From Pseudomonadota bacterium (GTDB lineage Bacteria; Pseudomonadota; Alphaproteobacteria; Dongiales; Dongiaceae), in the NCBI GenBank assembly GCA_021792365.1, contig JAJYUT010000008.1, positions 124,001-188,000 on the forward strand: a DNA stretch of 64,000 nt. The letters are read 5' to 3'. Position numbers and translations under genes: made by a program. This document shows positions 1 to 64,000 of this stretch, piece after piece (position 1 is the stretch's first letter; the number at the start of each line of letters is the position of its first letter). The notes beneath the pieces were generated by a model. It saw nothing but the letters and a program-made list of their open reading frames with translations. It did no database searches and was not told where the DNA came from.

Positions 1-375
1 CCGGCCCGCCGGCAGCACCGATTGCAGGGCGCGGTAGAAATTGTCGCGCTGCCAGTCGGTGTAGACGACATTGTCTCCGGCGGTGCGGCGCCACGGCTGG
101 CCGCCATCGATATTGGCGCTGATGCTGACAACCCGGTCGGGCGCGACCACCAGCCCGTAGGGCCGGCCGAACGAGCAATAGAGGAAGTCGCTGTAGTAGT
201 TGATGTTGTGGATCGAGGTGAACAGCACCGCCTCGACATCCAGGGAGGCCATGATCCGGCGCAGCGCCGATTGGCGGCGGGCGAACTCGGCGTCGGAGAA
301 GGTGTGGCGCACGCGCTCGCCATTCCTGATCTGCTTCCAGTGCGGCAGGTCCGTGCCGCGGGTGCTGATGTCCAT
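1..375 (-). CDS. Creatinase (creatine amidinohydrolase), N-terminal part, truncated by window edge
   Basis: Minus-strand reading from the CAT at 373-375 gives MDISTRGTDLPHWKQIRNGERVRHTFSDAEFARRQ...INYYSDFLYCSFGRPYGLVVAPDRVVSISANIDGGQPWRRTAGDNVVYTDWQRDNFYRALQSVLPAGR, which resembles the creatinase N-terminus. It runs off the window, so it is absent from the ORF track. Confidence 0.85.
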   Translation of the reverse strand, partial: MDISTRGTDLPHWKQIRNGERVRHTFSDAEFARRQSALRRIMASLDVEAVLFTSIHNINYYSDFLYCSFGRPYGLVVAPDRVVSISANIDGGQPWRRTAGDNVVYTDWQRDNFYRALQSVLPAGR

Positions 376-480
376 GGAGCCGCCTCGTTCGCCAGGTGTG
401 CAGTCCCGATGCGGGGAAGGATATCGGCTTGATATTCATAAGCAATCGAAATTACTATTATGAATTCATAACCAGATGAA

Positions 481-1365
481 ATGAGCATGCGGCACGTGGA
501 TCTCGATTTGCTGCGGACGTTCCAGGCGGTGGTGGAAACCGGCAGCTTTGCAGGCGCGGCGGAGCAGTTGGGCTGCACGCAGCCCGCGGTGAGCCTCCAG
601 GTGAAGCGGCTGGAAGCCATCTTCGGCCAGGCCCTGGTGCAGCGCGCCCGCCCGGCGCGCGCCACCGAATCCGGGCAGACCGTCCTTGGCTATGCGCGGC
701 GCATGTTGCGGCTCAATGACGAGTTGCTCGACAGCTTCGGACAGGAGCGCAAGGGCGTCGTGCTGCGCGTCGGCATTCCCAATGATTTCTCGGTCGCCAT
801 GCTGCCGGCGGCGTTGAGCCGCTTCGCCGCGACCGAGCCCGGCGTCATCCTCGACCTGCACTCAGATCTCAGTGCGTCGCTGCTCGACGGCCTGCGCGCC
901 GGCCAGTATGACCTCGCCGTCGCGATGACTCCGGAGCGCATCAGTGACCTTGCCGTGAAGACGTGGAGCGAGCGGCTGGTGTGGATCGCATCGCCCGGCG
1001 CGAAGCCGAGCACCGACAATCCGCTGCCCTTGATCTGCTACCCGGAAGGTTGCGTTTACCGGGCCCGCATGCTGAAGCGGCTGGCGGAGGAGGGCATGAA
1101 CTGGCGCATCGTCATGAGCACCGCCTCCTTCACCAGCATCATCGCCGCGGTCGAGTCCGATCTCGGCGTCTCCGCCTTCGCGGAGAGCACCGCACCGGCC
1201 GAACTGGCGACGGGCCGCCGCGGGATTTGGCCCGACCTCGGCACCGTCAGCGTCGGTCTCTATCGCCACCCGGACGGCTCCAATGGCGCCGGCCAGCGTC
1301 TGGCCGACTATCTCGTGGAAAGCCTGGGCTCGGTCGCCGGCAAGCCCCGGCGTCGCGGAAGGTGA
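481..1365 (+). CDS. LysR family transcriptional regulator
   Basis: N-terminal HTH DLDLLRTFQAVVETGSFAGAAEQLGCTQPAVSLQVKRLE; divergent to the creatinase gene. The start may be the ATG at 487. Confidence 0.9.
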   Translation: MSMRHVDLDLLRTFQAVVETGSFAGAAEQLGCTQPAVSLQVKRLEAIFGQALVQRARPARATESGQTVLGYARRMLRLNDELLDSFGQERKGVVLRVGIPNDFSVAMLPAALSRFAATEPGVILDLHSDLSASLLDGLRAGQYDLAVAMTPERISDLAVKTWSERLVWIASPGAKPSTDNPLPLICYPEGCVYRARMLKRLAEEGMNWRIVMSTASFTSIIAAVESDLGVSAFAESTAPAELATGRRGIWPDLGTVSVGLYRHPDGSNGAGQRLADYLVESLGSVAGKPRRRGR

Positions 1366-1503
1366 CGAACCTCATGCACGCTTCCCTCGCAAGCGCCGGC
1401 GAGCGTGCCGGGCAGCCTGCCGCACAGTGCCCGTGATGACCGGTGGTCGGCTACAGCATCCCTGAGCGTCCTGCCGGTGGAAGGGTGAGGCGCGTCGATG
1501 GGT

Positions 1504-2727
1504 CTAGACCGCGACCGGCAGCGACAGCTCGCGCCAGCAGGAATCGAGCGCGTGCACCAGGCTGTCGATCATTGGGTCGTCATGCAGCGGCGAGGGCGTG
1601 AAGCGCAGGCGTTCGGTGCCCCTCGGCACGGTGGGATAGTTGATCGGCTGCGCGTAATGGCCGTGGGCGCGCAGCAGGCGATCGCTGATGGTCTTGCAGG
1701 CGCCGGGCTCGCCGACCTTCACCGGCACGATGTGGCTGTCATTCGCCATCACCGGCAGGCCGATGGCCGTCAGCCGCGTTTTCAGGGTGCGGGCGCGCTC
1801 CTGATGCCGCGCGCGCAGGTCATGGGCATCGCGGATCACCGCCAGGCTCGCGCGCACGCCGGCGACGATCGCGGGCGGCAGGGCTGTCGTGAAGATGAAG
1901 CCCGGCGCATGGGAGCGCACGAAATCCACCAGAGCGGCGGAGCCGGTGATATAGCCGCCGATCAGGCCGAAGGCCTTGGCGAAAGTGCCCTCGATCACGT
2001 CGATGCGCTGCGTGAGGCGGTCGCGCTCCGCAATGCCGGCGCCGGTCGGGCCATACATGCCGACGGCATGCACTTCGTCGAGATAGGTGAGGGCGCCGAA
2101 TTCCGCCGCGACGTCGCAGATCGCACCCAGCGGCGCGATATCGCCATCCATGGAATAGACCGACTCGAAGGCGACGATCTTCGGCCGCCTGCGGTCCGCC
2201 GCCGCCATCAGCTCGCGCAGATGCTGCGCGTCGTTGTGGCGGAAGACGTGATACTCGGCCCGGCTGTTGCGGATCCCGGCGATCATCGAGGCGTGGTTCT
2301 GCGCGTCGGAATAGACGATGGCCTCCGGCAGGTGGCGCGCCAGGACGCCGAGCGTCGCCTCGTTCGACACGAAGCCCGACGTGAAGAGCAGGGCTCCCTC
2401 CTTGCGGTGCCAGGCGGCGAGCTCGCGCTCCAGCGTGACATGGCCGTGGGTGGTGCCTGAGATGTTGCGCGTGCCGCCCGCGCCGGCACCCTGCCCGGCG
2501 ATGGCGGCCTGCATCGCCGCGATCACCTGCGGATGCTGGCCCATCCCGAGATAGTCGTTGGAGCACCAGATGGTGACTTCGCGCGCCGGCCCGTCCGGCC
2601 GTTCGCGCCACAGGGCGCGCGGGTACCGGCCGGTCTGGCGCTCCAGATCCGCAAAGATCCGATACCGGCCTTCCGCCTTCAGCGCGCCCAGCCGCTCGCG
2701 AAAGAACTGCTCGAAATCCATCGGCAT
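1504..2727 (-). CDS. hemA: 5-aminolevulinate synthase
   Basis: ALAS hallmarks: [65 protein letters not shown]. Confidence 0.95.
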
Positions 2728-2950
2728 CGAAATCCCGCCCGAAGCCCCTCCGGGCCGCTGCTGACCATCCGTTCCCGGGAACTATGCAGGGCCTTTGCCG
2801 CCCTGGCTATGCGTTGTTTGGGCGCAGGCGAGATGTGCCCGGGGCTCCGGCCTCGCGCCCGCAGGTGCCGATTTTCGCATCCGCGGGCCGGCTCAAACGA
2901 GCCTCAGGCGACATCCGCTGGCCTCGAGCCGCGGAGCTGCGAATCTGGCG

Positions 2951-4348
2951 CTACGCCGCCGCGCTCAGGTGTCCTTCGCGCTTCAGCCACCTTGCGGTGT
3001 CCTCCAGCGCCTTGGCGAAGCGATCGAACATGCTGTCGATCTCCGCCTCGGTCGCCACCATGGGCGGGCAGAAGCAGAGCGCATCCGCCACCGGCCGCAC
3101 GATGAGGCCGTGGTCATGCGCCATGCGCACGAGATTGGCGCCGACCAGAAGCTTGGGGTCGAAGCTCTCTTTCGTCTTCTTATCCCTGACCAGCTCGATC
3201 GCCCCGACCAGGCCGACGCCGCGGCACTCGCCGACCAGCGGATGATCGGCGAAGGAATGAAGCCGCTTCAGGAAATGCGGCGCGAGATCGCGCACCCGGT
3301 CGACGATCTTCTGCTCCTCGTAGATCTTCAGCACCTCGACCGCGCAGGCGGCGGAGGCCGGATGGCCGGAGTAGGTGATGCCATGCGCGAAAGCGACGTT
3401 CTTGCTGCTGTTGTCGCGCAGTGCCTCGTAGACGCGCTGGTTCATCATGATGGCCGCGATCGGCATGAAGCCCGCCGAGAGCTGCTTCGCCATCGTCATG
3501 ATGTCGGGCTTCATGCCGAGGGTCTGCGATCCCCACCAGTTGCCGGTGCGGCCGAAGCCGCAGATCACCTCGTCCGCCACCAGCAGGATGTCGTATTTCC
3601 GAAGGACAGCCTGGATCTTCTCGAAATAGGCCCGCGGTGGAACGATGACGCCGCCCGCGCCCATCACCGGCTCGGCGAACATGGCCGCGATGGTGTCCGG
3701 CCCTTCCTGGAGGATCAGCTTCTCCAGGCTCTCCGCGCAGCGCGTCGCGAACTGCTCCTCCGTCTCGCCAGCCTGCCCGAACCGATAGTGGTGCGGGCAG
3801 TCGGTATGCAGCGTGCCGGCGATCGGCAGGTCGAAGTCCTTGTGGATGGCGGGCAGCCCGGTGAGCGAACCGGCCGCGATCGTGACGCCGTGATAGCCCT
3901 TGATGCGGGAGATGATCTTCTTCTTCTGCGGCCGCCCCAGCCCGTTATTCATGTAACGCACCATCTTGATGACGGTGTCGTTGGCTTCGGAACCGGAGTT
4001 GCAGAAATAGGCCTTGGACATCGGCACGGGCGCAAGGCTGACCAGCTTCTCGGCCAGTTCCACCGTGACCGCGGCAGTTTTCTGCGTGAAGGTATGATAG
4101 AAAGGCAGGGCCTGCATCTGCGCCGCGATCGCCTGCGTCAGGCGCGGCACCTCGCCGAAGCCGAGGGAGCAGCACCACAGCCCGGCGAGCCCGTCCATAT
4201 ATTCCTTGCCGTCCTCGTCATAGATGTAGACGCCCTTGCCGCGCGTGACGACAAAGCCGCCCTCCTTCTCGTTCTTCAGGGCGTTGGTGTAGCCATGGAA
4301 GTGGAAGGCGGCGTCCTTCGCCGCCAGGGAATTCGGCCTCGGGCTCAT
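2951..4348 (-). CDS. Class III pyridoxal-phosphate aminotransferase (omega-amino acid/pyruvate type)
   Basis: YMDGLAGLWCCSLGFGE, VADEVICGFGRTGNWWG, MAKQLSAGFMPIAA motifs. Confidence 0.9.
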   Translation of the reverse strand: MSPRPNSLAAKDAAFHFHGYTNALKNEKEGGFVVTRGKGVYIYDEDGKEYMDGLAGLWCCSLGFGEVPRLTQAIAAQMQALPFYHTFTQKTAAVTVELAEKLVSLAPVPMSKAYFCNSGSEANDTVIKMVRYMNNGLGRPQKKKIISRIKGYHGVTIAAGSLTGLPAIHKDFDLPIAGTLHTDCPHHYRFGQAGETEEQFATRCAESLEKLILQEGPDTIAAMFAEPVMGAGGVIVPPRAYFEKIQAVLRKYDILLVADEVICGFGRTGNWWGSQTLGMKPDIMTMAKQLSAGFMPIAAIMMNQRVYEALRDNSSKNVAFAHGITYSGHPASAACAVEVLKIYEEQKIVDRVRDLAPHFLKRLHSFADHPLVGECRGVGLVGAIELVRDKKTKESFDPKLLVGANLVRMAHDHGLIVRPVADALCFCPPMVATEAEIDSMFDRFAKALEDTARWLKREGHLSAAA

Positions 4349-4529
4349 GATCTCGCATCCTCAGACATGGCGAAGGCCAGCACGGCAAGTCGGCTGGCCA
4401 GCATCCCTTTAATATCCACGGTGCCCGGAGCGAAGTCAAAGGCGGGCCAATGTCAGGGTACAAGCGCTGTGTCAGGGCTCAGCACAGTCGCGCGCACTGG
4501 AGTGTAGAATCGGCTGCCGCCGCGCGGCG

Positions 4530-5705
4530 CTAGCCCACCACTTCGAGGTGGCAGATGAGGCCGTTCGGGTTGAAGTCCAGCTTCGCCTTGCCGCCGCCGC
4601 CCTGCACCGCGCGCTCGATCAGGAAAGAGCCGAAGCCCTTGCGCTCGGGCGGCACCACCAGCGGGCCGCCAAGCTCGCGCCAGGTGAGCCGCACCGCCGG
4701 GGCGTCGGGCTCCCCGAGGAATTCCCAGGTGAGGCTGACCACGCCATAGGCGTTGGACAAGGCGCCGTATTTGACGGCATTGGTGGCAAGCTCATGCAGC
4801 GCCATGGTGAGGAGCGAGGCGCGCTGCGCACCGACCCAGATATCCTCCGGCCCCTTGGTGAGGAAGCGGGCGCTGTGCTGCACCTGAAACGGCCGCAAGG
4901 CGCGGTCCACCACCTGGTGCACCGCGGCGCTGTTCCATCGCTCCAGGGTCAGCAGGTCCTGGGCGTTGGCCAGGGCCATCAGCCGGGCGATGAAGGCTTC
5001 GCGCTGCTCCGCGGGGATGTCGCGCAATGTCTGCCGCGCGATGGCCTGCACCGTCGCCAGGATGTTCTTGATGCGGTGCTTGATCTCGCCCACCAGCAGT
5101 TGCTGCTGCTGCTCCGCGCGCTTCCGATCCGTGATGTCGCGCGCGATCTTGGGCGCGCCCACGATCGTCCCGTTGCCATCCTTGATCGGAGAGACGGTCA
5201 GCGAGATGTCCAACAAGGCGCCGTCCTTGCGGCGGCGCACGGTGTCATAGTGCTCGATCCGCTCGCCGCGCCGGATGCGCGTTAGGATTCCCGGCTCTTC
5301 GTCGGTGCGGTCCGGCGGCATCAGCATCGTCACCGGCCGGCCGATCGCCTCGGCCGCGCTGTAGCCGAACAGGCGCTCCGCCCCGGCGTTCCAGCTCGTG
5401 ATCACACCGTCCAGGTCCTTGCTGATGATAGCATCGTCGGAGGATTGAATGATGGCGGCCACCCGCCGAAGGTCCTGCTCGGCGCGCTTGCGCTGGACGA
5501 TCTCCATCTGGGCGGCCCGCAGGAGGCGCGCATTGTCGATGGCGATGGCCGCATGCGCGGCAATGCCGACGATCATCTCCTCCGTTTTCTGCGTGAACAC
5601 GCCGGGCTCCCGGTGGCCGAAGAAGAGGCCGCCATGCACCTGGCCGGTCCTGGAGACCACCGGAACCGCCAGGTAGCTCGTCACCGGCAGGTGGCCCTCC
5701 GGCAT
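4530..5705 (-). CDS. HWE/HisKA_2-type sensor histidine kinase, C-terminal part (GAF end, PAS, kinase); frameshifted from 5681..6988
   Basis: GAF-end [24 protein letters not shown], and [21 protein letters not shown]. The first codons continue the GAF domain of the upstream ORF in another frame. Confidence 0.8.
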
Positions 5706-6988
5706 CCCCGAATAGGGCAGCTCTTGCCATAGCGCGGGTCCGTGCGAATGTCGTCCGACCGCACCGGACCGAGGCCGCGGAACGTGGCGTGGAACAAGGC
5801 GGTATTGCGCGGCAGCCCGAACTTGGCGAATGCCTCGCGCGGCGCGCCGGTCAGGGCGTAGAGGACGTATGACTCCGACTGCCCGTCGACCATGTTGTAG
5901 AAGAACGCGCCGAACTGCGCCCCCGCCGCCTCGGTGGCAAGGTCGGTGACGGCCTGCACGATCCGCTCCAGCTCGAGGTCGCTGGATACCACCCGCGCGA
6001 CCCGGTTCAAGGTCTCGAGGCGCTGCCGCTCTTCACGCAAGGCGCGGTGCGCCGCCTTCGATGCCGTGATATTCACGATGCTGACCAGGGTGCGCTCGCA
6101 GCGCTCGCCCTGGAACGCGATCGAAACCCGGACGTCCACGCGCCGGCCTTGCAGCGTCTGCACCGTCGTCTCGCCTTGGAACCGGCGCCTGCCTTCCCAC
6201 AGCGCCACTAGCTCCTCGACGAAGATGGCTTGGGTCTTCGGCAGGAAAGTCCGGCTCAGGGAAGCCAGCAGGTCGCTCTTCTGACTCGCCTCGTAAAGCT
6301 CCAGTGCGTATTGATTGACGTCGCTGACGCGCACCAGCCCCACGGCTTGGGCCAGGAGGTCCGGATTGGTGGCGAAATGGCGGCGCAAATCCAGAACACC
6401 CTGGCCGCGCAGCTCGTCGAGCAAGGTCAGGACACCTGAGAAATCCTGCTCCGACAGCGCGACCCGCGCACCTTCGAAGATGCCGCGATAACGGGCCTCG
6501 CTCTCATCCAGGCGCTGCGCGGTTCGGTGCTGGTCGGTCGCGTCGATCAGCACGTTCAAGACCCCGATCAGGGTGCCGTGCTCGTCGTGCAGGGGCTTGG
6601 GATAGGGCCTGAAGCGCACGCGGCTGCCGTCCGGCCGCTCGGCGATCGCCTCCATCCCGGTGATCGCCCGGTCTTCCCTGATCGCCAGGGCCGTGGGGCA
6701 CTGGTCGTGCGGCATCGGCGTGCCGTCCAGCCAGTAGAGCTTCCAGGAGCCGCACCATTGGCTGTTGCCCAACGGCGGGCGGTAGCCCCACAACCTCGCC
6801 GCGGCATCGTTGTAGTAGGTGAGGTGCCCTTCCGCATCGGTCAGATAGAGCGCCGCAGGCAGCTCCGCGATGACGTGGTGGAGGTCGGGCAGGAGACTGG
6901 GCGGCAAAGCCGGTGCCGCGCCGGCAGCAGCGGCCGGGTCCAGCGATTCCTGCCCCTTGATTTTCAGTCCCTTGCCGCGGCCACTCAT
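5681..6988 (-). CDS. PAS/GAF sensor histidine kinase, N-terminal part; frame lost at about 5719-5726
   Basis: PAS domains and a GAF start ending ...[21 protein letters not shown]. Restoring one base gives [28 protein letters not shown], contiguous with 4530..5705. Confidence 0.75.
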
Positions 6989-7125
6989 TCACGGCCTCCC
7001 GAAACGCGCTTTCGGAAAACGTCTAGCGCAGGCGCGGGTTCCGCCGTAACCGGATCCCAGCGCCAATCCCAGACGAAGCCAACAGGTCTCCGGCCGTTCT
7101 CCGGCGGAGCGCACGGCGATTGCTG

Positions 7126-8367
7126 TCACGCGGCGCGCAGCGCTGCCAACGCGGCCTCCGCCGCTGCCTCGCCGCTGAGATAGGCGCCGTGCACATCGCC
7201 CATGTAGCGATCATGCGCGGCTTCGCCGGCAAAGAACAGCCGGTCCTCGACCGGTTGCGCAAGTTCCGCGCGCGCGGCGTAGCGTCCCGGCCGGGCGGCG
7301 GCATAGCATCCCCGGATCCAGGGGTCGCGATCCCAATCGGCGAACACGATACGGTCCGTCACGCAGCGCTTCACCTCGCTGCCGAAGATTGCCGCAAGCT
7401 GCGTCACTGCGTAATCCGTCATGGCGCGCGCGCCCTCCGCCGCCAGCGCCTTGGCGAATGGGCCGTTGAACATCGTGGCGACAATGTTGCGCCCGCCTTC
7501 GCGGACCACGAACTCGACCGACTCATCCGGGCCGAGATCAGGCATCAGCATGACCGTGTCCAGATCGGCAAACGGATTGCGCGTAAAGCCGAGCGCCACC
7601 TTGTTGCAGTTGCCGAGCGGCAGGTCTGCGATGGCCCGGCGCTTCCAGTCCGGCAGTGACGGCGCAAAACGGATCACGTCGGCGGCCAGCACGCCAGTTG
7701 ACACCGCGATGATTGCGGCCCGCGCCTCGAGAACGCCGCGCGGGGTTTCCACCACGATCCCCGCCCTGCCGCCCCAAGCGATGCGCGTCGCCGGTGTCTC
7801 CAGCTCGACCGGGATGTCCTCGGCGTGACGAGCGAGCAGGGTGCCGAAGCCGTCCAGGATCGGCCAGTCGTCGCCCTCCCACACATAGCGCGCGAAATCG
7901 CGGGCGGAGGATTGTGCGGCCGGCACGCCCTGCTTGGCGATGAAGCTGGCTTCGAAAAGATCATGCCACGCGCCGCGAACGGGAAACAATTCGGAGACCG
8001 GGCAGTCCCGCTCTCCATCGCTTAGGGCGGCGATCCGGGCAAAGCACGCCTCGACATAGGAGGCGCACTCGTCACGCTCGTGGTTCTCCAGAATCGCGCC
8101 GTTGCGCGCGACGCGGAAATCCTCCTCACCTCGTTCCACGTGGAACAAATAGCGATCGACCAGCGGAGTCAGTGGGTTGAGCGTCGGCGAATGCAGCCAG
8201 TGCGCGCCGAGGTCGACCGGCGCGCCGAGCGTGACGCGATCCGTGACCGCCCGCCCGCCGATATGGGGCTTCGCCTCGAGCAGGCGGAATGACGCATTTT
8301 TCTCAATGAGGCGCCGCGCGGCGGCCAATCCAGCCGCCCCCGCGCCGATGATGACGATGTCCAGCAT
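7126..8367 (-). CDS. Flavin monoamine oxidase family FAD-dependent oxidoreductase
   Basis: N-terminal MLDIVIIGAGAAGLAAARRLIEK dinucleotide-binding motif; C-terminal LFFAGEAAHDRYMGDVHGAYLSGEAAA typical of amine oxidases. Confidence 0.85.
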   Translation of the reverse strand: MLDIVIIGAGAAGLAAARRLIEKNASFRLLEAKPHIGGRAVTDRVTLGAPVDLGAHWLHSPTLNPLTPLVDRYLFHVERGEEDFRVARNGAILENHERDECASYVEACFARIAALSDGERDCPVSELFPVRGAWHDLFEASFIAKQGVPAAQSSARDFARYVWEGDDWPILDGFGTLLARHAEDIPVELETPATRIAWGGRAGIVVETPRGVLEARAAIIAVSTGVLAADVIRFAPSLPDWKRRAIADLPLGNCNKVALGFTRNPFADLDTVMLMPDLGPDESVEFVVREGGRNIVATMFNGPFAKALAAEGARAMTDYAVTQLAAIFGSEVKRCVTDRIVFADWDRDPWIRGCYAAARPGRYAARAELAQPVEDRLFFAGEAAHDRYMGDVHGAYLSGEAAAEAALAALRAA

Positions 8368-8379
8368 GGCTTCGGCTCG

Positions 8380-8751
8380 CTACTGGTGGACCGCCTCGAG
8401 CTTGTGACCGTCCGGATCGATTACAAAGGCGGCGTAATACGTAGGGCTATAGTGCGACCTTGGTCCGGGCTGGCCATCGTCGCGGCCGCCCGCACGCAGC
8501 GCGGCTGCATGAAACGAGTCCACGGCCGAGCGGCTCGGCGCTTCAAACGCCAGATGAAACCCTGTGCCGGGCAGCGATGCGGCAGCCGTGCGCGGGAAAA
8601 GCGCCAACTTATCATTGCCGCCGGCAGGGCCATAACCGATGCCCTCAGCATTGCTCCAGACGCGGGCATAGCCCAAAGCGCCAAGCGCGGCGTCATAGAA
8701 GGCGCCGGAACGCTCGAGATCGGCAACGCCGAGCGACAGATGGCTGAGCAC
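8380..8751 (-). CDS. VOC family protein (glyoxalase/bleomycin-resistance superfamily)
   Basis: MLSHLSLGVADLERSGAFYDAALGALGY ... YYAAFVIDPDGHKLEAV. Confidence 0.85.
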   Translation of the reverse strand: MLSHLSLGVADLERSGAFYDAALGALGYARVWSNAEGIGYGPAGGNDKLALFPRTAAASLPGTGFHLAFEAPSRSAVDSFHAAALRAGGRDDGQPGPRSHYSPTYYAAFVIDPDGHKLEAVHQ

Positions 8752-8865
8752 GAGTACCCCCTTCAGGTGCTGCTGCGATATTCTTCGGCCATGACAACCG
8801 CGGTCAACCCCGCCCTTGTGGCGCGACCGGCGACTTGCGATGCTGACCGTGACAGGAGATCAGGG

Positions 8866-10464
8866 ATGGACCGCTACAAGGACGTTGCATTCGGCTGGGT
8901 GGATCGCCACATCGGCGACCTGTCGGCGTGGAATCAAGTCATCTGGCATTACGGCGAGACGGCGCTGCGGGAGTACAAATCCGCCGCCTGGTACGTCGCG
9001 CGCCTGAAGGACGAGGGCTTCGAGGTCGAAGCCGGGACCGGCGGCATGCCGACCGCCTTTCGCGCGACTTGGTCGAACGGCGCCTTGGGAAATCAGGGAC
9101 CGCGCATTGCGGCCTACGCGGAGTACGACGCGGTGCCCGGCAACTGCCAGGCCGCCGCGACCCGGAAGATGCCGCGCGCCGGCCTTTCCCCCCATGCCGG
9201 CGGCCACACCGATCCGCATTCGGCGCTCGGCATCTCGGCCCTGGGCGGGGCGCTGGCGGCCAAGGCGACGATGATTGAGCTGGGACTCAAGGGCACCATC
9301 GTGTTCTTCGGCGAGCCGGCGGAAAAGCTCCGCCTCTCCAAGCCGGTCCACGCAGCCAAGGGCTATTACGACAATCTGGACGCCGCGATCAGCTTCCACC
9401 CCACCTACATGCTGCCGCTGGTCAACACGGCGCGCTGGGACACCCATTGCGGCGCCGGCTACGCCTGCATCTACACCTTCGAGTGTCCGGAGCCGGAAGG
9501 CTGGCTCAGCGACCCGAACTCGCCGATCCCGGCCAGCCACGTGGCGGCGCGGGCGCCCGGCGCGACCGACGCCCTGTTCCACATGTTCTCGCTCACCAAG
9601 CAGACCCAGTCGAACATGCTGCCGTTCACGCAGGGCTGGTCGCTGAGCGAGGCGATCCTGACGGCGGGCCAGGCGACCGCGGACAACCTGCCGGCCCAGA
9701 TCGCGGAAATCCAGTATCTGTGGCGCACCCCGACCATCGACATGGCGGAGCAGGTGGCGCGCGTGCTGGACAACAACACGGAAGCGGCGGCCAAGGCCGC
9801 CCATTGCACCTGGAAGCGGACCTGGGTCACCCGGTCGCGGCCTGGCCTGCCCAACCACACGCTGGCGGAGGCTACCTATCGCAACATCGTGCTGGCCGGT
9901 GCGCCGAAATGGGGCGAGGACGCCATCCGCCTGGCCCGGGAGATCCAGCAGGAACTGGGCCTGACGCCGATGGACCGGCCTTATCTGGGCGCCTGCGAAA
10001 CCACCATCCCGCCCATGGAGGCAGAGATGAAGCTGCGGCATGACCTGCCGCCCTCGCAGCTCAACTCCACGTCGGACGACTACACGGAGTTCTGCTGGCA
10101 CTGCCCGACGGTGCGGTTCTACATCGCCCGGCCGATGCTCAAGGCGCCGAAAGGCTTCAGCTATCCCGCCTGGGCGATGAATGCGTTGGGCGGCCTTCAG
10201 CCCTGCATCGACCCGATGATCCGCACGGCCGCCAAGACCATCGGCGCGACGATCCTCGACCTCGTCGGGAACGGTGAAATGCTGGCGCGCGCGCAGGGTG
10301 AATGGCGCCACCGCACCGGCGGCGGGGTGGGCGGCAAGGACTGGATCGCGCCCCTGCTGCCCCGCGATTTCCGGGTGCCGCTCGACTTCCGCTGGCCGGA
10401 ATACGTCACCACGCCGCGCGGCGAGGAATGGTGGATCCCGACCAGAGGGGAGGATCGGGCATAG
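8866..10464 (+). CDS. M20-type amidohydrolase (AbgB-like)
   Basis: GPRIAAYAEYDAVPGNCQAAATRK...GGHTDPHSALGISALGGALAAK...GTIVFFGEPAEKLRLSKPVHAAKGYYDNLDAAISFHP. The ATG at 8866 follows an AGGAG. Confidence 0.85.
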   Translation: MDRYKDVAFGWVDRHIGDLSAWNQVIWHYGETALREYKSAAWYVARLKDEGFEVEAGTGGMPTAFRATWSNGALGNQGPRIAAYAEYDAVPGNCQAAATRKMPRAGLSPHAGGHTDPHSALGISALGGALAAKATMIELGLKGTIVFFGEPAEKLRLSKPVHAAKGYYDNLDAAISFHPTYMLPLVNTARWDTHCGAGYACIYTFECPEPEGWLSDPNSPIPASHVAARAPGATDALFHMFSLTKQTQSNMLPFTQGWSLSEAILTAGQATADNLPAQIAEIQYLWRTPTIDMAEQVARVLDNNTEAAAKAAHCTWKRTWVTRSRPGLPNHTLAEATYRNIVLAGAPKWGEDAIRLAREIQQELGLTPMDRPYLGACETTIPPMEAEMKLRHDLPPSQLNSTSDDYTEFCWHCPTVRFYIARPMLKAPKGFSYPAWAMNALGGLQPCIDPMIRTAAKTIGATILDLVGNGEMLARAQGEWRHRTGGGVGGKDWIAPLLPRDFRVPLDFRWPEYVTTPRGEEWWIPTRGEDRA

Positions 10465-10590
10465 CGATGGTTGGCATACGATTAGCGCTGCGGACGCGAA
10501 TCTGGCTTGCCGAAAGTCACGGGAGAGTTTTGAATCCCCGCGATCCGGGACTCGCGTTTGCAAGCACACCGATCCAATAGGGGGTGGAAC

Positions 10591-10998
10591 ATGGCTGCGA
10601 AGAAGGCAACGAAGAAGCGGGCTGGCAAGAAGGCGGCGAAGTCGAGAAAGGCCCGCGTGAAGTCCAAGGCCAAGGTGACGCGCAAGAAGACCGCGCGCAG
10701 GAAAGTCTCCCGCAAGAAGGTCTCCCGCAAGAAGGTCTCCCGGAAGAAGGTCGCGGGAAAGAAAGTAGCGCGGAAGGCGGGCCGGAAATCGGCGCCGAAG
10801 AAGAAAGCGGCGAAAAAGAAGACGGCGCGGAAATCGGCGCCCCGCAAGAAGGCCGCAGCGCGCAAGGCACCAAGGCCGCAGCGGCCGAGCGCGATGATGG
10901 CGCCGGAGACGCCGGTCAGCCCGGCGACGGAACCCTCGGCGCCGGGCATGCCGGGCGGGGGAGAGACCTCGACGGACGGCGAGAACTCGGGCTTCTAG
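10591..10998 (+). CDS. Histone H1-like Lys/Ala-rich DNA-binding protein
   Basis: MAAKKATKKRAGKKAAKSRKARVKSKAKVTRKKTARRKVSRKKVSRKKVSRKKVAGKKVARKAGRKSAPKKK..., a low-complexity basic domain followed by a Pro/Gly/acidic tail. Confidence 0.75.
   Translation: MAAKKATKKRAGKKAAKSRKARVKSKAKVTRKKTARRKVSRKKVSRKKVSRKKVAGKKVARKAGRKSAPKKKAAKKKTARKSAPRKKAAARKAPRPQRPSAMMAPETPVSPATEPSAPGMPGGGETSTDGENSGF
10705..10749 (+). repeat. 15-bp tandem repeat (3 copies) encoding VSRKK
   Basis: GTCTCCCGCAAGAAG x2 then GTCTCCCGGAAGAAG; a degenerate fourth copy follows at 10750-10764. Confidence 0.9.
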
Positions 10999-11021
10999 GT
11001 CGGGTTCCCGGTCGCCTCCAC

Positions 11022-11048
11022 CTGACCGTCGCGCGACGCGACGGTCAG
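11022..11048 (+). terminator. Strong hairpin downstream of the histone-like gene (possible terminator)
   Basis: CTGACCGTCGCG-CGA-CGCGACGGTCAG: perfect 12-bp stem with a 3-nt loop; no clear U-tract. Confidence 0.55.
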
Positions 11049-11155
11049 CAGCCTGGGCGCGTGGCGCGACGGGCGGCGTGACCCGGACGATCCTGTGAAC
11101 GGGTTGGCGTGATCGGTCCGTCGGGCGCGGCGCGAGAGGCTGCCGGCGCCTCCAT

Positions 11156-12085
11156 TCACTGTGCCGCCGCCTTAGCCCGGGCGGATCTGCGCACCTCGAC
11201 GCTGACATTCCACAGGATTGCGGCCAGCACGAGCCCACCGCCGATGAAGGTTTCGCGCGCCGGGACTTCGCTAAAGAAGATCCAGACCCAGAGCGGCGAC
11301 ATCGGAACCTCGCTGGCGCTGAGCAAGGCGGCCTGGGCGGAGGGCAGGCGGCGCGCGCCCATCGTATAGAGGCCAAGTCCGCCGCCTTGCGTCACGATGC
11401 CGAAGGCCGCAAGCCAGAGGATGTCGGTCACGGTCGCGGCGAAGGGATCGGCCATCGGGAACGCAATGATCGCCGCGGCGATGCCGGACAAGGCCGCCGC
11501 TTCCAGCATCGGTACGTCGCGGTGGCGGCGCACGATCACCGTCATGAAAGCCATGGTGGAGGTCATGAACAAGGCAGCCAGATCGCCGAGGATGTTGCCG
11601 CCGCCCATGCCGGTCGAGCCGCTCACCGTGACGATGACGCCGGCACCAGCCACCAGGCTGCCGATTATGGTGCGCCGCTCCGCCCGCTCACGGAACCACA
11701 ACCAGGCCAGGATCGCGGTGAGGAAAGGCAGCGTGGCGTAGATCACCGTCACGTTGGCGACCGTGGTGTTCTGCAGGGCGTAGAGGAACGCGATCTTGCC
11801 CGCCGCGGAGATCAAGATGAGCGCGATCCCGGCCGGGGTGAAGGCACGCCTCCAGTCGAAGCCGAAGCGGCGACGCTCGATCATGGCCAGCGCGGCGATG
11901 GACAGCGCGCCGAAGATCCCGCGCCAGAACACCACCACCCAGATGTCGATCGGCACCATTCGGGCAAAGAAGCCGGCGGTGCTCCAGGCGAGCGCGGAAC
12001 TCAGCACCAGCACGATCCCGATCGCCACGGTGCGGTCGGCGCCTGCCGAGGGGATTGGCCCGGCAGCGCCGGTCTGTTTGCTCAT
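11156..12085 (-). CDS. EamA/DMT family transporter
   Basis: Multiple hydrophobic segments in the EamA pattern (ALAWSTAGFFARMVPID..., NTTVANVTVIYATLPFLTAILAWLWFRE). Confidence 0.85.
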   Translation of the reverse strand: MSKQTGAAGPIPSAGADRTVAIGIVLVLSSALAWSTAGFFARMVPIDIWVVVFWRGIFGALSIAALAMIERRRFGFDWRRAFTPAGIALILISAAGKIAFLYALQNTTVANVTVIYATLPFLTAILAWLWFRERAERRTIIGSLVAGAGVIVTVSGSTGMGGGNILGDLAALFMTSTMAFMTVIVRRHRDVPMLEAAALSGIAAAIIAFPMADPFAATVTDILWLAAFGIVTQGGGLGLYTMGARRLPSAQAALLSASEVPMSPLWVWIFFSEVPARETFIGGGLVLAAILWNVSVEVRRSARAKAAAQ

Positions 12086-12107
12086 GGAGTGTTCAGATGC
12101 TCGCCTG

Positions 12108-13634
12108 CTATTGCGCCAGCCGCACCCGTCCCTCGACCTTCGGTGCGATTGTGCCCGCCTTGGCGATGTAGGACATCACGTCTTCCGCCAGCAGCTTCCC
12201 CTCCAACGCGCCCAGGATGACCTCGCCGTCCGCCAGCATGGTGTAGCCATCGCCGCCGTTCAGCATGAAGTCGTTGGTCGCGAGCCGGTATTTCGCCGCC
12301 GGATCGAGCGGCTTGCCGCCGACCTCCACCGCGACGACGCGGCTGCCGGCGGGCTTCCCGAGATCGACCTGCATGGTGAGGCCGGAGACCTGCGGGAAGC
12401 GGCCGGCGCCTTCCTCGACCTGCGACACGCCATGCTCCAGCGCCGCCAGCAAGGTCAGGCCCGTGACCTCGATCAGGACGGTCGTGTTGCCGAAGGGCAG
12501 CTCCGTCAGCACATCGCGGCGCAGCAATTTGGTGCCGGCGGGATATTCCTTGTTGCCGCGGATGCCGCCGCCATTGGCGAGGCCGACATCGGCGCTGACC
12601 GCAGCCCGCATCGCATCGGCGATCAGGTTGCCGATCGCGGCCTCGCCGCCACGTACCGTCGGGCGGCGGCTGTCCAGCGGGGTCTCGGTCGTGCCGATCG
12701 CGACGTCCAGCTCCTTGGCCAGCTGCGCCTCGAATTCCTTGGTCTTGGCCGCTGCCGCCGCGCTCGGTTCCACGTTCGCGGTGTCGATCAGGCGGAAGTT
12801 GGGCCACCATTTGACGCTGCGCCTCCCGTCGCCTTCCTCCAGTTCGATGGCGAGATCGATGGCGGTCACGAATTCGCCCTGCTCCTTCGATTCGGCCAGC
12901 AGGGTCTTGCCGTCGAAGAAGATGTTGAGGTCGTGATCATCGGCCGAGAGGATGATGTCTGCCGCCCGGCTGTCGAACAAGGCGCGGTCCTTGGAGCGGC
13001 TGGCATGCGCGACGGCGATGACGAGATCGGCGCCCTGCGCGCGCAGCTTGCCCGCTTCGGCGATGCCCGTGTCCACCGTGGGCAGCAGGACGAGATCTCC
13101 AGGCGACGACTTCTCCTTGGAATCATCCGCAGCGAGGCCGACCACGCCGACCTTAACGCCGCCGAACTCGAACATCCTGGTGGCGACGAAGCCGGGCAGG
13201 GGCTTGCCGTCCGGGCCCTGCAGATTGGCGGCGAAGAGCGGGAACTTGGCTTCGCTCATCCGCTCGCGGAAGACCTCCGGCCCGAAGTCGAACTCGTGGT
13301 TGCCGGGCACGAAGATATCCGGCGGCGCGATGTTCAGCAATTCGATCACATGACGGCCATGGTCGAAACCGGACATCAGCGAAGGCGACAGGGTGTCGCC
13401 GGCATGGACGTAGAGGAGGTGGCCGCCCTTGGCGCGCTCCTGCTCCACGACGCCGGCCAGGCGCGCAAAACCGCCGCGCGGGCCGGCGCCCTCCATCTTA
13501 TCGATGTCGTTGACCAGCAGCAGGGTGAGGTTGACCTGCTCCGCGCGCGCTGGCAGCGCCGCCAGCAGGGCGAGGCACGCGCCTGCAACCAGGCGTCTGG
13601 GGAGACGAAAGAGATGGTGGCTCTGCCCAGGCAT
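12108..13634 (-). CDS. Bifunctional metallophosphatase/5'-nucleotidase
   Basis: Signal peptide; LLLVNDIDKMEG, LYVHAGDTLSPSLMSGFDHG, VPGNHEFDFG; C-terminal YRLATNDFMLNGGDGYTML. Confidence 0.9.
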   Translation of the reverse strand: MPGQSHHLFRLPRRLVAGACLALLAALPARAEQVNLTLLLVNDIDKMEGAGPRGGFARLAGVVEQERAKGGHLLYVHAGDTLSPSLMSGFDHGRHVIELLNIAPPDIFVPGNHEFDFGPEVFRERMSEAKFPLFAANLQGPDGKPLPGFVATRMFEFGGVKVGVVGLAADDSKEKSSPGDLVLLPTVDTGIAEAGKLRAQGADLVIAVAHASRSKDRALFDSRAADIILSADDHDLNIFFDGKTLLAESKEQGEFVTAIDLAIELEEGDGRRSVKWWPNFRLIDTANVEPSAAAAAKTKEFEAQLAKELDVAIGTTETPLDSRRPTVRGGEAAIGNLIADAMRAAVSADVGLANGGGIRGNKEYPAGTKLLRRDVLTELPFGNTTVLIEVTGLTLLAALEHGVSQVEEGAGRFPQVSGLTMQVDLGKPAGSRVVAVEVGGKPLDPAAKYRLATNDFMLNGGDGYTMLADGEVILGALEGKLLAEDVMSYIAKAGTIAPKVEGRVRLAQ

Positions 13635-13640
13635 GTTTCC

Positions 13641-13665
13641 CTCCCATCGGTTGCCGCGATGGGAG
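13641..13665 (-). promoter_or_regulatory. Hairpin whose 3' arm overlaps the Shine-Dalgarno of the 5'-nucleotidase gene
   Basis: Minus-strand CTCCCATCG-CGGCAAC-CGATGGGAG-GGAAAC-ATG: perfect 9-bp stem, with GGGAGG directly upstream of the ATG at 13634. Confidence 0.5.
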
Positions 13666-13705
13666 TCTTACCCCGCCCATTGCGGCATGCGCAACGTCGA
13701 GGTGC

Positions 13706-14944
13706 CTACGCCAGCGCCTGATCCAAAGCTGTCAGCAACCGTTCGATGTCGCGGTCGTCGTTGTAGTGGGCAAGCCCGATGCGCACTACGCCGTCTTCCG
13801 CCGTCAGGCCCAGAGCCTTGACTAGGCGAGCTGCCCAGAAATCGCCGTGGCCGATGGCAATCTGCCGCGCGTTAAGGCTGGCCACGATATCGGCGGATGG
13901 CCGGCCCGGCACGTAGAAGGCGATGACCGGCGCAAGCCGCCCGTCGCTGCTCGGCCGGCGGCCCACGATGCGCACGCCTGGGCGGGACTGCAGGAACGAG
14001 GTCACGTTATCCGCCAGCCGTGCTTCGTGCGCCGCGATCAGCGCGTAGAGCCGCTGCAGGCGAGCGTGGAGGGAATTGGCCGGCTCCAGCCTGTGGTGGG
14101 CGTGCAGCGCGTCGAAATAATCCGCGATGCCGACGCAGCCGGCGGCAAGCTCATGATTGGGCCCGCCGGGCAGGAACTTGTAGGCGACGTTGTCATCGGT
14201 GATGAAGGCGTGGTTCTGGTTGCGCGCCTCGTTCAGGAGCGCCCGCTTTCCGTAGAGCACCGATTGGTGCGGGCCGCAGAGCTTGTAGAGGCTGAAGACA
14301 TAGAAGTCGCAATCCAGCGCCTTGACGTCGACCGGGAAGTGCGGCGCGTAGGCCGTGCCATCGACGAAGGCGAGGGCTCCGGCCGCATGGATCTTTTTCA
14401 CCAGGGCCGGCACGTCATGCACGATAGAGGCGACGTTGGAGCAATGGGTGAACGCGACCAGGCGCGTGCGGGCGGACAGCAGGTCATCCAGCATCTCGTA
14501 GCGCAGGGCGCCGGTCCCGCGGTCCACTTGCCACTCGCGGATCACGATGCCGAATTCCTCCAACCTCCGCCAGGCGCCGACATTGGCCTCGTGGTCCTGC
14601 TCGGTCACGATGACTTCGTCGCCTGCCGTGAAGAGCGGTCGCAGCGCCTGCGCCATCAGATAGACGTGCATTGTCGTGGAGGGGCCGAGCACGATCTCGT
14701 CGTGGTCGGCATTGATGAACTCCGCCATCAGGCGCTTGCCGTGCGTGATCCGCTCGGTGGCCCGGCGCGAGGAGGCGAAGTGCCAGTTCGGCTGGACCTG
14801 CGTCTCGCTCATGTAGTCGCGCGTGCGCTCGATCACCTGGCGCGGCACATAGGTGCCGCCGGCATTCTCCACGAACACCCAGCCGTCGGCGAGCGGCGGG
14901 AACTGGTCGCGGACAAAGGCGGTGTCGAGAATCATGGCGTTCAA
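13706..14944 (-). CDS. Class V aminotransferase (cysteine desulfurase-like)
   Basis: GWVFVENAGGTYVPRQVIERT, VTEQDHEANVGAWRRL, VAFTHCSNVASIVHD, FYVFSLYKLCGPHQ. Confidence 0.85.
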   Translation of the reverse strand: MNAMILDTAFVRDQFPPLADGWVFVENAGGTYVPRQVIERTRDYMSETQVQPNWHFASSRRATERITHGKRLMAEFINADHDEIVLGPSTTMHVYLMAQALRPLFTAGDEVIVTEQDHEANVGAWRRLEEFGIVIREWQVDRGTGALRYEMLDDLLSARTRLVAFTHCSNVASIVHDVPALVKKIHAAGALAFVDGTAYAPHFPVDVKALDCDFYVFSLYKLCGPHQSVLYGKRALLNEARNQNHAFITDDNVAYKFLPGGPNHELAAGCVGIADYFDALHAHHRLEPANSLHARLQRLYALIAAHEARLADNVTSFLQSRPGVRIVGRRPSSDGRLAPVIAFYVPGRPSADIVASLNARQIAIGHGDFWAARLVKALGLTAEDGVVRIGLAHYNDDRDIERLLTALDQALA

Positions 14945-16092
14945 GCGCGCGCCCGCCCGGGGCGTTCCGCCTTGCCCAGCATCCTCAGGAAACGCGAGAC
15001 GCGCGCGAGGCCTTCCTCCAGCACGTCGCGACTGTTGGCATAGCCGATCCGCACCGTGCCCTCCATATCGAGGGCACTGCCGGGCGTGAACATGACCCCT
15101 TCCGCTTCCAGCAGGCGGACGCAGAACTCGCGCGAGGGCATATCGAAATCGTATTTCAGCAAGGCAACGGTACCGGCCTTCGGCTTCACGTAGGAGATCG
15201 ACGGCTCCTCGGCCACCCAGCGGTCGAGGATCGCGAGATTGCTGCGCACGATGGCGCGATTGCGGGCGAGGATCGCGTCGCGGTGTTCCAGCGCGATGGA
15301 TGCGAAATGGTCATCCAGCATGGCGACGCTGATCGTGTTGTAGTCGCGGTGGATCGACACGGCGCGGATCAGGTCGGCCGCGCCGACGATCCAGCCCAGC
15401 CTGAGGCCGGCCAGCGAGAAGGCCTTGGACATGCTGCCGGTGCTGATCCCCCGCTCGTAGAGGTCGGCCATCGAGACGGTGAGTTCGTCACCCTCCTGGT
15501 CGACGCCGCGATAGACCTCGTCGCACAGCACGTAGGCGCCGCAGCCGGCCGCCATGTCGGCGACCTGCTGCATCATGCCGCGATCCATCAGCGAGCCCGT
15601 CGGGTTGTTCGGGTTGGTGATGGTGATCAGCTTGGTGTTGGGCGTGATGAGGCGTCGCATCTCGTCGAGATCGGGCAGAAAGCCGTTCTCCGCACGCAGC
15701 TTGTGGATCTGCACGTCGGCGCCATAGCTTTCCGGGATCGAGTAGTGCTGCTGATAGGTCGGCACCACCGCGATCACGCGGTCGCCCGGCTCCACCAAGG
15801 CCGCGTAGACCAGCGCATTCGCGCCGATCGCGCCATGGGTGATGACGACGTTCTCTTTCTTCTGGGCGGCATAGAGGGCCGCCACGTTGCCGCGCAGCCG
15901 GTCGCTGCCCTCGATCGCGCCATAGGTAAGCTTGAGCGGCAGCAATTCGTCCAGAATGGCGTCGCGCTTGCCGGCGAGGTCGAGCAGTTGCGCAACGGTC
16001 AGCGATTCGACGCAGGTTTCGGCGAGGTTGTAGGCGCATTGCGTCTCGTACTGGTTCATCCAGATTTCGACGCCAAAGGGTTTGATCTTCAT
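14941..16092 (-). CDS. Class I/II aminotransferase
   Basis: TNPNNPTGSLMD, VLCDEVYRGV, GSMSKAFSLAGLRLGWIVG. The stop overlaps the next start by 4 nt. Confidence 0.88.
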   Translation of the reverse strand: MKIKPFGVEIWMNQYETQCAYNLAETCVESLTVAQLLDLAGKRDAILDELLPLKLTYGAIEGSDRLRGNVAALYAAQKKENVVITHGAIGANALVYAALVEPGDRVIAVVPTYQQHYSIPESYGADVQIHKLRAENGFLPDLDEMRRLITPNTKLITITNPNNPTGSLMDRGMMQQVADMAAGCGAYVLCDEVYRGVDQEGDELTVSMADLYERGISTGSMSKAFSLAGLRLGWIVGAADLIRAVSIHRDYNTISVAMLDDHFASIALEHRDAILARNRAIVRSNLAILDRWVAEEPSISYVKPKAGTVALLKYDFDMPSREFCVRLLEAEGVMFTPGSALDMEGTVRIGYANSRDVLEEGLARVSRFLRMLGKAERPGRARA

Positions 16093-16107
16093 GGGACTCG
16101 TTCGACC

Positions 16108-16800
16108 TCAGTCCTTGCCGGCCGGCGTCGTCCCGCCATGCGCAGCGGACCATGCTTCCGGGTTCTCGAGGAAGGAGCGCACATCCTTCGCCTCATCGGC
16201 GTTAAGGTGGCCGAGATCACCGGCGGCCTGCAGCACGTCCCACCAGGTGGCGAGGCCGATCAAATTGACCCCCTGCGCCTTCAGGTCGTCAAGCGCCTGC
16301 GGGAAGATGCCGTAGTGGAAGACGACCAGTGCGTGGCTGACCTGGCCGCCGGCATTGCGGATGGCGTTGATGAAGTTGAGCTTGCTGCCGCCGTCGGTCG
16401 CCAGGTCTTCCACCAGCAGGGTGCGCGCACCTTCCGGCAGCACGCCTTCGATCTGCGCATTGCGACCGAAGCCCTTCGGCTTCTTCCGGATATAGGCCAT
16501 GGGCAGGCCGAGCTTGTCGGCGATCCAGGCGGCATAGGGGATACCGGCGGTCTCGCCGCCCGCGATCACGTCCAGGCTTTCCACTCCGATCTCGCGCCAG
16601 ATCGCCTCGATCGCGTATCCGGTGATGAGCGTACGGGCGCGTGGGAAGCCGATCACCTTGCGGCAATCGACATAGACCGGGCTGGCGCGGCCGGAGGTGA
16701 GGATGAAGGGATCGTTCGGCCGCATGAGGACGGCGCCAATCTCCAGCAGAATGCGCGCAACGGCGGGGCCGGACGGGCCGGCAGTACCCGGATTGGTCAT
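16108..16800 (-). CDS. pyrE: Orotate phosphoribosyltransferase
   Basis: FILTSGRASPVYVDCRKVIGFPRART; IAGGETAGIPYAAWIADKL; TLLVEDLATDGGSK PRPP-binding motif. Confidence 0.9.
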   Translation of the reverse strand: MTNPGTAGPSGPAVARILLEIGAVLMRPNDPFILTSGRASPVYVDCRKVIGFPRARTLITGYAIEAIWREIGVESLDVIAGGETAGIPYAAWIADKLGLPMAYIRKKPKGFGRNAQIEGVLPEGARTLLVEDLATDGGSKLNFINAIRNAGGQVSHALVVFHYGIFPQALDDLKAQGVNLIGLATWWDVLQAAGDLGHLNADEAKDVRSFLENPEAWSAAHGGTTPAGKD

Positions 16801-17147
16801 GGTGATCTGTCTCCGAACGGGCGACGTGGCATGGTTCTAGCGGTTCGACCAGTATTCATGCAATTGTTAACCCGCCAGCGGCGGCGCTGCGTGCTATGGG
16901 CTGCCGCAACACCCTGGGTTGAACAGAGCAGGATCGCGAATGGCATCTGTGCCGGGCTTCCTTGCGTGCGAGGTATTCGGGAGCGCCAGCATCGATGGCG
17001 CGGAGCCGCCGAGACGGTGTCGGATTCGGCCACGGCGGCTGGCCGGCATCTGTCGAGCGGATGGATCGCCCGCTGCCCCGATTCGCCGCGCGCAAACCAT
17101 CATGACTGAAGCATGACGCCGCCCCAGCCGTCTCACGAGGTGCGCGG

Positions 17148-17924
17148 GTGAGCGCCGTCGTGATCGAACGCAGCGACGACGCCGCGCTGGCGACGATTCG
17201 CCTCAACAGGCCCGACAAGCGCAATGCGCTGACGCTCGCCATGTGGGGCGCGCTCGAGCAGGCTTGCAGATCGCTCGAGCGGGACGACCAGGTGCGCTGT
17301 GTCGTGGTGCGCGGCGCCGGCGGCAATTTCGCGGCCGGCGCTGATCTCGTGGAGTTCCAGACGCTGCGCGCAAGCACGGACCAGGCAGAAGCCTATGGCA
17401 AGCAGATGATCGCGGCGCTCAGCGCATTGCGCGACTGCGGGCATCCGACCATCGCGGCGGTCGAGGGCCTGTGCGTCGGCGGCGGCCTCGAGATCGCGCT
17501 GATGTGCGACTTGCGCCTCGGCGCCGCGGACAGCCGCTACGGCATACCGATCCAGAAGGTCGGCGTCGCAATGCCCTATCCGGAACTGGCGATTTTGACG
17601 CAAATGCTTGGCCGCCCGATCATGCTGACGCTGCTGCTGGAAGGCCAGTTGCACGACGCTCCATGGGCGGAGAAACATGGCCTCATCACCCGGATATCCG
17701 CGGATCTGGAGACCGACTTGACGGCCACGCTCGCGCGCATCCTGGCCGGTTCTCCCGTATCGCATCGCCACCACAAGCACTTCACGCAGCGCGCTGTCGA
17801 CCTGCTACGGTCGCTTGATCCGGAGGACGTGCGGCGCTCCTATGCCGCCGTGGACGCGGAGGATTATCGCGAAGGGATCAGCGCTTTTCTCGAACGTCGC
17901 GCGCCCAAATTCGCCGGCAGGTGA
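17148..17924 (+). CDS. Enoyl-CoA hydratase/isomerase family protein
   Basis: IRLNRPDKRNALTLAMWGALEQA; GAGGNFAAGADLVEFQ; HPTIAAVEGLCVGGGLEIALMCDLRLG. Confidence 0.9.
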   Translation: MSAVVIERSDDAALATIRLNRPDKRNALTLAMWGALEQACRSLERDDQVRCVVVRGAGGNFAAGADLVEFQTLRASTDQAEAYGKQMIAALSALRDCGHPTIAAVEGLCVGGGLEIALMCDLRLGAADSRYGIPIQKVGVAMPYPELAILTQMLGRPIMLTLLLEGQLHDAPWAEKHGLITRISADLETDLTATLARILAGSPVSHRHHKHFTQRAVDLLRSLDPEDVRRSYAAVDAEDYREGISAFLERRAPKFAGR

Positions 17925-18025
17925 ATCTCGGGCATTTGAAACATCTGGGTTGGACGAGGAGCCGAGACGGGGTTAAAGTACATTTTGGGACGATGGCTCG
18001 CCGCCATCGGAAAGGGACGGTGAAG

Positions 18026-18430
18026 ATGAAAGAGCTGCGAGACGGCTTGCGCATGCCCTATCGCGACTTCTGGGCCGCCTATCTGGATGCCCATCGGAAG
18101 CCGGCGACCAGGGGGATGCATTACCTAGCAACTTTTACCGGCATTGGGGGAGCGGCTCTGGCGATCTGGCTGGAGTTCCTGTGGTACATGGCCGGCGGCA
18201 TCGCGCTCGGCGTCGTGATGGCCGTCGGCTCTCATCATCTCATCGAGCACAACCGGCCGTTGATTCGCGTCAATCCGTTCTACGGGGCGATCTCCGACCT
18301 CAGGATGTGCTGGCTTGCCATGACTGGCCGGCTAGCCGCGGAATATACGCGATTGGGCCTCGATACGCCGGCACCGAAGGAAACCCTGGCGCGGGTTGCG
18401 GCGCGCCGTGCGGCGGCACGCCCGGCCTGA
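18026..18430 (+). CDS. DUF962/Mpo1-like membrane protein
   Basis: YRDFWAAYLDAHRKPATRGMHYLATFTGIGGAAL...VGSHHLIEHNRPL, the DUF962 H-R...H pattern. Confidence 0.8.
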   Translation: MKELRDGLRMPYRDFWAAYLDAHRKPATRGMHYLATFTGIGGAALAIWLEFLWYMAGGIALGVVMAVGSHHLIEHNRPLIRVNPFYGAISDLRMCWLAMTGRLAAEYTRLGLDTPAPKETLARVAARRAAARPA

Positions 18431-18458
18431 GTTCGGCGTCCCGCGCGAGCGACTCCGC

Positions 18459-18869
18459 TCAGGTCCGGGGCGTCACATAGCGGAATGTGCCATCGCCACG
18501 CGCAACGAGGCGGCCATCCTGGGTTTTGATCTCTGCCGTCCCATAGGCGATGGTGCGCCCGCCGCCGATGCGCCGGCCGGTCGTCGTCAGCACATCACCG
18601 ATCTTCGCCTGACCCAGGAACTGCAGCGACAATGACAGCGTGACGGCGGGCTGGATCCTGTCCGGGCCATGAACAAGGGCGACCGCGATGCCGGCCGCCG
18701 TGTCGATCAGGCTGGCAAGCGAGCCGCCATGCGGCACGTTCAGCCGGTTCAGGTGTTTGCGCTCGACGAGGAGCTCCAGTTCGCAAAACCCGATGTCACG
18801 CCTGGTGACGCGATAACCGATCAGGTCGGAATAGGGACTGCGTGGATGTTGCTGGTCAGTGTCGTTCAT
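18459..18869 (-). CDS. PaaI-family hotdog thioesterase
   Basis: LNRLNVPHGGSLASLIDTAAGIAVA...VTLSLSLQFLGQAKIGDVLTTTGRRIGGGRTIAYGTAEI. Confidence 0.85.
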   Translation of the reverse strand: MNDTDQQHPRSPYSDLIGYRVTRRDIGFCELELLVERKHLNRLNVPHGGSLASLIDTAAGIAVALVHGPDRIQPAVTLSLSLQFLGQAKIGDVLTTTGRRIGGGRTIAYGTAEIKTQDGRLVARGDGTFRYVTPRT

Positions 18870-18973
18870 CTGAGGTCCATCTTGATGAAGGCCGGCATGA
18901 TCGGCATGTGGCCTTGCCAGCTCAAGGGAAATCCACAAGACTGCCGGCAACTCGGGGCGCGGACGAAGGCAGG

Positions 18974-19597
18974 ATGATCGATCTCTACACCTGGGGCACG
19001 CCGAACGGCCACAAGATCCATATCATGCTGGAGGAGACCGGCCTGCCTTACCGGATCCACAAGGTGAATATCGGGGCCAGGGAGCAGTTCAGCCCCGATT
19101 ACGTGAAGATCAATCCCAACAGCAAGATTCCCGCCATCATCGACCAGGACGGCCCGGACGGGGAGCCGGTGACGATCTTCGAATCCGGGGCCATCCTGTT
19201 CTACCTCGCCGAGAAGACCGGGCGCTTCCTGCCCAAGGAGGATGAGCCGCGCGCCCGCGCGCTGGAATGGCTGATGTTCCAGATGGGCAATGTCGGACCG
19301 ATGTTCGGGCAGTGCTACCACTTCCGCAGTTCCGCGCCGGAGCGCATCCCCTATGCCATTGACCGCTACACGCGCGAGGTGGGCCGGCTCTACGGCGTGA
19401 TGGACAAGCGCCTCTCCAGGAGCGCCTATCTCGGCGGCGAGGAGTTCTCGATCGCCGACATCGCCACTTGGCCCTGGACCAAGAATCCCGCCGCCTATGA
19501 CCAGAACCCGGAGGACTTCCCGCACGTCAAGGCCTGGATAAAGATGATCGGCGAGCGCCCGACCGTGAAGCGCGCGCTGCGCGTGCTGGATGCCTGA
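18974..19597 (+). CDS. Glutathione S-transferase family protein (YfcG/YghU-like)
   Basis: [34 protein letters not shown]...NPNSKIPAIIDQDGPDGEPVTIFESGAILFYLAEKTG. Confidence 0.9.
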   Translation: MIDLYTWGTPNGHKIHIMLEETGLPYRIHKVNIGAREQFSPDYVKINPNSKIPAIIDQDGPDGEPVTIFESGAILFYLAEKTGRFLPKEDEPRARALEWLMFQMGNVGPMFGQCYHFRSSAPERIPYAIDRYTREVGRLYGVMDKRLSRSAYLGGEEFSIADIATWPWTKNPAAYDQNPEDFPHVKAWIKMIGERPTVKRALRVLDA

Positions 19598-19612
19598 GGA
19601 GGGCCGGGCGCG

Positions 19613-20308
19613 ATGATCGATCTCTACACCTGGCCGACGCCCAACGGGCACAAGATCCATATCGCGCTGGAGGAACTGGGGCTTGCCTACGCCGTCCACG
19701 CAGTCGATATCGGCGAGGGCGACCAGTTCAAGCCCGCGTTCCTGAAGATCAGCCCCAACAACCGCGTCCCCGCGATCGTCGACCAGGACGGACCGAAGGG
19801 CAAGCCGGTCTCGCTGTTCGAATCCGGCGCGATCCTCATCTATCTCGCGGAGAAGACCGGCCGGCTGCTCGCGCCCGGCGGCAAGGCGCGGTATCTCACG
19901 GTTCAGTGGCTGATGCTCCAGATGGGCGGCATCGGGCCGATGCTGGGCCAGGCGCATCATTTCCGCTTCTACGCGCCGGAGCAGATCCCCTACGCGATCG
20001 AGCGCTACACCCACGAGGCGAAGCGGCTCTATGGCGTGCTTGACCGGCGGCTGGCCGAGGCAGAATATCTCGCCGGCGAATACGGCATCGCGGACATCGC
20101 GACCTTTCCCTGGCTGCGCTCGTGGGAGAAGCAGGGCGTCGCGTTGCCGGATTATCCCAACGTGCAGCGCTGGTTCGCGGCGATCGAAGCACGACCGGCC
20201 GTTCAGCGTGGGCTCCAGGTGCTGGCCGACCGCGCCAACAAACAGCAGTCCTTTACCGACCGGCAGCGCGAAATCCTGTTCGGCCGGACCCAGTACGAGC
20301 GGCGCTGA
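19613..20308 (+). CDS. Glutathione S-transferase family protein (tandem paralogue)
   Basis: [41 protein letters not shown]...[34 protein letters not shown]. Confidence 0.9.
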
Positions 20309-20333
20309 GGCGCCTGCGATCCGTACAAAAAGA

Positions 20334-20361
20334 CGGCCGATCCATTTGCATGCATCGGCCG
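20334..20361 (-). terminator. Rho-independent terminator of the minus-strand DUF1127 gene
   Basis: Perfect 8-bp stem CGGCCGAT/ATCGGCCG with a 12-nt loop; on the minus strand it is followed by TCTTTTTGT. Confidence 0.7.
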
Positions 20362-20391
20362 GGAAGGGGGCTCTTCAGGCAGGCGTAAGTG

Positions 20392-20649
20392 CTATCGCCA
20401 CCGTGCGATCAGCGCATCGACGAGGTCCTCGATGCCGCCACGCTCGATGCCGGCGTCGCGCAGCAGACGGTCGTCCACCCTGTCCAGGGTCCGGATGATC
20501 TCGCGGCGGCGCAATTGCACCCAGATCCACGACATCATGCGGGCGGCCATGCGGATGGGATCGCGCTGTCCGGCCGGCCGGTTCGCTCGCCGATCCTGCT
20601 GCCGCAGACTCCGCGGCATGGCGGAACAAGCGGTGGTGAGGTCGGTCAT
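20392..20649 (-). CDS. DUF1127 domain-containing small protein
   Basis: WIWVQLRRREIIRTLDRVDDRLLRDAGIERGGIEDLVDALIARWR. Confidence 0.75.
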   Translation of the reverse strand: MTDLTTACSAMPRSLRQQDRRANRPAGQRDPIRMAARMMSWIWVQLRRREIIRTLDRVDDRLLRDAGIERGGIEDLVDALIARWR

Positions 20650-20765
20650 GGCAGGTCTTCTTCAAATCCGGTTCAGGCTCTCGATCCCCATCTGAGGCCA
20701 GGAATGGCCGCTCTTCAAACGAATTCGGCTTGACGGCACGATGAGCGGAATTTGAAGATGAGCGC

Positions 20766-21752
20766 ATGACGAGACCGGTCAACCTGGCCGCCCTGCGCGG
20801 CTTCGAGGCGGCCGCGCGGCACCTCAGCTTCACCCGGGCGGCGGCGGAGCTGAACGTGACGCCGGCGGCGGTCAGCCACGCCATCCGCGAGCTGGAACTC
20901 GATCTCAAGGTGCGGCTGTTCGAGCGCTCGAGCCGCGTGGTGCGCCTGACCCCGGCGGGGGAGACGTTGTCGCGCGCGGTGGCGGAGGGACTGGGGACGA
21001 TCGGCCGCGCGGTGCAGCGCCTGCAAGCGGTCCACGGGCGGCCGAAGCTGATGGTGACGACATCGCCCTCGCTGGCGGCAAAATGGCTGGTGCCGCGGCT
21101 CGACGGTTTCCTCGCGCAACATCCGGAAGTGGACGTGCGCATCGACGTGTCGCAGCGCCTGGTGGATTTCTCCGAGGACGGCGTGGATATCGCGATCCGC
21201 TTCGGCACCGGCGATTATCCGGGACTGGTGGTCGAGCGCCTGTTCGAGGAGAGCGTGTTCCCGGTGTGCAGCCCGAACCTGCTCAAGAGCAGGCATCCGC
21301 TGAAGGAGCCGCGCGACCTCACGCACCACACGCTGATCCACATCGATTGGGATGCGCAGTGGGCCACGTGGCCCAACTGGGCGATGTGGCTGCGCGCCGC
21401 CGGCGCGCCGGAGGTGGATGCGACGCGCGGCCTGCACCTCAGCCAGACCTCGCTCGCGCTGCAGGCGGCGCTCGATGGGCACGGCGTGGCGCTGGGCGAT
21501 TCGACGCTGGTGGCGGACGACCTCGCCGCCCGTCGCCTGGTGCGGCCGTTCAGCATGGCGCTGAAGGGCCCCGCGCAATTCGCCTATCACCTGGTGCACG
21601 CGGCGCAGCGCGCGGAGGAGCCGCTGATCAAAGCCTTCCGCAGATGGGTCCTGGAGGAGGTGGCGCGCACCGGCGTGGCGGACAATGCGGGGCTGGACGC
21701 GCTGACGGCGCGGCGGAATGCCCGCCGCCGCAGGCGCGCGGCTTCGGGCTGA
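20766..21752 (+). CDS. GcvA-like LysR family regulator
   Basis: VNLAALRGFEAAARHLSFTRAAAELNVTPAAVSHAIRELELDLKVRLFERSSRVVRLTPAG. Confidence 0.92.
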   Translation: MTRPVNLAALRGFEAAARHLSFTRAAAELNVTPAAVSHAIRELELDLKVRLFERSSRVVRLTPAGETLSRAVAEGLGTIGRAVQRLQAVHGRPKLMVTTSPSLAAKWLVPRLDGFLAQHPEVDVRIDVSQRLVDFSEDGVDIAIRFGTGDYPGLVVERLFEESVFPVCSPNLLKSRHPLKEPRDLTHHTLIHIDWDAQWATWPNWAMWLRAAGAPEVDATRGLHLSQTSLALQAALDGHGVALGDSTLVADDLAARRLVRPFSMALKGPAQFAYHLVHAAQRAEEPLIKAFRRWVLEEVARTGVADNAGLDALTARRNARRRRRAASG

Positions 21753-21937
21753 GCGCCCCAAGCGCTTGGCTCCGGGCGCTCGGGTCCAAGCACCCGCGCC
21801 AAGCACCCGGCCCAAAGCGCGAAGCGCCGCGCGACCGCGCCGGCCGCTTACCCGTGGTTTCGCCGGGGATTTGACTTTCAGCGCCCCCGCCCTTAATGGA
21901 GGGGCGCGCATACGCCGTGGCGCAGGCTGCTCACGGC

Positions 21938-22031
21938 GGAGAGGTGGCCGAGCGGCTGAAGGCGGCGGTTTGCTAAACCGTTATACGGGCTTAAACCCGT
22001 ATCGGGGGTTCGAATCCCCCTCTCTCCGCCA
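21938..22031 (+). tRNA. tRNA-Ser (anticodon GCU), CCA encoded
   Basis: ggagaggtggccgagcggctgaaggcggcggtttGCTaaaccgttatacgggcttaaacccgtatcgggggttcgaatccccctctctccgCCA; long variable arm, TTCGAAT T-loop. Confidence 0.95.
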
Positions 22032-22216
22032 GATACTACATTTCCCCTACAAATCAAAGCCTTGAGAGCGCCGGAGAGAGGCCCCGTGAGGGTCAATGTG
22101 TCACGTGAAAGTGGCCCATTTCAAGGTCCAATCCGCTGATTCGCGACCCTTCCACGGCTGTCATCTTCAGCCGACGGTCGCGGCGTTGGCTTCAAGGGCC
22201 CTAGGCGCTCCGCCGA

Positions 22217-23098
22217 TCATCGCGCCAAGAGTTTGAGGAGACGAGGGATCTCGCCGATGTCTTGCGCAACATGGACGCCAGCTGCGGCCAGCGCGCGGCA
22301 CTTGGACTGGTAGTCGCCGCGTCCACGTTCAGCGATGGCGCCCGCATGGCCCATGGTCTGACCGAACGGCACCGAACGTCCGGAGACGAAAGCGACCACC
22401 GGCTTGGTGATGACGGCATCTCGGATGAAGGTGGCCGCATTCTCTTCGTCGCAGCCGCCAATCTCGCCTAGCAGGACGATCGCCCTTGTTTCCGGGTCGC
22501 CGTGGAACAATGCCAAGTGCTCTCGAAAATCAGTACCCTTAACCACGTCTCCGCCGATCGCAACGACGGTGCTGATGCCGATGCCTGCGCTCTTCATCTC
22601 CGCCAGCACGGCGTAGGCGAGCGAGCCGCTCTTGGTGATGACGCCGACGTTTCCGGGCCAGCAGATGTCTTCGACAAAGAAACCTGCTTTGGTGCGGCCG
22701 GGCGACATCACGCCGCTCGAATTCGGGCCGATCAGCGTGACACCGGCACGCTTGGCCACATGACGGATCATGACGGCATCGTGCAAGGGCACATGCTCGG
22801 TGAGGCAGACGATGATCGGAATGCCTGCCGCGATTGCATCGGATACCTCGGATTTCACGGCATAGGGCGGGCTGAAGACCATGGACAAGTCGGCTCTCAC
22901 CCATGTCATCGCGTCCCGCACAGACTGGAAAACGGGGATGTTCGCTGCGCGCCAGTGCTCCGTGTTGCCCGCCTCCGCGGCAACAATGCCTGTCAGCTTC
23001 GTGCCATGGCGCAGCATCTCGTCGCATTGGAAGCGTGCCAATGGGTTCTCAATGCCGTGCACGAGAATCCGAGTTTCCGCCAAGGCCAGGATCGCCAT
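22217..23098 (-). CDS. Succinate/malate-CoA ligase alpha subunit-like (SucD family)
   Basis: GPNSSGVMSPG, GNVGVITKSGSLAYAVLAEMKSAGIGISTVVAIGGDVVKGTDFREHL, GHAGAIAERGRGDYQSKCRALAAAGV. Confidence 0.88.
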   Translation of the reverse strand: MAILALAETRILVHGIENPLARFQCDEMLRHGTKLTGIVAAEAGNTEHWRAANIPVFQSVRDAMTWVRADLSMVFSPPYAVKSEVSDAIAAGIPIIVCLTEHVPLHDAVMIRHVAKRAGVTLIGPNSSGVMSPGRTKAGFFVEDICWPGNVGVITKSGSLAYAVLAEMKSAGIGISTVVAIGGDVVKGTDFREHLALFHGDPETRAIVLLGEIGGCDEENAATFIRDAVITKPVVAFVSGRSVPFGQTMGHAGAIAERGRGDYQSKCRALAAAGVHVAQDIGEIPRLLKLLAR

Positions 23099-23100
23099 GC

Positions 23101-24249
23101 TCAGCTTCTCGCGGCTGCGACCGCTGCCTCAATGGCGGCCGCGATCGATGGGCTGTTGGTCCAGCCGGCCGCGCTGAGAAGCTGCTGCGCTCTGGCAGCT
23201 CCGTTTCCGCGCAAGTGCAGGATCACCGGTTTCGCGCGTTGGCCGGTATTCGGACCAAGTGCGAGCAGCAGCGATGCAACGATCTCATCCAGACGATAGC
23301 CGCATGTGATGATGTTGATAAGTATGGACCTGATCGATGGATTGCGATCGAAAGCCTCGAGCGCTGCCGCAAGTCCCTGCTGGGCCTGGCCGCTCCCGAT
23401 GGCCTCGTCGATATCGACCAGCGCTGCCACCTTCGATCCCGTGCCGGCGATCCAGTCCATCAGGGCAACGTTGAGCCCTCCACCCAGGCCTATCAGGCCA
23501 ATAGCGCCGCCTTCTGTATTTTCTCGGAACTTCAGGCCGGCGAAAGTATTGGGCGCGCGAGGGGTGATATGTGGGTGGGGCTGCATCGCGGCGATGTCCG
23601 GCTGGCGATCAAGCGCGGCATCGTCGATCGCGACCCGGGCATCGAGCGCCAACAGCCGGCCCTCTGGGAGTTCGGCCAGCGGGTTGATCTCGATCATCGT
23701 TGCATCGTAGGCGCAGGACATGGCGAACAGTGCTCGGCCGATCCGCTCATATGCGGCCCAGTAGTCAGGCGCATAGTCTAACCGGGCGAAGCAATCCTGA
23801 AGCTGGCCGACAGCCGGTCCCTCGATCGGATCGACCGCGATTGAGACGATGTTGGCCGGATCGGCAGCTGTAATGTCCTCGACATCGACGCCCCCGCTGC
23901 GCCCGAACAACAATCGGATCTCTCCGTCCTCGATGACGATCCCGGCATACCTTTCGCGCGTGAATACCATCCGCTCTTCCACGAGCACCGACTCCACGGA
24001 ATGCCCGTTGATGCGGTTCCTGAGCAGCGCGGCAAGAGCCCTGCGCGCTTCTTCTGCATTTTCAGCGAAGGCGATGCCGCCGCCCTTTCCCCGCCCGCCA
24101 GTCGCGATCTGAGCCTTCAGAACCAGACGCGGCGGCAGGGAGAGGAGGGCTTGTGACAGAGAACTGTCGTCTCGCACGACCGCGCCAATAGGCGTCGGCA
24201 CGCCGTGTTTCCGGAAGAGTGTCTTTCCGTAGTGTTCAAGGAGAAGCAT
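23101..24249 (-). CDS. Succinate/malate-CoA ligase beta subunit-like (ATP-grasp, SucC family)
   Basis: LLLEHYGKTLFRKHGVPTPIGAVV, LVLKAQIATGGRGKGGGIAFAENAEEA, MIEINPLAELPEGRLLALDARVAIDD. The ORF extends to 24282; ATG 24249 preferred. Confidence 0.88.
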   Translation of the reverse strand: MLLLEHYGKTLFRKHGVPTPIGAVVRDDSSLSQALLSLPPRLVLKAQIATGGRGKGGGIAFAENAEEARRALAALLRNRINGHSVESVLVEERMVFTRERYAGIVIEDGEIRLLFGRSGGVDVEDITAADPANIVSIAVDPIEGPAVGQLQDCFARLDYAPDYWAAYERIGRALFAMSCAYDATMIEINPLAELPEGRLLALDARVAIDDAALDRQPDIAAMQPHPHITPRAPNTFAGLKFRENTEGGAIGLIGLGGGLNVALMDWIAGTGSKVAALVDIDEAIGSGQAQQGLAAALEAFDRNPSIRSILINIITCGYRLDEIVASLLLALGPNTGQRAKPVILHLRGNGAARAQQLLSAAGWTNSPSIAAAIEAAVAAARS

Positions 24250-24288
24250 GTTGCAGCCGTTCGGCGAGAGGTCTAGGCGCACACCATC

Positions 24289-25407
24289 TCATTCCGGTTC
24301 GGCGGTCAATGCTCCGACGTGTTCGATGGTCTCCACATACTCCGTCAGAAGATCCGCAAAGATCTGCCGCACTGTCGTCTCGCTTTTCATGTCGCCGACG
24401 ATCTGCCCGATCGCATAGGTCCAGTAGTCGAGCCGTCGCGCTCGTTCCGCTCTCCGCAGCGGCTCGCCGGCAAGGATGGACTGCAGCGGGAAAGTCAGCG
24501 GCTTCGGTGCGCCAGCTCCGTCCCAGGCATTCGTGTAGGCGCTCTTCAGGATACGGCAAGGCTTGCCGGTGAGAGCGCGGCTGACCACGGCGTCCTCGGA
24601 GTTTGCGCGGAACAACTGCTCCTTCATGTCCGCGTTGAGCTCGCTTTCCCGCGCGCCCAACCAGATCGATCCGCACCAGATGCCGGCGGCGCCGAGCGTC
24701 ATGGCGGCCGCAAATTGGCGGCCGCGACCGATGCCCCCTGCCGCCAGCACCGGCATTGGCGCCACCGCATCGACGATCTGCGGCCAGAGCACCAGTGAAG
24801 AAATCGGCCCGACATGGCCACCAGCCTCGTTGCCTTGCGCGATCAGGACATCCGTTCCGGCATCGCGCTGCTTGAGGGCATGCCTCACAGATCCAACGAG
24901 GGCGCCCACCTTGATGCCCCGGGCGTGAACAGCATCGATCACATGTTTTGGCGGAACGCCTAGGGCGCCGACCACGAACTTCACCGGATGTCGCAAGGAG
25001 ATCTCCAGCGCTTTCTCGCTCTCGCTGGGCGTCATGTTCATCTTGTGCGCGTGCTCTTTGACGAAAGCGGCAGCGTCGCCGGCGGGCAATGGCGGGATGT
25101 CTGCTTGGTCGACCAAGCGGGAAACGAACTGCCGATACTCGCGTGGGAGAACCTCATCCGGATCTGGTTCGCTGGGCAATTCCGCGAAGGTGCCCGGAAA
25201 GACCACGTCCACGCCATAGGGCTTGCCCTCGACATGGTCGTCGATCCATTTCAGCGACACTTCGAGCTCATCCGGCGTCAGGAAGGCTGCGCCAAGGATA
25301 CCCATGCCGCCGGCGCGCGATGCCTCCACAACGACGTCCCGGCAATGCGAGAAGGCGAAGATCGGCAGATCAATACCGAACATCTCAGTAACGGCGGTGC
25401 GCATCAT
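24289..25407 (-). CDS. Nitronate monooxygenase (2-nitropropane dioxygenase) family protein
   Basis: DVLIAQGNEAGGHVGPISSLVLWPQIVDAVAPMPVLAAGGIGRGRQFAAAMTLGAAGIWCGSIWL. Confidence 0.85.
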   Translation of the reverse strand: MMRTAVTEMFGIDLPIFAFSHCRDVVVEASRAGGMGILGAAFLTPDELEVSLKWIDDHVEGKPYGVDVVFPGTFAELPSEPDPDEVLPREYRQFVSRLVDQADIPPLPAGDAAAFVKEHAHKMNMTPSESEKALEISLRHPVKFVVGALGVPPKHVIDAVHARGIKVGALVGSVRHALKQRDAGTDVLIAQGNEAGGHVGPISSLVLWPQIVDAVAPMPVLAAGGIGRGRQFAAAMTLGAAGIWCGSIWLGARESELNADMKEQLFRANSEDAVVSRALTGKPCRILKSAYTNAWDGAGAPKPLTFPLQSILAGEPLRRAERARRLDYWTYAIGQIVGDMKSETTVRQIFADLLTEYVETIEHVGALTAEPE

Positions 25408-25463
25408 CTCGGTTCAGCTCCGTGGCAGAAGTTTGTTCTGGGGCCCCTTATCGCTCCCGCTGC

Positions 25464-25902
25464 TCAGGTTGCGGCCCGTGGCGACAGCAACGCCACCGCC
25501 GCGTCACGCAGCGGCTGGGGCAATGGGCAGCTTTCCCGCGCCGACAGATCAAAGTAGACCGACGTCATCTCACATGCGGCAGCAAGCTCGCCGGTTTCCA
25601 GCGCAAACATGCGATGGATGCTCACCACGGAACTGCGGCCGACTTTGGCGATACGGCTCAGTATTCGATATAGCGCCTCCCGCAACCAGCTCACCCCGGT
25701 ATTCGATTACATGGCGCACATCGGGCCAGCCATACCCGATGCCACGCGAGTCCGGCCTTCGGTAGCCGATCTCATGGACCAGGTGCCACATGGCCTGATC
25801 GAAGGCGGCGACGTAGTGCTGCACGTTCATGTGTCCCATGGCATCGCATTGAGCGGGATCGACAACACCTCGGCACGTCTCGAACTGGTTGCCCGCCGTC
25901 AT
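25464..25902 (-). CDS. 4-hydroxybenzoyl-CoA-type (hotdog) thioesterase, frameshifted at about 25671-25680
   Basis: N-part VDPAQCDAMGHMNVQHYVAAFDQAMWHLV...VIEYRGELVAGGA in frame 1; C-part YRILSRIAKVGRSSVVSIHRMFALETGELAAACEMTSVYFDLSARESCPLP in the adjacent frame. Confidence 0.7.
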
Positions 25903-25947
25903 CCGCGCCTCGCCGAAGCAGGACCTCCTGTAGGTCTCGGCATCACA

Positions 25948-25980
25948 TACCGATAAGTCATTTTTGTATACTCATCAGTC
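25948..25980. promoter_or_regulatory. Dual-element operator F (candidate TetR operator)
   Basis: Reverse complement: GACTGATGAGTA-TACAAAAAT-GACTTATCGGTA (12+9+12), between the divergent thioesterase and lyase genes. Confidence 0.65.
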
Positions 25981-26050
25981 TCCTTATGCTAGAAGGGCTC
26001 AGGTTTCAAGGCTATTTCACGCAACCGCTCAGATTTGTCGAGGAACGGGC

Positions 26051-26872
26051 ATGGAAGATAACGATAGGCGGTCCTGGCGCACCGCGATCAGCGATATCGA
26101 AAAATCCGAAGTCTACATACGGGGTTATGGTCTTGGCGACCTGATCGGCCGGATGTCCTTCTCCGCTGCCACCTTCCTGCTGATCCGCGGCCAGCTCCCC
26201 ACGCCTGGTGAAGCCCGGATGATGGACGCGATCCTTTGCTCGGTACTCGATTACGGGCTCAAGAAGCCGGGGACCGTTGCCGCGCGCTATTGCGTTTCCG
26301 CCAATCCGTCCATGACGGCTGGTTTGGCCACCGCCATCCTGTCGGTCGGCGAATACACGCTGGCGCCCGATGACGCCGGCCGTTTCATCATGGAGAGCTA
26401 TGCCGAAGCCAGCCGTGGCGGCACGCCGGGTGAGGCGGCGGCAGCGGCCGAGATCGACAAAGTGCGCGCCGCCAGGCGACGAGTACCCGGTTTCGGTCAT
26501 CCGAATTTCCGCTTCCTCGATCCGCGAGCCCAGAAGCTGAAGGAGATCGCGAAGGCTGAGGGCGTCTGGGGCCCGCTTTGCGACTGGTATGAAGCGCTGC
26601 ACCGCGCTTTCACAACGAAAACGGGAAAGCCGGAGATTGTGGTCAACGAGGTCGGCATGATGGCGGCGATTCTTGCGCAAATGGGGTTCACGCCGGCGGA
26701 GATGACCGGCGTCGCCATCCTCTCGACCATGCCCGGCGTCATCGCCCATGTCTCCGAAGAGATCCAGAGCAATGTGCGCATTCGCACCGTTCCGGATGAT
26801 GCGGTGGAGTACGAACGCAACCGCCGGGATCTCGCCGGCGACCTGAAGCAAAAGGGCTGGAGTTCCCGGTGA
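26051..26872 (+). CDS. Citrate synthase-superfamily protein, citryl-CoA lyase-like
   Basis: 273 aa; SEVYIRGYGLGDLIGRMSFSAATFLLIRGQLPTPGEARMMDAIL, VPGFGHPNFRFLDPRA, EIVVNEVGMMAAILAQMGF. Confidence 0.8.
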   Translation: MEDNDRRSWRTAISDIEKSEVYIRGYGLGDLIGRMSFSAATFLLIRGQLPTPGEARMMDAILCSVLDYGLKKPGTVAARYCVSANPSMTAGLATAILSVGEYTLAPDDAGRFIMESYAEASRGGTPGEAAAAAEIDKVRAARRRVPGFGHPNFRFLDPRAQKLKEIAKAEGVWGPLCDWYEALHRAFTTKTGKPEIVVNEVGMMAAILAQMGFTPAEMTGVAILSTMPGVIAHVSEEIQSNVRIRTVPDDAVEYERNRRDLAGDLKQKGWSSR

Positions 26873-26924
26873 AAGTGCCAATGCCACCTTGTCGGCCTTG
26901 ACCAAGACCCAAACGGAACGACTC

Positions 26925-27716
26925 ATGCATATCGTTGTCACCATAAAGCCGGTTATTGATCCGAATACGCCGTCCGTTCTTCTGAAGATCGGAAAGGACG
27001 GCGTCACCCTCGAACTTCCGGCCGGCATGAGCCAGATCATGAACGGCTATGACGCCAATGCAGTTGAAGCGGCGCTCGCGCTCAAGGACAAGCATGGCGG
27101 AACAGTCACGGTTCTCAGTGTCGGCGATGAAACGAGCAAGAATTGCCTTCGTCGCGCGATCGGCATGGGGGCTGACAGGGGCGTGCATATCGCGGGACCG
27201 ACGGGGCTCGCATGCGACAGCTCCTTGATCGCGAAACTGCTCGGAGCGGCGGTCGGCAAGCTGGGCTTCGTCGATCTCGTTCTGTGCGGCCGCCAAGCGT
27301 CAGACACGGATGCGGCACAGGTGCCGTTTCTGCTGGCAGGGGAACTGGGCCTTCCGGTGATTTCGCCGGTGAAAAACATTCAGGGCGTGGATGACGATTC
27401 GGCAGTTGTAGATCGCATCGGCGAGGGGTGCACGCAGCGGCTCCAGGTGAAGCTCCCGGCTTTGCTCGGGATTTCGAACGAGATCAACAAGCCCCGCCCG
27501 GCTCCATTGAAAGGCGTCATGCTGGCGAAGAAGGCGGAGATCCCGACTTGGACGCACAGTGATCTCGGCATTGAAGCGCCCCAGCCGGCCATGACCTTGC
27601 GCCGCCTCTATATTGAACCGCCGGTCGAAACGCGCGCCGAGTTGATCGCGGCGGAATCCGCGCGCGCGGCCGGACGTGCCCTGGCCGACCGCCTTCGGCA
27701 GGAAGGGAAGATCTGA
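26925..27716 (+). CDS. etfB: Electron transfer flavoprotein beta subunit
   Basis: MHIVVTIKPVIDPNTP...MNGYDANAVEAALALKDKHGGTVTVLSVGDE; LVLCGRQASDTDAAQVPFLLAGELGLP. Confidence 0.9.
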   Translation: MHIVVTIKPVIDPNTPSVLLKIGKDGVTLELPAGMSQIMNGYDANAVEAALALKDKHGGTVTVLSVGDETSKNCLRRAIGMGADRGVHIAGPTGLACDSSLIAKLLGAAVGKLGFVDLVLCGRQASDTDAAQVPFLLAGELGLPVISPVKNIQGVDDDSAVVDRIGEGCTQRLQVKLPALLGISNEINKPRPAPLKGVMLAKKAEIPTWTHSDLGIEAPQPAMTLRRLYIEPPVETRAELIAAESARAAGRALADRLRQEGKI

Positions 27717-28696
27717 TGCCCAAGATCCTCGTTATCGGCGCGATCTCCGAGGGAAACCTGACCGGCACATCGCTCGAAGCCGTCACAGCTACTCTCGAGC
27801 TTGCGGAGGCGATGGGCGCCGAGGTGTTTGGCGGACTGATCGGCGATGAATGCGCGCGCGCAGCGGCAAGATTTGCGGCAGCTGGGCTTTCTGAAGTGTT
27901 CGTCGCGGATCACGCGCGTCATGCGCCTTATGTTGCCGAGTTCCATGTTGCCGCGGCTCAGGCGATCGTCCGCCGTTGCCAGCCGGACGTGATTCTTGCT
28001 CCGAGTACCAGTGAGACATCGGAGTGGATGCCGATCTTGTCGGGCCGGCTCGACGCTGCAATGGCCAGCGCCTGCACCCGCGTTGGGTTTGAGGGCGATC
28101 ATCTGCTAGCGACGAGGCCAGTCTGCGGAGGAGCGGTTCAGGGCGAATACGTTTTGAAGGGCGGGTTGCGGATCGTGACGCTCGCGCCAGCAGCCTACGA
28201 AGCGGCCACACTCTCCGAACCGTGTCCGATCTCCCTGGTGGAGCTGCCAGATGTGCAAGCGCGGGTGACGGTAGTCGAACAGCTGAACGACCAGGTAGGC
28301 AGCGGACCCCCGCTGAGGACTGCCCGGACGGTGGTCTCAGGCGGGCTCGGAATCGGCAACCGCGAGAACTGGAGTCTGATCGAGGACGCCGCCGCTGCTC
28401 TCGGAGCGGCGGTCGGCGCCACGCGCGCGGTGGTCGAGCTTGGCTGGGTGCCGCACGCACAACAAGTCGGGTTCAGCGGTCAGAAGATCAGCCCCGAACT
28501 TTATCTCGCCGTCGGGATCTCGGGCGCGGTGCATCATATGGCGGGACTCGCCGGCGCCAAGACTATCGTCGCGATCAACAAGGATCCGGAAGCGAGCATT
28601 TTCCGTACCGCTCACTTTGGCGTGGTCGGCGATGCGAAGGAGGTCGTGCCCGCCTTCATCGCGCGGGTGAAGGAATTGCGGGCGCAGCAGGCTTGA
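27716..28696 (+). CDS. etfA: Electron transfer flavoprotein alpha subunit
   Basis: LTTAR-type RTARTVVSGGLGIGNRENWSLIEDAAAALGAAVGATRAVVELGWVPHAQQVGFSGQKISPELYLAVGISGAVHHMAGLAGAKTIVAINKDPEASIF. Confidence 0.92.
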   Translation: MPKILVIGAISEGNLTGTSLEAVTATLELAEAMGAEVFGGLIGDECARAAARFAAAGLSEVFVADHARHAPYVAEFHVAAAQAIVRRCQPDVILAPSTSETSEWMPILSGRLDAAMASACTRVGFEGDHLLATRPVCGGAVQGEYVLKGGLRIVTLAPAAYEAATLSEPCPISLVELPDVQARVTVVEQLNDQVGSGPPLRTARTVVSGGLGIGNRENWSLIEDAAAALGAAVGATRAVVELGWVPHAQQVGFSGQKISPELYLAVGISGAVHHMAGLAGAKTIVAINKDPEASIFRTAHFGVVGDAKEVVPAFIARVKELRAQQA

Positions 28697-28709
28697 AGCG
28701 GGGTTCGGC

Positions 28710-30257
28710 ATGGCAAGTGAGCAATTAGTTGTGGTCGGCGGTGGCGTTGCAGGATGTTCGGCCGCCCTCGAAGCGGCCAGGCTCGGGCTGAAGGTGACGC
28801 TGATCGATGAACATCCGCAGAGCCTCCAGGCGATGAGCCTTGATTCTCCTTATTTTTATGGCGCGCGGCTTGCCGCGATCCTGGACGATGCAAGCGTGAT
28901 CAGCGAGCGCGTGCTTGGGGCGAACGACCTGCTGCTGGAGTGTCTGGATGCGGGCGTGGAGATCCTGACCGGTGCCTGCTGCTGGGGCAACTTTGTGCCG
29001 GGACCCAACAACGTGCATCTCAAGAATCCGCAGCTGGGCGTCGCCGATGGCGAACGCTCCTGGTTGATCGACTACGACCGCCTCATCCTGGCGCCAGGAT
29101 CGCGCGATCTGGTCCTGTCCTTCCCCGGTTGGCACCTTCCCGGCGTGCTGGGAGCGAACGGAGCGTCGGCACTGCTGGCGCGATACCTAGCATTTTCGGG
29201 AAGCCGGATGGTGGTCCTCGGCTCCGGCAATATTGGATTGCGGACTGCGCGCCTGGCCATAGAGAAGGGAGTCCAGGTGGCAGCGGTGGTGGAAGTGGCG
29301 TCAGAGATCCGCGGTGACCCAGCGCTCGCCGCAGAGTTGTCGCGCGCCGGCGTGCCCTTCCTTCTCTCTCACACGGTCGAGCAGGTTGTTGGCGAGCAGG
29401 AGGTCCGTGGCATCCGGGTATTGCAAGTCGATTCATCGCTGCAGCCAGTGCTCTCGAGCGCGCAGGAGATCGCTTGCGATACGGTCTGCATGGCCGTCGG
29501 CGTTGTTCCGAACATCGAGTTGGCGTCCGTATCGGGCTGTCGCGTCGCATTCGATACAACGCGTGGTGGCTGGGTGCCGGAGGTCGACGAGGATTTCCGA
29601 ACCAGCATTCCCTCGATTTACGTCGTTGGCGATGCGGCGGGCACATCCGAGAAGATGCACGTCGATCCGCAGATCGCGGCCGAGCAGGGCAAGCACGCTG
29701 CCAATGCCGTTGCTGGCCGGCCGGGTCTTTCGAATGAAGTGAAAGAGAATCGAATTGGACCATCGGAGGAAAATGCGACGCTGCCGGCCGCACGGGCATG
29801 GCTCACCGCTCTGGTGGCAGCGGGTGGAATGGAAGTCGTGGTCTGCCAGTGCGAGGAAGTGACGCGGCGAGAATTGCTGGATGTCAGCCCGCCCAAGTAT
29901 CTCGGCGCCGGCAACATGCGGTCCTGTGGTGGACTAAAGGCGCTCTCGCTTGACGGGCAAAGCAGCCAGGATCTGATCAAACGATTGACGCGGGCAGGGA
30001 TGGGCCATTGCCAGGGCAAGCGCTGCCGCGATCAGACCATCATGCTGCTGGCCGAGGCGACCGGAACCGATCTCTCTCGAATGGTGCCTGGTTCCTATCG
30101 GGTGCCGGTCCGTCCGCTTCCGCTCACGGTCATGTGGGCAGGCGAGGAGACGGAAGAGACGAGGCGGACGTGGCCGATCTGGCTTCATCCGGTCGAAGAA
30201 GGAGCGCCGGGGTATGCCAGCGCACGAGCTGCGGAGTCCGATCGTGCGAAGCGCTGA
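28710..30257 (+). CDS. FAD-dependent oxidoreductase with BFD-like [2Fe-2S] region (opine oxidase A/HcnB-like)
   Basis: VVVGGGVAGCSAALEAARLGLKVTLIDE; second NAD/FAD motif VVLGSGNIGLRTARLAIEKG; C-terminal CQCEEVTRRELLD...GNMRSCGGLK...GHCQGKRCRDQ. Confidence 0.85.
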   Translation: MASEQLVVVGGGVAGCSAALEAARLGLKVTLIDEHPQSLQAMSLDSPYFYGARLAAILDDASVISERVLGANDLLLECLDAGVEILTGACCWGNFVPGPNNVHLKNPQLGVADGERSWLIDYDRLILAPGSRDLVLSFPGWHLPGVLGANGASALLARYLAFSGSRMVVLGSGNIGLRTARLAIEKGVQVAAVVEVASEIRGDPALAAELSRAGVPFLLSHTVEQVVGEQEVRGIRVLQVDSSLQPVLSSAQEIACDTVCMAVGVVPNIELASVSGCRVAFDTTRGGWVPEVDEDFRTSIPSIYVVGDAAGTSEKMHVDPQIAAEQGKHAANAVAGRPGLSNEVKENRIGPSEENATLPAARAWLTALVAAGGMEVVVCQCEEVTRRELLDVSPPKYLGAGNMRSCGGLKALSLDGQSSQDLIKRLTRAGMGHCQGKRCRDQTIMLLAEATGTDLSRMVPGSYRVPVRPLPLTVMWAGEETEETRRTWPIWLHPVEEGAPGYASARAAESDRAKR

Positions 30258-31404
30258 CGTCGTCATCATCGGGGCAGGTTTGACCGGGCTCTCTTCCGGA
30301 TACTGGCTCGCCAAGGCAGGTGCGAGGGTCGTCATTCTCGAGAAGGGCCGCGTCGCGTGGGAAGCGTCCGGACGCGCCACTGGGTTTCTGAGCCTGCGTG
30401 GCGAACAGCCGCTGGAGGCGCCGCTTGCCGCTGCAGCAGGCGAGCTTTGGACGACTCTGGACGAGGAACTCGGCTATCCGACCGAGTGGATGCCCGGTGG
30501 TCGGCTGTGGGTCGCCCTGGAAGAGGATCGATGGACGGAGCTGCAGGAGATCTGTCCGCAGTGGCAGGCAGCCGGCATTCCCGTGCAGCTCATCGACACC
30601 AAGTCGGCGCGGGAAATCGTGCCTTGCCTGTCCGAGCAAACATTGGGAGGGCTTCACACAACGCGCGGCGGGCATGCGAACCCGCAGCGGACGAGCCAGG
30701 CCTTTGCCTGGGCGTTTCGCGACCGAGGCGGTGAAATCCTGGAGAACACACCGGCGACTGGCATTCGCGTGGAGGGTGGACGAGTTGCCGCCGTCGAGAC
30801 TCCGACCGGCAGCATCGCCACGAGCTCGGTGGTTAATTGCGCCGGGCCACAGATAGGCCTCATCAGCGCCAAGGTTGGTGTATGCGTTCCGGTCGCGCCG
30901 GTGCGCCTGGAGGCAATGGTGACCGCGCCATTGCCGAAGCTCTTTGACGTGGCGATGGTTGGTCACGGCCTCTCGCTACGGCAGACTCGCCGCGGAAACA
31001 TCCATTTCAACGGCGGCCCGCACGAGTGGATCGATGTCGACCTGACATCCGAGCCGGCCAAGCCGAACACGCCGATTGTGCGGAACATGGCTCGTCGGCT
31101 GGCGGAACTGCTTCCCTCAATCGCCAACATCCAGGCGCTGCGGAGTTGGGCGGGTATCGTGGAAGTGACGCCGGATCAGAGCTGCATCATCGAACGTCTA
31201 TCGTCCCCCGAGGGAATGATCGTGGCCTCCGCTTCTGGTCATGGCTTCGGCTTGGCCCCCAGCATTGGCAAGGCGATCTGCGGCCTTGTCCTCGACGGCA
31301 GGAGCCCGATCCCGATTGACGGACTCGGTCTGGATCGATTCGCCGACCTTGATCCGGATTGGCGCGTGGCGCGCAGATGGGGAGCCGGTGCATACAACAC
31401 ATGA
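30214..31404 (+). CDS. DAO-family FAD-dependent oxidoreductase (opine oxidase B/HcnC/sarcosine oxidase-like)
   Basis: DVVIIGAGLTGLSSGYWLAKAGARVVILEKGRVAWEASGRATGFLS; C-terminal SASGHGFGLAPSIGKAICGLVLDG. Confidence 0.85.
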   Translation: MPAHELRSPIVRSADVVIIGAGLTGLSSGYWLAKAGARVVILEKGRVAWEASGRATGFLSLRGEQPLEAPLAAAAGELWTTLDEELGYPTEWMPGGRLWVALEEDRWTELQEICPQWQAAGIPVQLIDTKSAREIVPCLSEQTLGGLHTTRGGHANPQRTSQAFAWAFRDRGGEILENTPATGIRVEGGRVAAVETPTGSIATSSVVNCAGPQIGLISAKVGVCVPVAPVRLEAMVTAPLPKLFDVAMVGHGLSLRQTRRGNIHFNGGPHEWIDVDLTSEPAKPNTPIVRNMARRLAELLPSIANIQALRSWAGIVEVTPDQSCIIERLSSPEGMIVASASGHGFGLAPSIGKAICGLVLDGRSPIPIDGLGLDRFADLDPDWRVARRWGAGAYNT

Positions 31405-31439
31405 ATATCTTGCGATTCTGTCCGTTCCGTTCGGCGCAA

Positions 31440-31472
31440 CAGAACCGAGTCGAATAAGTTGACTTGCTGGTA
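31440..31472. promoter_or_regulatory. Dual-element operator G (weak left element) upstream of the tetR gene
   Basis: CAGAACCGAGTC-GAATAAGTT-GACTTGCTGGTA; the right element fits GACYN4GGTM fully, the left only partly. Confidence 0.4.
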
Positions 31473-32134
31473 TGAGTGCGGCAAATAGCTCTATGCCCAA
31501 GCGAGAACCAGCGGAGACCACATTGAAGCTCTCTCCCCGTGCCGAGCTGAAAGCCAAGAAGCAAGCATATGTGCAAGATGAGATCGTGGCGGCCGCGGCG
31601 AAGCTGTTCGCGGAGCGGGGCTATCGGGCCGTCACCATCGACGACATCGGATCAAGCCTCGATTACACGAAATCGGTCGTCTATTACTATTTCAACAGCA
31701 AGAACGAGATCCTGTGGCAGATCTTCCAGCGCATCTACGACAGCTATTTCGAGAGTATTCAGGAGATCCGCGCCCGCAATCTCCCGCCGGCAGAAGCGAT
31801 GAGGATGATCATTCGCAAGCATGCGCTCAATGTCATGGAGCGTCGCGAGTGGACAGCGATCTATTTCCGCGAGGAAAGCGAGCTGAACGACCAGCAGCGG
31901 CGTGAGATCGCCAAGAAGAAGCGCCAATATGACGCGATGATCGAGGAGGTCTACGAGGCGGGCATGGAAGCCGGCGTCTTCAGGCGGATGCCGAAGCACA
32001 TCGCAGTCAGCGGCCTACTCGGAATGTGCAACTGGCTCTATGTCTGGTACAAGGAGCAGGGTGCCTTTTCGGCCGAGGAGATTGCCGATTACTGCGTCAA
32101 TCTGCTCGCAAACGGGTACCTGACCAAGGGTTAG
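31472..32134 (+). CDS. TetR/AcrR family transcriptional regulator
   Basis: IVAAAAKLFAERGYRAVTIDDIGSSLDYTKSVVYYYFNSKNEILWQIFQRIYD. Operator G overlaps the ATG at 31472, so the start may be 31493. Confidence 0.92.
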   Translation: MSAANSSMPKREPAETTLKLSPRAELKAKKQAYVQDEIVAAAAKLFAERGYRAVTIDDIGSSLDYTKSVVYYYFNSKNEILWQIFQRIYDSYFESIQEIRARNLPPAEAMRMIIRKHALNVMERREWTAIYFREESELNDQQRREIAKKKRQYDAMIEEVYEAGMEAGVFRRMPKHIAVSGLLGMCNWLYVWYKEQGAFSAEEIADYCVNLLANGYLTKG

Positions 32135-32250
32135 ATCGGTACGAGACGCCTCGCTCCCTGGACAGTTGCCTCGATTCTCGCCTTCTGACGCTCGCTTCCT
32201 GTGTGCGGCTGCGAAGCGAAAGGGTCGACCTTACTTCGTCACTCGGATTA

Positions 32251-32283
32251 GACTAATTGGTCGATTGATCTGACGCATCGGTA
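32251..32283. promoter_or_regulatory. Dual-element operator E upstream of Rieske gene 1
   Basis: GACTAATTGGTC-GATTGATCT-GACGCATCGGTA. Confidence 0.65.
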
Positions 32284-32359
32284 TGTTACATTGCCGGTAC
32301 AAATGGCGCGCGTAGGTCGCGGTGTGACGCGCTGTCAGATGAGGAGCGAAGGATTTGCG

Positions 32360-33547
32360 ATGAGCGCCGCAGGCTCCAGTTCTCCGGTACTGACGACGCG
32401 AGGCGCCATGCCGGCGTTGGCAATGCCCGAATGCCGTTCCGGGTATGCCACCATCCTGCCACGCGATTACTACACGTCTGCCGAGATATTCGAGATAGAG
32501 CTTGAGCGGGTCTTTGCTCAGCAATGGATTCTGTTGGGACACATCGCGCAGGTTCCCCACATTGGGGACTATTTCGTGCAGCAGTTCGCGCGCGAAAGCA
32601 TCCTGATCGTCCGCGAGTCGAATGACAAGATCAACGGCTTCTACAACGTGTGCCGGCACCGGGGACACCGTTTATGTGCTTCGGCGCACGGCCATGCGCG
32701 ACGCTTCGTGTGTCCCTATCACCATTGGTCTTACGGTACCGATGGAAGCCTCAAGACAGTGCCGGGCTGCTCCGATGGCGAGCACCTCGACTACACGGAC
32801 TGGGGCCTCAAGCCCGTGCGACTGGAGGTGTTCCACGGGTTCATCTTTGGATGGCTCAGTGCCGGCGATGCGCCCTCTCTGGCGCTGAAGTTCGCCACCG
32901 CTGCCGCCGAGTTCGAGAAGATGGAACTGGAGCGGCTCAAGGAGGTCCACCGCGAGACCTACGAGATCAACGCGAACTGGAAGACGCTGCTCGAGAACTA
33001 CCTGGAATGCTATCATTGCAGGGGCAGCCACCCGGAACTTTGCGTCTCGATGGATTTGGCCGCGATGTATGCCGGCACGGACAGCTGGCAGGATCCGTAC
33101 TTTGTCGGGGCGACCCCGCTGAAGCAGAGCATGAAGACAGCCTCCCTGGATGGAATGCTGGTCTCGCGTCCTCTCGGCGCCTACGCTGCCCTCTCGGAGG
33201 TTCCCAGTGGCGTGGGAGTGGGGATCGGGGTTGTGCCGACCTTGTCGCGGGTGATCGTTCACGTCGATCATTGTGTATCCCATGCGCTCCGGCCGATCGA
33301 TGTCGGGCGCGTCGGATGGGAGACCCGTTGGTACGTGAGCGAGGACGCGCAGGAAGGCCGAGACTACAATCTTGCCCGGCTTATCGCAGTCTGGGATGCG
33401 ACCAATAAGGAAGATATCGCGCTCTGCGAAGGCGCCTATCAGGGCGTCCTTTCGCGCAGCTTCACACCCGGCCCGCTGGACCCGAAGCGGGAGTCCGCAA
33501 TCACCGTGGCGCTGCGGACCTATCTCGCGATGATGAAATCTGCCTGA
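32360..33547 (+). CDS. Rieske [2Fe-2S] ring-hydroxylating-type oxygenase alpha subunit (GbcA/CntA-like)
   Basis: CRHRGHRLCASAHGHARRFVCPYHHWSYGTDGSL; mononuclear iron region NWKTLLENYLECYHCRGSHPEL. Confidence 0.9.
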   Translation: MSAAGSSSPVLTTRGAMPALAMPECRSGYATILPRDYYTSAEIFEIELERVFAQQWILLGHIAQVPHIGDYFVQQFARESILIVRESNDKINGFYNVCRHRGHRLCASAHGHARRFVCPYHHWSYGTDGSLKTVPGCSDGEHLDYTDWGLKPVRLEVFHGFIFGWLSAGDAPSLALKFATAAAEFEKMELERLKEVHRETYEINANWKTLLENYLECYHCRGSHPELCVSMDLAAMYAGTDSWQDPYFVGATPLKQSMKTASLDGMLVSRPLGAYAALSEVPSGVGVGIGVVPTLSRVIVHVDHCVSHALRPIDVGRVGWETRWYVSEDAQEGRDYNLARLIAVWDATNKEDIALCEGAYQGVLSRSFTPGPLDPKRESAITVALRTYLAMMKSA

Positions 33548-33664
33548 CCCCGTCGGGACGGCCCATCCCGCCAGCTCCAGCCTAGAGAGCGTCCAGCCGC
33601 GCACATCGCGGTAGGCCCGCAATTTCCGCTCTGTGGCGAGGCACGCCTTCGCTCGTCCGGGCGC

Positions 33665-33694
33665 TTGACAACTGGCTGACCGGGGTTATTTAAT
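33665..33694 (+). promoter_or_regulatory. Putative sigma70 promoter for the SBP gene
   Basis: TTGACA (33665-33670), 18-bp spacer, TTTAAT (33689-33694); operator D begins 2 bp downstream. Confidence 0.55.
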
Positions 33695-33695
33695 A

Positions 33696-33728
33696 GAACA
33701 ACAGGTCGTAAAAAAAGACCAGCGGGTC
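33696..33728. promoter_or_regulatory. Dual-element operator D upstream of the SBP_bac_5 gene
   Basis: GAACAACAGGTC-GTAAAAAAA-GACCAGCGGGTC. Confidence 0.65.
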
Positions 33729-33810
33729 AAATAAATCTGATAGGCGACCGACGTTGCAGGATTTCGCCCTGCCTGCGGCCGGAACCATGGGCGGATATGG
33801 GAGGTCAGAG

Positions 33811-35385
33811 ATGCGCTTCAATCCGACATACGCTTTGACGGCTTCGGGAAAGCTGTCTCGCCGCGATTTCATGCATCGCGCGCTGGCTGCCGGCATCTCC
33901 GTCGCTGCCGCGCAATCGATGTGGCACAAGGCCGCCCGCGCCGAGCAGAAGAAGGGCGGCCATATGCGTCTCGGGCTTGCCGGCGGCTCGACCACAGACT
34001 CCCTCGACCCGCGCACCTATACCGATACGTTCATGCTCATGATCGGTTATTCGGTTCGCGGCAACCTGACCGAGGTCGCCGAGGACGGCTCCATCCAGCC
34101 GGACGTCGCCGAAAGCTTCGAAGGTTCAGAAGGCGCGAAGAAATGGGTCTTCAGACTGCGCAAGGGCCTGCAGTTCAGCAACGGCAAGTCGGTCACCGTC
34201 GACGACGTGATCAAGTCCATCAACCTGCATGGAGGGGAAAAGTCGACCTCCGGCGCCAAGACGCTGCTGGCCAGCATCGCCGATATGAAAGCGGATGGTG
34301 ACCAGACGATTGTCTTCACGCTCACCGAGGGCAATGCGGACTTCCCCTACGTGCTCGCGGACTATCACATGAACATCATGCCGTTCGAGGGCGACTCGTA
34401 CGACGTGAACATCGGCGCGGGCCCGTTCGTGCTGAAGGACTTCGATCCCGGTGTCAGGGCTGTTCTCGAGCGCAATCCGAACAGCTACAAGACAGCGTTT
34501 CTGGACTCGGCGGAGATGATCGCGATGCCCGACGCGACCGCCCGGCAATCGGCGTTGCTTTCTGGCAGCATAGACATTCTCAACCGTCCGGATCTGAAGA
34601 CGGCAGAGCGGCTTGGCGCCGTCAGCGGCGTGCGCGTGGTCGACGTCGCGGGCCGGATGCACTACACCATGCCAAGCCACGCCGATGTCGCACCGTTCAA
34701 CAACCCCGATGTCCGGCTTGCGCTCAAATATGCGATCGATCGGGAGGCCATCCTTAAGAAGGTGCTCCTCGGCCACGGATCGGTCGGCAACGACTCCCCG
34801 ATCACCCCGTCCTATCGCTACTTCGCGGAGGACCTGAAGCCCAAGCCCCACGACCCGGAGAAGGCGCGCTTCCATCTGAAGAAGGCCGGCATGGAAGGTC
34901 TGACGGTTGAATTGAGTGCCGCCAATGCCGCGTTCGAAGGGGCGGTCGATGCCGCGGTCCTTTTCGCCGGTGCCTGTGCCGACGCCGGTATCACGGTCAA
35001 GGTTGTCCGGGAGCCGAATGATGGCTACTGGGACAGCGTCTGGCTGAAGAAGCCGTTCTGCCTGGCCTACTGGGGCGGGCGCCCGACCGAAGACGTGATG
35101 CTGACCATCGCGTACGCGACGGGCAATCCGTGGAATGAAAGCCACTGGAGCAATCAAAAGTTCGATACGCTCCTCGCGGCCGCGCGTGCGGAGCTCGACG
35201 ACGCCAAGCGACGCGGCATGTATGTTGAACTGCAACACATTCTCAGCGAGGATTGCTCCACCATCATCCCGGCGTTCGCCAACCACGTTCACGCCGTCAG
35301 CGATAAAGTTGTGCATGGGGAATCGCTCTCCGGCGTATGGGAACTTGACGGTGGCCGCTGTCTTGAGCGCTGGTCGATGGCATAA
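33811..35385 (+). CDS. ABC transporter substrate-binding protein, SBP_bac_5 (oligopeptide/opine type), Tat-like signal
   Basis: LSRRDFMHRALAAGISVAAAQSMWHKAARA; SLDPRTYTDTFMLMIGYSVRGNLTEVAEDGSIQPDVAESFE...WVFRLRKGLQFSNGKSVTVDDVIKSINLH. Confidence 0.9.
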   Translation: MRFNPTYALTASGKLSRRDFMHRALAAGISVAAAQSMWHKAARAEQKKGGHMRLGLAGGSTTDSLDPRTYTDTFMLMIGYSVRGNLTEVAEDGSIQPDVAESFEGSEGAKKWVFRLRKGLQFSNGKSVTVDDVIKSINLHGGEKSTSGAKTLLASIADMKADGDQTIVFTLTEGNADFPYVLADYHMNIMPFEGDSYDVNIGAGPFVLKDFDPGVRAVLERNPNSYKTAFLDSAEMIAMPDATARQSALLSGSIDILNRPDLKTAERLGAVSGVRVVDVAGRMHYTMPSHADVAPFNNPDVRLALKYAIDREAILKKVLLGHGSVGNDSPITPSYRYFAEDLKPKPHDPEKARFHLKKAGMEGLTVELSAANAAFEGAVDAAVLFAGACADAGITVKVVREPNDGYWDSVWLKKPFCLAYWGGRPTEDVMLTIAYATGNPWNESHWSNQKFDTLLAAARAELDDAKRRGMYVELQHILSEDCSTIIPAFANHVHAVSDKVVHGESLSGVWELDGGRCLERWSMA

Positions 35386-35468
35386 GTGGAAAGACCAGAG
35401 AGCGCCTTCGCATCGGAATCGTGTGGATCGCGAGTCCGGGCGCGGCGCAGGCGTCTGTGGAACAGGAA

Positions 35469-36695
35469 ATGTCGCAGCAATCGGTTGAGACCGGTATCGG
35501 AAAGCTGACGGAAATCTGGCAGGAGGGTCATTCGCTGCCGCGGGAGTTCTATCTCTCGCCGGAGATCTACGAGCGCGATATCGAGCGCATGCTGCTGCGG
35601 CATTGGATCTGCGCCGGCCATGAGAGCTCGATCCCTACCGCGGGCGACTACTTCCTGTTTGAGATGGATCGCGAATCCGTCATTGTCATGCGTGGGCACG
35701 ACGGGATCGTGCGCGCGCTGATGAACGTGTGCCGTCATCGCGGCTCGCGCATCTGCACACGGGAGTCGGGGCATGCCTCCTCGGGGGTGATTGCCTGCCC
35801 CTATCATGCCTGGGTGTACAGGACCGACGGCTCGCTCCACGGCGCCCGAATGATGCCGGCGGACTTTGACAAATCGGCTCATTCGCTGGCCCAGATCGAA
35901 TTGCGGATCGTGGCGGGCCTGATCTTCATCAACTTCTCGAAGGGTCCTCTCGGCCTGGATGCGGTCACGGAGACGATCAATTCCAGCCTGAAGGTCTATG
36001 GCTGGCACCGCGCAAGGGTCATCCATCAGGAGCGTTACCTGATCGATGCAAATTGGAAGCTATGCATCGAGAACCAGATGGAATGCTATCACTGCGCTCC
36101 GTCGCATCGGGATTACTCGCGGCTCCATTCCCAGGCGAAACCGGGCGTGGAGGAGTCCACGAACAGAATGCTGGCGCGGACGCGCGAGTTCGGCATCGAT
36201 ATTCCCATCCAGGACCATTGGGCGCTGCAGGCGCGGGCGGGGCAGGAAGCGGGCTATTGCCGCAGATATGCCATGTCTGGAACGGCCGTTACCGGAAGCG
36301 AGGACGGCGGACCGGTTGCCCCGCTCATGGGCGATTTTCCCGACTATGACGGCGGAACGACCTTCGTCTATGTCGGCCCACTCAGCTTCTTCATCGCGTA
36401 TACCGATTATGGTGCGATCTTCCGCTTTATCCCGAAGCGGCACGATCAGACGGAGCTCATTGTCACCTGGCTGGTCGACAGCAAGGCGCACGAAGGCGTG
36501 AATTTCGATCGCGGCAGGGTGACATGGCTATGGCGGATCACCAGCGAATCCGACAAGAAGATCATCGAGGACAATCAACTGGGTGTTTCGTCACGCTTCT
36601 ACCAGCCGGGGCCATATTCCTTCCCCATCGAGGCGAGCTCGCATCGGTTCGTCGAGTGGTACTTGCACGATGTGAATGAGCACGGCGAAGGATAG
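35469..36695 (+). CDS. Rieske [2Fe-2S] oxygenase alpha subunit, second copy (GbcA/CntA-like)
   Basis: CRHRGSRICTRESGHASSGVIACPYHAWVYRTDGSL; NWKLCIENQMECYHCAPSHRDYSRLHS. Confidence 0.9.
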   Translation: MSQQSVETGIGKLTEIWQEGHSLPREFYLSPEIYERDIERMLLRHWICAGHESSIPTAGDYFLFEMDRESVIVMRGHDGIVRALMNVCRHRGSRICTRESGHASSGVIACPYHAWVYRTDGSLHGARMMPADFDKSAHSLAQIELRIVAGLIFINFSKGPLGLDAVTETINSSLKVYGWHRARVIHQERYLIDANWKLCIENQMECYHCAPSHRDYSRLHSQAKPGVEESTNRMLARTREFGIDIPIQDHWALQARAGQEAGYCRRYAMSGTAVTGSEDGGPVAPLMGDFPDYDGGTTFVYVGPLSFFIAYTDYGAIFRFIPKRHDQTELIVTWLVDSKAHEGVNFDRGRVTWLWRITSESDKKIIEDNQLGVSSRFYQPGPYSFPIEASSHRFVEWYLHDVNEHGEG

Positions 36696-36738
36696 CCTGC
36701 CGCACATTGCATCCGTCCCGCATGTGACGCCGTGCCGT

Positions 36739-38361
36739 TCAGACTCTCCAGCCGAAGATGGCAAGCCGTGGACCGCTTCTCAAGTCTTCCAAGAGGATTT
36801 GCGCGGCATTGTGCCCGGGGACGCCCGTAACGCCGCCGCCGGGATGGGTGGAGGCGCCGCACTGATACAGGCCGGGAACCGGCGAACGGTAATCCGCGTA
36901 GCGCGCAACGGGTCTGCGGAAGAAGATCTGATCCAGGCTGAGCTCTCCATGATGCACGTGCCCGCCAGGCAGGTCGAACATGCGTTCCAGGTCCTGCGGC
37001 ACCAAGATCTGCTTATGGATGACGCTGTTGCCGAAGCCCGGCGCGTAACGGCTGATTTGGCGCATGACGGCGTCGTATAGCTCGTTCCGGGCAGAGTCGT
37101 CCCAGTCGCGGTCACGTAGGCGGTAGGGGACGTGGCCGCCGAACACACTGACGACATGCTTGCCGGGCGGTGCGACAGTGGAATCGAATGCGCTGGGAGT
37201 GAGAATCCACAAATACGGTCGAGGCGCCATGCGGCCGTGCCGCGCCGCCTCGAACGCCTCCTCTAGCTCCTCCAGATTCTCCGCGATCGTGATCGAACCA
37301 GGGTTGGAGGCATTGAGCCCACGCGCCTCATAGGCTGACCAGCGTGGCAGTTGACTCGTCGCGAGATTGATCTTGAAGCAGGACGAGTCCGTGCGGATGC
37401 GCTTCACTGCCGCCACGAAGCTGGCGGGCAGGTGTGCCTTGTCCACCAGGCGCAGGAAAGTGGTCTGCGCATTAGCGTTGGCAATCACCACCTTCGCGTC
37501 AATCCGCTCGCCGTTTGCGAGAGCCACACCTCGCGCGGCGCCGTTCTCGACGATAATGCGTGACACCTCGGCATCGGTCTTGATTGTCACGCCCGCTGCT
37601 TCGGCGGCCCTGCGGAGCGCCTGAGTGACCGCTCCCATGCCGCCCTTGACGAGGCCGCCTGGGCCGGCGGGGGTGTTGGGGTCGCGCAGCATTGGACGCG
37701 CCAGCACGTATGCGGAGCCAGGTGTCTTGGGGCTGATATTGCCTCCGCTGCCCGAGGCATAACAGCCCAGAACCGTGAGCATCCTTTCGCTCTCGAACCA
37801 GCGCCGGAGGAAATCGTAGGCGCTGAGGGTCAGTAGGTCCCAGATGTCATAGAATCGTGCGCCGAGGTCGCGGAAACGCCACGCCAAAGAGAGCGCCCGG
37901 CCGATATCCCGCAATCGGCCAGTCGTCGGATCGACCGGGATTTGGAACAGCAGGCGCCGCAGGTACGGCATCAGAGAGTCCATGTGCGCGACGAAACGCG
38001 GATAGGCCTCGGCGTCAGCGGCCGAGAACGATCGGATTTCCTCCACCATGCGCGGCGTGTCGGGCCAGAAAACAATGCTGCCGCCATCCGCGAACGGCTG
38101 GAACCCGGGCGGTGTCTCGAGGACCTCGATACCATGCTTCCTGAGATCGAGGTCCATCATGATCTTGGGCTGGAGCAGTGACATCCAGAACGCTGCAACC
38201 GATATGCGGTAGCCCGGCCAAACCTCCTCTGTGACAACCGGGCCGCCGACCACACTGCGCCGTTCCACTGCCGTCACTTTCAATCCGGCCTTCGCAAGAT
38301 AGGTTGCGCACACCATCCCGTTGTGGCCGGCCCCGATGATGACGGCATCCAAAGTGGGCAT
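36739..38361 (-). CDS. Phytoene desaturase/PYROXD2-like FAD-dependent oxidoreductase
   Basis: LDAVIIGAGHNGMVCATYLAKAGLKVTAVERRSVVGGPVVTEEVWPGYRISVAAFW; C-terminal GLYQCGASTHPGGGVTGVPGHNAAQ. Confidence 0.88.
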   Translation of the reverse strand: MPTLDAVIIGAGHNGMVCATYLAKAGLKVTAVERRSVVGGPVVTEEVWPGYRISVAAFWMSLLQPKIMMDLDLRKHGIEVLETPPGFQPFADGGSIVFWPDTPRMVEEIRSFSAADAEAYPRFVAHMDSLMPYLRRLLFQIPVDPTTGRLRDIGRALSLAWRFRDLGARFYDIWDLLTLSAYDFLRRWFESERMLTVLGCYASGSGGNISPKTPGSAYVLARPMLRDPNTPAGPGGLVKGGMGAVTQALRRAAEAAGVTIKTDAEVSRIIVENGAARGVALANGERIDAKVVIANANAQTTFLRLVDKAHLPASFVAAVKRIRTDSSCFKINLATSQLPRWSAYEARGLNASNPGSITIAENLEELEEAFEAARHGRMAPRPYLWILTPSAFDSTVAPPGKHVVSVFGGHVPYRLRDRDWDDSARNELYDAVMRQISRYAPGFGNSVIHKQILVPQDLERMFDLPGGHVHHGELSLDQIFFRRPVARYADYRSPVPGLYQCGASTHPGGGVTGVPGHNAAQILLEDLRSGPRLAIFGWRV

Positions 38362-38384
38362 TCGATATCCCTTGTCTCCCTGCG

Positions 38385-38783
38385 TTACGGCACCACAGCC
38401 AGCGCGTCGATCTCGACCTGCACCCGTGAATCATAGAGCGCGGCCACCCCGACCAGGGCGCTCGCCGGCGGTGTCGCTGCGTTGATGAAGCGACCCCGTA
38501 TCCTGCGCAGGATCGGGATCATCGACGGGTCGTAATCCGTGACGTAGATCGTGAAGCGAGCGACGGACCCGAAGCCAATACCGGCGGCGGTCAGCGTCCG
38601 CCCGACATTCTCGAAAGCCGCGCTCAGTTGCGCTTCAAAGTCGCCCGTGACGAGGTTGCCGGATGCGTCCGTAGGCACATGTCCCGACAGCACCATCAAT
38701 CGGCCGCCGGAAATGACCATCCCCTGTGAAACTCCAGGAAACGAAGCGCCGGGCGGATTGACGGGCTCAAGCAAAGTGCTCAT
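38385..38783 (-). CDS. RidA (YjgF/YER057c/UK114) family protein
   Basis: LMVLSGHVPTDASGNLVTGDFEAQLSAAFENVGRTLTAAGIGFGSVARFTIYVTDYDP...PPASALVGVAALYDSRVQVEIDALAVV. Confidence 0.9.
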   Translation of the reverse strand: MSTLLEPVNPPGASFPGVSQGMVISGGRLMVLSGHVPTDASGNLVTGDFEAQLSAAFENVGRTLTAAGIGFGSVARFTIYVTDYDPSMIPILRRIRGRFINAATPPASALVGVAALYDSRVQVEIDALAVVP

Positions 38784-38792
38784 CTAAATTTG

Positions 38793-38825
38793 TACCCAAC
38801 GGACAGAAAAACAGACTGATAGGTC
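38793..38825. promoter_or_regulatory. Dual-element operator C (ridA side of divergent region)
   Basis: TACCCAACGGAC-AGAAAAACA-GACTGATAGGTC. Confidence 0.7.
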
Positions 38826-38932
38826 AGTATCATTGAGGAAACGTCCCTGCAAGCGTCTTTTGCCGGTCCGGCAGCCGGACCTCGAGGGGCCCATGAAATG
38901 CAATTGCATCAGGTAGGGCGACCGTGCATACT

Positions 38933-38965
38933 GACCCATGGGTCGAAAAACACGACTGATGGGTA
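38933..38965. promoter_or_regulatory. Dual-element operator A (racemase side of divergent region)
   Basis: GACCCATGGGTC (perfect 12-bp palindrome)-GAAAAACAC-GACTGATGGGTA. Confidence 0.7.
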
Positions 38966-38987
38966 CAAGCGCCGAAGGAGGATGGCA

Positions 38988-39767
38988 ATGGGTCTCAAGA
39001 TCAACTTCATCAATCCATTCGGAACTCCGGTCTATAATGGCCTCATTACCGAGACCTTGATGCCCTATGCGCGACCGGATACCGAGGTCGTGGTGACCAA
39101 TACGCGTGATTGCCCCGAGAACATCGATTACTACTACAACAAGCACATCGTCGAGTTGGTCGTGTTCGAGGAAGTGATGCGCGCCGAACAGAACGGGTTC
39201 GATGCGGTGATCGTCGGCTGCTGCTATGACCCGGGAGTGCGGGTAGCTCGGGAGCTGGTCGACATTCCTGTGATTGGCCCACTCGAAGCGACCATGATGA
39301 TGGCGCCGTATTATGCACATGACTATGTGGTAGTTACCGATCACCACAAAGCGGTCCCCTACCTGCGGGACTTGGTGACGCTCTATGGCGGCGTGAGCTG
39401 CCGCGACGTGTCCTGCATCAATTGGTGGGTCACCGACATGATCCGCGATACCGAGGGCGTTGCGCGCGATGCCATGGCGAAGTGCCGGAAGGCCATGGAG
39501 GACAAGGGAGCGGAAGCGGTCATCCTCGGCTGCACGATCATTGCGGCCAGCATGGAGAAGTGGCTGATCGATAGCAAGGCACCGCGCGAGCACACGATCC
39601 TCAATACCAACACCTTCTCGCTGAAGATGGCGGAATCGCTCGCGGATCTGAAGAAGCAGGGCCTCTATAACATCAATCGAGGCGGCTATTATCAGAAGCC
39701 GCAGCAGCGCAACGCCGGGGAGTTCGCCGAGGTACGGGCCCGCTATGGCCGGCCTTCGGCATTCTGA
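38988..39767 (+). CDS. Aspartate/glutamate racemase superfamily protein (hydantoin racemase-like)
   Basis: FDAVIVGCCYDPGVRVARELVDIPVIGPLEATMMMA; GAEAVILGCTIIAASMEKWL; AGGAGG upstream. Confidence 0.85.
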   Translation: MGLKINFINPFGTPVYNGLITETLMPYARPDTEVVVTNTRDCPENIDYYYNKHIVELVVFEEVMRAEQNGFDAVIVGCCYDPGVRVARELVDIPVIGPLEATMMMAPYYAHDYVVVTDHHKAVPYLRDLVTLYGGVSCRDVSCINWWVTDMIRDTEGVARDAMAKCRKAMEDKGAEAVILGCTIIAASMEKWLIDSKAPREHTILNTNTFSLKMAESLADLKKQGLYNINRGGYYQKPQQRNAGEFAEVRARYGRPSAF

Positions 39768-39809
39768 ACTCCTGGATGCATCGGTAGCACAGGTCCGGAG
39801 TGAACGCAT

Positions 39810-40598
39810 ATGGGTACCCTGACGGGCAAGAACGCAGCCATCACGGGCGGTGAGACCGGCATTGGGCTCGCTATCACCGAAGCGCTTTGCGCCGCCGGCG
39901 CGCAGGTCCTGATCGGCGGAATCCTGGAGTCTCCCGGCCGAGAAGCAGTCAGGAATATCCGAGACAAGGGGGGTGCCGTCGACTTCATGAAGGTCGACGT
40001 GCGGGACGGTGCGGCCGTGGACGGGTTGGTGCAGTCGGCCATCGACCGGTTCGGATGCCTCGACATCATGGTGAACAATGCGGGCGTGTTCGATGGTTTC
40101 GCCAGCTGCATCGAGACGAGCGAGTCCCTCTGGGACAAGGTGATCGACATCAACCTCAAGGGCACCTTCTTCGGCTGCCAGGCAGCGTTGAAGCGCATGG
40201 TGCCCCAGGGTGGAGGACGCATCATCAACACAGCTTCGGTTGGCGGCCTGCGCGGCGCAGCCGACGGCGCTTCCTACACGGCTTCGAAGTTTGGCGTTAT
40301 CGGCCTCACGCGCCAGATCGCCTGCGTCTATGCTGAGAACGGCATCACGATCAACGCCATCTGTCCGGGCGTCATCCAGACCGACATCCGCGGCAACTCG
40401 ACCATCATTCTCGGCAGTGACGCACCCAAGATGGCTGGCGTTGGCTCCGATCCGGAGGCTTACAAGCGCCTGGTACCCGCACGCCGCAAAGGCCTTCCTT
40501 CAGAGGTCGCGGATCTGGCGGTATTTCTCGCCTCCGAGAACGCCGCTTACATCAACGGCCAGGCGATCGCCATCGACGGCGGCTGGACGGCGACATGA
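39810..40598 (+). CDS. Short-chain dehydrogenase/reductase
   Basis: AAITGGETGIGLAITEALCAAGAQVLIGG; NNAGVFDG; INTASVGGL...ASYTASKFGVIGLTR; IAIDGGWTAT. Confidence 0.92.
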   Translation: MGTLTGKNAAITGGETGIGLAITEALCAAGAQVLIGGILESPGREAVRNIRDKGGAVDFMKVDVRDGAAVDGLVQSAIDRFGCLDIMVNNAGVFDGFASCIETSESLWDKVIDINLKGTFFGCQAALKRMVPQGGGRIINTASVGGLRGAADGASYTASKFGVIGLTRQIACVYAENGITINAICPGVIQTDIRGNSTIILGSDAPKMAGVGSDPEAYKRLVPARRKGLPSEVADLAVFLASENAAYINGQAIAIDGGWTAT

Positions 40599-41791
40599 CC
40601 ATCGAGGCGGACTCACTTTCCGGATTCGATGCGGCGGAGACGGCAATCATTGATGCCGTACGTCGCTTCGTGGCGAGGGACGTCCGCCCGAATGTCGCGA
40701 GACTGGAGCGCGAAAGCCGCTGCCCCGATGAGCTGGTCGCGACGATGCGCGAGCTCGGTCTGTTTGGCCTGGCGATTGCCGAGGCTCATGGGGGCCTCGG
40801 GCTCAGGCTTCCGGTCTTCGCCGCCGTAATGGAGGAGCTGGCAAAGGGCTGGACGAGCCTCGCGGCCTATGTGAACAGCCACAGCACGGTCGCCTACGCG
40901 ATCGCCCGACATGGGACCGACGCGCAGCGGAGCCACTACCTGTCTCGGATGGCAACCGGTGAAATCCGCGGCGCGCTGTGTCTGACCGAGCCAGGAGCCG
41001 GGTCCGATCTCCAGTCCATCGCGACGACCGCACTTGCCCGTGACGGCAGCTTCGTCGTCAAGGGCAGCAAGTTCTTCGTGACCAATGGCGCGCGCGCGAG
41101 CCTGCTTCTGACACTGGTCAAGACCGATCCGGCAGCCGAACCGGCCAAGAACGGGATCAGCCTGTTGCTGGTCGACAAGGACGCACCTGGCGTCTCCGTC
41201 GGGTCGACGTTCCACAAGATGGCCTACGCTCACGTGGACACCGTCGAAATCCTGCTGAACGAGGCGATCGTTTCAGGATCTGCACTGGTCGGCGGGATCG
41301 CCGGTCGGGGACTACAGCAGTTGTTCGACAGTCTCGAGGTCGGCCGCATCGCGATTGCCGCCAGCGCCGTTGGCCTTGCGGCAGACGCACTCGGCGAGGC
41401 CAAGCGCTACGCTGCCGGGCGCAACGCTTTTGGTGTCACCATTGATCAGCATCAAGCGGTCCAGCTGCGGCTGGCGGAGATGGCAACGAAGCTGGTGGCG
41501 GCGCGCCTGATGACGCGCGAAGCTGCGCGCGTGAAGGCCAGCGGCGCCAGGGCGGATATGATCTCGGGCATGGCCAAGCTCTTTGCGAGTGAGACCTGCA
41601 GCGAGATCGTGGCCGATGCGCTGCGGATCCATGGCGGGTACGGCTATATCAGCGAGTTTCCGGTTGAGCGCCTCTACCGGGAGGCCCCGCTATACATTGT
41701 GGGCGAGGGCACCAACGACATCCAGAAACTGGTGATCGCGCGCCGAATGCTCGAAGGCCACGAGGCCGCAATCCTGGGATTGCCGCAATGA
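40595..41791 (+). CDS. Acyl-CoA dehydrogenase
   Basis: GALCLTEPGAGSDLQSIATTALARDGSFVVKGSKFFVTNG; QVLR-type RIHGGYGYISEFPVERLYREAPLYIVGEGTNDIQKLVIARRML. Confidence 0.92.
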   Translation: MTIEADSLSGFDAAETAIIDAVRRFVARDVRPNVARLERESRCPDELVATMRELGLFGLAIAEAHGGLGLRLPVFAAVMEELAKGWTSLAAYVNSHSTVAYAIARHGTDAQRSHYLSRMATGEIRGALCLTEPGAGSDLQSIATTALARDGSFVVKGSKFFVTNGARASLLLTLVKTDPAAEPAKNGISLLLVDKDAPGVSVGSTFHKMAYAHVDTVEILLNEAIVSGSALVGGIAGRGLQQLFDSLEVGRIAIAASAVGLAADALGEAKRYAAGRNAFGVTIDQHQAVQLRLAEMATKLVAARLMTREAARVKASGARADMISGMAKLFASETCSEIVADALRIHGGYGYISEFPVERLYREAPLYIVGEGTNDIQKLVIARRMLEGHEAAILGLPQ

Positions 41792-42639
41792 CCACCGTTT
41801 GCCTGACCTTCGACTTCGACGCGCTGTCGATCTGGATCAGCACCTTCAAGCTGACCTCACCGACGCCATTGTCGCGAGGTGAGTATGGCGCACGCGTCGG
41901 CCTGCCACGCATCCTGTCGCTGCTCGAGCGGCATGCGGTGCCCGCCACCTTCTTTGTACCAGCCCACACGGCGGCCAGTTTTCCGGAGTCTGTCCGCGGG
42001 CTCGCGGCGGCTGGCCATGAGATCGCGGTGCACGGCTTCGTCCATGAGTCCCCGGTGGCGCTGACCCGTGCCGAGGAGGTCGACCTGCTCACCCGGAGCG
42101 AGGAGGTACTGAGCAAGGTAACGGGTGTGCGACCAGTCGGCTATCGCTCGCCAGCCTGGGACCTCAGCCCTCACAGTATGCAAATCCTGGAAGAGCGCGG
42201 ATACCTCTACGACAGCAGTCTGATGGCCGATGATTTTCGCCCATACAGGCCGCGGCGGGGTGACGTGGTGACAGAACAAGGCTTCGCGGCAGGCCCGGAA
42301 TGCAACCTCATCGAATTTCCGGTCGCGTGGGAACTAGACGACTATCCCTATTTCCAGTTCATGTCCCGTCCCATCAATCAAGGCCTGCGCGATCCCCAGG
42401 AAGTGGGTGCGATCTGGCGCGCCGAGTTCGACTATTGCCGGAGTCAAGTGGCGGACGGGGTGTTCAACCTGACCAATCATCCGGAGATCATTGGCCGCGG
42501 ACCACGCATCGAGATGCTGGATCGGCTGGTCACATACATGAAGAGCCAGGACGGCGTGAAATTTTCGACGCTGCAGGACGAGGCAACGCGACGACTGAGC
42601 GCACTCGGTCTGGCGCACTCTATCTCACCTGGACGTTGA
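41788..42639 (+). CDS. Polysaccharide deacetylase (CE4) family, PuuE/HpPgdA-like
   Basis: TVCLTFDFDALSIW; PATFFVPAHTAASFPESVRGLAAAGHEIAVHGFVHESP; VGYRSPAWDLSPHSMQILEERGYLYDSSLMADD. Confidence 0.88.
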   Translation: MTTVCLTFDFDALSIWISTFKLTSPTPLSRGEYGARVGLPRILSLLERHAVPATFFVPAHTAASFPESVRGLAAAGHEIAVHGFVHESPVALTRAEEVDLLTRSEEVLSKVTGVRPVGYRSPAWDLSPHSMQILEERGYLYDSSLMADDFRPYRPRRGDVVTEQGFAAGPECNLIEFPVAWELDDYPYFQFMSRPINQGLRDPQEVGAIWRAEFDYCRSQVADGVFNLTNHPEIIGRGPRIEMLDRLVTYMKSQDGVKFSTLQDEATRRLSALGLAHSISPGR

Positions 42640-42674
42640 CCATATTGCGACACTGAACTGCACAAGGACATGTG

Positions 42675-43163
42675 ATGAACGACAATCCGACAGTGGCCTC
42701 TATACCCGCCATCGGCAAGAATGCGTGCTACTATGAGGACCTGAACCCCGGTGACAGCTGGGTCAGTCCACGCCGCACCATCACCGAGGCCGACGTTGTG
42801 ATGTTCGCCGCCCTGACCGGCGACCACAATCCGATCCATACCGACGAGGAGTTCGCGAAGACCACGATCTTCGGCGGTCGCATCCTGCACGGTCCGGCCG
42901 GATTCGCCATTGCGACCGGCCTGGAAAGCCGCCTCGGCATCAAGGAAGGCACCGCGATCGCATTCCTCGGCATGACCTGGGATCTCAAGGGGCCGATCAA
43001 GATCGGTGACACCATCCGGGTCGAGCAGAAGGTGACCGGCAAGCGCGAGACCAAGAAGGCCGGTCAAGGCATCGTCTTTTTCTATGTCGCGCTGATGAAC
43101 CAGCGCAACGAGGTCGTCCAGGAAGGCGAATGGAAGATCATGATGATGCGCAGGTGCCGCTGA
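42675..43163 (+). CDS. MaoC-family (R)-specific enoyl-CoA hydratase/dehydratase
   Basis: YYEDLNPGDSWVSPRRTITEADVVMFAALTGDHNPIHTDEEFAKTTIFGGRILHGPAGFAIATGL. Confidence 0.9.
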   Translation: MNDNPTVASIPAIGKNACYYEDLNPGDSWVSPRRTITEADVVMFAALTGDHNPIHTDEEFAKTTIFGGRILHGPAGFAIATGLESRLGIKEGTAIAFLGMTWDLKGPIKIGDTIRVEQKVTGKRETKKAGQGIVFFYVALMNQRNEVVQEGEWKIMMMRRCR

Positions 43164-43179
43164 TCGCCGGAGCAGCGCC

Positions 43180-44673
43180 GTGCAGGAGAGCATCCACGCG
43201 TTTCTGACCGAGATCGCGGCGCGGCACGGGGAAGCGCCGGCGCTCCGGTTCGGAGACCAGACTCTCAGCTATCGCCAGTTGCTGGTGGAGATCGACCGTG
43301 CGGTTGCCGGGCTGCGGGCACGCGGCGTGGGGAGGGGCACGAGCTTCGCGATGCTGTGCGACAATCGCCCTGAATTGATGATCGCGTATTACGCCGCGGC
43401 GCAGCTGGGCGCGGTGTTCGTGCCGATCAACCCGAGCCTGACCGCGCGGGAAGTCACGCACATCGTGGATCATTCCGGCGCGGCCACGCTGTTCCATGAC
43501 GAGGCGATGCGGATGGTGGCCGAGCAGGCAGTGCCCGCGGAGCGGCGCAATGTCCTCGAAGCGCTGTCCGATGCGTCCCCAGCCGGCAGGTCTTCGGCAG
43601 CCATGGAACCAGGCGACGATTTCCTCATCATCTACACGTCCGGCTCAACCGGCACGCCCAAGGCAGTGCTCTTCGATCAGCGTGCCGAGCTCGCGGGCAA
43701 TGCTTCCCTCATCGAAATGTGGGGCATCAGCGAGAAGGACATCACGCTTGTCGCCCTGCCGCTCGGGTTCCTCTATGGCCTTTCGACCGCCGCGGCGACC
43801 GGACTGCAGGCGGGAGGGCAGGTTCTCATTCAACGCCGCTTTCATCCTGGTGAAGTGCTGCGGGCGTTGGTGGCGCATCGCGCCAGCATCTATCACGGCG
43901 TTCCGACGATGTACACCATGATGCTGGATTACGCGGAGCAGAACGATCTGAGCATCGATCTCAGCTTCATGCGCCTGATGATCTGCGCGGGTGCACCACT
44001 CTCGGCGGAGCTGAAGGCGCGCTTCCAGACACGCTTCAGCAAAGCGGTCGATGACTACTATGCTCTGACGGAGGTACGTCCCGTGTTTGGGCGCTTTGCC
44101 GGCGACCCGCGTCCGATTCCAACTGGCGCGATTGGACGTTCCGCGCCAGGCGCTGTCATCCGTATTGTCGATGGCTCCGGCGCGGAAGTCCCCGATGGTG
44201 CGCACGGAGAGTTGCTGGTCCGCGCTCCCTCCACGCTCAAGCGCTACTTCAGGGATGAAGCCGTGACGAGCGCGGCCTTCCAGGATGGATTCTTCCGAAC
44301 GGGCGATCTCGGCTATCGCGACGCAGGTGGATTCTATCATCTGACTGGACGCATCAAGGACATCATCATCCGTGGCGGTGCCAACATCGCGCCGGCGGAG
44401 GTCGAGGGAGTAATCGCACGACACCGTGACGTGCAGTCCGCCGCCGTCGTCGGCGTGCCCGATAGAAAGTACGGGGAGGTCGCGGTTGCCTTTGTCGTTC
44501 GCCGTGGTGGAGCGGGCGTATGCGCGGAAGAACTCGCGGCTCTCTGTCGACGGGATCTGGCTGAATACAAGGTGCCTGCGGAGTTCCGGTTTGTGACCGA
44601 GCTTCCTCTCGGTACTACCGGAAAGATCGACAAAAATGCTCTCAAGGCGCTATGGGCAAGGGCGCACCCATGA
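43180..44673 (+). CDS. AMP-binding acyl-CoA ligase
   Basis: DDFLIIYTSGSTGTPKAVLFDQ P-loop; GYRDAGGFYHLTGRIKDIIIRGGANIAPAEVEGVI; ELPLGTTGKIDKNALK. Confidence 0.93.
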   Translation: MQESIHAFLTEIAARHGEAPALRFGDQTLSYRQLLVEIDRAVAGLRARGVGRGTSFAMLCDNRPELMIAYYAAAQLGAVFVPINPSLTAREVTHIVDHSGAATLFHDEAMRMVAEQAVPAERRNVLEALSDASPAGRSSAAMEPGDDFLIIYTSGSTGTPKAVLFDQRAELAGNASLIEMWGISEKDITLVALPLGFLYGLSTAAATGLQAGGQVLIQRRFHPGEVLRALVAHRASIYHGVPTMYTMMLDYAEQNDLSIDLSFMRLMICAGAPLSAELKARFQTRFSKAVDDYYALTEVRPVFGRFAGDPRPIPTGAIGRSAPGAVIRIVDGSGAEVPDGAHGELLVRAPSTLKRYFRDEAVTSAAFQDGFFRTGDLGYRDAGGFYHLTGRIKDIIIRGGANIAPAEVEGVIARHRDVQSAAVVGVPDRKYGEVAVAFVVRRGGAGVCAEELAALCRRDLAEYKVPAEFRFVTELPLGTTGKIDKNALKALWARAHP

Positions 44674-45557
44674 CCCAGGCGCTGCCCATCTCCGTCGCGA
44701 CAATGGCCATCCGCCGCTACGGGGACCTTCCGGCATTTCGATCGCATATCGACACGCTGGCGGCGGAAGCCGCAGACAAGGGCAGCCGCGTGCTGCTGCT
44801 GCCAGAGTTGACTTGCGTCGGCCTGCTGTGGGCATATCCAGAGGCGGCGCAGACGACAGTGTCCGATGTCGCGGATCTCTATCGCCGCCGTCTCACCCCC
44901 TTGTTTGGGCCCTATCAAGAGTCGTTGCGAGATGTTGCGCAGCACCGCCGGATCGCGCTGGCGGGCGGTTCGTTCTGGCATGAGGAAAGCGGGAAGGGGG
45001 TCAATAGCGCTTTCATCGCATTTCCCGATGGAACCATGCAGCGGCAGGACAAGCTGCATTGCACTCGGCCTGAGCAGGCGATCGACACAATCGGCGGCGA
45101 GGACCTGCACGCGTTCGAGGTCGACGGGGTCCGGATCGGCCTGCTGATCTGCTACGACATTCAGTTTCCCGAGCTGACACGCCACCTGGTGGCGGAGGGG
45201 ATCCAGCTATTGCTGGTTCCCTCCCTGACCAGCGAGCGGGGCTACTGGCGCGTTCGCCACTGTGCCCATGCGCGCGCGGTGGAGAACCAGATCTATGTCT
45301 GCGTGTCGCCGCTCATCGGTGATCTTGGCATTCCGACCGACCACCCGGTCCAGGGCTGCGGGAGCGCATTCGTCGCGTGTCCGATCGACAATCGATTCAA
45401 TATCGACGATGGGACGTATGCGCGCGGGCCGGCGAACGCGGAGAGCCTGCTGCACGTGAGCTTGGACCTGGCGCGGCTGGACCTTTCTCAGCATAGGTCG
45501 GAAATCCGCCAACGAGCCGACCGCCGTCCGGCACTTTACGCACGGCTTCGCACGTAG
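44670..45557 (+). CDS. Carbon-nitrogen hydrolase (nitrilase superfamily amidase)
   Basis: Catalytic E/K/C pattern: LLLPELTCVGL...MQRQDKLHCTRPEQ...IGLLICYDIQFPELTRHLVAEGIQLLLVPS. ATGA overlap with the upstream stop. Confidence 0.88.
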   Translation: MTQALPISVATMAIRRYGDLPAFRSHIDTLAAEAADKGSRVLLLPELTCVGLLWAYPEAAQTTVSDVADLYRRRLTPLFGPYQESLRDVAQHRRIALAGGSFWHEESGKGVNSAFIAFPDGTMQRQDKLHCTRPEQAIDTIGGEDLHAFEVDGVRIGLLICYDIQFPELTRHLVAEGIQLLLVPSLTSERGYWRVRHCAHARAVENQIYVCVSPLIGDLGIPTDHPVQGCGSAFVACPIDNRFNIDDGTYARGPANAESLLHVSLDLARLDLSQHRSEIRQRADRRPALYARLRT

Positions 45558-45673
45558 GCGCAAGACCCTCTGTTCCTCCAGCAGACTTCAATGCCCATCG
45601 GAGGAAGCCCCGGAGTGCAGAAATGACGAGCATGACCATGACTTCGGATTGGACCACGGGGATTGCCGGGACG

Positions 45674-46774
45674 ATGCGCGCGATGGTCCTGACCGGTCAT
45701 GGTGGCCTCGACAAGCTCGTGCTCCGCGACGTGCCGAGGCCCAGACCTGGTCGTGGAGAGGTATTGATCAAGGTGGGGGCATGCGGCGTCAACAACACCG
45801 AGATCAATACGCGAACCGCTTGGTACGACCGTGCGGTCAATGCCAGCGTTTCGGTAGAGCTTGGTCTCTATGGCCTGGACAGTTCCACTGGTACGTCCGA
45901 CGCTGAAACGATCGCATCGTGGAACAGCTCGACTGTCGCATTCCCGCGTATCCAGGGCGCGGCCATTGCCGGCCGTATTGTGGAAGTGGGGTCAGGCGTG
46001 GATACAGGCCGGCTGGGGCAGCGTGTTCTGATCGATCCTCAGGTGCGGAATCTCAATCTCCCTCTTCGCGCGCAACTTGTTGCTTATATTGGGAGCGAGC
46101 GTGACGGCGGCTTCGCGGAACATGTCGCTGTGCCTGCCGAAAACGCGCATGTGATCCACTCTTCGCTTTCCGACGCTGAGCTCGCGACCTTTCCTTGCTC
46201 ATACGATACGGCTGAGGAGATGCTCGAACGTGCGCGGCTGGCGCGAGGCGAGACGATCGTGATTACGGGTGCCGCCGGGGGAGTAGGGACGGCGTTGATC
46301 CAACTTTCTCTCATCCGTGGCGCGCGTGTTGTGGCGATCGCGGGCGCTGCGAAGGAAGCGCGCATCCGCGCACTCGGAGCACACGAGTTTGTCGCGCGTG
46401 AGAGCGGGAATGTGAGGCTCGCGGTCGAGAAACTCGTTGGCGAGCAAAGCGTCGATGTCGCGGCAGATGTCGTCGGCGGCGCAGTATTCGGACAGCTCCT
46501 GAAATTGTTGAGGCGTGGTGGACGATACATGACGGCGGGCGCAATTGCCGGCCCAGTCCAGCCGATGGACCTGCGCGATCTCATTTACAAGGATCTCGAA
46601 ATGCACGGCGTCACTTGTCCGACACCTGGGGCATTTGCACGGGTTGTCGGGTGCATTCAATCCGGCCAGCTCAGGCCGTTGGTCGAGAAGATCTTCCCAT
46701 TGGCCGAGTTGCCTCAAGCCCAGGCAGAGTTTCTTAAGCGCGAGCACTTCGGAAAGTTCGTGATCGTTCCATAA
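45674..46774 (+). CDS. Medium-chain (zinc-type) alcohol dehydrogenase/quinone oxidoreductase family protein
   Basis: MRAMVLTGHGGLDKLVLRDVPRPRPGRGEVLIKVGACGVNNTEIN; GETIVITGAAGGVGTALIQLSLIRGARVVAIAG. The ORF is open from 45623. Confidence 0.88.
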   Translation: MRAMVLTGHGGLDKLVLRDVPRPRPGRGEVLIKVGACGVNNTEINTRTAWYDRAVNASVSVELGLYGLDSSTGTSDAETIASWNSSTVAFPRIQGAAIAGRIVEVGSGVDTGRLGQRVLIDPQVRNLNLPLRAQLVAYIGSERDGGFAEHVAVPAENAHVIHSSLSDAELATFPCSYDTAEEMLERARLARGETIVITGAAGGVGTALIQLSLIRGARVVAIAGAAKEARIRALGAHEFVARESGNVRLAVEKLVGEQSVDVAADVVGGAVFGQLLKLLRRGGRYMTAGAIAGPVQPMDLRDLIYKDLEMHGVTCPTPGAFARVVGCIQSGQLRPLVEKIFPLAELPQAQAEFLKREHFGKFVIVP

Positions 46775-46819
46775 GCCTGCTCCAGCGCCGTCTCGCTGTG
46801 TCGGCGTCGCGTTTCCAGT

Positions 46820-48604
46820 TCAGCGCTGTGCCGTCTCCCAATCTGGATTGACCCAATAGGGCAGGTTCGCGGGCGGCAGGGAGGTCCCCCGGATGAGGTC
46901 GCTTGCTCGCTCGGCCAGCATCATGCTCGGGGCATTGGTGTTGGAACTGACGACCTGCGGCATGATCGAGGCGTCCACCACGCGCAGGCCATGCACGCCG
47001 CGCACGCGCAATTGCGGGTCGACTACGGAGTCCTCGTCGCCGCCCATGCGGCAGGTCCCTGTGGGGTGAAAGGCTGTCGAGATGCAGTTGCGGATCCATG
47101 TGTCTAGACCGGACTCGGTCGCTGCAGCTGCGCCGGGTGCGATCTCGTCGCCAGCATAGGCCTGCAGAGCCGGCTGGTGGACGATCTCGCGAGCCAATCG
47201 CACCGCTCGGCGCATCGTCGCGAGGTCACGTGGGTCGCTCAGATAGTTGAACTGGATCCTCGGCGGCGCGGTCGGATCGGGACTGCGCAGGATGACCGTA
47301 CCGCGGCTTTCTGCCCGCAGCATGGTCATATGTATCTGGAAGGCATGCCCTGGATGCGGATTGAAGCTGTCTGGCTGGAAGGCCAATGGCAGGAGCTCCA
47401 ACTTGAGGTCGGGATGCTGGATGCCAGCCCCGGTGCGGATATAGGCGGCCGCCTCGAACTGATTGCTGGCTGCCAGACCCTTGCGCGACAGGAACCACCG
47501 CAGCCCGGTGAGCCACTTCCCGGGAAAGCACGAAGCGGCGAACAGCGTAACCGGGGCCTTGCACCAGTATTGCACCGTCAGGTCGGGATGATCCTGGAGA
47601 TTGCGTCCGACGGAGCCGCGGTCGGCAACCACGGCGATGCCAAGACTGCGCAGCGCTTCTGCCGGACCTATTCCCGAGAGCATCAGGACTTGCGGCGAGT
47701 TGAAGGAGCCGCCACAAAGGACGACCTCCGAAACGGCCCTCGCGCGGCAGGTCCTGCCGCGTTGGCGGTATTGGATGCCAGTGGCGCGCGTCCCATCAAA
47801 GGTGATGCACTCGACCAGGGCATTGGATTCGATGCGCAAGTTGGAGCGTGAACGGGCCGGGTCGAGATAGGCGCGGGCGGCGCTCCACCGCCTTCCGGCG
47901 GCGATCGTCATCTCGTTCGGGCCGAAACCTTCTTGTTGATAGCCGTTGCTATCGGCAGTCAGCGGATAGCCCGCCTGTTGCCCCGCTTCCATGAATGCTT
48001 TGTTGAGGGGTGCGGATGTCAGGTCCGGTGCAGTGGTTTTGAGCGGTCCGTTCCCCCCACGATAGGGTCCTTCACCCCCAGCGCAGCTCTCCGATCGCCT
48101 GAAATAGGGCAGCACATCGGCGTAGCTCCAGCCGGTGCAGCCATACTTTGCCGCCCAGGCGTCGTAGTCGAGGCCATGACCGCGGGTATAGACCATGCCG
48201 TTGATGGATGACGAGCCGCCCAGTACCCGGCCGCGTGGATGAGGAATCTGGCGGTTGTTAAGGTGCGGTTCCGGTTCGGTCACGTAGTTCCAATTGTGCG
48301 CGCCACTCTCCAACAAGGTGGCCACGCCAAGAGGCATATCGATTCGCCAGTCCTTGTCGGCCCCACCGGCCTCGAGAAGGAGCACTGTGTGGCGTTGATT
48401 CTCGCTCAGCCTGGCCGCCATGACGCAGCCCGCCGATCCGGCGCCAACGACGATGTAGTCGAAGGTCCCGATTTCAGGGGCATCGCCGTGCGTCATCGTC
48501 CTGTCCCTGACCATTGCATCCTCAAAATGTGCCGAGCCGCCGTGCTGCGCAGGGGGGGTGCGCGCCGCCAAGATCCTCACGTTGGCCACAGAAGTATCTT
48601 GCAA
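46820..48604 (-). CDS. GMC family oxidoreductase (choline dehydrogenase-like)
   Basis: FDYIVVGAGSAGCVMAARLSENQRHTVLLLEAGG; RGRVLGGSSSINGMVYTRGHGLDYDAWA; FHPTGTCRMGGDEDSVVDPQLRVRGVHGLRVVDASIMP. Confidence 0.92.
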   Translation of the reverse strand: MQDTSVANVRILAARTPPAQHGGSAHFEDAMVRDRTMTHGDAPEIGTFDYIVVGAGSAGCVMAARLSENQRHTVLLLEAGGADKDWRIDMPLGVATLLESGAHNWNYVTEPEPHLNNRQIPHPRGRVLGGSSSINGMVYTRGHGLDYDAWAAKYGCTGWSYADVLPYFRRSESCAGGEGPYRGGNGPLKTTAPDLTSAPLNKAFMEAGQQAGYPLTADSNGYQQEGFGPNEMTIAAGRRWSAARAYLDPARSRSNLRIESNALVECITFDGTRATGIQYRQRGRTCRARAVSEVVLCGGSFNSPQVLMLSGIGPAEALRSLGIAVVADRGSVGRNLQDHPDLTVQYWCKAPVTLFAASCFPGKWLTGLRWFLSRKGLAASNQFEAAAYIRTGAGIQHPDLKLELLPLAFQPDSFNPHPGHAFQIHMTMLRAESRGTVILRSPDPTAPPRIQFNYLSDPRDLATMRRAVRLAREIVHQPALQAYAGDEIAPGAAAATESGLDTWIRNCISTAFHPTGTCRMGGDEDSVVDPQLRVRGVHGLRVVDASIMPQVVSSNTNAPSMMLAERASDLIRGTSLPPANLPYWVNPDWETAQR

Positions 48605-48628
48605 AGAACCCCGACATTATGGAATACT

Positions 48629-48661
48629 GACCAACGGGTCGAAAAGATAGATCAGAGGGTC
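48629..48661. promoter_or_regulatory. Dual-element operator B between GMC and Liv SBP genes
   Basis: GACCAACGGGTC-GAAAAGATA-GATCAGAGGGTC. Confidence 0.7.
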
Positions 48662-48710
48662 AGTTTACACAAGCGACCCCCACGCCACCAAGCAGGGAGA
48701 GAGGTGCCGC

Positions 48711-49988
48711 ATGTTGCGTTCGAGTTCGCGTCTCACACGCCGTCATGTATTAGCTGCCGCAGGCGCGACCGCGTCGGCGCTGGCCATGCCGAACATCGTT
48801 CGCGCCGCCGATCCGAAACTGCGCGTCGGCGCGCTGTTGCCGCTGACCGGGGATCTGGCGCTATGGGGAGTGCCGGGCAAGAACGGTGCCGATGTCTGGG
48901 CGGCGCGTACCAACAAGGCCGGCGGCATCGTTGTCGATGGCGTGCGTCATGAAGTCGAAGTCGTGGCCTTCGACGGTGCCTACATTGCGGAAAAGACGCT
49001 GCAGGGCGCACGTTCCTTCATCGACCAAGATGTCAAATACACCATGGTCATCGGCGGTGACGATTGGTCAGCGCTGCAGGATTTTTCCAACCGGAACAAG
49101 GTTCTGACCTCCACCCTCTACGTCACTGACCTCAATCCTGACGCCAAGTACCTGCTGGCGCCGGTCGAAGTGCATCCACTCTATTTCGGCTGCGGCGCCG
49201 AATACCTGCGCAAGGTCGAGCCGAAGGTGAAGTCGGTCGCGCTGTGCGCCCAGGATGATTTGACCGGCCGCGTGGCGCTGGCCTACTGGCGGGCCGGCTT
49301 CGACGCGCACAACTTCGACATCGTGAAGGACGAATATTTCGACCTGGCGACAACGGACTTCGCGCCGGTCGTCAGTTCGCTCCTGGCCAGCAAGCCGGAG
49401 GCGGTTTGCCTCGACACGGCCTACCCGTCATTCGCGCTTCTGCTGGTCGAGCAGCTTTACATCCAGGGCTTCAAGGGTCGCATCCTGCATGCCGGCCTTG
49501 AGCTGCTGCCGGACATGGTGAAGCGCACAAGCGTGGAGTTCATGGAAGGCGCGATCACCTTCTTCCCTCGCTTTGACGATCCAGCGATCAGCACCTCCGC
49601 GGTCGGCTTCCCGGATGCCACGGGGTTCTACCAGGATGTGGAGAAGACCTATCCCGGTGGCTGGAACAACACGAGCTGGGAATTTCCGGCCTGCCTCGAG
49701 GTCTGGAAGCGCGCGGTGGAAGCGGCCAACACGACCGAGCCGGACGCGCTTCTCGCCAGCATGAAGGCGAATCCGCCCGAACATATGTTCGGGCCGGCGA
49801 AGTGGTGGGGGGAGGATCTGTTCGGCTCGAACAACGCGCTGGTCGGTGCCTGGCCGATCGTGGTGGTGAAGGGCGGCAAGGTCGACATCGTGCAGATGAG
49901 CAACCAGGCGGCTTGGTACGAAGCCCACCGCGACTTCGTCATCAAGCGATTTGAGGAAGAGCAGCTGATGCCCAATCAACGCCGGTGA
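48711..49988 (+). CDS. Branched-chain amino acid-type ABC transporter substrate-binding protein (LivK-like), Tat signal
   Basis: LTRRHVLAAAGATASALAMPNIVRAADPKLRVGALLPLTGDLALWGVPGKNGADVWAARTNKAGGI. Confidence 0.9.
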   Translation: MLRSSSRLTRRHVLAAAGATASALAMPNIVRAADPKLRVGALLPLTGDLALWGVPGKNGADVWAARTNKAGGIVVDGVRHEVEVVAFDGAYIAEKTLQGARSFIDQDVKYTMVIGGDDWSALQDFSNRNKVLTSTLYVTDLNPDAKYLLAPVEVHPLYFGCGAEYLRKVEPKVKSVALCAQDDLTGRVALAYWRAGFDAHNFDIVKDEYFDLATTDFAPVVSSLLASKPEAVCLDTAYPSFALLLVEQLYIQGFKGRILHAGLELLPDMVKRTSVEFMEGAITFFPRFDDPAISTSAVGFPDATGFYQDVEKTYPGGWNNTSWEFPACLEVWKRAVEAANTTEPDALLASMKANPPEHMFGPAKWWGEDLFGSNNALVGAWPIVVVKGGKVDIVQMSNQAAWYEAHRDFVIKRFEEEQLMPNQRR

Positions 49989-50019
49989 GTGACCGCGCCG
50001 AGATGGCGCCGGGCGTGGC

Positions 50020-50886
50020 ATGCAGATCCTGATCGATACCTTGCTCAACTCGGCCATGGCGAGCGCCGCCACGGCGCTCGTCGCAATCGGCCTTGCCCTG
50101 GTCTTTGGGGTGATGCGGGTCGAGAACTTCGCTCACGGCGAGCTCTACATGGTTGGGGCTTACGTCACTTGGTACGTCAGCACCGACCTGCAGCTCACCT
50201 ACTTTTCCGCACTCGTTTGCGCCGTGCTCTTTACGGCGCTGATCGGCGCGGTGATGGAAGTGGCTCTCTTCCGCCGCCTGCGCAGCAATCCCGTCGGCTG
50301 CCTCATTGTCACGATCGGTGTGCTGCTCGTCTTGCAGACAGCGGCGGTATGGTTCGCCGGGATCAACCGCACGCTGCTCGTGGAATCACCCTTTCCGGGT
50401 GCCTTGCGCGTTAGCTCGTTCGCGCTGCCCTGGCATCGCCTATTTGTCATCGTAGCGGCCATTGTCCTCATGCTGGCGCTCACATGGTTGCTGCGACGGA
50501 CGATGTTCGGTTGGGCCGTCCGCGCCATGGCGCAGGATCGGGAGGCGGCCAGCCTGCAAGGCATTTCCATCGGAAAGATATCGATCGCAGCGATGATGCT
50601 CAGCGCAGGCCTCGCCGGTGCAGCGGGCGGGCTGATGGCCCCGATAGTGCGCATCAGCCCATTCATGGGCCAGCCGGTTATCATTACCGCTTTCATCGTC
50701 ATCATCATGGGCGGGCTGGGCTCGGTGGAGGGAGCGATTATCGCCTCCATTCTCTATTCCACGTTCTTTACGTTCGTCTCGACCTACATCGACAGCACCG
50801 TCGCAGCCATCGCGGGGCTCTGCATCATGCTTGCCGTGCTCATCTTCATGCCGAGCGGCCTCATGGGCCGGACCGAGAAGGTCTAG
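50020..50886 (+). CDS. Liv-type ABC permease (LivH family)
   Basis: LVAIGLALVFGVMRVENFAHGELYMVGAYVTWYV; GLAGAAGGLMAPIVRISPFMGQPVIITAFIVIIMGGLGSVEGAIIASILYS. Confidence 0.92.
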   Translation: MQILIDTLLNSAMASAATALVAIGLALVFGVMRVENFAHGELYMVGAYVTWYVSTDLQLTYFSALVCAVLFTALIGAVMEVALFRRLRSNPVGCLIVTIGVLLVLQTAAVWFAGINRTLLVESPFPGALRVSSFALPWHRLFVIVAAIVLMLALTWLLRRTMFGWAVRAMAQDREAASLQGISIGKISIAAMMLSAGLAGAAGGLMAPIVRISPFMGQPVIITAFIVIIMGGLGSVEGAIIASILYSTFFTFVSTYIDSTVAAIAGLCIMLAVLIFMPSGLMGRTEKV

Positions 50887-50889
50887 TCG

Positions 50890-51882
50890 GTGCGACCGCG
50901 TTCGATCTCAACGGGCGTGGCGATCGTGCTGATCGCAGCGGCTGTGCTGCTGCCGCTGGTTGCCGGTGATTACTTCACGGCCTTTGGCACCGAGATCGCC
51001 ATCACCGTTCTGATGCTATCCAGTTATCGGATCATCGTGCTGACCGGAGAGTGGTCCTTTGCACACGTCGTGCTGCAGGGGGTCGGGGCCTACACGGCGG
51101 CCATCCTGGTCAAAGACCTCGGCTGGCCATTTCCTGCGACACTGGCGGCGGGCGCGGCCATGTCGGCGCTTGTGGCGGCGATCCTCAGCTATCCGCTCCT
51201 GCGCATGAAGGGTTTCTACTTCTTGATGGGCAGTTTTGCAGCGGCAGAAGCCATCCGCCTGCTCTGGCGCAAGATTCCATTTTTTGGCGGCACGCGCGGT
51301 CTATCGAACATCCCGGCGCCCTATCTGGAGCTTGGTGGTGTCAGCATCGACTTTGGCCACACCACCAACTATTTCTATCTTACCCTGACCGTCGTGATCT
51401 GCTGTCTGCTGTTGATGTGGTGGATGGAGCAGGCGCGCATTGGCGGAATTTGGCGTGCAATCCAGCAGCAGGACGTGCTCGCACAATCGATCGGCATCGA
51501 GTCGCGCACTTATCGCCGGCTCGCCTTTGTCATTGCCGCAGCCTTCGCAGGAATCGCCGGTGTCCTGTTGGCTTACGCCTTCGGCAGCGTGACCGCGAAC
51601 CGGTTCAGCTTGAACTTCGCACTCTACCTCATGATCTGGTCGATCGTTGGCGGCACTCGAACGTTCTATGGTGTGGTCCTAGGCGGCGTGGTGCTCATGG
51701 TCTTCGACGAATCGCTGCGCTTTGCCGAGGAACTCCGGCCTGGCGTCTATGGCCTCATCCTCATTGCAGTGATGCTGTTCTTTCCACAGGGGCTGGAACG
51801 CCTTTTGGCGCCAATCGTGGGAGGCCCCACCAAGGCACCGCGCCGAGATGTGGTTCCCAGCACCAGATCGGAGAATGCATGA
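50890..51882 (+). CDS. Liv-type ABC permease (LivM family)
   Basis: SYRIIVLTGEWSFAHVVLQGVGAYTAAILVKDLGWPF; FAGIAGVLLAYAFGSVTANRFSLNFALYLMIWSIVGGTRTFYGVVLGG. Confidence 0.92.
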   Translation: MRPRSISTGVAIVLIAAAVLLPLVAGDYFTAFGTEIAITVLMLSSYRIIVLTGEWSFAHVVLQGVGAYTAAILVKDLGWPFPATLAAGAAMSALVAAILSYPLLRMKGFYFLMGSFAAAEAIRLLWRKIPFFGGTRGLSNIPAPYLELGGVSIDFGHTTNYFYLTLTVVICCLLLMWWMEQARIGGIWRAIQQQDVLAQSIGIESRTYRRLAFVIAAAFAGIAGVLLAYAFGSVTANRFSLNFALYLMIWSIVGGTRTFYGVVLGGVVLMVFDESLRFAEELRPGVYGLILIAVMLFFPQGLERLLAPIVGGPTKAPRRDVVPSTRSENA

Positions 51883-52631
51883 CGGGCATTCTCCAGCTCT
51901 TGGCCGTTCGCAAGGCGTTCGGGGGCTTGCTCGCGGCTGACGAAGTCAGCCTTTCCGTTGTGGCCGGCACCATCCACGGTCTCATCGGACCGAACGGTGC
52001 AGGCAAGACGACTTTGTTCAGCCTGATTACCGGGTTCTATCGTGCTGACTCGGGAACAGTCGTCTTCGATGGCACCAATGTGACGCCAATGTCGACCAGC
52101 GCCCGGGCCAGGCTTGGACTGGTGCGGACGTTTCAGTCTAACCTGCTCTTCAGCGAACAGTCGGCGATCGAGAATGTTGTCAGCGGCGGATTGGGCACGC
52201 GGTCGCGCCAAGCTTTCGATTGGCTGTTCGAACGCCCGTCTCAGCGCGCTGCAGTCATGGAGAGGGCGCGGGAGATTCTCCAGTCCTGTGGCCTTGGGGA
52301 CAAGGCCGAAGTCCCGGCCGGCAGCTTGTCGCATGGTCAGCAACGAATACTCGGAATCGCGGTCGCCCTGGCTGCGGGCCCCCGGCTGCTGTTGTTGGAC
52401 GAGCCGTTCACCGGCATGACCGCGCGCGAAAAGGACGCTCTGGTGGAGATTGTCCAGTCCATTCGCGCACGCGGTGCTTCGATCGTCCTCGTGGAGCATG
52501 ACATGCGAGCCGTGATGCGGCTCTGCGATCGCATTACGGTGCTCAACTTCGGCAAAGTGCTGGCGGAAGGAACGCCGGATCAGGTCCGCCGCCATCCGGA
52601 CGTGATGGCTGCATACCTTGGGACGGCCTGA
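51879..52631 (+). CDS. Liv-type ABC ATP-binding protein (LivG family)
   Basis: GLIGPNGAGKTTLFSLITGFY; SLSHGQQRILGIAVALAAGPRLLLLDEPFTGM. Starts by ATGA overlap with livM. Confidence 0.92.
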   Translation: MTGILQLLAVRKAFGGLLAADEVSLSVVAGTIHGLIGPNGAGKTTLFSLITGFYRADSGTVVFDGTNVTPMSTSARARLGLVRTFQSNLLFSEQSAIENVVSGGLGTRSRQAFDWLFERPSQRAAVMERAREILQSCGLGDKAEVPAGSLSHGQQRILGIAVALAAGPRLLLLDEPFTGMTAREKDALVEIVQSIRARGASIVLVEHDMRAVMRLCDRITVLNFGKVLAEGTPDQVRRHPDVMAAYLGTA

Positions 52632-52632
52632 C

Positions 52633-53337
52633 ATGCTTGAACTGCGCAGCCTCAGTGTGCATTACGGAGCTGTCGCCGCAATCCGCGACCTGTCGCTTTC
52701 CGTGGACGCCGGAAGCATCGAAAGCATTATCGGATCGAATGGCGCTGGCAAGAGCACAACGCTCCGCGCGATCTCTGGACTGGTGCGTCCGACCGCCGGA
52801 GAGATCTGGTTCGATGGTGGACGCATAGACCACCTTGAATCGAAGGCGATTGTTGCCCGTGGTATCGCCCATGTTCCGGAAGGCCGCCGTGTGTTTCCGG
52901 ACCTTACCGTCGAGGAGAATCTCCTTATTGGCGGATATCTGCGCCGGGATCGCGTGGCACTGAGGCGCGACTTCGACGAGATCTGCAGCGAGTTTCCCCG
53001 CTTGGCGGAACGGCGGCGTCAAATGGCCCGCACGCTGAGCGGCGGTGAGCAGCAGATGCTGGCAATCGGCAGGGCCATCATGTCGGCGCCGCGCCTGATC
53101 CTGATGGACGAGCCGTCGATGGGCTTGTCGCCGATCATGGTTTCCACCATGGCCCAGATCATTCAGCGGATCAACAGGAGCGGCCGAACCGTCCTCCTGG
53201 TCGAGCAGAACGCCAACGTGGCGCTGTCGATCTGTGATCGTGCGGCGGTGCTTGAGCGGGGAAGCCTCGTCCTCAGCGGTACCGGTGCGGAGCTCAAGGA
53301 CAACGAGCATGTGCGCATCGCCTATATCGGCATCTGA
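52633..53337 (+). CDS. Liv-type ABC ATP-binding protein (LivF family)
   Basis: IIGSNGAGKSTTLRAISGL; HVPEGRRVFPDLTVEENLLIG; LSGGEQQMLAIGRAIMSAPRLILMDEPSMGLSP. Confidence 0.93.
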   Translation: MLELRSLSVHYGAVAAIRDLSLSVDAGSIESIIGSNGAGKSTTLRAISGLVRPTAGEIWFDGGRIDHLESKAIVARGIAHVPEGRRVFPDLTVEENLLIGGYLRRDRVALRRDFDEICSEFPRLAERRRQMARTLSGGEQQMLAIGRAIMSAPRLILMDEPSMGLSPIMVSTMAQIIQRINRSGRTVLLVEQNANVALSICDRAAVLERGSLVLSGTGAELKDNEHVRIAYIGI

Positions 53338-54058
53338 CTGGCACGAGGATCCGGTCAATTGCCTGTGGCGGATCAGCCGCTTGCCTGGTGCGGAATCTTT
53401 TGACCAGCCGCAAGATCGGCCTGTCGATCAAGACGTCCTGACGCAGAACGCGTTACACGCAGTCGCGTGGCATCTCTGCGCGCGTGGTCATCTCGTGCGC
53501 GGGGCCTATTACGCTGCGCGTGAGGCGGCATCTGCATCGCTCACAGCCTGGCACAATGTGGCGAGAGAGATTGCAGAAACCAATCCGCGGCCCGTCTCGC
53601 GCGCCCACGCCTTTCATGCGCGGCTCGCCAGTCATCACCAAGCGGCCTATCGCGCGCTCGCGCGCAAGCAATTGTCTGATCTTGCCGCCTGCGCGCGGCT
53701 GAAGACGGAAGGTCTTCTGGCTGCTGTCACCGCGGCGGAAGGAGACCTGCATGCCGCCGGCGTCGAGCTCGACGGCATCTCGCTCGCTTGGCGTGCAGGC
53801 CTGCCGGTGCGGTTGCCTGGCTTGCGCGCCATCGAGCTTGCAGTGGCCGCCTGGTGCTCGGCCAGCGGCGACGCGGGCCGCGCGCGCGAGGCGGCATCCC
53901 GCGCGGCGACGGTGACGGGTGTGTTATCCGCCTATCCGGAAGACGCTCCCGCAGATTGGCCGAAACGTCCGAGCCAGGAGGAACTCCTGCGCTTCGCCTT
54001 TGCCGCGACGCGGCTACCGGAGGCGATCGAATCATGGTCCATTGTTCAGGAGGCTTAG
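53338..54058 (+). CDS. Hypothetical protein, uncharacterised (Ala-rich, predicted helical); start uncertain
   Basis: Open frame ...RPVDQDVLTQNALHAVAWHLCARGHLVRGAYYAAREAASASLTAWHNVAREI... between livF and a GMC gene; no ATG after the livF stop. Confidence 0.5.
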
Positions 54059-54064
54059 AGCTCG

Positions 54065-55735
54065 ATGCTCGCCCGCGGTGAGGACAGCAACAGTTTCGAC
54101 TACGTCATTATTGGCGCCGGATCAGCAGGGTGCGTGCTTGCCAATCGCCTCAGCGAGGAGACCGACGCTTCGGTTCTGCTGCTGGAGGCCGGCGGTCCGG
54201 ATCACTGGTGGGATTTCCGCATTCAGATGCCGGCGGCGCTGACCTATCCGCTGAACGGTACGACCTATAACTGGCAGTTCGTGACCGAGCCAGTCGCGAC
54301 GCTGAACAACCGGCGGATCCGATACTTCCGGGGCAAGGGTCTCGGCGGCTCCTCGACCATCAACGGCATGGTCTATGTTCGCGGCAATCCCATGGACTTC
54401 GACAATTGGGCCAAGGACCCGGCGCTGGCGGAATGGTCCTACGCATACTGCCTGCCGTATTTCCGCCGGGCCGAGACCTACGACCAGGGGGCCGATGAGT
54501 ATCGCGGCGGCGACGGGCCGCTGCACGTCACCAAGGGGTTCGGGCTCAGCCCGCTCTATCAGGTCTTTCTGGAGGCAGCCTACGAGGCCGGTCATGCGCC
54601 AGTCGCGGACATGAACGGGTACCGCCAGGAAGGCTTCGGCCGCATGGACATGACCATCCATAATGGCATCCGGGAAAGCACCGCGCGGGCCTATCTTCGG
54701 CCGGTTGCCCATCGCTCGAATCTCACCGTTTGCACGGGCGCTCTGGTATCGCATCTGGTCCTGGAGAATGGCAGGGCCGGGGGCGTCGCCTTCCGAAGCC
54801 GCGGCCGAAGTCGAATCATCACCGCCGCGCGCGAAATCATTCTGTGCGCCGGAGCCATTCAATCGCCACATCTGCTGATGCTCTCCGGCATCGGGCCAAG
54901 TGCTGAACTGCGGCGGCATGATATTCCCTGCCGGCATGATCTTCCCGGGGTGGGCCGCAATCTCGGCGATCACCTGGAATTCATCGTGGCCTACGAATGC
55001 CGCAAGCCGGCCTCGTACTATCCCGCGACCAAGCTGCATCGTCAGGCAATGATCGGTGCACAGTGGCTTGCCACGCGCAAGGGCCTCGGCGCCTCCAACT
55101 TCTTCGAAGCAGGCGGTTTTCTGCGGGGATCGGAGGATGCCAAATGGCCGGATGTGCAACTGCACTTCGTGGCATTGGCGGCCGACTACTCGGGTCGAGC
55201 GGCTTCTACCGGCCACAGCTACCAAGTTCACCTTGGTCCCCAACGATCCCTCAGCCGCGGTACTGTTGCCCTGCGCTCCACGCGTCCAGACGATGCGCCC
55301 ATCATCCAGCCGAACTTTCTGGCAGAGGCGGCTGACTGGAGAGAATCGCGCGCCGCGATCCGGGCATCGCGGTACATCCTGGAACAGCCGGCCTTTCGTG
55401 CCTACCGCGGGAAGGAGCTGAGGCCCGGTCCGCGCGCAGACCGTGACGACACTTTAGACGAATACATCCGGGAGAACGCAGAGACCGGCTATCACTTCGT
55501 CGGAACTTGCCGCATGGGGAGCGGACCTGATTCTGTGGTCGATGGCCAGTTGCGGGTCCATGGCATTGACGGGCTTCGCGTAGTCGACGCGTCAGTTATG
55601 CCCGAGGCGACGAATGGCAACACAAATGCGCCGACGATCATGATCGCGGAACGAGCAGCCGATCTGATCAAGGGGCGGACGCTGCCGCCGGCAAAAGTGC
55701 CCTACTATCGGCATAGCGCCGCCAAAGGGACGTGA
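54065..55735 (+). CDS. GMC family oxidoreductase (choline dehydrogenase-like), second copy
   Basis: FDYVIIGAGSAGCVLANRLSEETDASVLLLEAGG; RGKGLGGSSTINGMVYVRGNPMDFDNWA; YHFVGTCRMGSGPDSVVDGQLRVHGIDGLRVVDASVMP. Confidence 0.92.
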   Translation: MLARGEDSNSFDYVIIGAGSAGCVLANRLSEETDASVLLLEAGGPDHWWDFRIQMPAALTYPLNGTTYNWQFVTEPVATLNNRRIRYFRGKGLGGSSTINGMVYVRGNPMDFDNWAKDPALAEWSYAYCLPYFRRAETYDQGADEYRGGDGPLHVTKGFGLSPLYQVFLEAAYEAGHAPVADMNGYRQEGFGRMDMTIHNGIRESTARAYLRPVAHRSNLTVCTGALVSHLVLENGRAGGVAFRSRGRSRIITAAREIILCAGAIQSPHLLMLSGIGPSAELRRHDIPCRHDLPGVGRNLGDHLEFIVAYECRKPASYYPATKLHRQAMIGAQWLATRKGLGASNFFEAGGFLRGSEDAKWPDVQLHFVALAADYSGRAASTGHSYQVHLGPQRSLSRGTVALRSTRPDDAPIIQPNFLAEAADWRESRAAIRASRYILEQPAFRAYRGKELRPGPRADRDDTLDEYIRENAETGYHFVGTCRMGSGPDSVVDGQLRVHGIDGLRVVDASVMPEATNGNTNAPTIMIAERAADLIKGRTLPPAKVPYYRHSAAKGT

Positions 55736-55844
55736 CGAGTGAACGGCTGGAACGCCGAGCTTCCGACGAGGGTGTGGCTGTCGCGCCGATTGGAGGCACT
55801 CGGCTGTGCTGGATTTCCACCAAACGGTCAGGCCGTCGTTGGCG

Positions 55845-56801
55845 TCAGCTCTGCAGCGACCCAACGCTCCGTGCCGTTCGCCTGAGCGCTTGCGGCGGCT
55901 GACCGAACGCGCGGATGAAGGCGCGCCGCATGCGCTCCGGATCCCCGAAGCCGACCGCCGCCGCCACGCCATCGATCGGATCTGCAGAGCTCTCGACCCG
56001 TTCGCGCGCAACCTCCAGCCGCAGCCGCTCCACCGCCTTGGCCGGGGTCAGGCCCGTCTCCGTCGTGAAGGCGCGCGCGAAATTGCGCGGGCTCATTGCG
56101 GCTTGACCGGCCAAGCGGTCGACCGTCAGGGGCTCGCTTAAGTGCGAGCGCATCCAGTGGAGCAGCTCGGCAAAGCGGCCGTCCTGGCGATCCACCTCGA
56201 TCAATGCGGAAAACTGCGACTGCCCGCCTGGCCGGCGGTGATAGACAACCAGGTGCTGTGCCGTGCGCCGTGCAATGTCTTCGCCTAGATCTTCGCCGAT
56301 CAGGGCGAGCGCGAGATCGATCCCCGCGCTGACGCCCGCAGACGTCCAGATGTTGCCTTCATGTGTGAAGATTCGATCTGGCTCTACGCGCACCCGCGGG
56401 AAGCGCCGCGCAAGCTCGGCGCTGTGGTCCCAGTGTGTCGTCACCCGATGGCCGGTCAGCAACCCGGCTTCGGCCAGCACAAATGTTCCGGTGCAGATGC
56501 TGGCGACGCGACGTGCGCGCCGCGCGGCTTTTTTCAGCCAGGCCATGGTTCGAGCGCAACGCGCCGGAACGCTCCACTCTCCGCCAGAAACGATCAGCGT
56601 GTCGAGCGGGGCTTTGGGCAACGCCACGGCGTGCATCGCGGCACCCGAATCGCTTGCGACCGGGCCCGGCTTCAACGCGACCACCGACATCTCATAGGCG
56701 CCGGGGGCGAAAACGTTGGCGTTCCCGAACGCAGAAATCGGACCCGCAGCATCCAGAAGCCCAAAGTCTGGATAGATCAGAACACCGACAGTCCGGGTCA
56801 T
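55845..56801 (-). CDS. GlxA family transcriptional regulator (DJ-1/PfpI plus AraC HTH)
   Basis: VGVLIYPDFGLLDAAGPISAF; SICTGTFVLAEAGLLTGHRVTTHW; LAGQAAMSPRNFARAFTTETGLTPAKAVERLRLEVARERVE. The ORF extends to 56852. Confidence 0.9.
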   Translation of the reverse strand: MTRTVGVLIYPDFGLLDAAGPISAFGNANVFAPGAYEMSVVALKPGPVASDSGAAMHAVALPKAPLDTLIVSGGEWSVPARCARTMAWLKKAARRARRVASICTGTFVLAEAGLLTGHRVTTHWDHSAELARRFPRVRVEPDRIFTHEGNIWTSAGVSAGIDLALALIGEDLGEDIARRTAQHLVVYHRRPGGQSQFSALIEVDRQDGRFAELLHWMRSHLSEPLTVDRLAGQAAMSPRNFARAFTTETGLTPAKAVERLRLEVARERVESSADPIDGVAAAVGFGDPERMRRAFIRAFGQPPQALRRTARSVGSLQS

Positions 56802-56896
56802 GGCAGAAAACGAGGGAACTATGTCATTCCAGACATAAGCTAATGCGGCCATACTGATGCTGTCAAGCGGGGAGGGCGAGACGATGGAGACGTGTC

Positions 56897-57105
56897 ATGC
56901 AGGAAGCAGCCTCGATGATGGCAAACAGGGCCGAATCCGCGGACGCGATCCCCGCCGCCCTTTTGCGGCGGTTCGCCGGCGCGCTGCGGAGTTGGAGAGC
57001 GCGCCGCCGCCAGATGCGGGAGATCGCTCGTCTAGACGATCACATGCTCGCCGACATCGGCCTGACCGCGATCGCATGCATACCGATCCGGACCACCTCG
57101 CGTGA
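56897..57105 (+). CDS. DUF1127 domain-containing small protein, probably frameshifted near 57067
   Basis: LRSWRARRRQMREIARLDDHMLADIGLT in frame 1; the alternative frame ends ...DRMHTDPDHLA-stop at 57105. Confidence 0.55.
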
Positions 57106-57358
57106 GCCGGCCCCTATCCGAGCCGGACCGCATGCGGTCCTAGCCCGCGAGCTGGGCGGCGAGGTCGCGGTCTGGGGCAGCGGCCAGCACGAGCGCGCAA
57201 ATCATGCATGCTGACATCGTCCTGCGAAAGGCGGGCCTGCTGCAGGCGATCAGCACTGTGGAGAGCGTTGCCGCGGCTGTCTCCTCGCGGCGTGCGGTCA
57301 GTGCATCGCCGGAACCGCACTCGTGCCCCCGAACAGGCAAGCAAGGCGGAGATTCACG

Positions 57359-59266
<1,908 letters not shown>

Positions 59267-59644
59267 ATGTCCGGCCCGAGGGTGCTGCTTCGCGTGGGAC
59301 AGGCAATCCTACAAGGCCGATACCATTTTAAGTTCGTTCGAGACCAATGTAGGGGCTCATTCGAGTGAAACTCTATAGGCAGATGTCAATCGATACTGCC
59401 TTCCGTCTCAAAGCGGGACTTGAGCGGCTCTATGTTGCTATCCTAGCAACAATCAACCGGCGCCCAGATGATCGGCACTCGTGCAGGCGGCATCCACGGA
59501 GGCGGTGCATCTCCAGTGCGATGCGTCCCTTCCGGCAGTTCGTCCGAGGGGGCATCAGGGGGCGACTACCGGCCGCTTGGGCTCGATCGCCTCGAAGCTG
59601 GCTTACGGCCGCGATCCGGATTACGGCGGGGTGACGCTCATCGC

Positions 59645-60709
59645 TCACTCTGCCGCCTTGTGCTCGACGCGGCGATGGCGCACCGCGGCGCCCGACTCGT
59701 ACCAACCGCGCGTGCGGTTCACGATCCGCACGACCGACAGCATCACGGGCACCTCGATCAACACGCCAACGACCGTCGCGAGCGCGGCGCCGGACGAGAA
59801 GCCGAACAGGCTGATCGCCGCAGCCACCGCCAACTCGAAGAAGTTGCTCGCGCCGATCAGCGCGGAGGGGCCCGCTACGCAATGCGCCTCCCCGGTCCAG
59901 CGGTTCAGCAGATAGGCGAAACCGCTGTTGAAATACACCTGGATCAGGATCGGCACCGCCAGCAAGACTATCACCAGCGGCTGCTGGATGATCTGCTCGC
60001 CCTGGAAGCCGAACAGCAGGACCAGGGTCGTCAGGAGGGCGAGAAGGGACAAGGGCTGCAACGTGCCGAGCAGGCGCTGGAGCCCGGCAGCCCCGGCACC
60101 CGCCAGGACTGACCGCCGCATGATCTGGGCAAGGCAGACCGGCACCACGATGTAGAGGACGACCGACAGGAGCAAGGTCTGCCAAGGCACCGTGATGGCT
60201 GAGAGCCCGAGCAGCAGGGCGACGATCGGCGCGAACGCGAACACCATGATCACATCGTTGAGCGCGACCTGGCTCAAGGTGAAATGCGGCTCGCCGTCGC
60301 TGAGATTGCTCCACACGAACACCATGGCCGTGCACGGCGCCGCCGCCAGCAGGATCAAGCCGGCAATGTAGGAGTTGATCTGGTCTTCCGGCAGCAGCGG
60401 CCGGAACAGCCAGGCGATGAAGATCCAGCCCAGCGCGGCCATCGAGAACGGCTTGACCGCCCAGTTGATGAAAAGCGTCACGCCGATGCCGCGCCAGTGC
60501 TGGCCGACCTGGCGGATGGCGGCGAAGTCGATCTTCACCAGCATCGGGATGATCATCAGCCAGATCAGGCCCGCGACCGGCAGGTTGACCCGCGCGATCT
60601 CCAGCCCGCCGATCGCCTGGAAAAGCGCGGGAAACAGATGGCCCAGAGCGATGCCAAGGACGATGCAGAGCGCGACCCAGAGGGTCAGATAGCGTTCGAA
60701 AGCCGACAT
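59645..60709 (-). CDS. ACR3 family arsenite efflux transporter
   Basis: MSAFERYLTLWVALCIVLGIALGHLFPALFQAIGGLEIARVNLPVAGLIWLMIIPMLVKIDF; AAPCTAMVFVWSNLSDGEPHFTLSQVALNDVIMVF. Confidence 0.95.
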   Translation of the reverse strand: MSAFERYLTLWVALCIVLGIALGHLFPALFQAIGGLEIARVNLPVAGLIWLMIIPMLVKIDFAAIRQVGQHWRGIGVTLFINWAVKPFSMAALGWIFIAWLFRPLLPEDQINSYIAGLILLAAAPCTAMVFVWSNLSDGEPHFTLSQVALNDVIMVFAFAPIVALLLGLSAITVPWQTLLLSVVLYIVVPVCLAQIMRRSVLAGAGAAGLQRLLGTLQPLSLLALLTTLVLLFGFQGEQIIQQPLVIVLLAVPILIQVYFNSGFAYLLNRWTGEAHCVAGPSALIGASNFFELAVAAAISLFGFSSGAALATVVGVLIEVPVMLSVVRIVNRTRGWYESGAAVRHRRVEHKAAE

Positions 60710-60712
60710 GGG

Positions 60713-61222
60713 TTACGCCGACTTGGGCAGGGAGCGGCCGATCTCGTCCAGCCGCTTCTGCAAGCTGAGGCGGTCGAGCGACTTCATCGGCAGGCTTGTG
60801 AAGATGCCGATCCGGTTGAGCAGCATGCGGTAGGCGTCCGCAAAGGCGAAGTGGCGCTCCGCCTCCGTGCCCTCGGCCGCGGCGGGATCAGGAAGCCCCC
60901 AATGCGCGGTCATCGGCTGGCCGGGCCACACCGGGCAGACCTCGTTGGCCGCGTTGTCGCAGACCGTGAACACGAAATCGAGCTGCGGCGCATCGGGCGC
61001 AGCGAACTCGTCCCAGTTCTTGGAGCGCAATCCGGCGGTGGGATGGTTCAGCTTCTTCAGCAGATCGATGGCAAAGGGATGCACCTGCCCTTTCGGATGG
61101 CTGCCTGCGCTGAAGGCGCGGAACCGCCCGTTGCCCTCGCGATTGAGAATGCACTCGGCGAGGATGCTGCGCGCCGAATTGCCGGTACACAGGAACAGAA
61201 CATTGTAGACGTGGTCGGTCAT
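60713..61222 (-). CDS. arsC: Arsenate reductase (LMW-phosphatase/thioredoxin-type fold)
   Basis: YNVLFLCTGNSARSILAECILN; VFTVCDNAANEVCPVWPGQPMTAHWGLPDPA. Confidence 0.92.
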   Translation of the reverse strand: MTDHVYNVLFLCTGNSARSILAECILNREGNGRFRAFSAGSHPKGQVHPFAIDLLKKLNHPTAGLRSKNWDEFAAPDAPQLDFVFTVCDNAANEVCPVWPGQPMTAHWGLPDPAAAEGTEAERHFAFADAYRMLLNRIGIFTSLPMKSLDRLSLQKRLDEIGRSLPKSA

Positions 61223-61250
61223 GGCGTGACTCCTTGTCGCCGGAATTCTG

Positions 61251-61589
61251 TTAGGCGCAGCAATTCGGCAGGGCCGCCCTGAGCAGCTGGTCGCAGCGCT
61301 CCGGCTGGCCTCGGCAGCAATCCTTGACGAGGAACTCGACCAGCGCGCGTGCGCCTTCGAGGTCCGCGCTGTAGAGGATCGTTCGGCTTTGCCGCTCCGA
61401 CTTCACCAACCCTGCGCGCTGGAGGATGGCGAGATGGCTGGATAGCGTGCTGGGCGGCACGTCGAGATCGCGCGCAAGGTCGCCCGCCGGAATGGAATCC
61501 GGAGCCAGACGAACCAATTGGCGGAACGCCTCCAGGCGCGTGTCCTGGGACAAGGCTCCGAAGGCAGATATGGCTTGCTTTGCTTTCAT
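61251..61589 (-). CDS. arsR: ArsR family transcriptional regulator
   Basis: Winged-helix ISAFGALSQDTRLEAFRQLVRLAPDSIPAGDLARDLDVPPSTLSSHLAILQRAGLVKSERQSRTILYSADL; first gene before arsC-acr3. Confidence 0.92.
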   Translation of the reverse strand: MKAKQAISAFGALSQDTRLEAFRQLVRLAPDSIPAGDLARDLDVPPSTLSSHLAILQRAGLVKSERQSRTILYSADLEGARALVEFLVKDCCRGQPERCDQLLRAALPNCCA

Positions 61590-61620
61590 ATTTCGAGAAT
61601 CATCGATTGAAACAAAACCG

Positions 61621-61836
61621 TCAAGGCCCGCACCTGTGAAAGTTGCGTGACGGTGATAGGATGAGGCTCGCGCCGCGAAAGGTCTCGATCTTCCAGACGG
61701 TGCCGCGATCCGCGGTCAGCAGGGCAGGGTCGCACTCGTCGCACACCGCCTGCTGGAATCCTAACTCTCGCTCCAGCACCTCATAGCTGCCGTAGGAAGC
61801 GCGGCCGCCGCGCTTTCGCCCTGTTCTTGTCTTCAA
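61621..61836 (-). CDS. Small hypothetical protein
   Basis: 71-aa ORF MKTRTGRKRGGRASYGSYEVLERELGFQQAVCDECDPALL... upstream of arsR; weak support. Confidence 0.3.
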   Translation of the reverse strand: MKTRTGRKRGGRASYGSYEVLERELGFQQAVCDECDPALLTADRGTVWKIETFRGASLILSPSRNFHRCGP

Positions 61837-61911
61837 GGCTGCTGCTGCCTACCTGAATTCGGTGCACACAGGAGAAGCGGGGGCGAGCGCGCCATCGCCA
61901 GGAGGCTCCGA

Positions 61912-62967
61912 TTGATGATGCTGCGGTCGATGTTCCTCGCCTTGGCGCTCTTTGCAGCGCCGGCGCTTGCCAGCCCTGAGGAATCCGCGGCGGAGCTGGG
62001 CGCCATTCTCGACCGTGCCGAAGGGCTGGCGCCGCTGGAAACCGTCGTCATCGCGCATCGCGGCGCGATTGTCGCCGAGCGCGGCTATCGCGGCCATGCA
62101 ACGACGGCCCCGGCAAACATCATGTCCGCGTCCAAGTCGGTCATGTCGGCCCTGGTCGGCATCGCCATCGACAAGGGTGTGCTGGAAGGCCCCGAGCAGC
62201 CGATCGCGCCCCTGCTCGCCGGTGACCTGCCGCGCAATCCCGATCCGCGCCTCGGCCGCATCACGATCGGGCATCTGCTCTCGATGCAGGCGGGGCTCGG
62301 GTCGACCTCGGGCGCGAATTATGGCGCGTGGGTGAACAGCGCCAACTGGGTGCGCTCCGCGCTGGCGCGGCCGTTCGAGGACGAGCCGGGCGGGCGCATG
62401 ATCTATTCGACCGGCTCGTCGCATCTGCTCTCCGCGATCCTGACGCGACGGACCGGGCGTTCCACGCTCGCGCTGGCGCGCGACTGGCTCGGACCCTTGG
62501 AAGGCTTCTCCGTCGCCTCGTGGGGGCGCGATCCCCAGGGCAACTATCTTGGCGGAAACCTGATGGCGATGAGCCCCAGGTCGCTGCTCGCCTTCGGCGA
62601 GCTCTATCGCAGAAGCGGCATGACTCCCGATGGCCGCCGGCTGATTGCTGCGGACTGGATCGCGGCCTCGTGGGAGGCGCGGACCGCCTCGCGCTACACC
62701 GGCGATGGCTATGGGTATGGCTGGTTCTCGCGGCGGATCGCCGGGGAGGACGTGAAATACAGCTGGGGCTATGGCGGCCAGATGCTCTATGTCGTGCCGC
62801 GCCTCGAACTCACCGTCGTCATGACCTCCAACGCGCACGCGCCATCCAGCCGCACCGGTCATCGCGACGACCTGCACGCGCTCCTCGGCGAGATCATCGG
62901 GGCGGTTTCAGGCGCTGAGTCGGGGAACACGAACCAGGAGGCGGGAAGCGGGGATCGGAAGGACTAG
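61912..62967 (+). CDS. Serine hydrolase (class C beta-lactamase family)
   Basis: SASKSVMSALVGIAIDKG (SxxK); MIYSTGSSHLLSAILTRRTG (YS/N-like); YGYGWFSRRIAGEDVKYSWGYGGQMLYVVPRLELTVV. Confidence 0.88.
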   Translation: MMMLRSMFLALALFAAPALASPEESAAELGAILDRAEGLAPLETVVIAHRGAIVAERGYRGHATTAPANIMSASKSVMSALVGIAIDKGVLEGPEQPIAPLLAGDLPRNPDPRLGRITIGHLLSMQAGLGSTSGANYGAWVNSANWVRSALARPFEDEPGGRMIYSTGSSHLLSAILTRRTGRSTLALARDWLGPLEGFSVASWGRDPQGNYLGGNLMAMSPRSLLAFGELYRRSGMTPDGRRLIAADWIAASWEARTASRYTGDGYGYGWFSRRIAGEDVKYSWGYGGQMLYVVPRLELTVVMTSNAHAPSSRTGHRDDLHALLGEIIGAVSGAESGNTNQEAGSGDRKD

Positions 62968-63164
62968 GAAGCGACCCGGGGCATATCTGGATCGCCCGGA
63001 GGATTGCGACACAGACTGGTGATCGAGGCGAGCAGCACAGCAAGCAATCCTGCGTGCCACTGGCAGAATCGGCAGGCTGCCGGGCACCGTAGCAGCCGCG
63101 GGTCCCTAGAGCCGCCGTCCGCCGCCCATGCCGGCGCGAAGAGTGCACTCAACCGGAGGGCACC

Positions 63165-64000
63165 TCAGCGTGGAATTGAGCTGATCAGCCGCTGCGTATA
63201 GGGATGCTTCGGTCGGGCAATCACCTCTTCAGCGGATCCCTGTTCGACGATCTCGCCCAGGTAGAGCACATAGATCCGGTCTGCGACCTGGCGCACGACC
63301 GCGAGATCGTGCGTGATGAAAAGGTAGGATAGCCCGAGCTCCTGCTGGAGCCGCTTGAACAGATTCAGGATCTGCGCCTGAACCGAAACGTCGAGCGCAG
63401 AGACGGGCTCGTCGCATACCAGGATCTTGGGATTGACTGCGAGGGACCGGGCAATTGAAACGCGCTGGCGTTCGCCGCCGGAGAGCGACGACGGGCGCCG
63501 CTCGGCATAGCTCTCCGGCAGGCTGACCTCGCGCAACAGTTCTGCAACGCGCGCGTCGCGCTCAGCCTTGGTGAAACGGCCGATTGTGCGGAGCGCCTCA
63601 GTTAGGCTGCGCCGCACCGAGTGTCGCGGGTTCAAGGTCGAATACGGATCCTGGAACACCATCTGGATGGTGCGCCGGGTGGCGGTGCGGTCGACGGCGC
63701 TCATGGCCGAGAACTTGGAGGCACCGATCCCGGCGATCTCGATTGCGCCGCTGGTCGGAGTCTCAAGCCCGACGAGCGTGCGTCCCAGCGTCGTTTTGCC
63801 GGAGCCGGATTCTCCCACCAGCCCCACGCTTTCGCCCGGGCCGATCTCGATCGATACTCCCTTCAGTGCCCTGACCACCGTGCCGCTCCGGCCGGAGTAT
63901 TCCTTTACGATGTTCGCCGCGCGCAGCAATGGCTTGTCGGAAGGCGGTGCGGAAAGCGCCACCGTGGCAGTCTCGAGCGCTGCGCCGCGCAGGTCTCGCA
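63165..64000 (-). CDS. Oligopeptide/dipeptide ABC transporter ATP-binding protein (DppF/OppF-like); may continue beyond the window
   Basis: GLVGESGSGKTTLGRTLVGLE; QMVFQDPYSTLNPRHSVRRSL; LSGGERQRVSIARSLAVNPKILVCDEPVSALDVSVQAQILNLFKRLQ. Frame is open to the window edge; GTG at 63962 is a possible start. Confidence 0.9.
   Translation of the reverse strand, partial: RDLRGAALETATVALSAPPSDKPLLRAANIVKEYSGRSGTVVRALKGVSIEIGPGESVGLVGESGSGKTTLGRTLVGLETPTSGAIEIAGIGASKFSAMSAVDRTATRRTIQMVFQDPYSTLNPRHSVRRSLTEALRTIGRFTKAERDARVAELLREVSLPESYAERRPSSLSGGERQRVSIARSLAVNPKILVCDEPVSALDVSVQAQILNLFKRLQQELGLSYLFITHDLAVVRQVADRIYVLYLGEIVEQGSAEEVIARPKHPYTQRLISSIPR

Follow-up and report, generated by a model that had tools for sequence, protein, structure and literature searches.

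The closest solved relatives, by sequence and fold, of the TetR-family protein described here are 3dcf, PfmR (3vpr), AibR (5k7h), DarR, and KstR2, and MbdR is a weaker match. In sequence, 3dcf, a Thermobifida protein of unknown function, matches better than PfmR. AibR of Myxococcus xanthus (5k7h/5k7z), solved with isovaleryl-CoA, is similar in fold (E 7e-10, TM 0.78) at ~27% identity, and its regulon differs from the one considered here; KstR2 senses a CoA ester. PfmR (TTHB023 of Thermus thermophilus) is the second-best match by sequence and one of the best by fold (E 2e-26, TM 0.82). PfmR binds CTGACCGATCGGTCAG, with two sites each in its own promoter and in that of TTHA0987, and ACAD, MaoC, reductase, and acyl-CoA ligase genes are among those of its operon (PMC7022988). 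MbdR of Azoarcus sp. CIB (4uds; profile match 7e-15) is a TetR repressor of a catabolic cluster that acts from operators at several promoters, including its own, and is released by a CoA ester of the pathway (PMC4424350); it differs in being more distant in sequence and in its operator, ATACN10GTAT. FadR of Sulfolobus acidocaldarius, likewise of the TetR family, represses a 30-kb gene cluster from few genomic sites, is released by acyl-CoA, and binds as one or two dimers depending on the operator (PMC6449355). It differs in being archaeal, and its two-dimer mode has been likened to that of QacR, with overlapping inverted repeats rather than adjacent sites 21 bp apart. DarR and QacR resemble the model proposed below in placing two dimers on each operator, whereas the palindromes of DarR overlap (PMC10636190) and the 12-bp cores found here are separated by 9 AT-rich bp.

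The window (the whole 64-kb stretch of DNA that was analysed) holds a TetR-family gene whose half-site consensus, ATAGACCAATTGGTCTAT, shares the 12-bp core GACYNNNNRGTC with the CTGACCGATCGGTCAG of PfmR (PMC7022988). With an identity of ~28%, and with 3dcf the better sequence match, the protein does not count as an orthologue of PfmR. A fixed 21-bp pair at every target is a feature of this locus that does not appear in the available part of the PfmR description (PMC7022988), and the two gene sets differ (RidA, CrtO-like, citryl-CoA lyase, and Rieske genes here).

Predicted tandem operators in a catabolic island

Third-position GC falls from ~0.87 to ~0.73 across ~22.2-56.9 kb, an island that begins just after tRNA-Ser 21938-22031. 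Profile matches identify Rieske oxygenases, a citryl-CoA-lyase-like protein, ETF, FAD oxidoreductases, RidA, a CrtO-like flavoprotein, Asp/Glu racemase, SDR, ACAD, a deacetylase-like protein, MaoC, acyl-CoA ligase (43180-44673), CN-hydrolase, GMC oxidoreductases, and transporters; a succinyl-CoA-ligase-like pair lies at 22217-24282. Literature searches returned no description of a degradation pathway for this gene set; the PuuE-like deacetylase and the CN-hydrolase prompted consideration of an imide pathway (imidase plus half-amidase), on evidence short of decisive. A clean insertion at the tRNA was also considered and set aside: in one related genome (G009) left-flank homology ends at the tRNA and the right flank is on a different contig. 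A search of the window turned up no further tRNA fragment of at least 16 bp, and a second attachment site was likewise not found. Both Rieske oxygenases (32360-33547 and 35421-36695) are related to the glycine betaine monooxygenase GbcA, scoring far below the cut-off (236 and 272 bits versus 670), and both are absent from the otherwise matching cluster of G013, a genome of the same family as the host but of another genus.

Seven candidate sites, located independently of the operators labelled A-G in a first-pass annotation of this DNA, comprise six tandem operators and a site at the tetR promoter (Table 1). The six follow one design: paired 12-bp near-palindromes, GACYNNNNRGTC/A, with starts 21 bp apart and an AT-rich 9-bp spacer. 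Among half-site pairs, 28 are spaced at 21 bp and 9 at 20 bp, with three or fewer at almost every other spacing; the exception, 8 pairs at 4 bp, is probably one site matched in shifted register. Literature searches returned no description of tandem 21-bp TetR operators.

Table 1 Predicted regulatory features of the window (operator scores are from the weight matrix)
Feature	Position	Strand	Score or basis
Tandem operator, divergent: thioesterase-NMO-sucCD-like (-) / citryl-CoA lyase-ETF-FAD oxidoreductase (+)	25948..25980		27.8; same place occupied in G013
tetR promoter site (probably site G of the first-pass annotation)	31440..31472	+	good dimer site 31461-31472 GACTTGCTGGTA; degenerate partner 31440-31451 CAGAACCGAGTC
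Shine-Dalgarno GGAG	31513..31516	+	sequence; 6 nt before TTG 31523
TetR-family repressor gene (putative)	31523..32134	+	203 aa, start TTG 31523; Pfam domains, orthologue alignment
Tandem operator before Rieske oxygenase 1 (start probably ATG 32360)	32251..32283	+	27.3
Tandem operator before solute-binding protein (SBP_bac_5) and Rieske oxygenase 2	33696..33728	+	34.6
Tandem operator before RidA / CrtO-like flavoprotein unit	38793..38825	-	35.4
Tandem operator before Asp/Glu racemase, SDR, ACAD, deacetylase-like, MaoC, acyl-CoA ligase, CN-hydrolase, ADH unit	38933..38965	+	25.6
Tandem operator, divergent: GMC oxidoreductase (-) / branched-chain-type ABC transporter unit (+)	48629..48661		31.0; same place occupied in G013
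Inferred regulon: all island transcription units except the right-end AraC gene	22217..55735		operator positions versus gene order; profile search

Scores come from a weight matrix trained only on sites from nine other loci, L011-L019 (Paraburkholderia, Ralstonia, Pseudomonas, Mesorhizobium, and two metagenome genomes), with the window sites left out. The background consisted of twenty 20-kb stretches of the host genome (399 kb) together with shuffles, which replaced control loci, some of which were probably AT-rich. The six window operators score 25.6-35.4, against a maximum of 9.3 in the 399 kb of host genome. A profile search of the whole host genome (5.43 Mb, 30 contigs) returned the six operators as its only matches at E<=1, the profile used here and for the 289 genomes below including the window sites, unlike the matrix. 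This specificity was reached only by the matrix and the profile: a loose two-box pattern (GACN5GGT twice) gave 868 and 836 genome-wide matches per strand, no better than a reversed-pattern control.

Together, the seven sites serve every transcription unit from 22217 to 55735, and the AraC-type gene at 55845-56852 lies without a site. The listed TTG start of the citryl-CoA-lyase-like gene lies within its operator, the likely start being ATG 26050 (25964-26050); comparable shifts probably apply to Rieske 1, to ATG 32360, and to the racemase, to ATG 38988. The 4HBT-type thioesterase directly behind the first operator (25464-25902, minus strand) is split over two frames; because 4HBT_2 matches occur in both, it is frameshifted or carries a sequencing error. 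In G013 the space at that place is too small to accommodate a counterpart.

Where the orthologue occurs in Paraburkholderia, Ralstonia, Pseudomonas, and Mesorhizobium, sites of identical build adjoin the same neighbouring genes. A shared set of core genes surrounds the orthologue, and the operator accompanies it in alpha-, beta-, and gamma-proteobacteria alike. None of the 41 sites called in the nine training loci falls inside a recognised gene. A Rhizobium NZLR1 plasmid locus outside the training set has sites scoring 34.4, 28.7, and 28.2. Profile matches in the G013, Paraburkholderia, Pseudomonas, and Mesorhizobium genomes all lie on the cluster-bearing contig, the same search found no operators in three relatives that lack the tetR gene, and elsewhere among 289 genomes of the class only single scattered matches were obtained. 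Sequence shows the gene and its start, and likewise the operators, which are confined to the cluster and accompany the orthologue in other genera. Related clusters on two Rhizobium plasmids (L046 and L047) additionally contain GABA transaminase, succinate-semialdehyde dehydrogenase, a DMSP-lyase-family protein, and an amidase, which may hint at the products of the pathway.

The tetR gene, its start, and its promoter

The gene at 31472/31523-32134 (plus strand) matches the Pfam families TetR_N (2e-15) and TetR_C_24 (3e-31). The N-terminal helix-turn-helix domain (PF00440) scores 56.9 bits against a cut-off of 24, and the all-helical C-terminal ligand-binding domain (PF17932) 108.6 bits against 26.4; an AlphaFold2 model is helical, with a mean pLDDT of 92. 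As the first-pass annotation had claimed, profile matches identify 31523-32134 as the sole TetR gene among the main ORFs of the island. To call it the only regulator would be an overstatement, since an AraC/GlxA-type gene with DJ-1/PfpI and HTH_18 domains lies at the right end of the island (55845-56852, minus strand); its scores are below the cut-offs for FtrA (237 bits versus 425) and GbdR (142 versus 480). Several named identities were rejected for the TetR protein: the NCBIfam equivalogs for BetI, the choline repressor (36.7 bits, cut-off 201.3), and for Bacillus FadR, a fatty-acid regulator (61.6 bits, cut-off 200), and AcuR and similar equivalogs, all of which it matches below cut-off.

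Comparison with orthologues places the start at TTG 31523. In G013, whose TetR protein is 85-87% identical, the frame is closed by a TAG after the operator, no usable ATG exists at the place of 31493, and the only start codon is a GTG behind AAGGAG that aligns with the TTG of the window. At the DNA level the two are highly similar across the operator, differ widely in the leader, and become highly similar once more at the codon of TTG 31523. Eleven orthologues align from this codon with one indel, of a single residue; for nine orthologues beyond the window and G013 the alignment begins at that residue too, with one of the nine carrying an additional residue. Since the orthologues and the G013 GTG align there, the protein is 203 aa long and both 31472 and 31493 fall in the leader. 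The alignment rules out ATG 31472. The start at 31493 proposed earlier is contradicted as well: G013 has a stop codon there, and ATG 31493 has no Shine-Dalgarno sequence. Of the further proposal that an operator abuts or overlaps ATG 31472, the overlap holds, by the site at 31461-31472, and the role of 31472 as the start does not; the site ends 51 bp before TTG 31523.

Half-site 31461-31472 scores 12.8 with the matrix from other genera, tied eighth in the window, and every half-site ranking with or above it belongs to a tandem operator; scores of at least 12 occur only 4 times per 399 kb of host genome. Its left partner, 21 bp upstream, is degenerate (-8.4), so that as a tandem the site scores only 3-4. 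This degeneracy, together with a Rhizobium etli orthologue (42% identical) before whose gene no clear site was found, would fit a regulator that controls the island and not itself, with the 31461 site a remnant or a chance match. We regard this as unlikely, given the rank of the half-site and its recurrence elsewhere. In G013 the same arrangement recurs at the matching position (12.3, rank 5 in 62 kb), kept while the leader is not, and in Rhizobium NZLR1 tetR is preceded by a strong half-site (18.3). A full operator lies ~550 bp before tetR in Pseudomonas and Paraburkholderia. The interval in the Pseudomonas loci reads as the end of a thioesterase-like gene, and tetR is therefore probably in an operon behind that gene; autoregulation in these two genera would act through the upstream thioesterase-tetR operon rather than a tetR-adjacent site. 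Comparative sequence thus strongly supports the earlier suggestion that tetR is autoregulated, with a conserved palindromic site at its promoter, and this control is probably weaker than that of the targets.

Mode of action and inducer

Promoter-like elements adjoin the operators. At 15 of 90 operator edges, a -10-like hexamer with an acceptable -35 ends exactly at the edge, and 17 lie at gaps of 0-2 bp where shuffled flanks predict 2.0. In the window, TTGACA-18-TTTAAT ends at 33694, 2 bp before the operator at 33696, TTGCAT-17-CATACT abuts operator 38933, GATACT abuts operator 38793-38825 at 38825, and AATACT abuts operator 48629. The excess over shuffled flanks makes repression likely, since an operator so placed would cover the transcription start. 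The flank letters that resemble a -10 (TACT) are part of the matrix, and the signal could in part reflect protein contacts instead. Some TetR-family proteins activate, and the Rieske 1 and tetR promoters have their best -35-like hexamer inside the operator or at its edge, as might be expected of a local activator or of a protein whose sign switches with ligand; a -10-like hexamer ending 0-1 bp before four operators, which would then cover +1, makes such a role improbable for this protein. Least probable of all is that the tandem sites are bound by another regulator, either the AraC/GlxA-type protein (which resembles FtrA and GbdR, the latter a regulator of glycine-betaine genes, in an island with GbcA-like Rieske proteins) or one encoded elsewhere in the genome, with TetR incidental: neither the orthologous loci examined nor 62 kb of G013 yielded an AraC relative, tetR and the operators are found in company, and GACYNNNNRGTC is a TetR-type palindrome common to PfmR and SbtR.

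We infer a homodimeric TetR-family repressor dedicated to the catabolic island. Two dimers would sit side by side, two helical turns apart, on each tandem operator, covering the transcription start of each catabolic and transport unit and keeping the island silent. The protein would be released when its C-terminal domain binds an intermediate of the pathway, most probably an acyl-CoA ester. At the tetR promoter, one good dimer site beside a degenerate one would give self-repression, probably weaker than at the targets. Taken as a whole, this dedicated tandem-operator repressor with self-repression and probable acyl-CoA release is an explanation that we hold with good, though incomplete, confidence. 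The first-pass view of TetR as the likely master of the island is strongly supported by the tandem operators at every unit between 22.2 and 55.7 kb, and the protein very probably turns off nearly every gene of the 34-kb island through paired 12-base sites.

Family membership does not by itself decide the ligand, because DarR binds c-di-AMP (PMC10636190). The nearest relatives and the acyl-CoA genes of the core make a CoA ester the best guess for the inducer, and a somewhat favoured one. With PfmR, AibR, and KstR2 nearest, an acyl-CoA is more likely than a free quaternary amine. Both had been put forward as effectors; the CoA ester is plausible from the relatives, and the amine lacks support of its own, the BetI match lying far below its cut-off as given above.

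Implications for the regulon

The class of regulator is already well known, and the case is ordinary in kind and well supported in substance. The analysis yields a defined operator, a corrected start codon, and a list of the genes in a catabolic regulon shared by several classes of proteobacteria. One repressor and one promoter should now suffice to identify the inducer, which would in turn reveal what the pathway degrades. Tentatively, this alpha-, beta-, and gamma-proteobacterial regulon may pair catabolic promoters carrying fixed-21-bp two-dimer operators with a single-dimer site at the regulator's own promoter, the number of sites setting a sharp pathway switch and a loose repressor feedback. 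The locus offers a clean case for testing one-dimer versus two-dimer operators as a division between feedback and target control.
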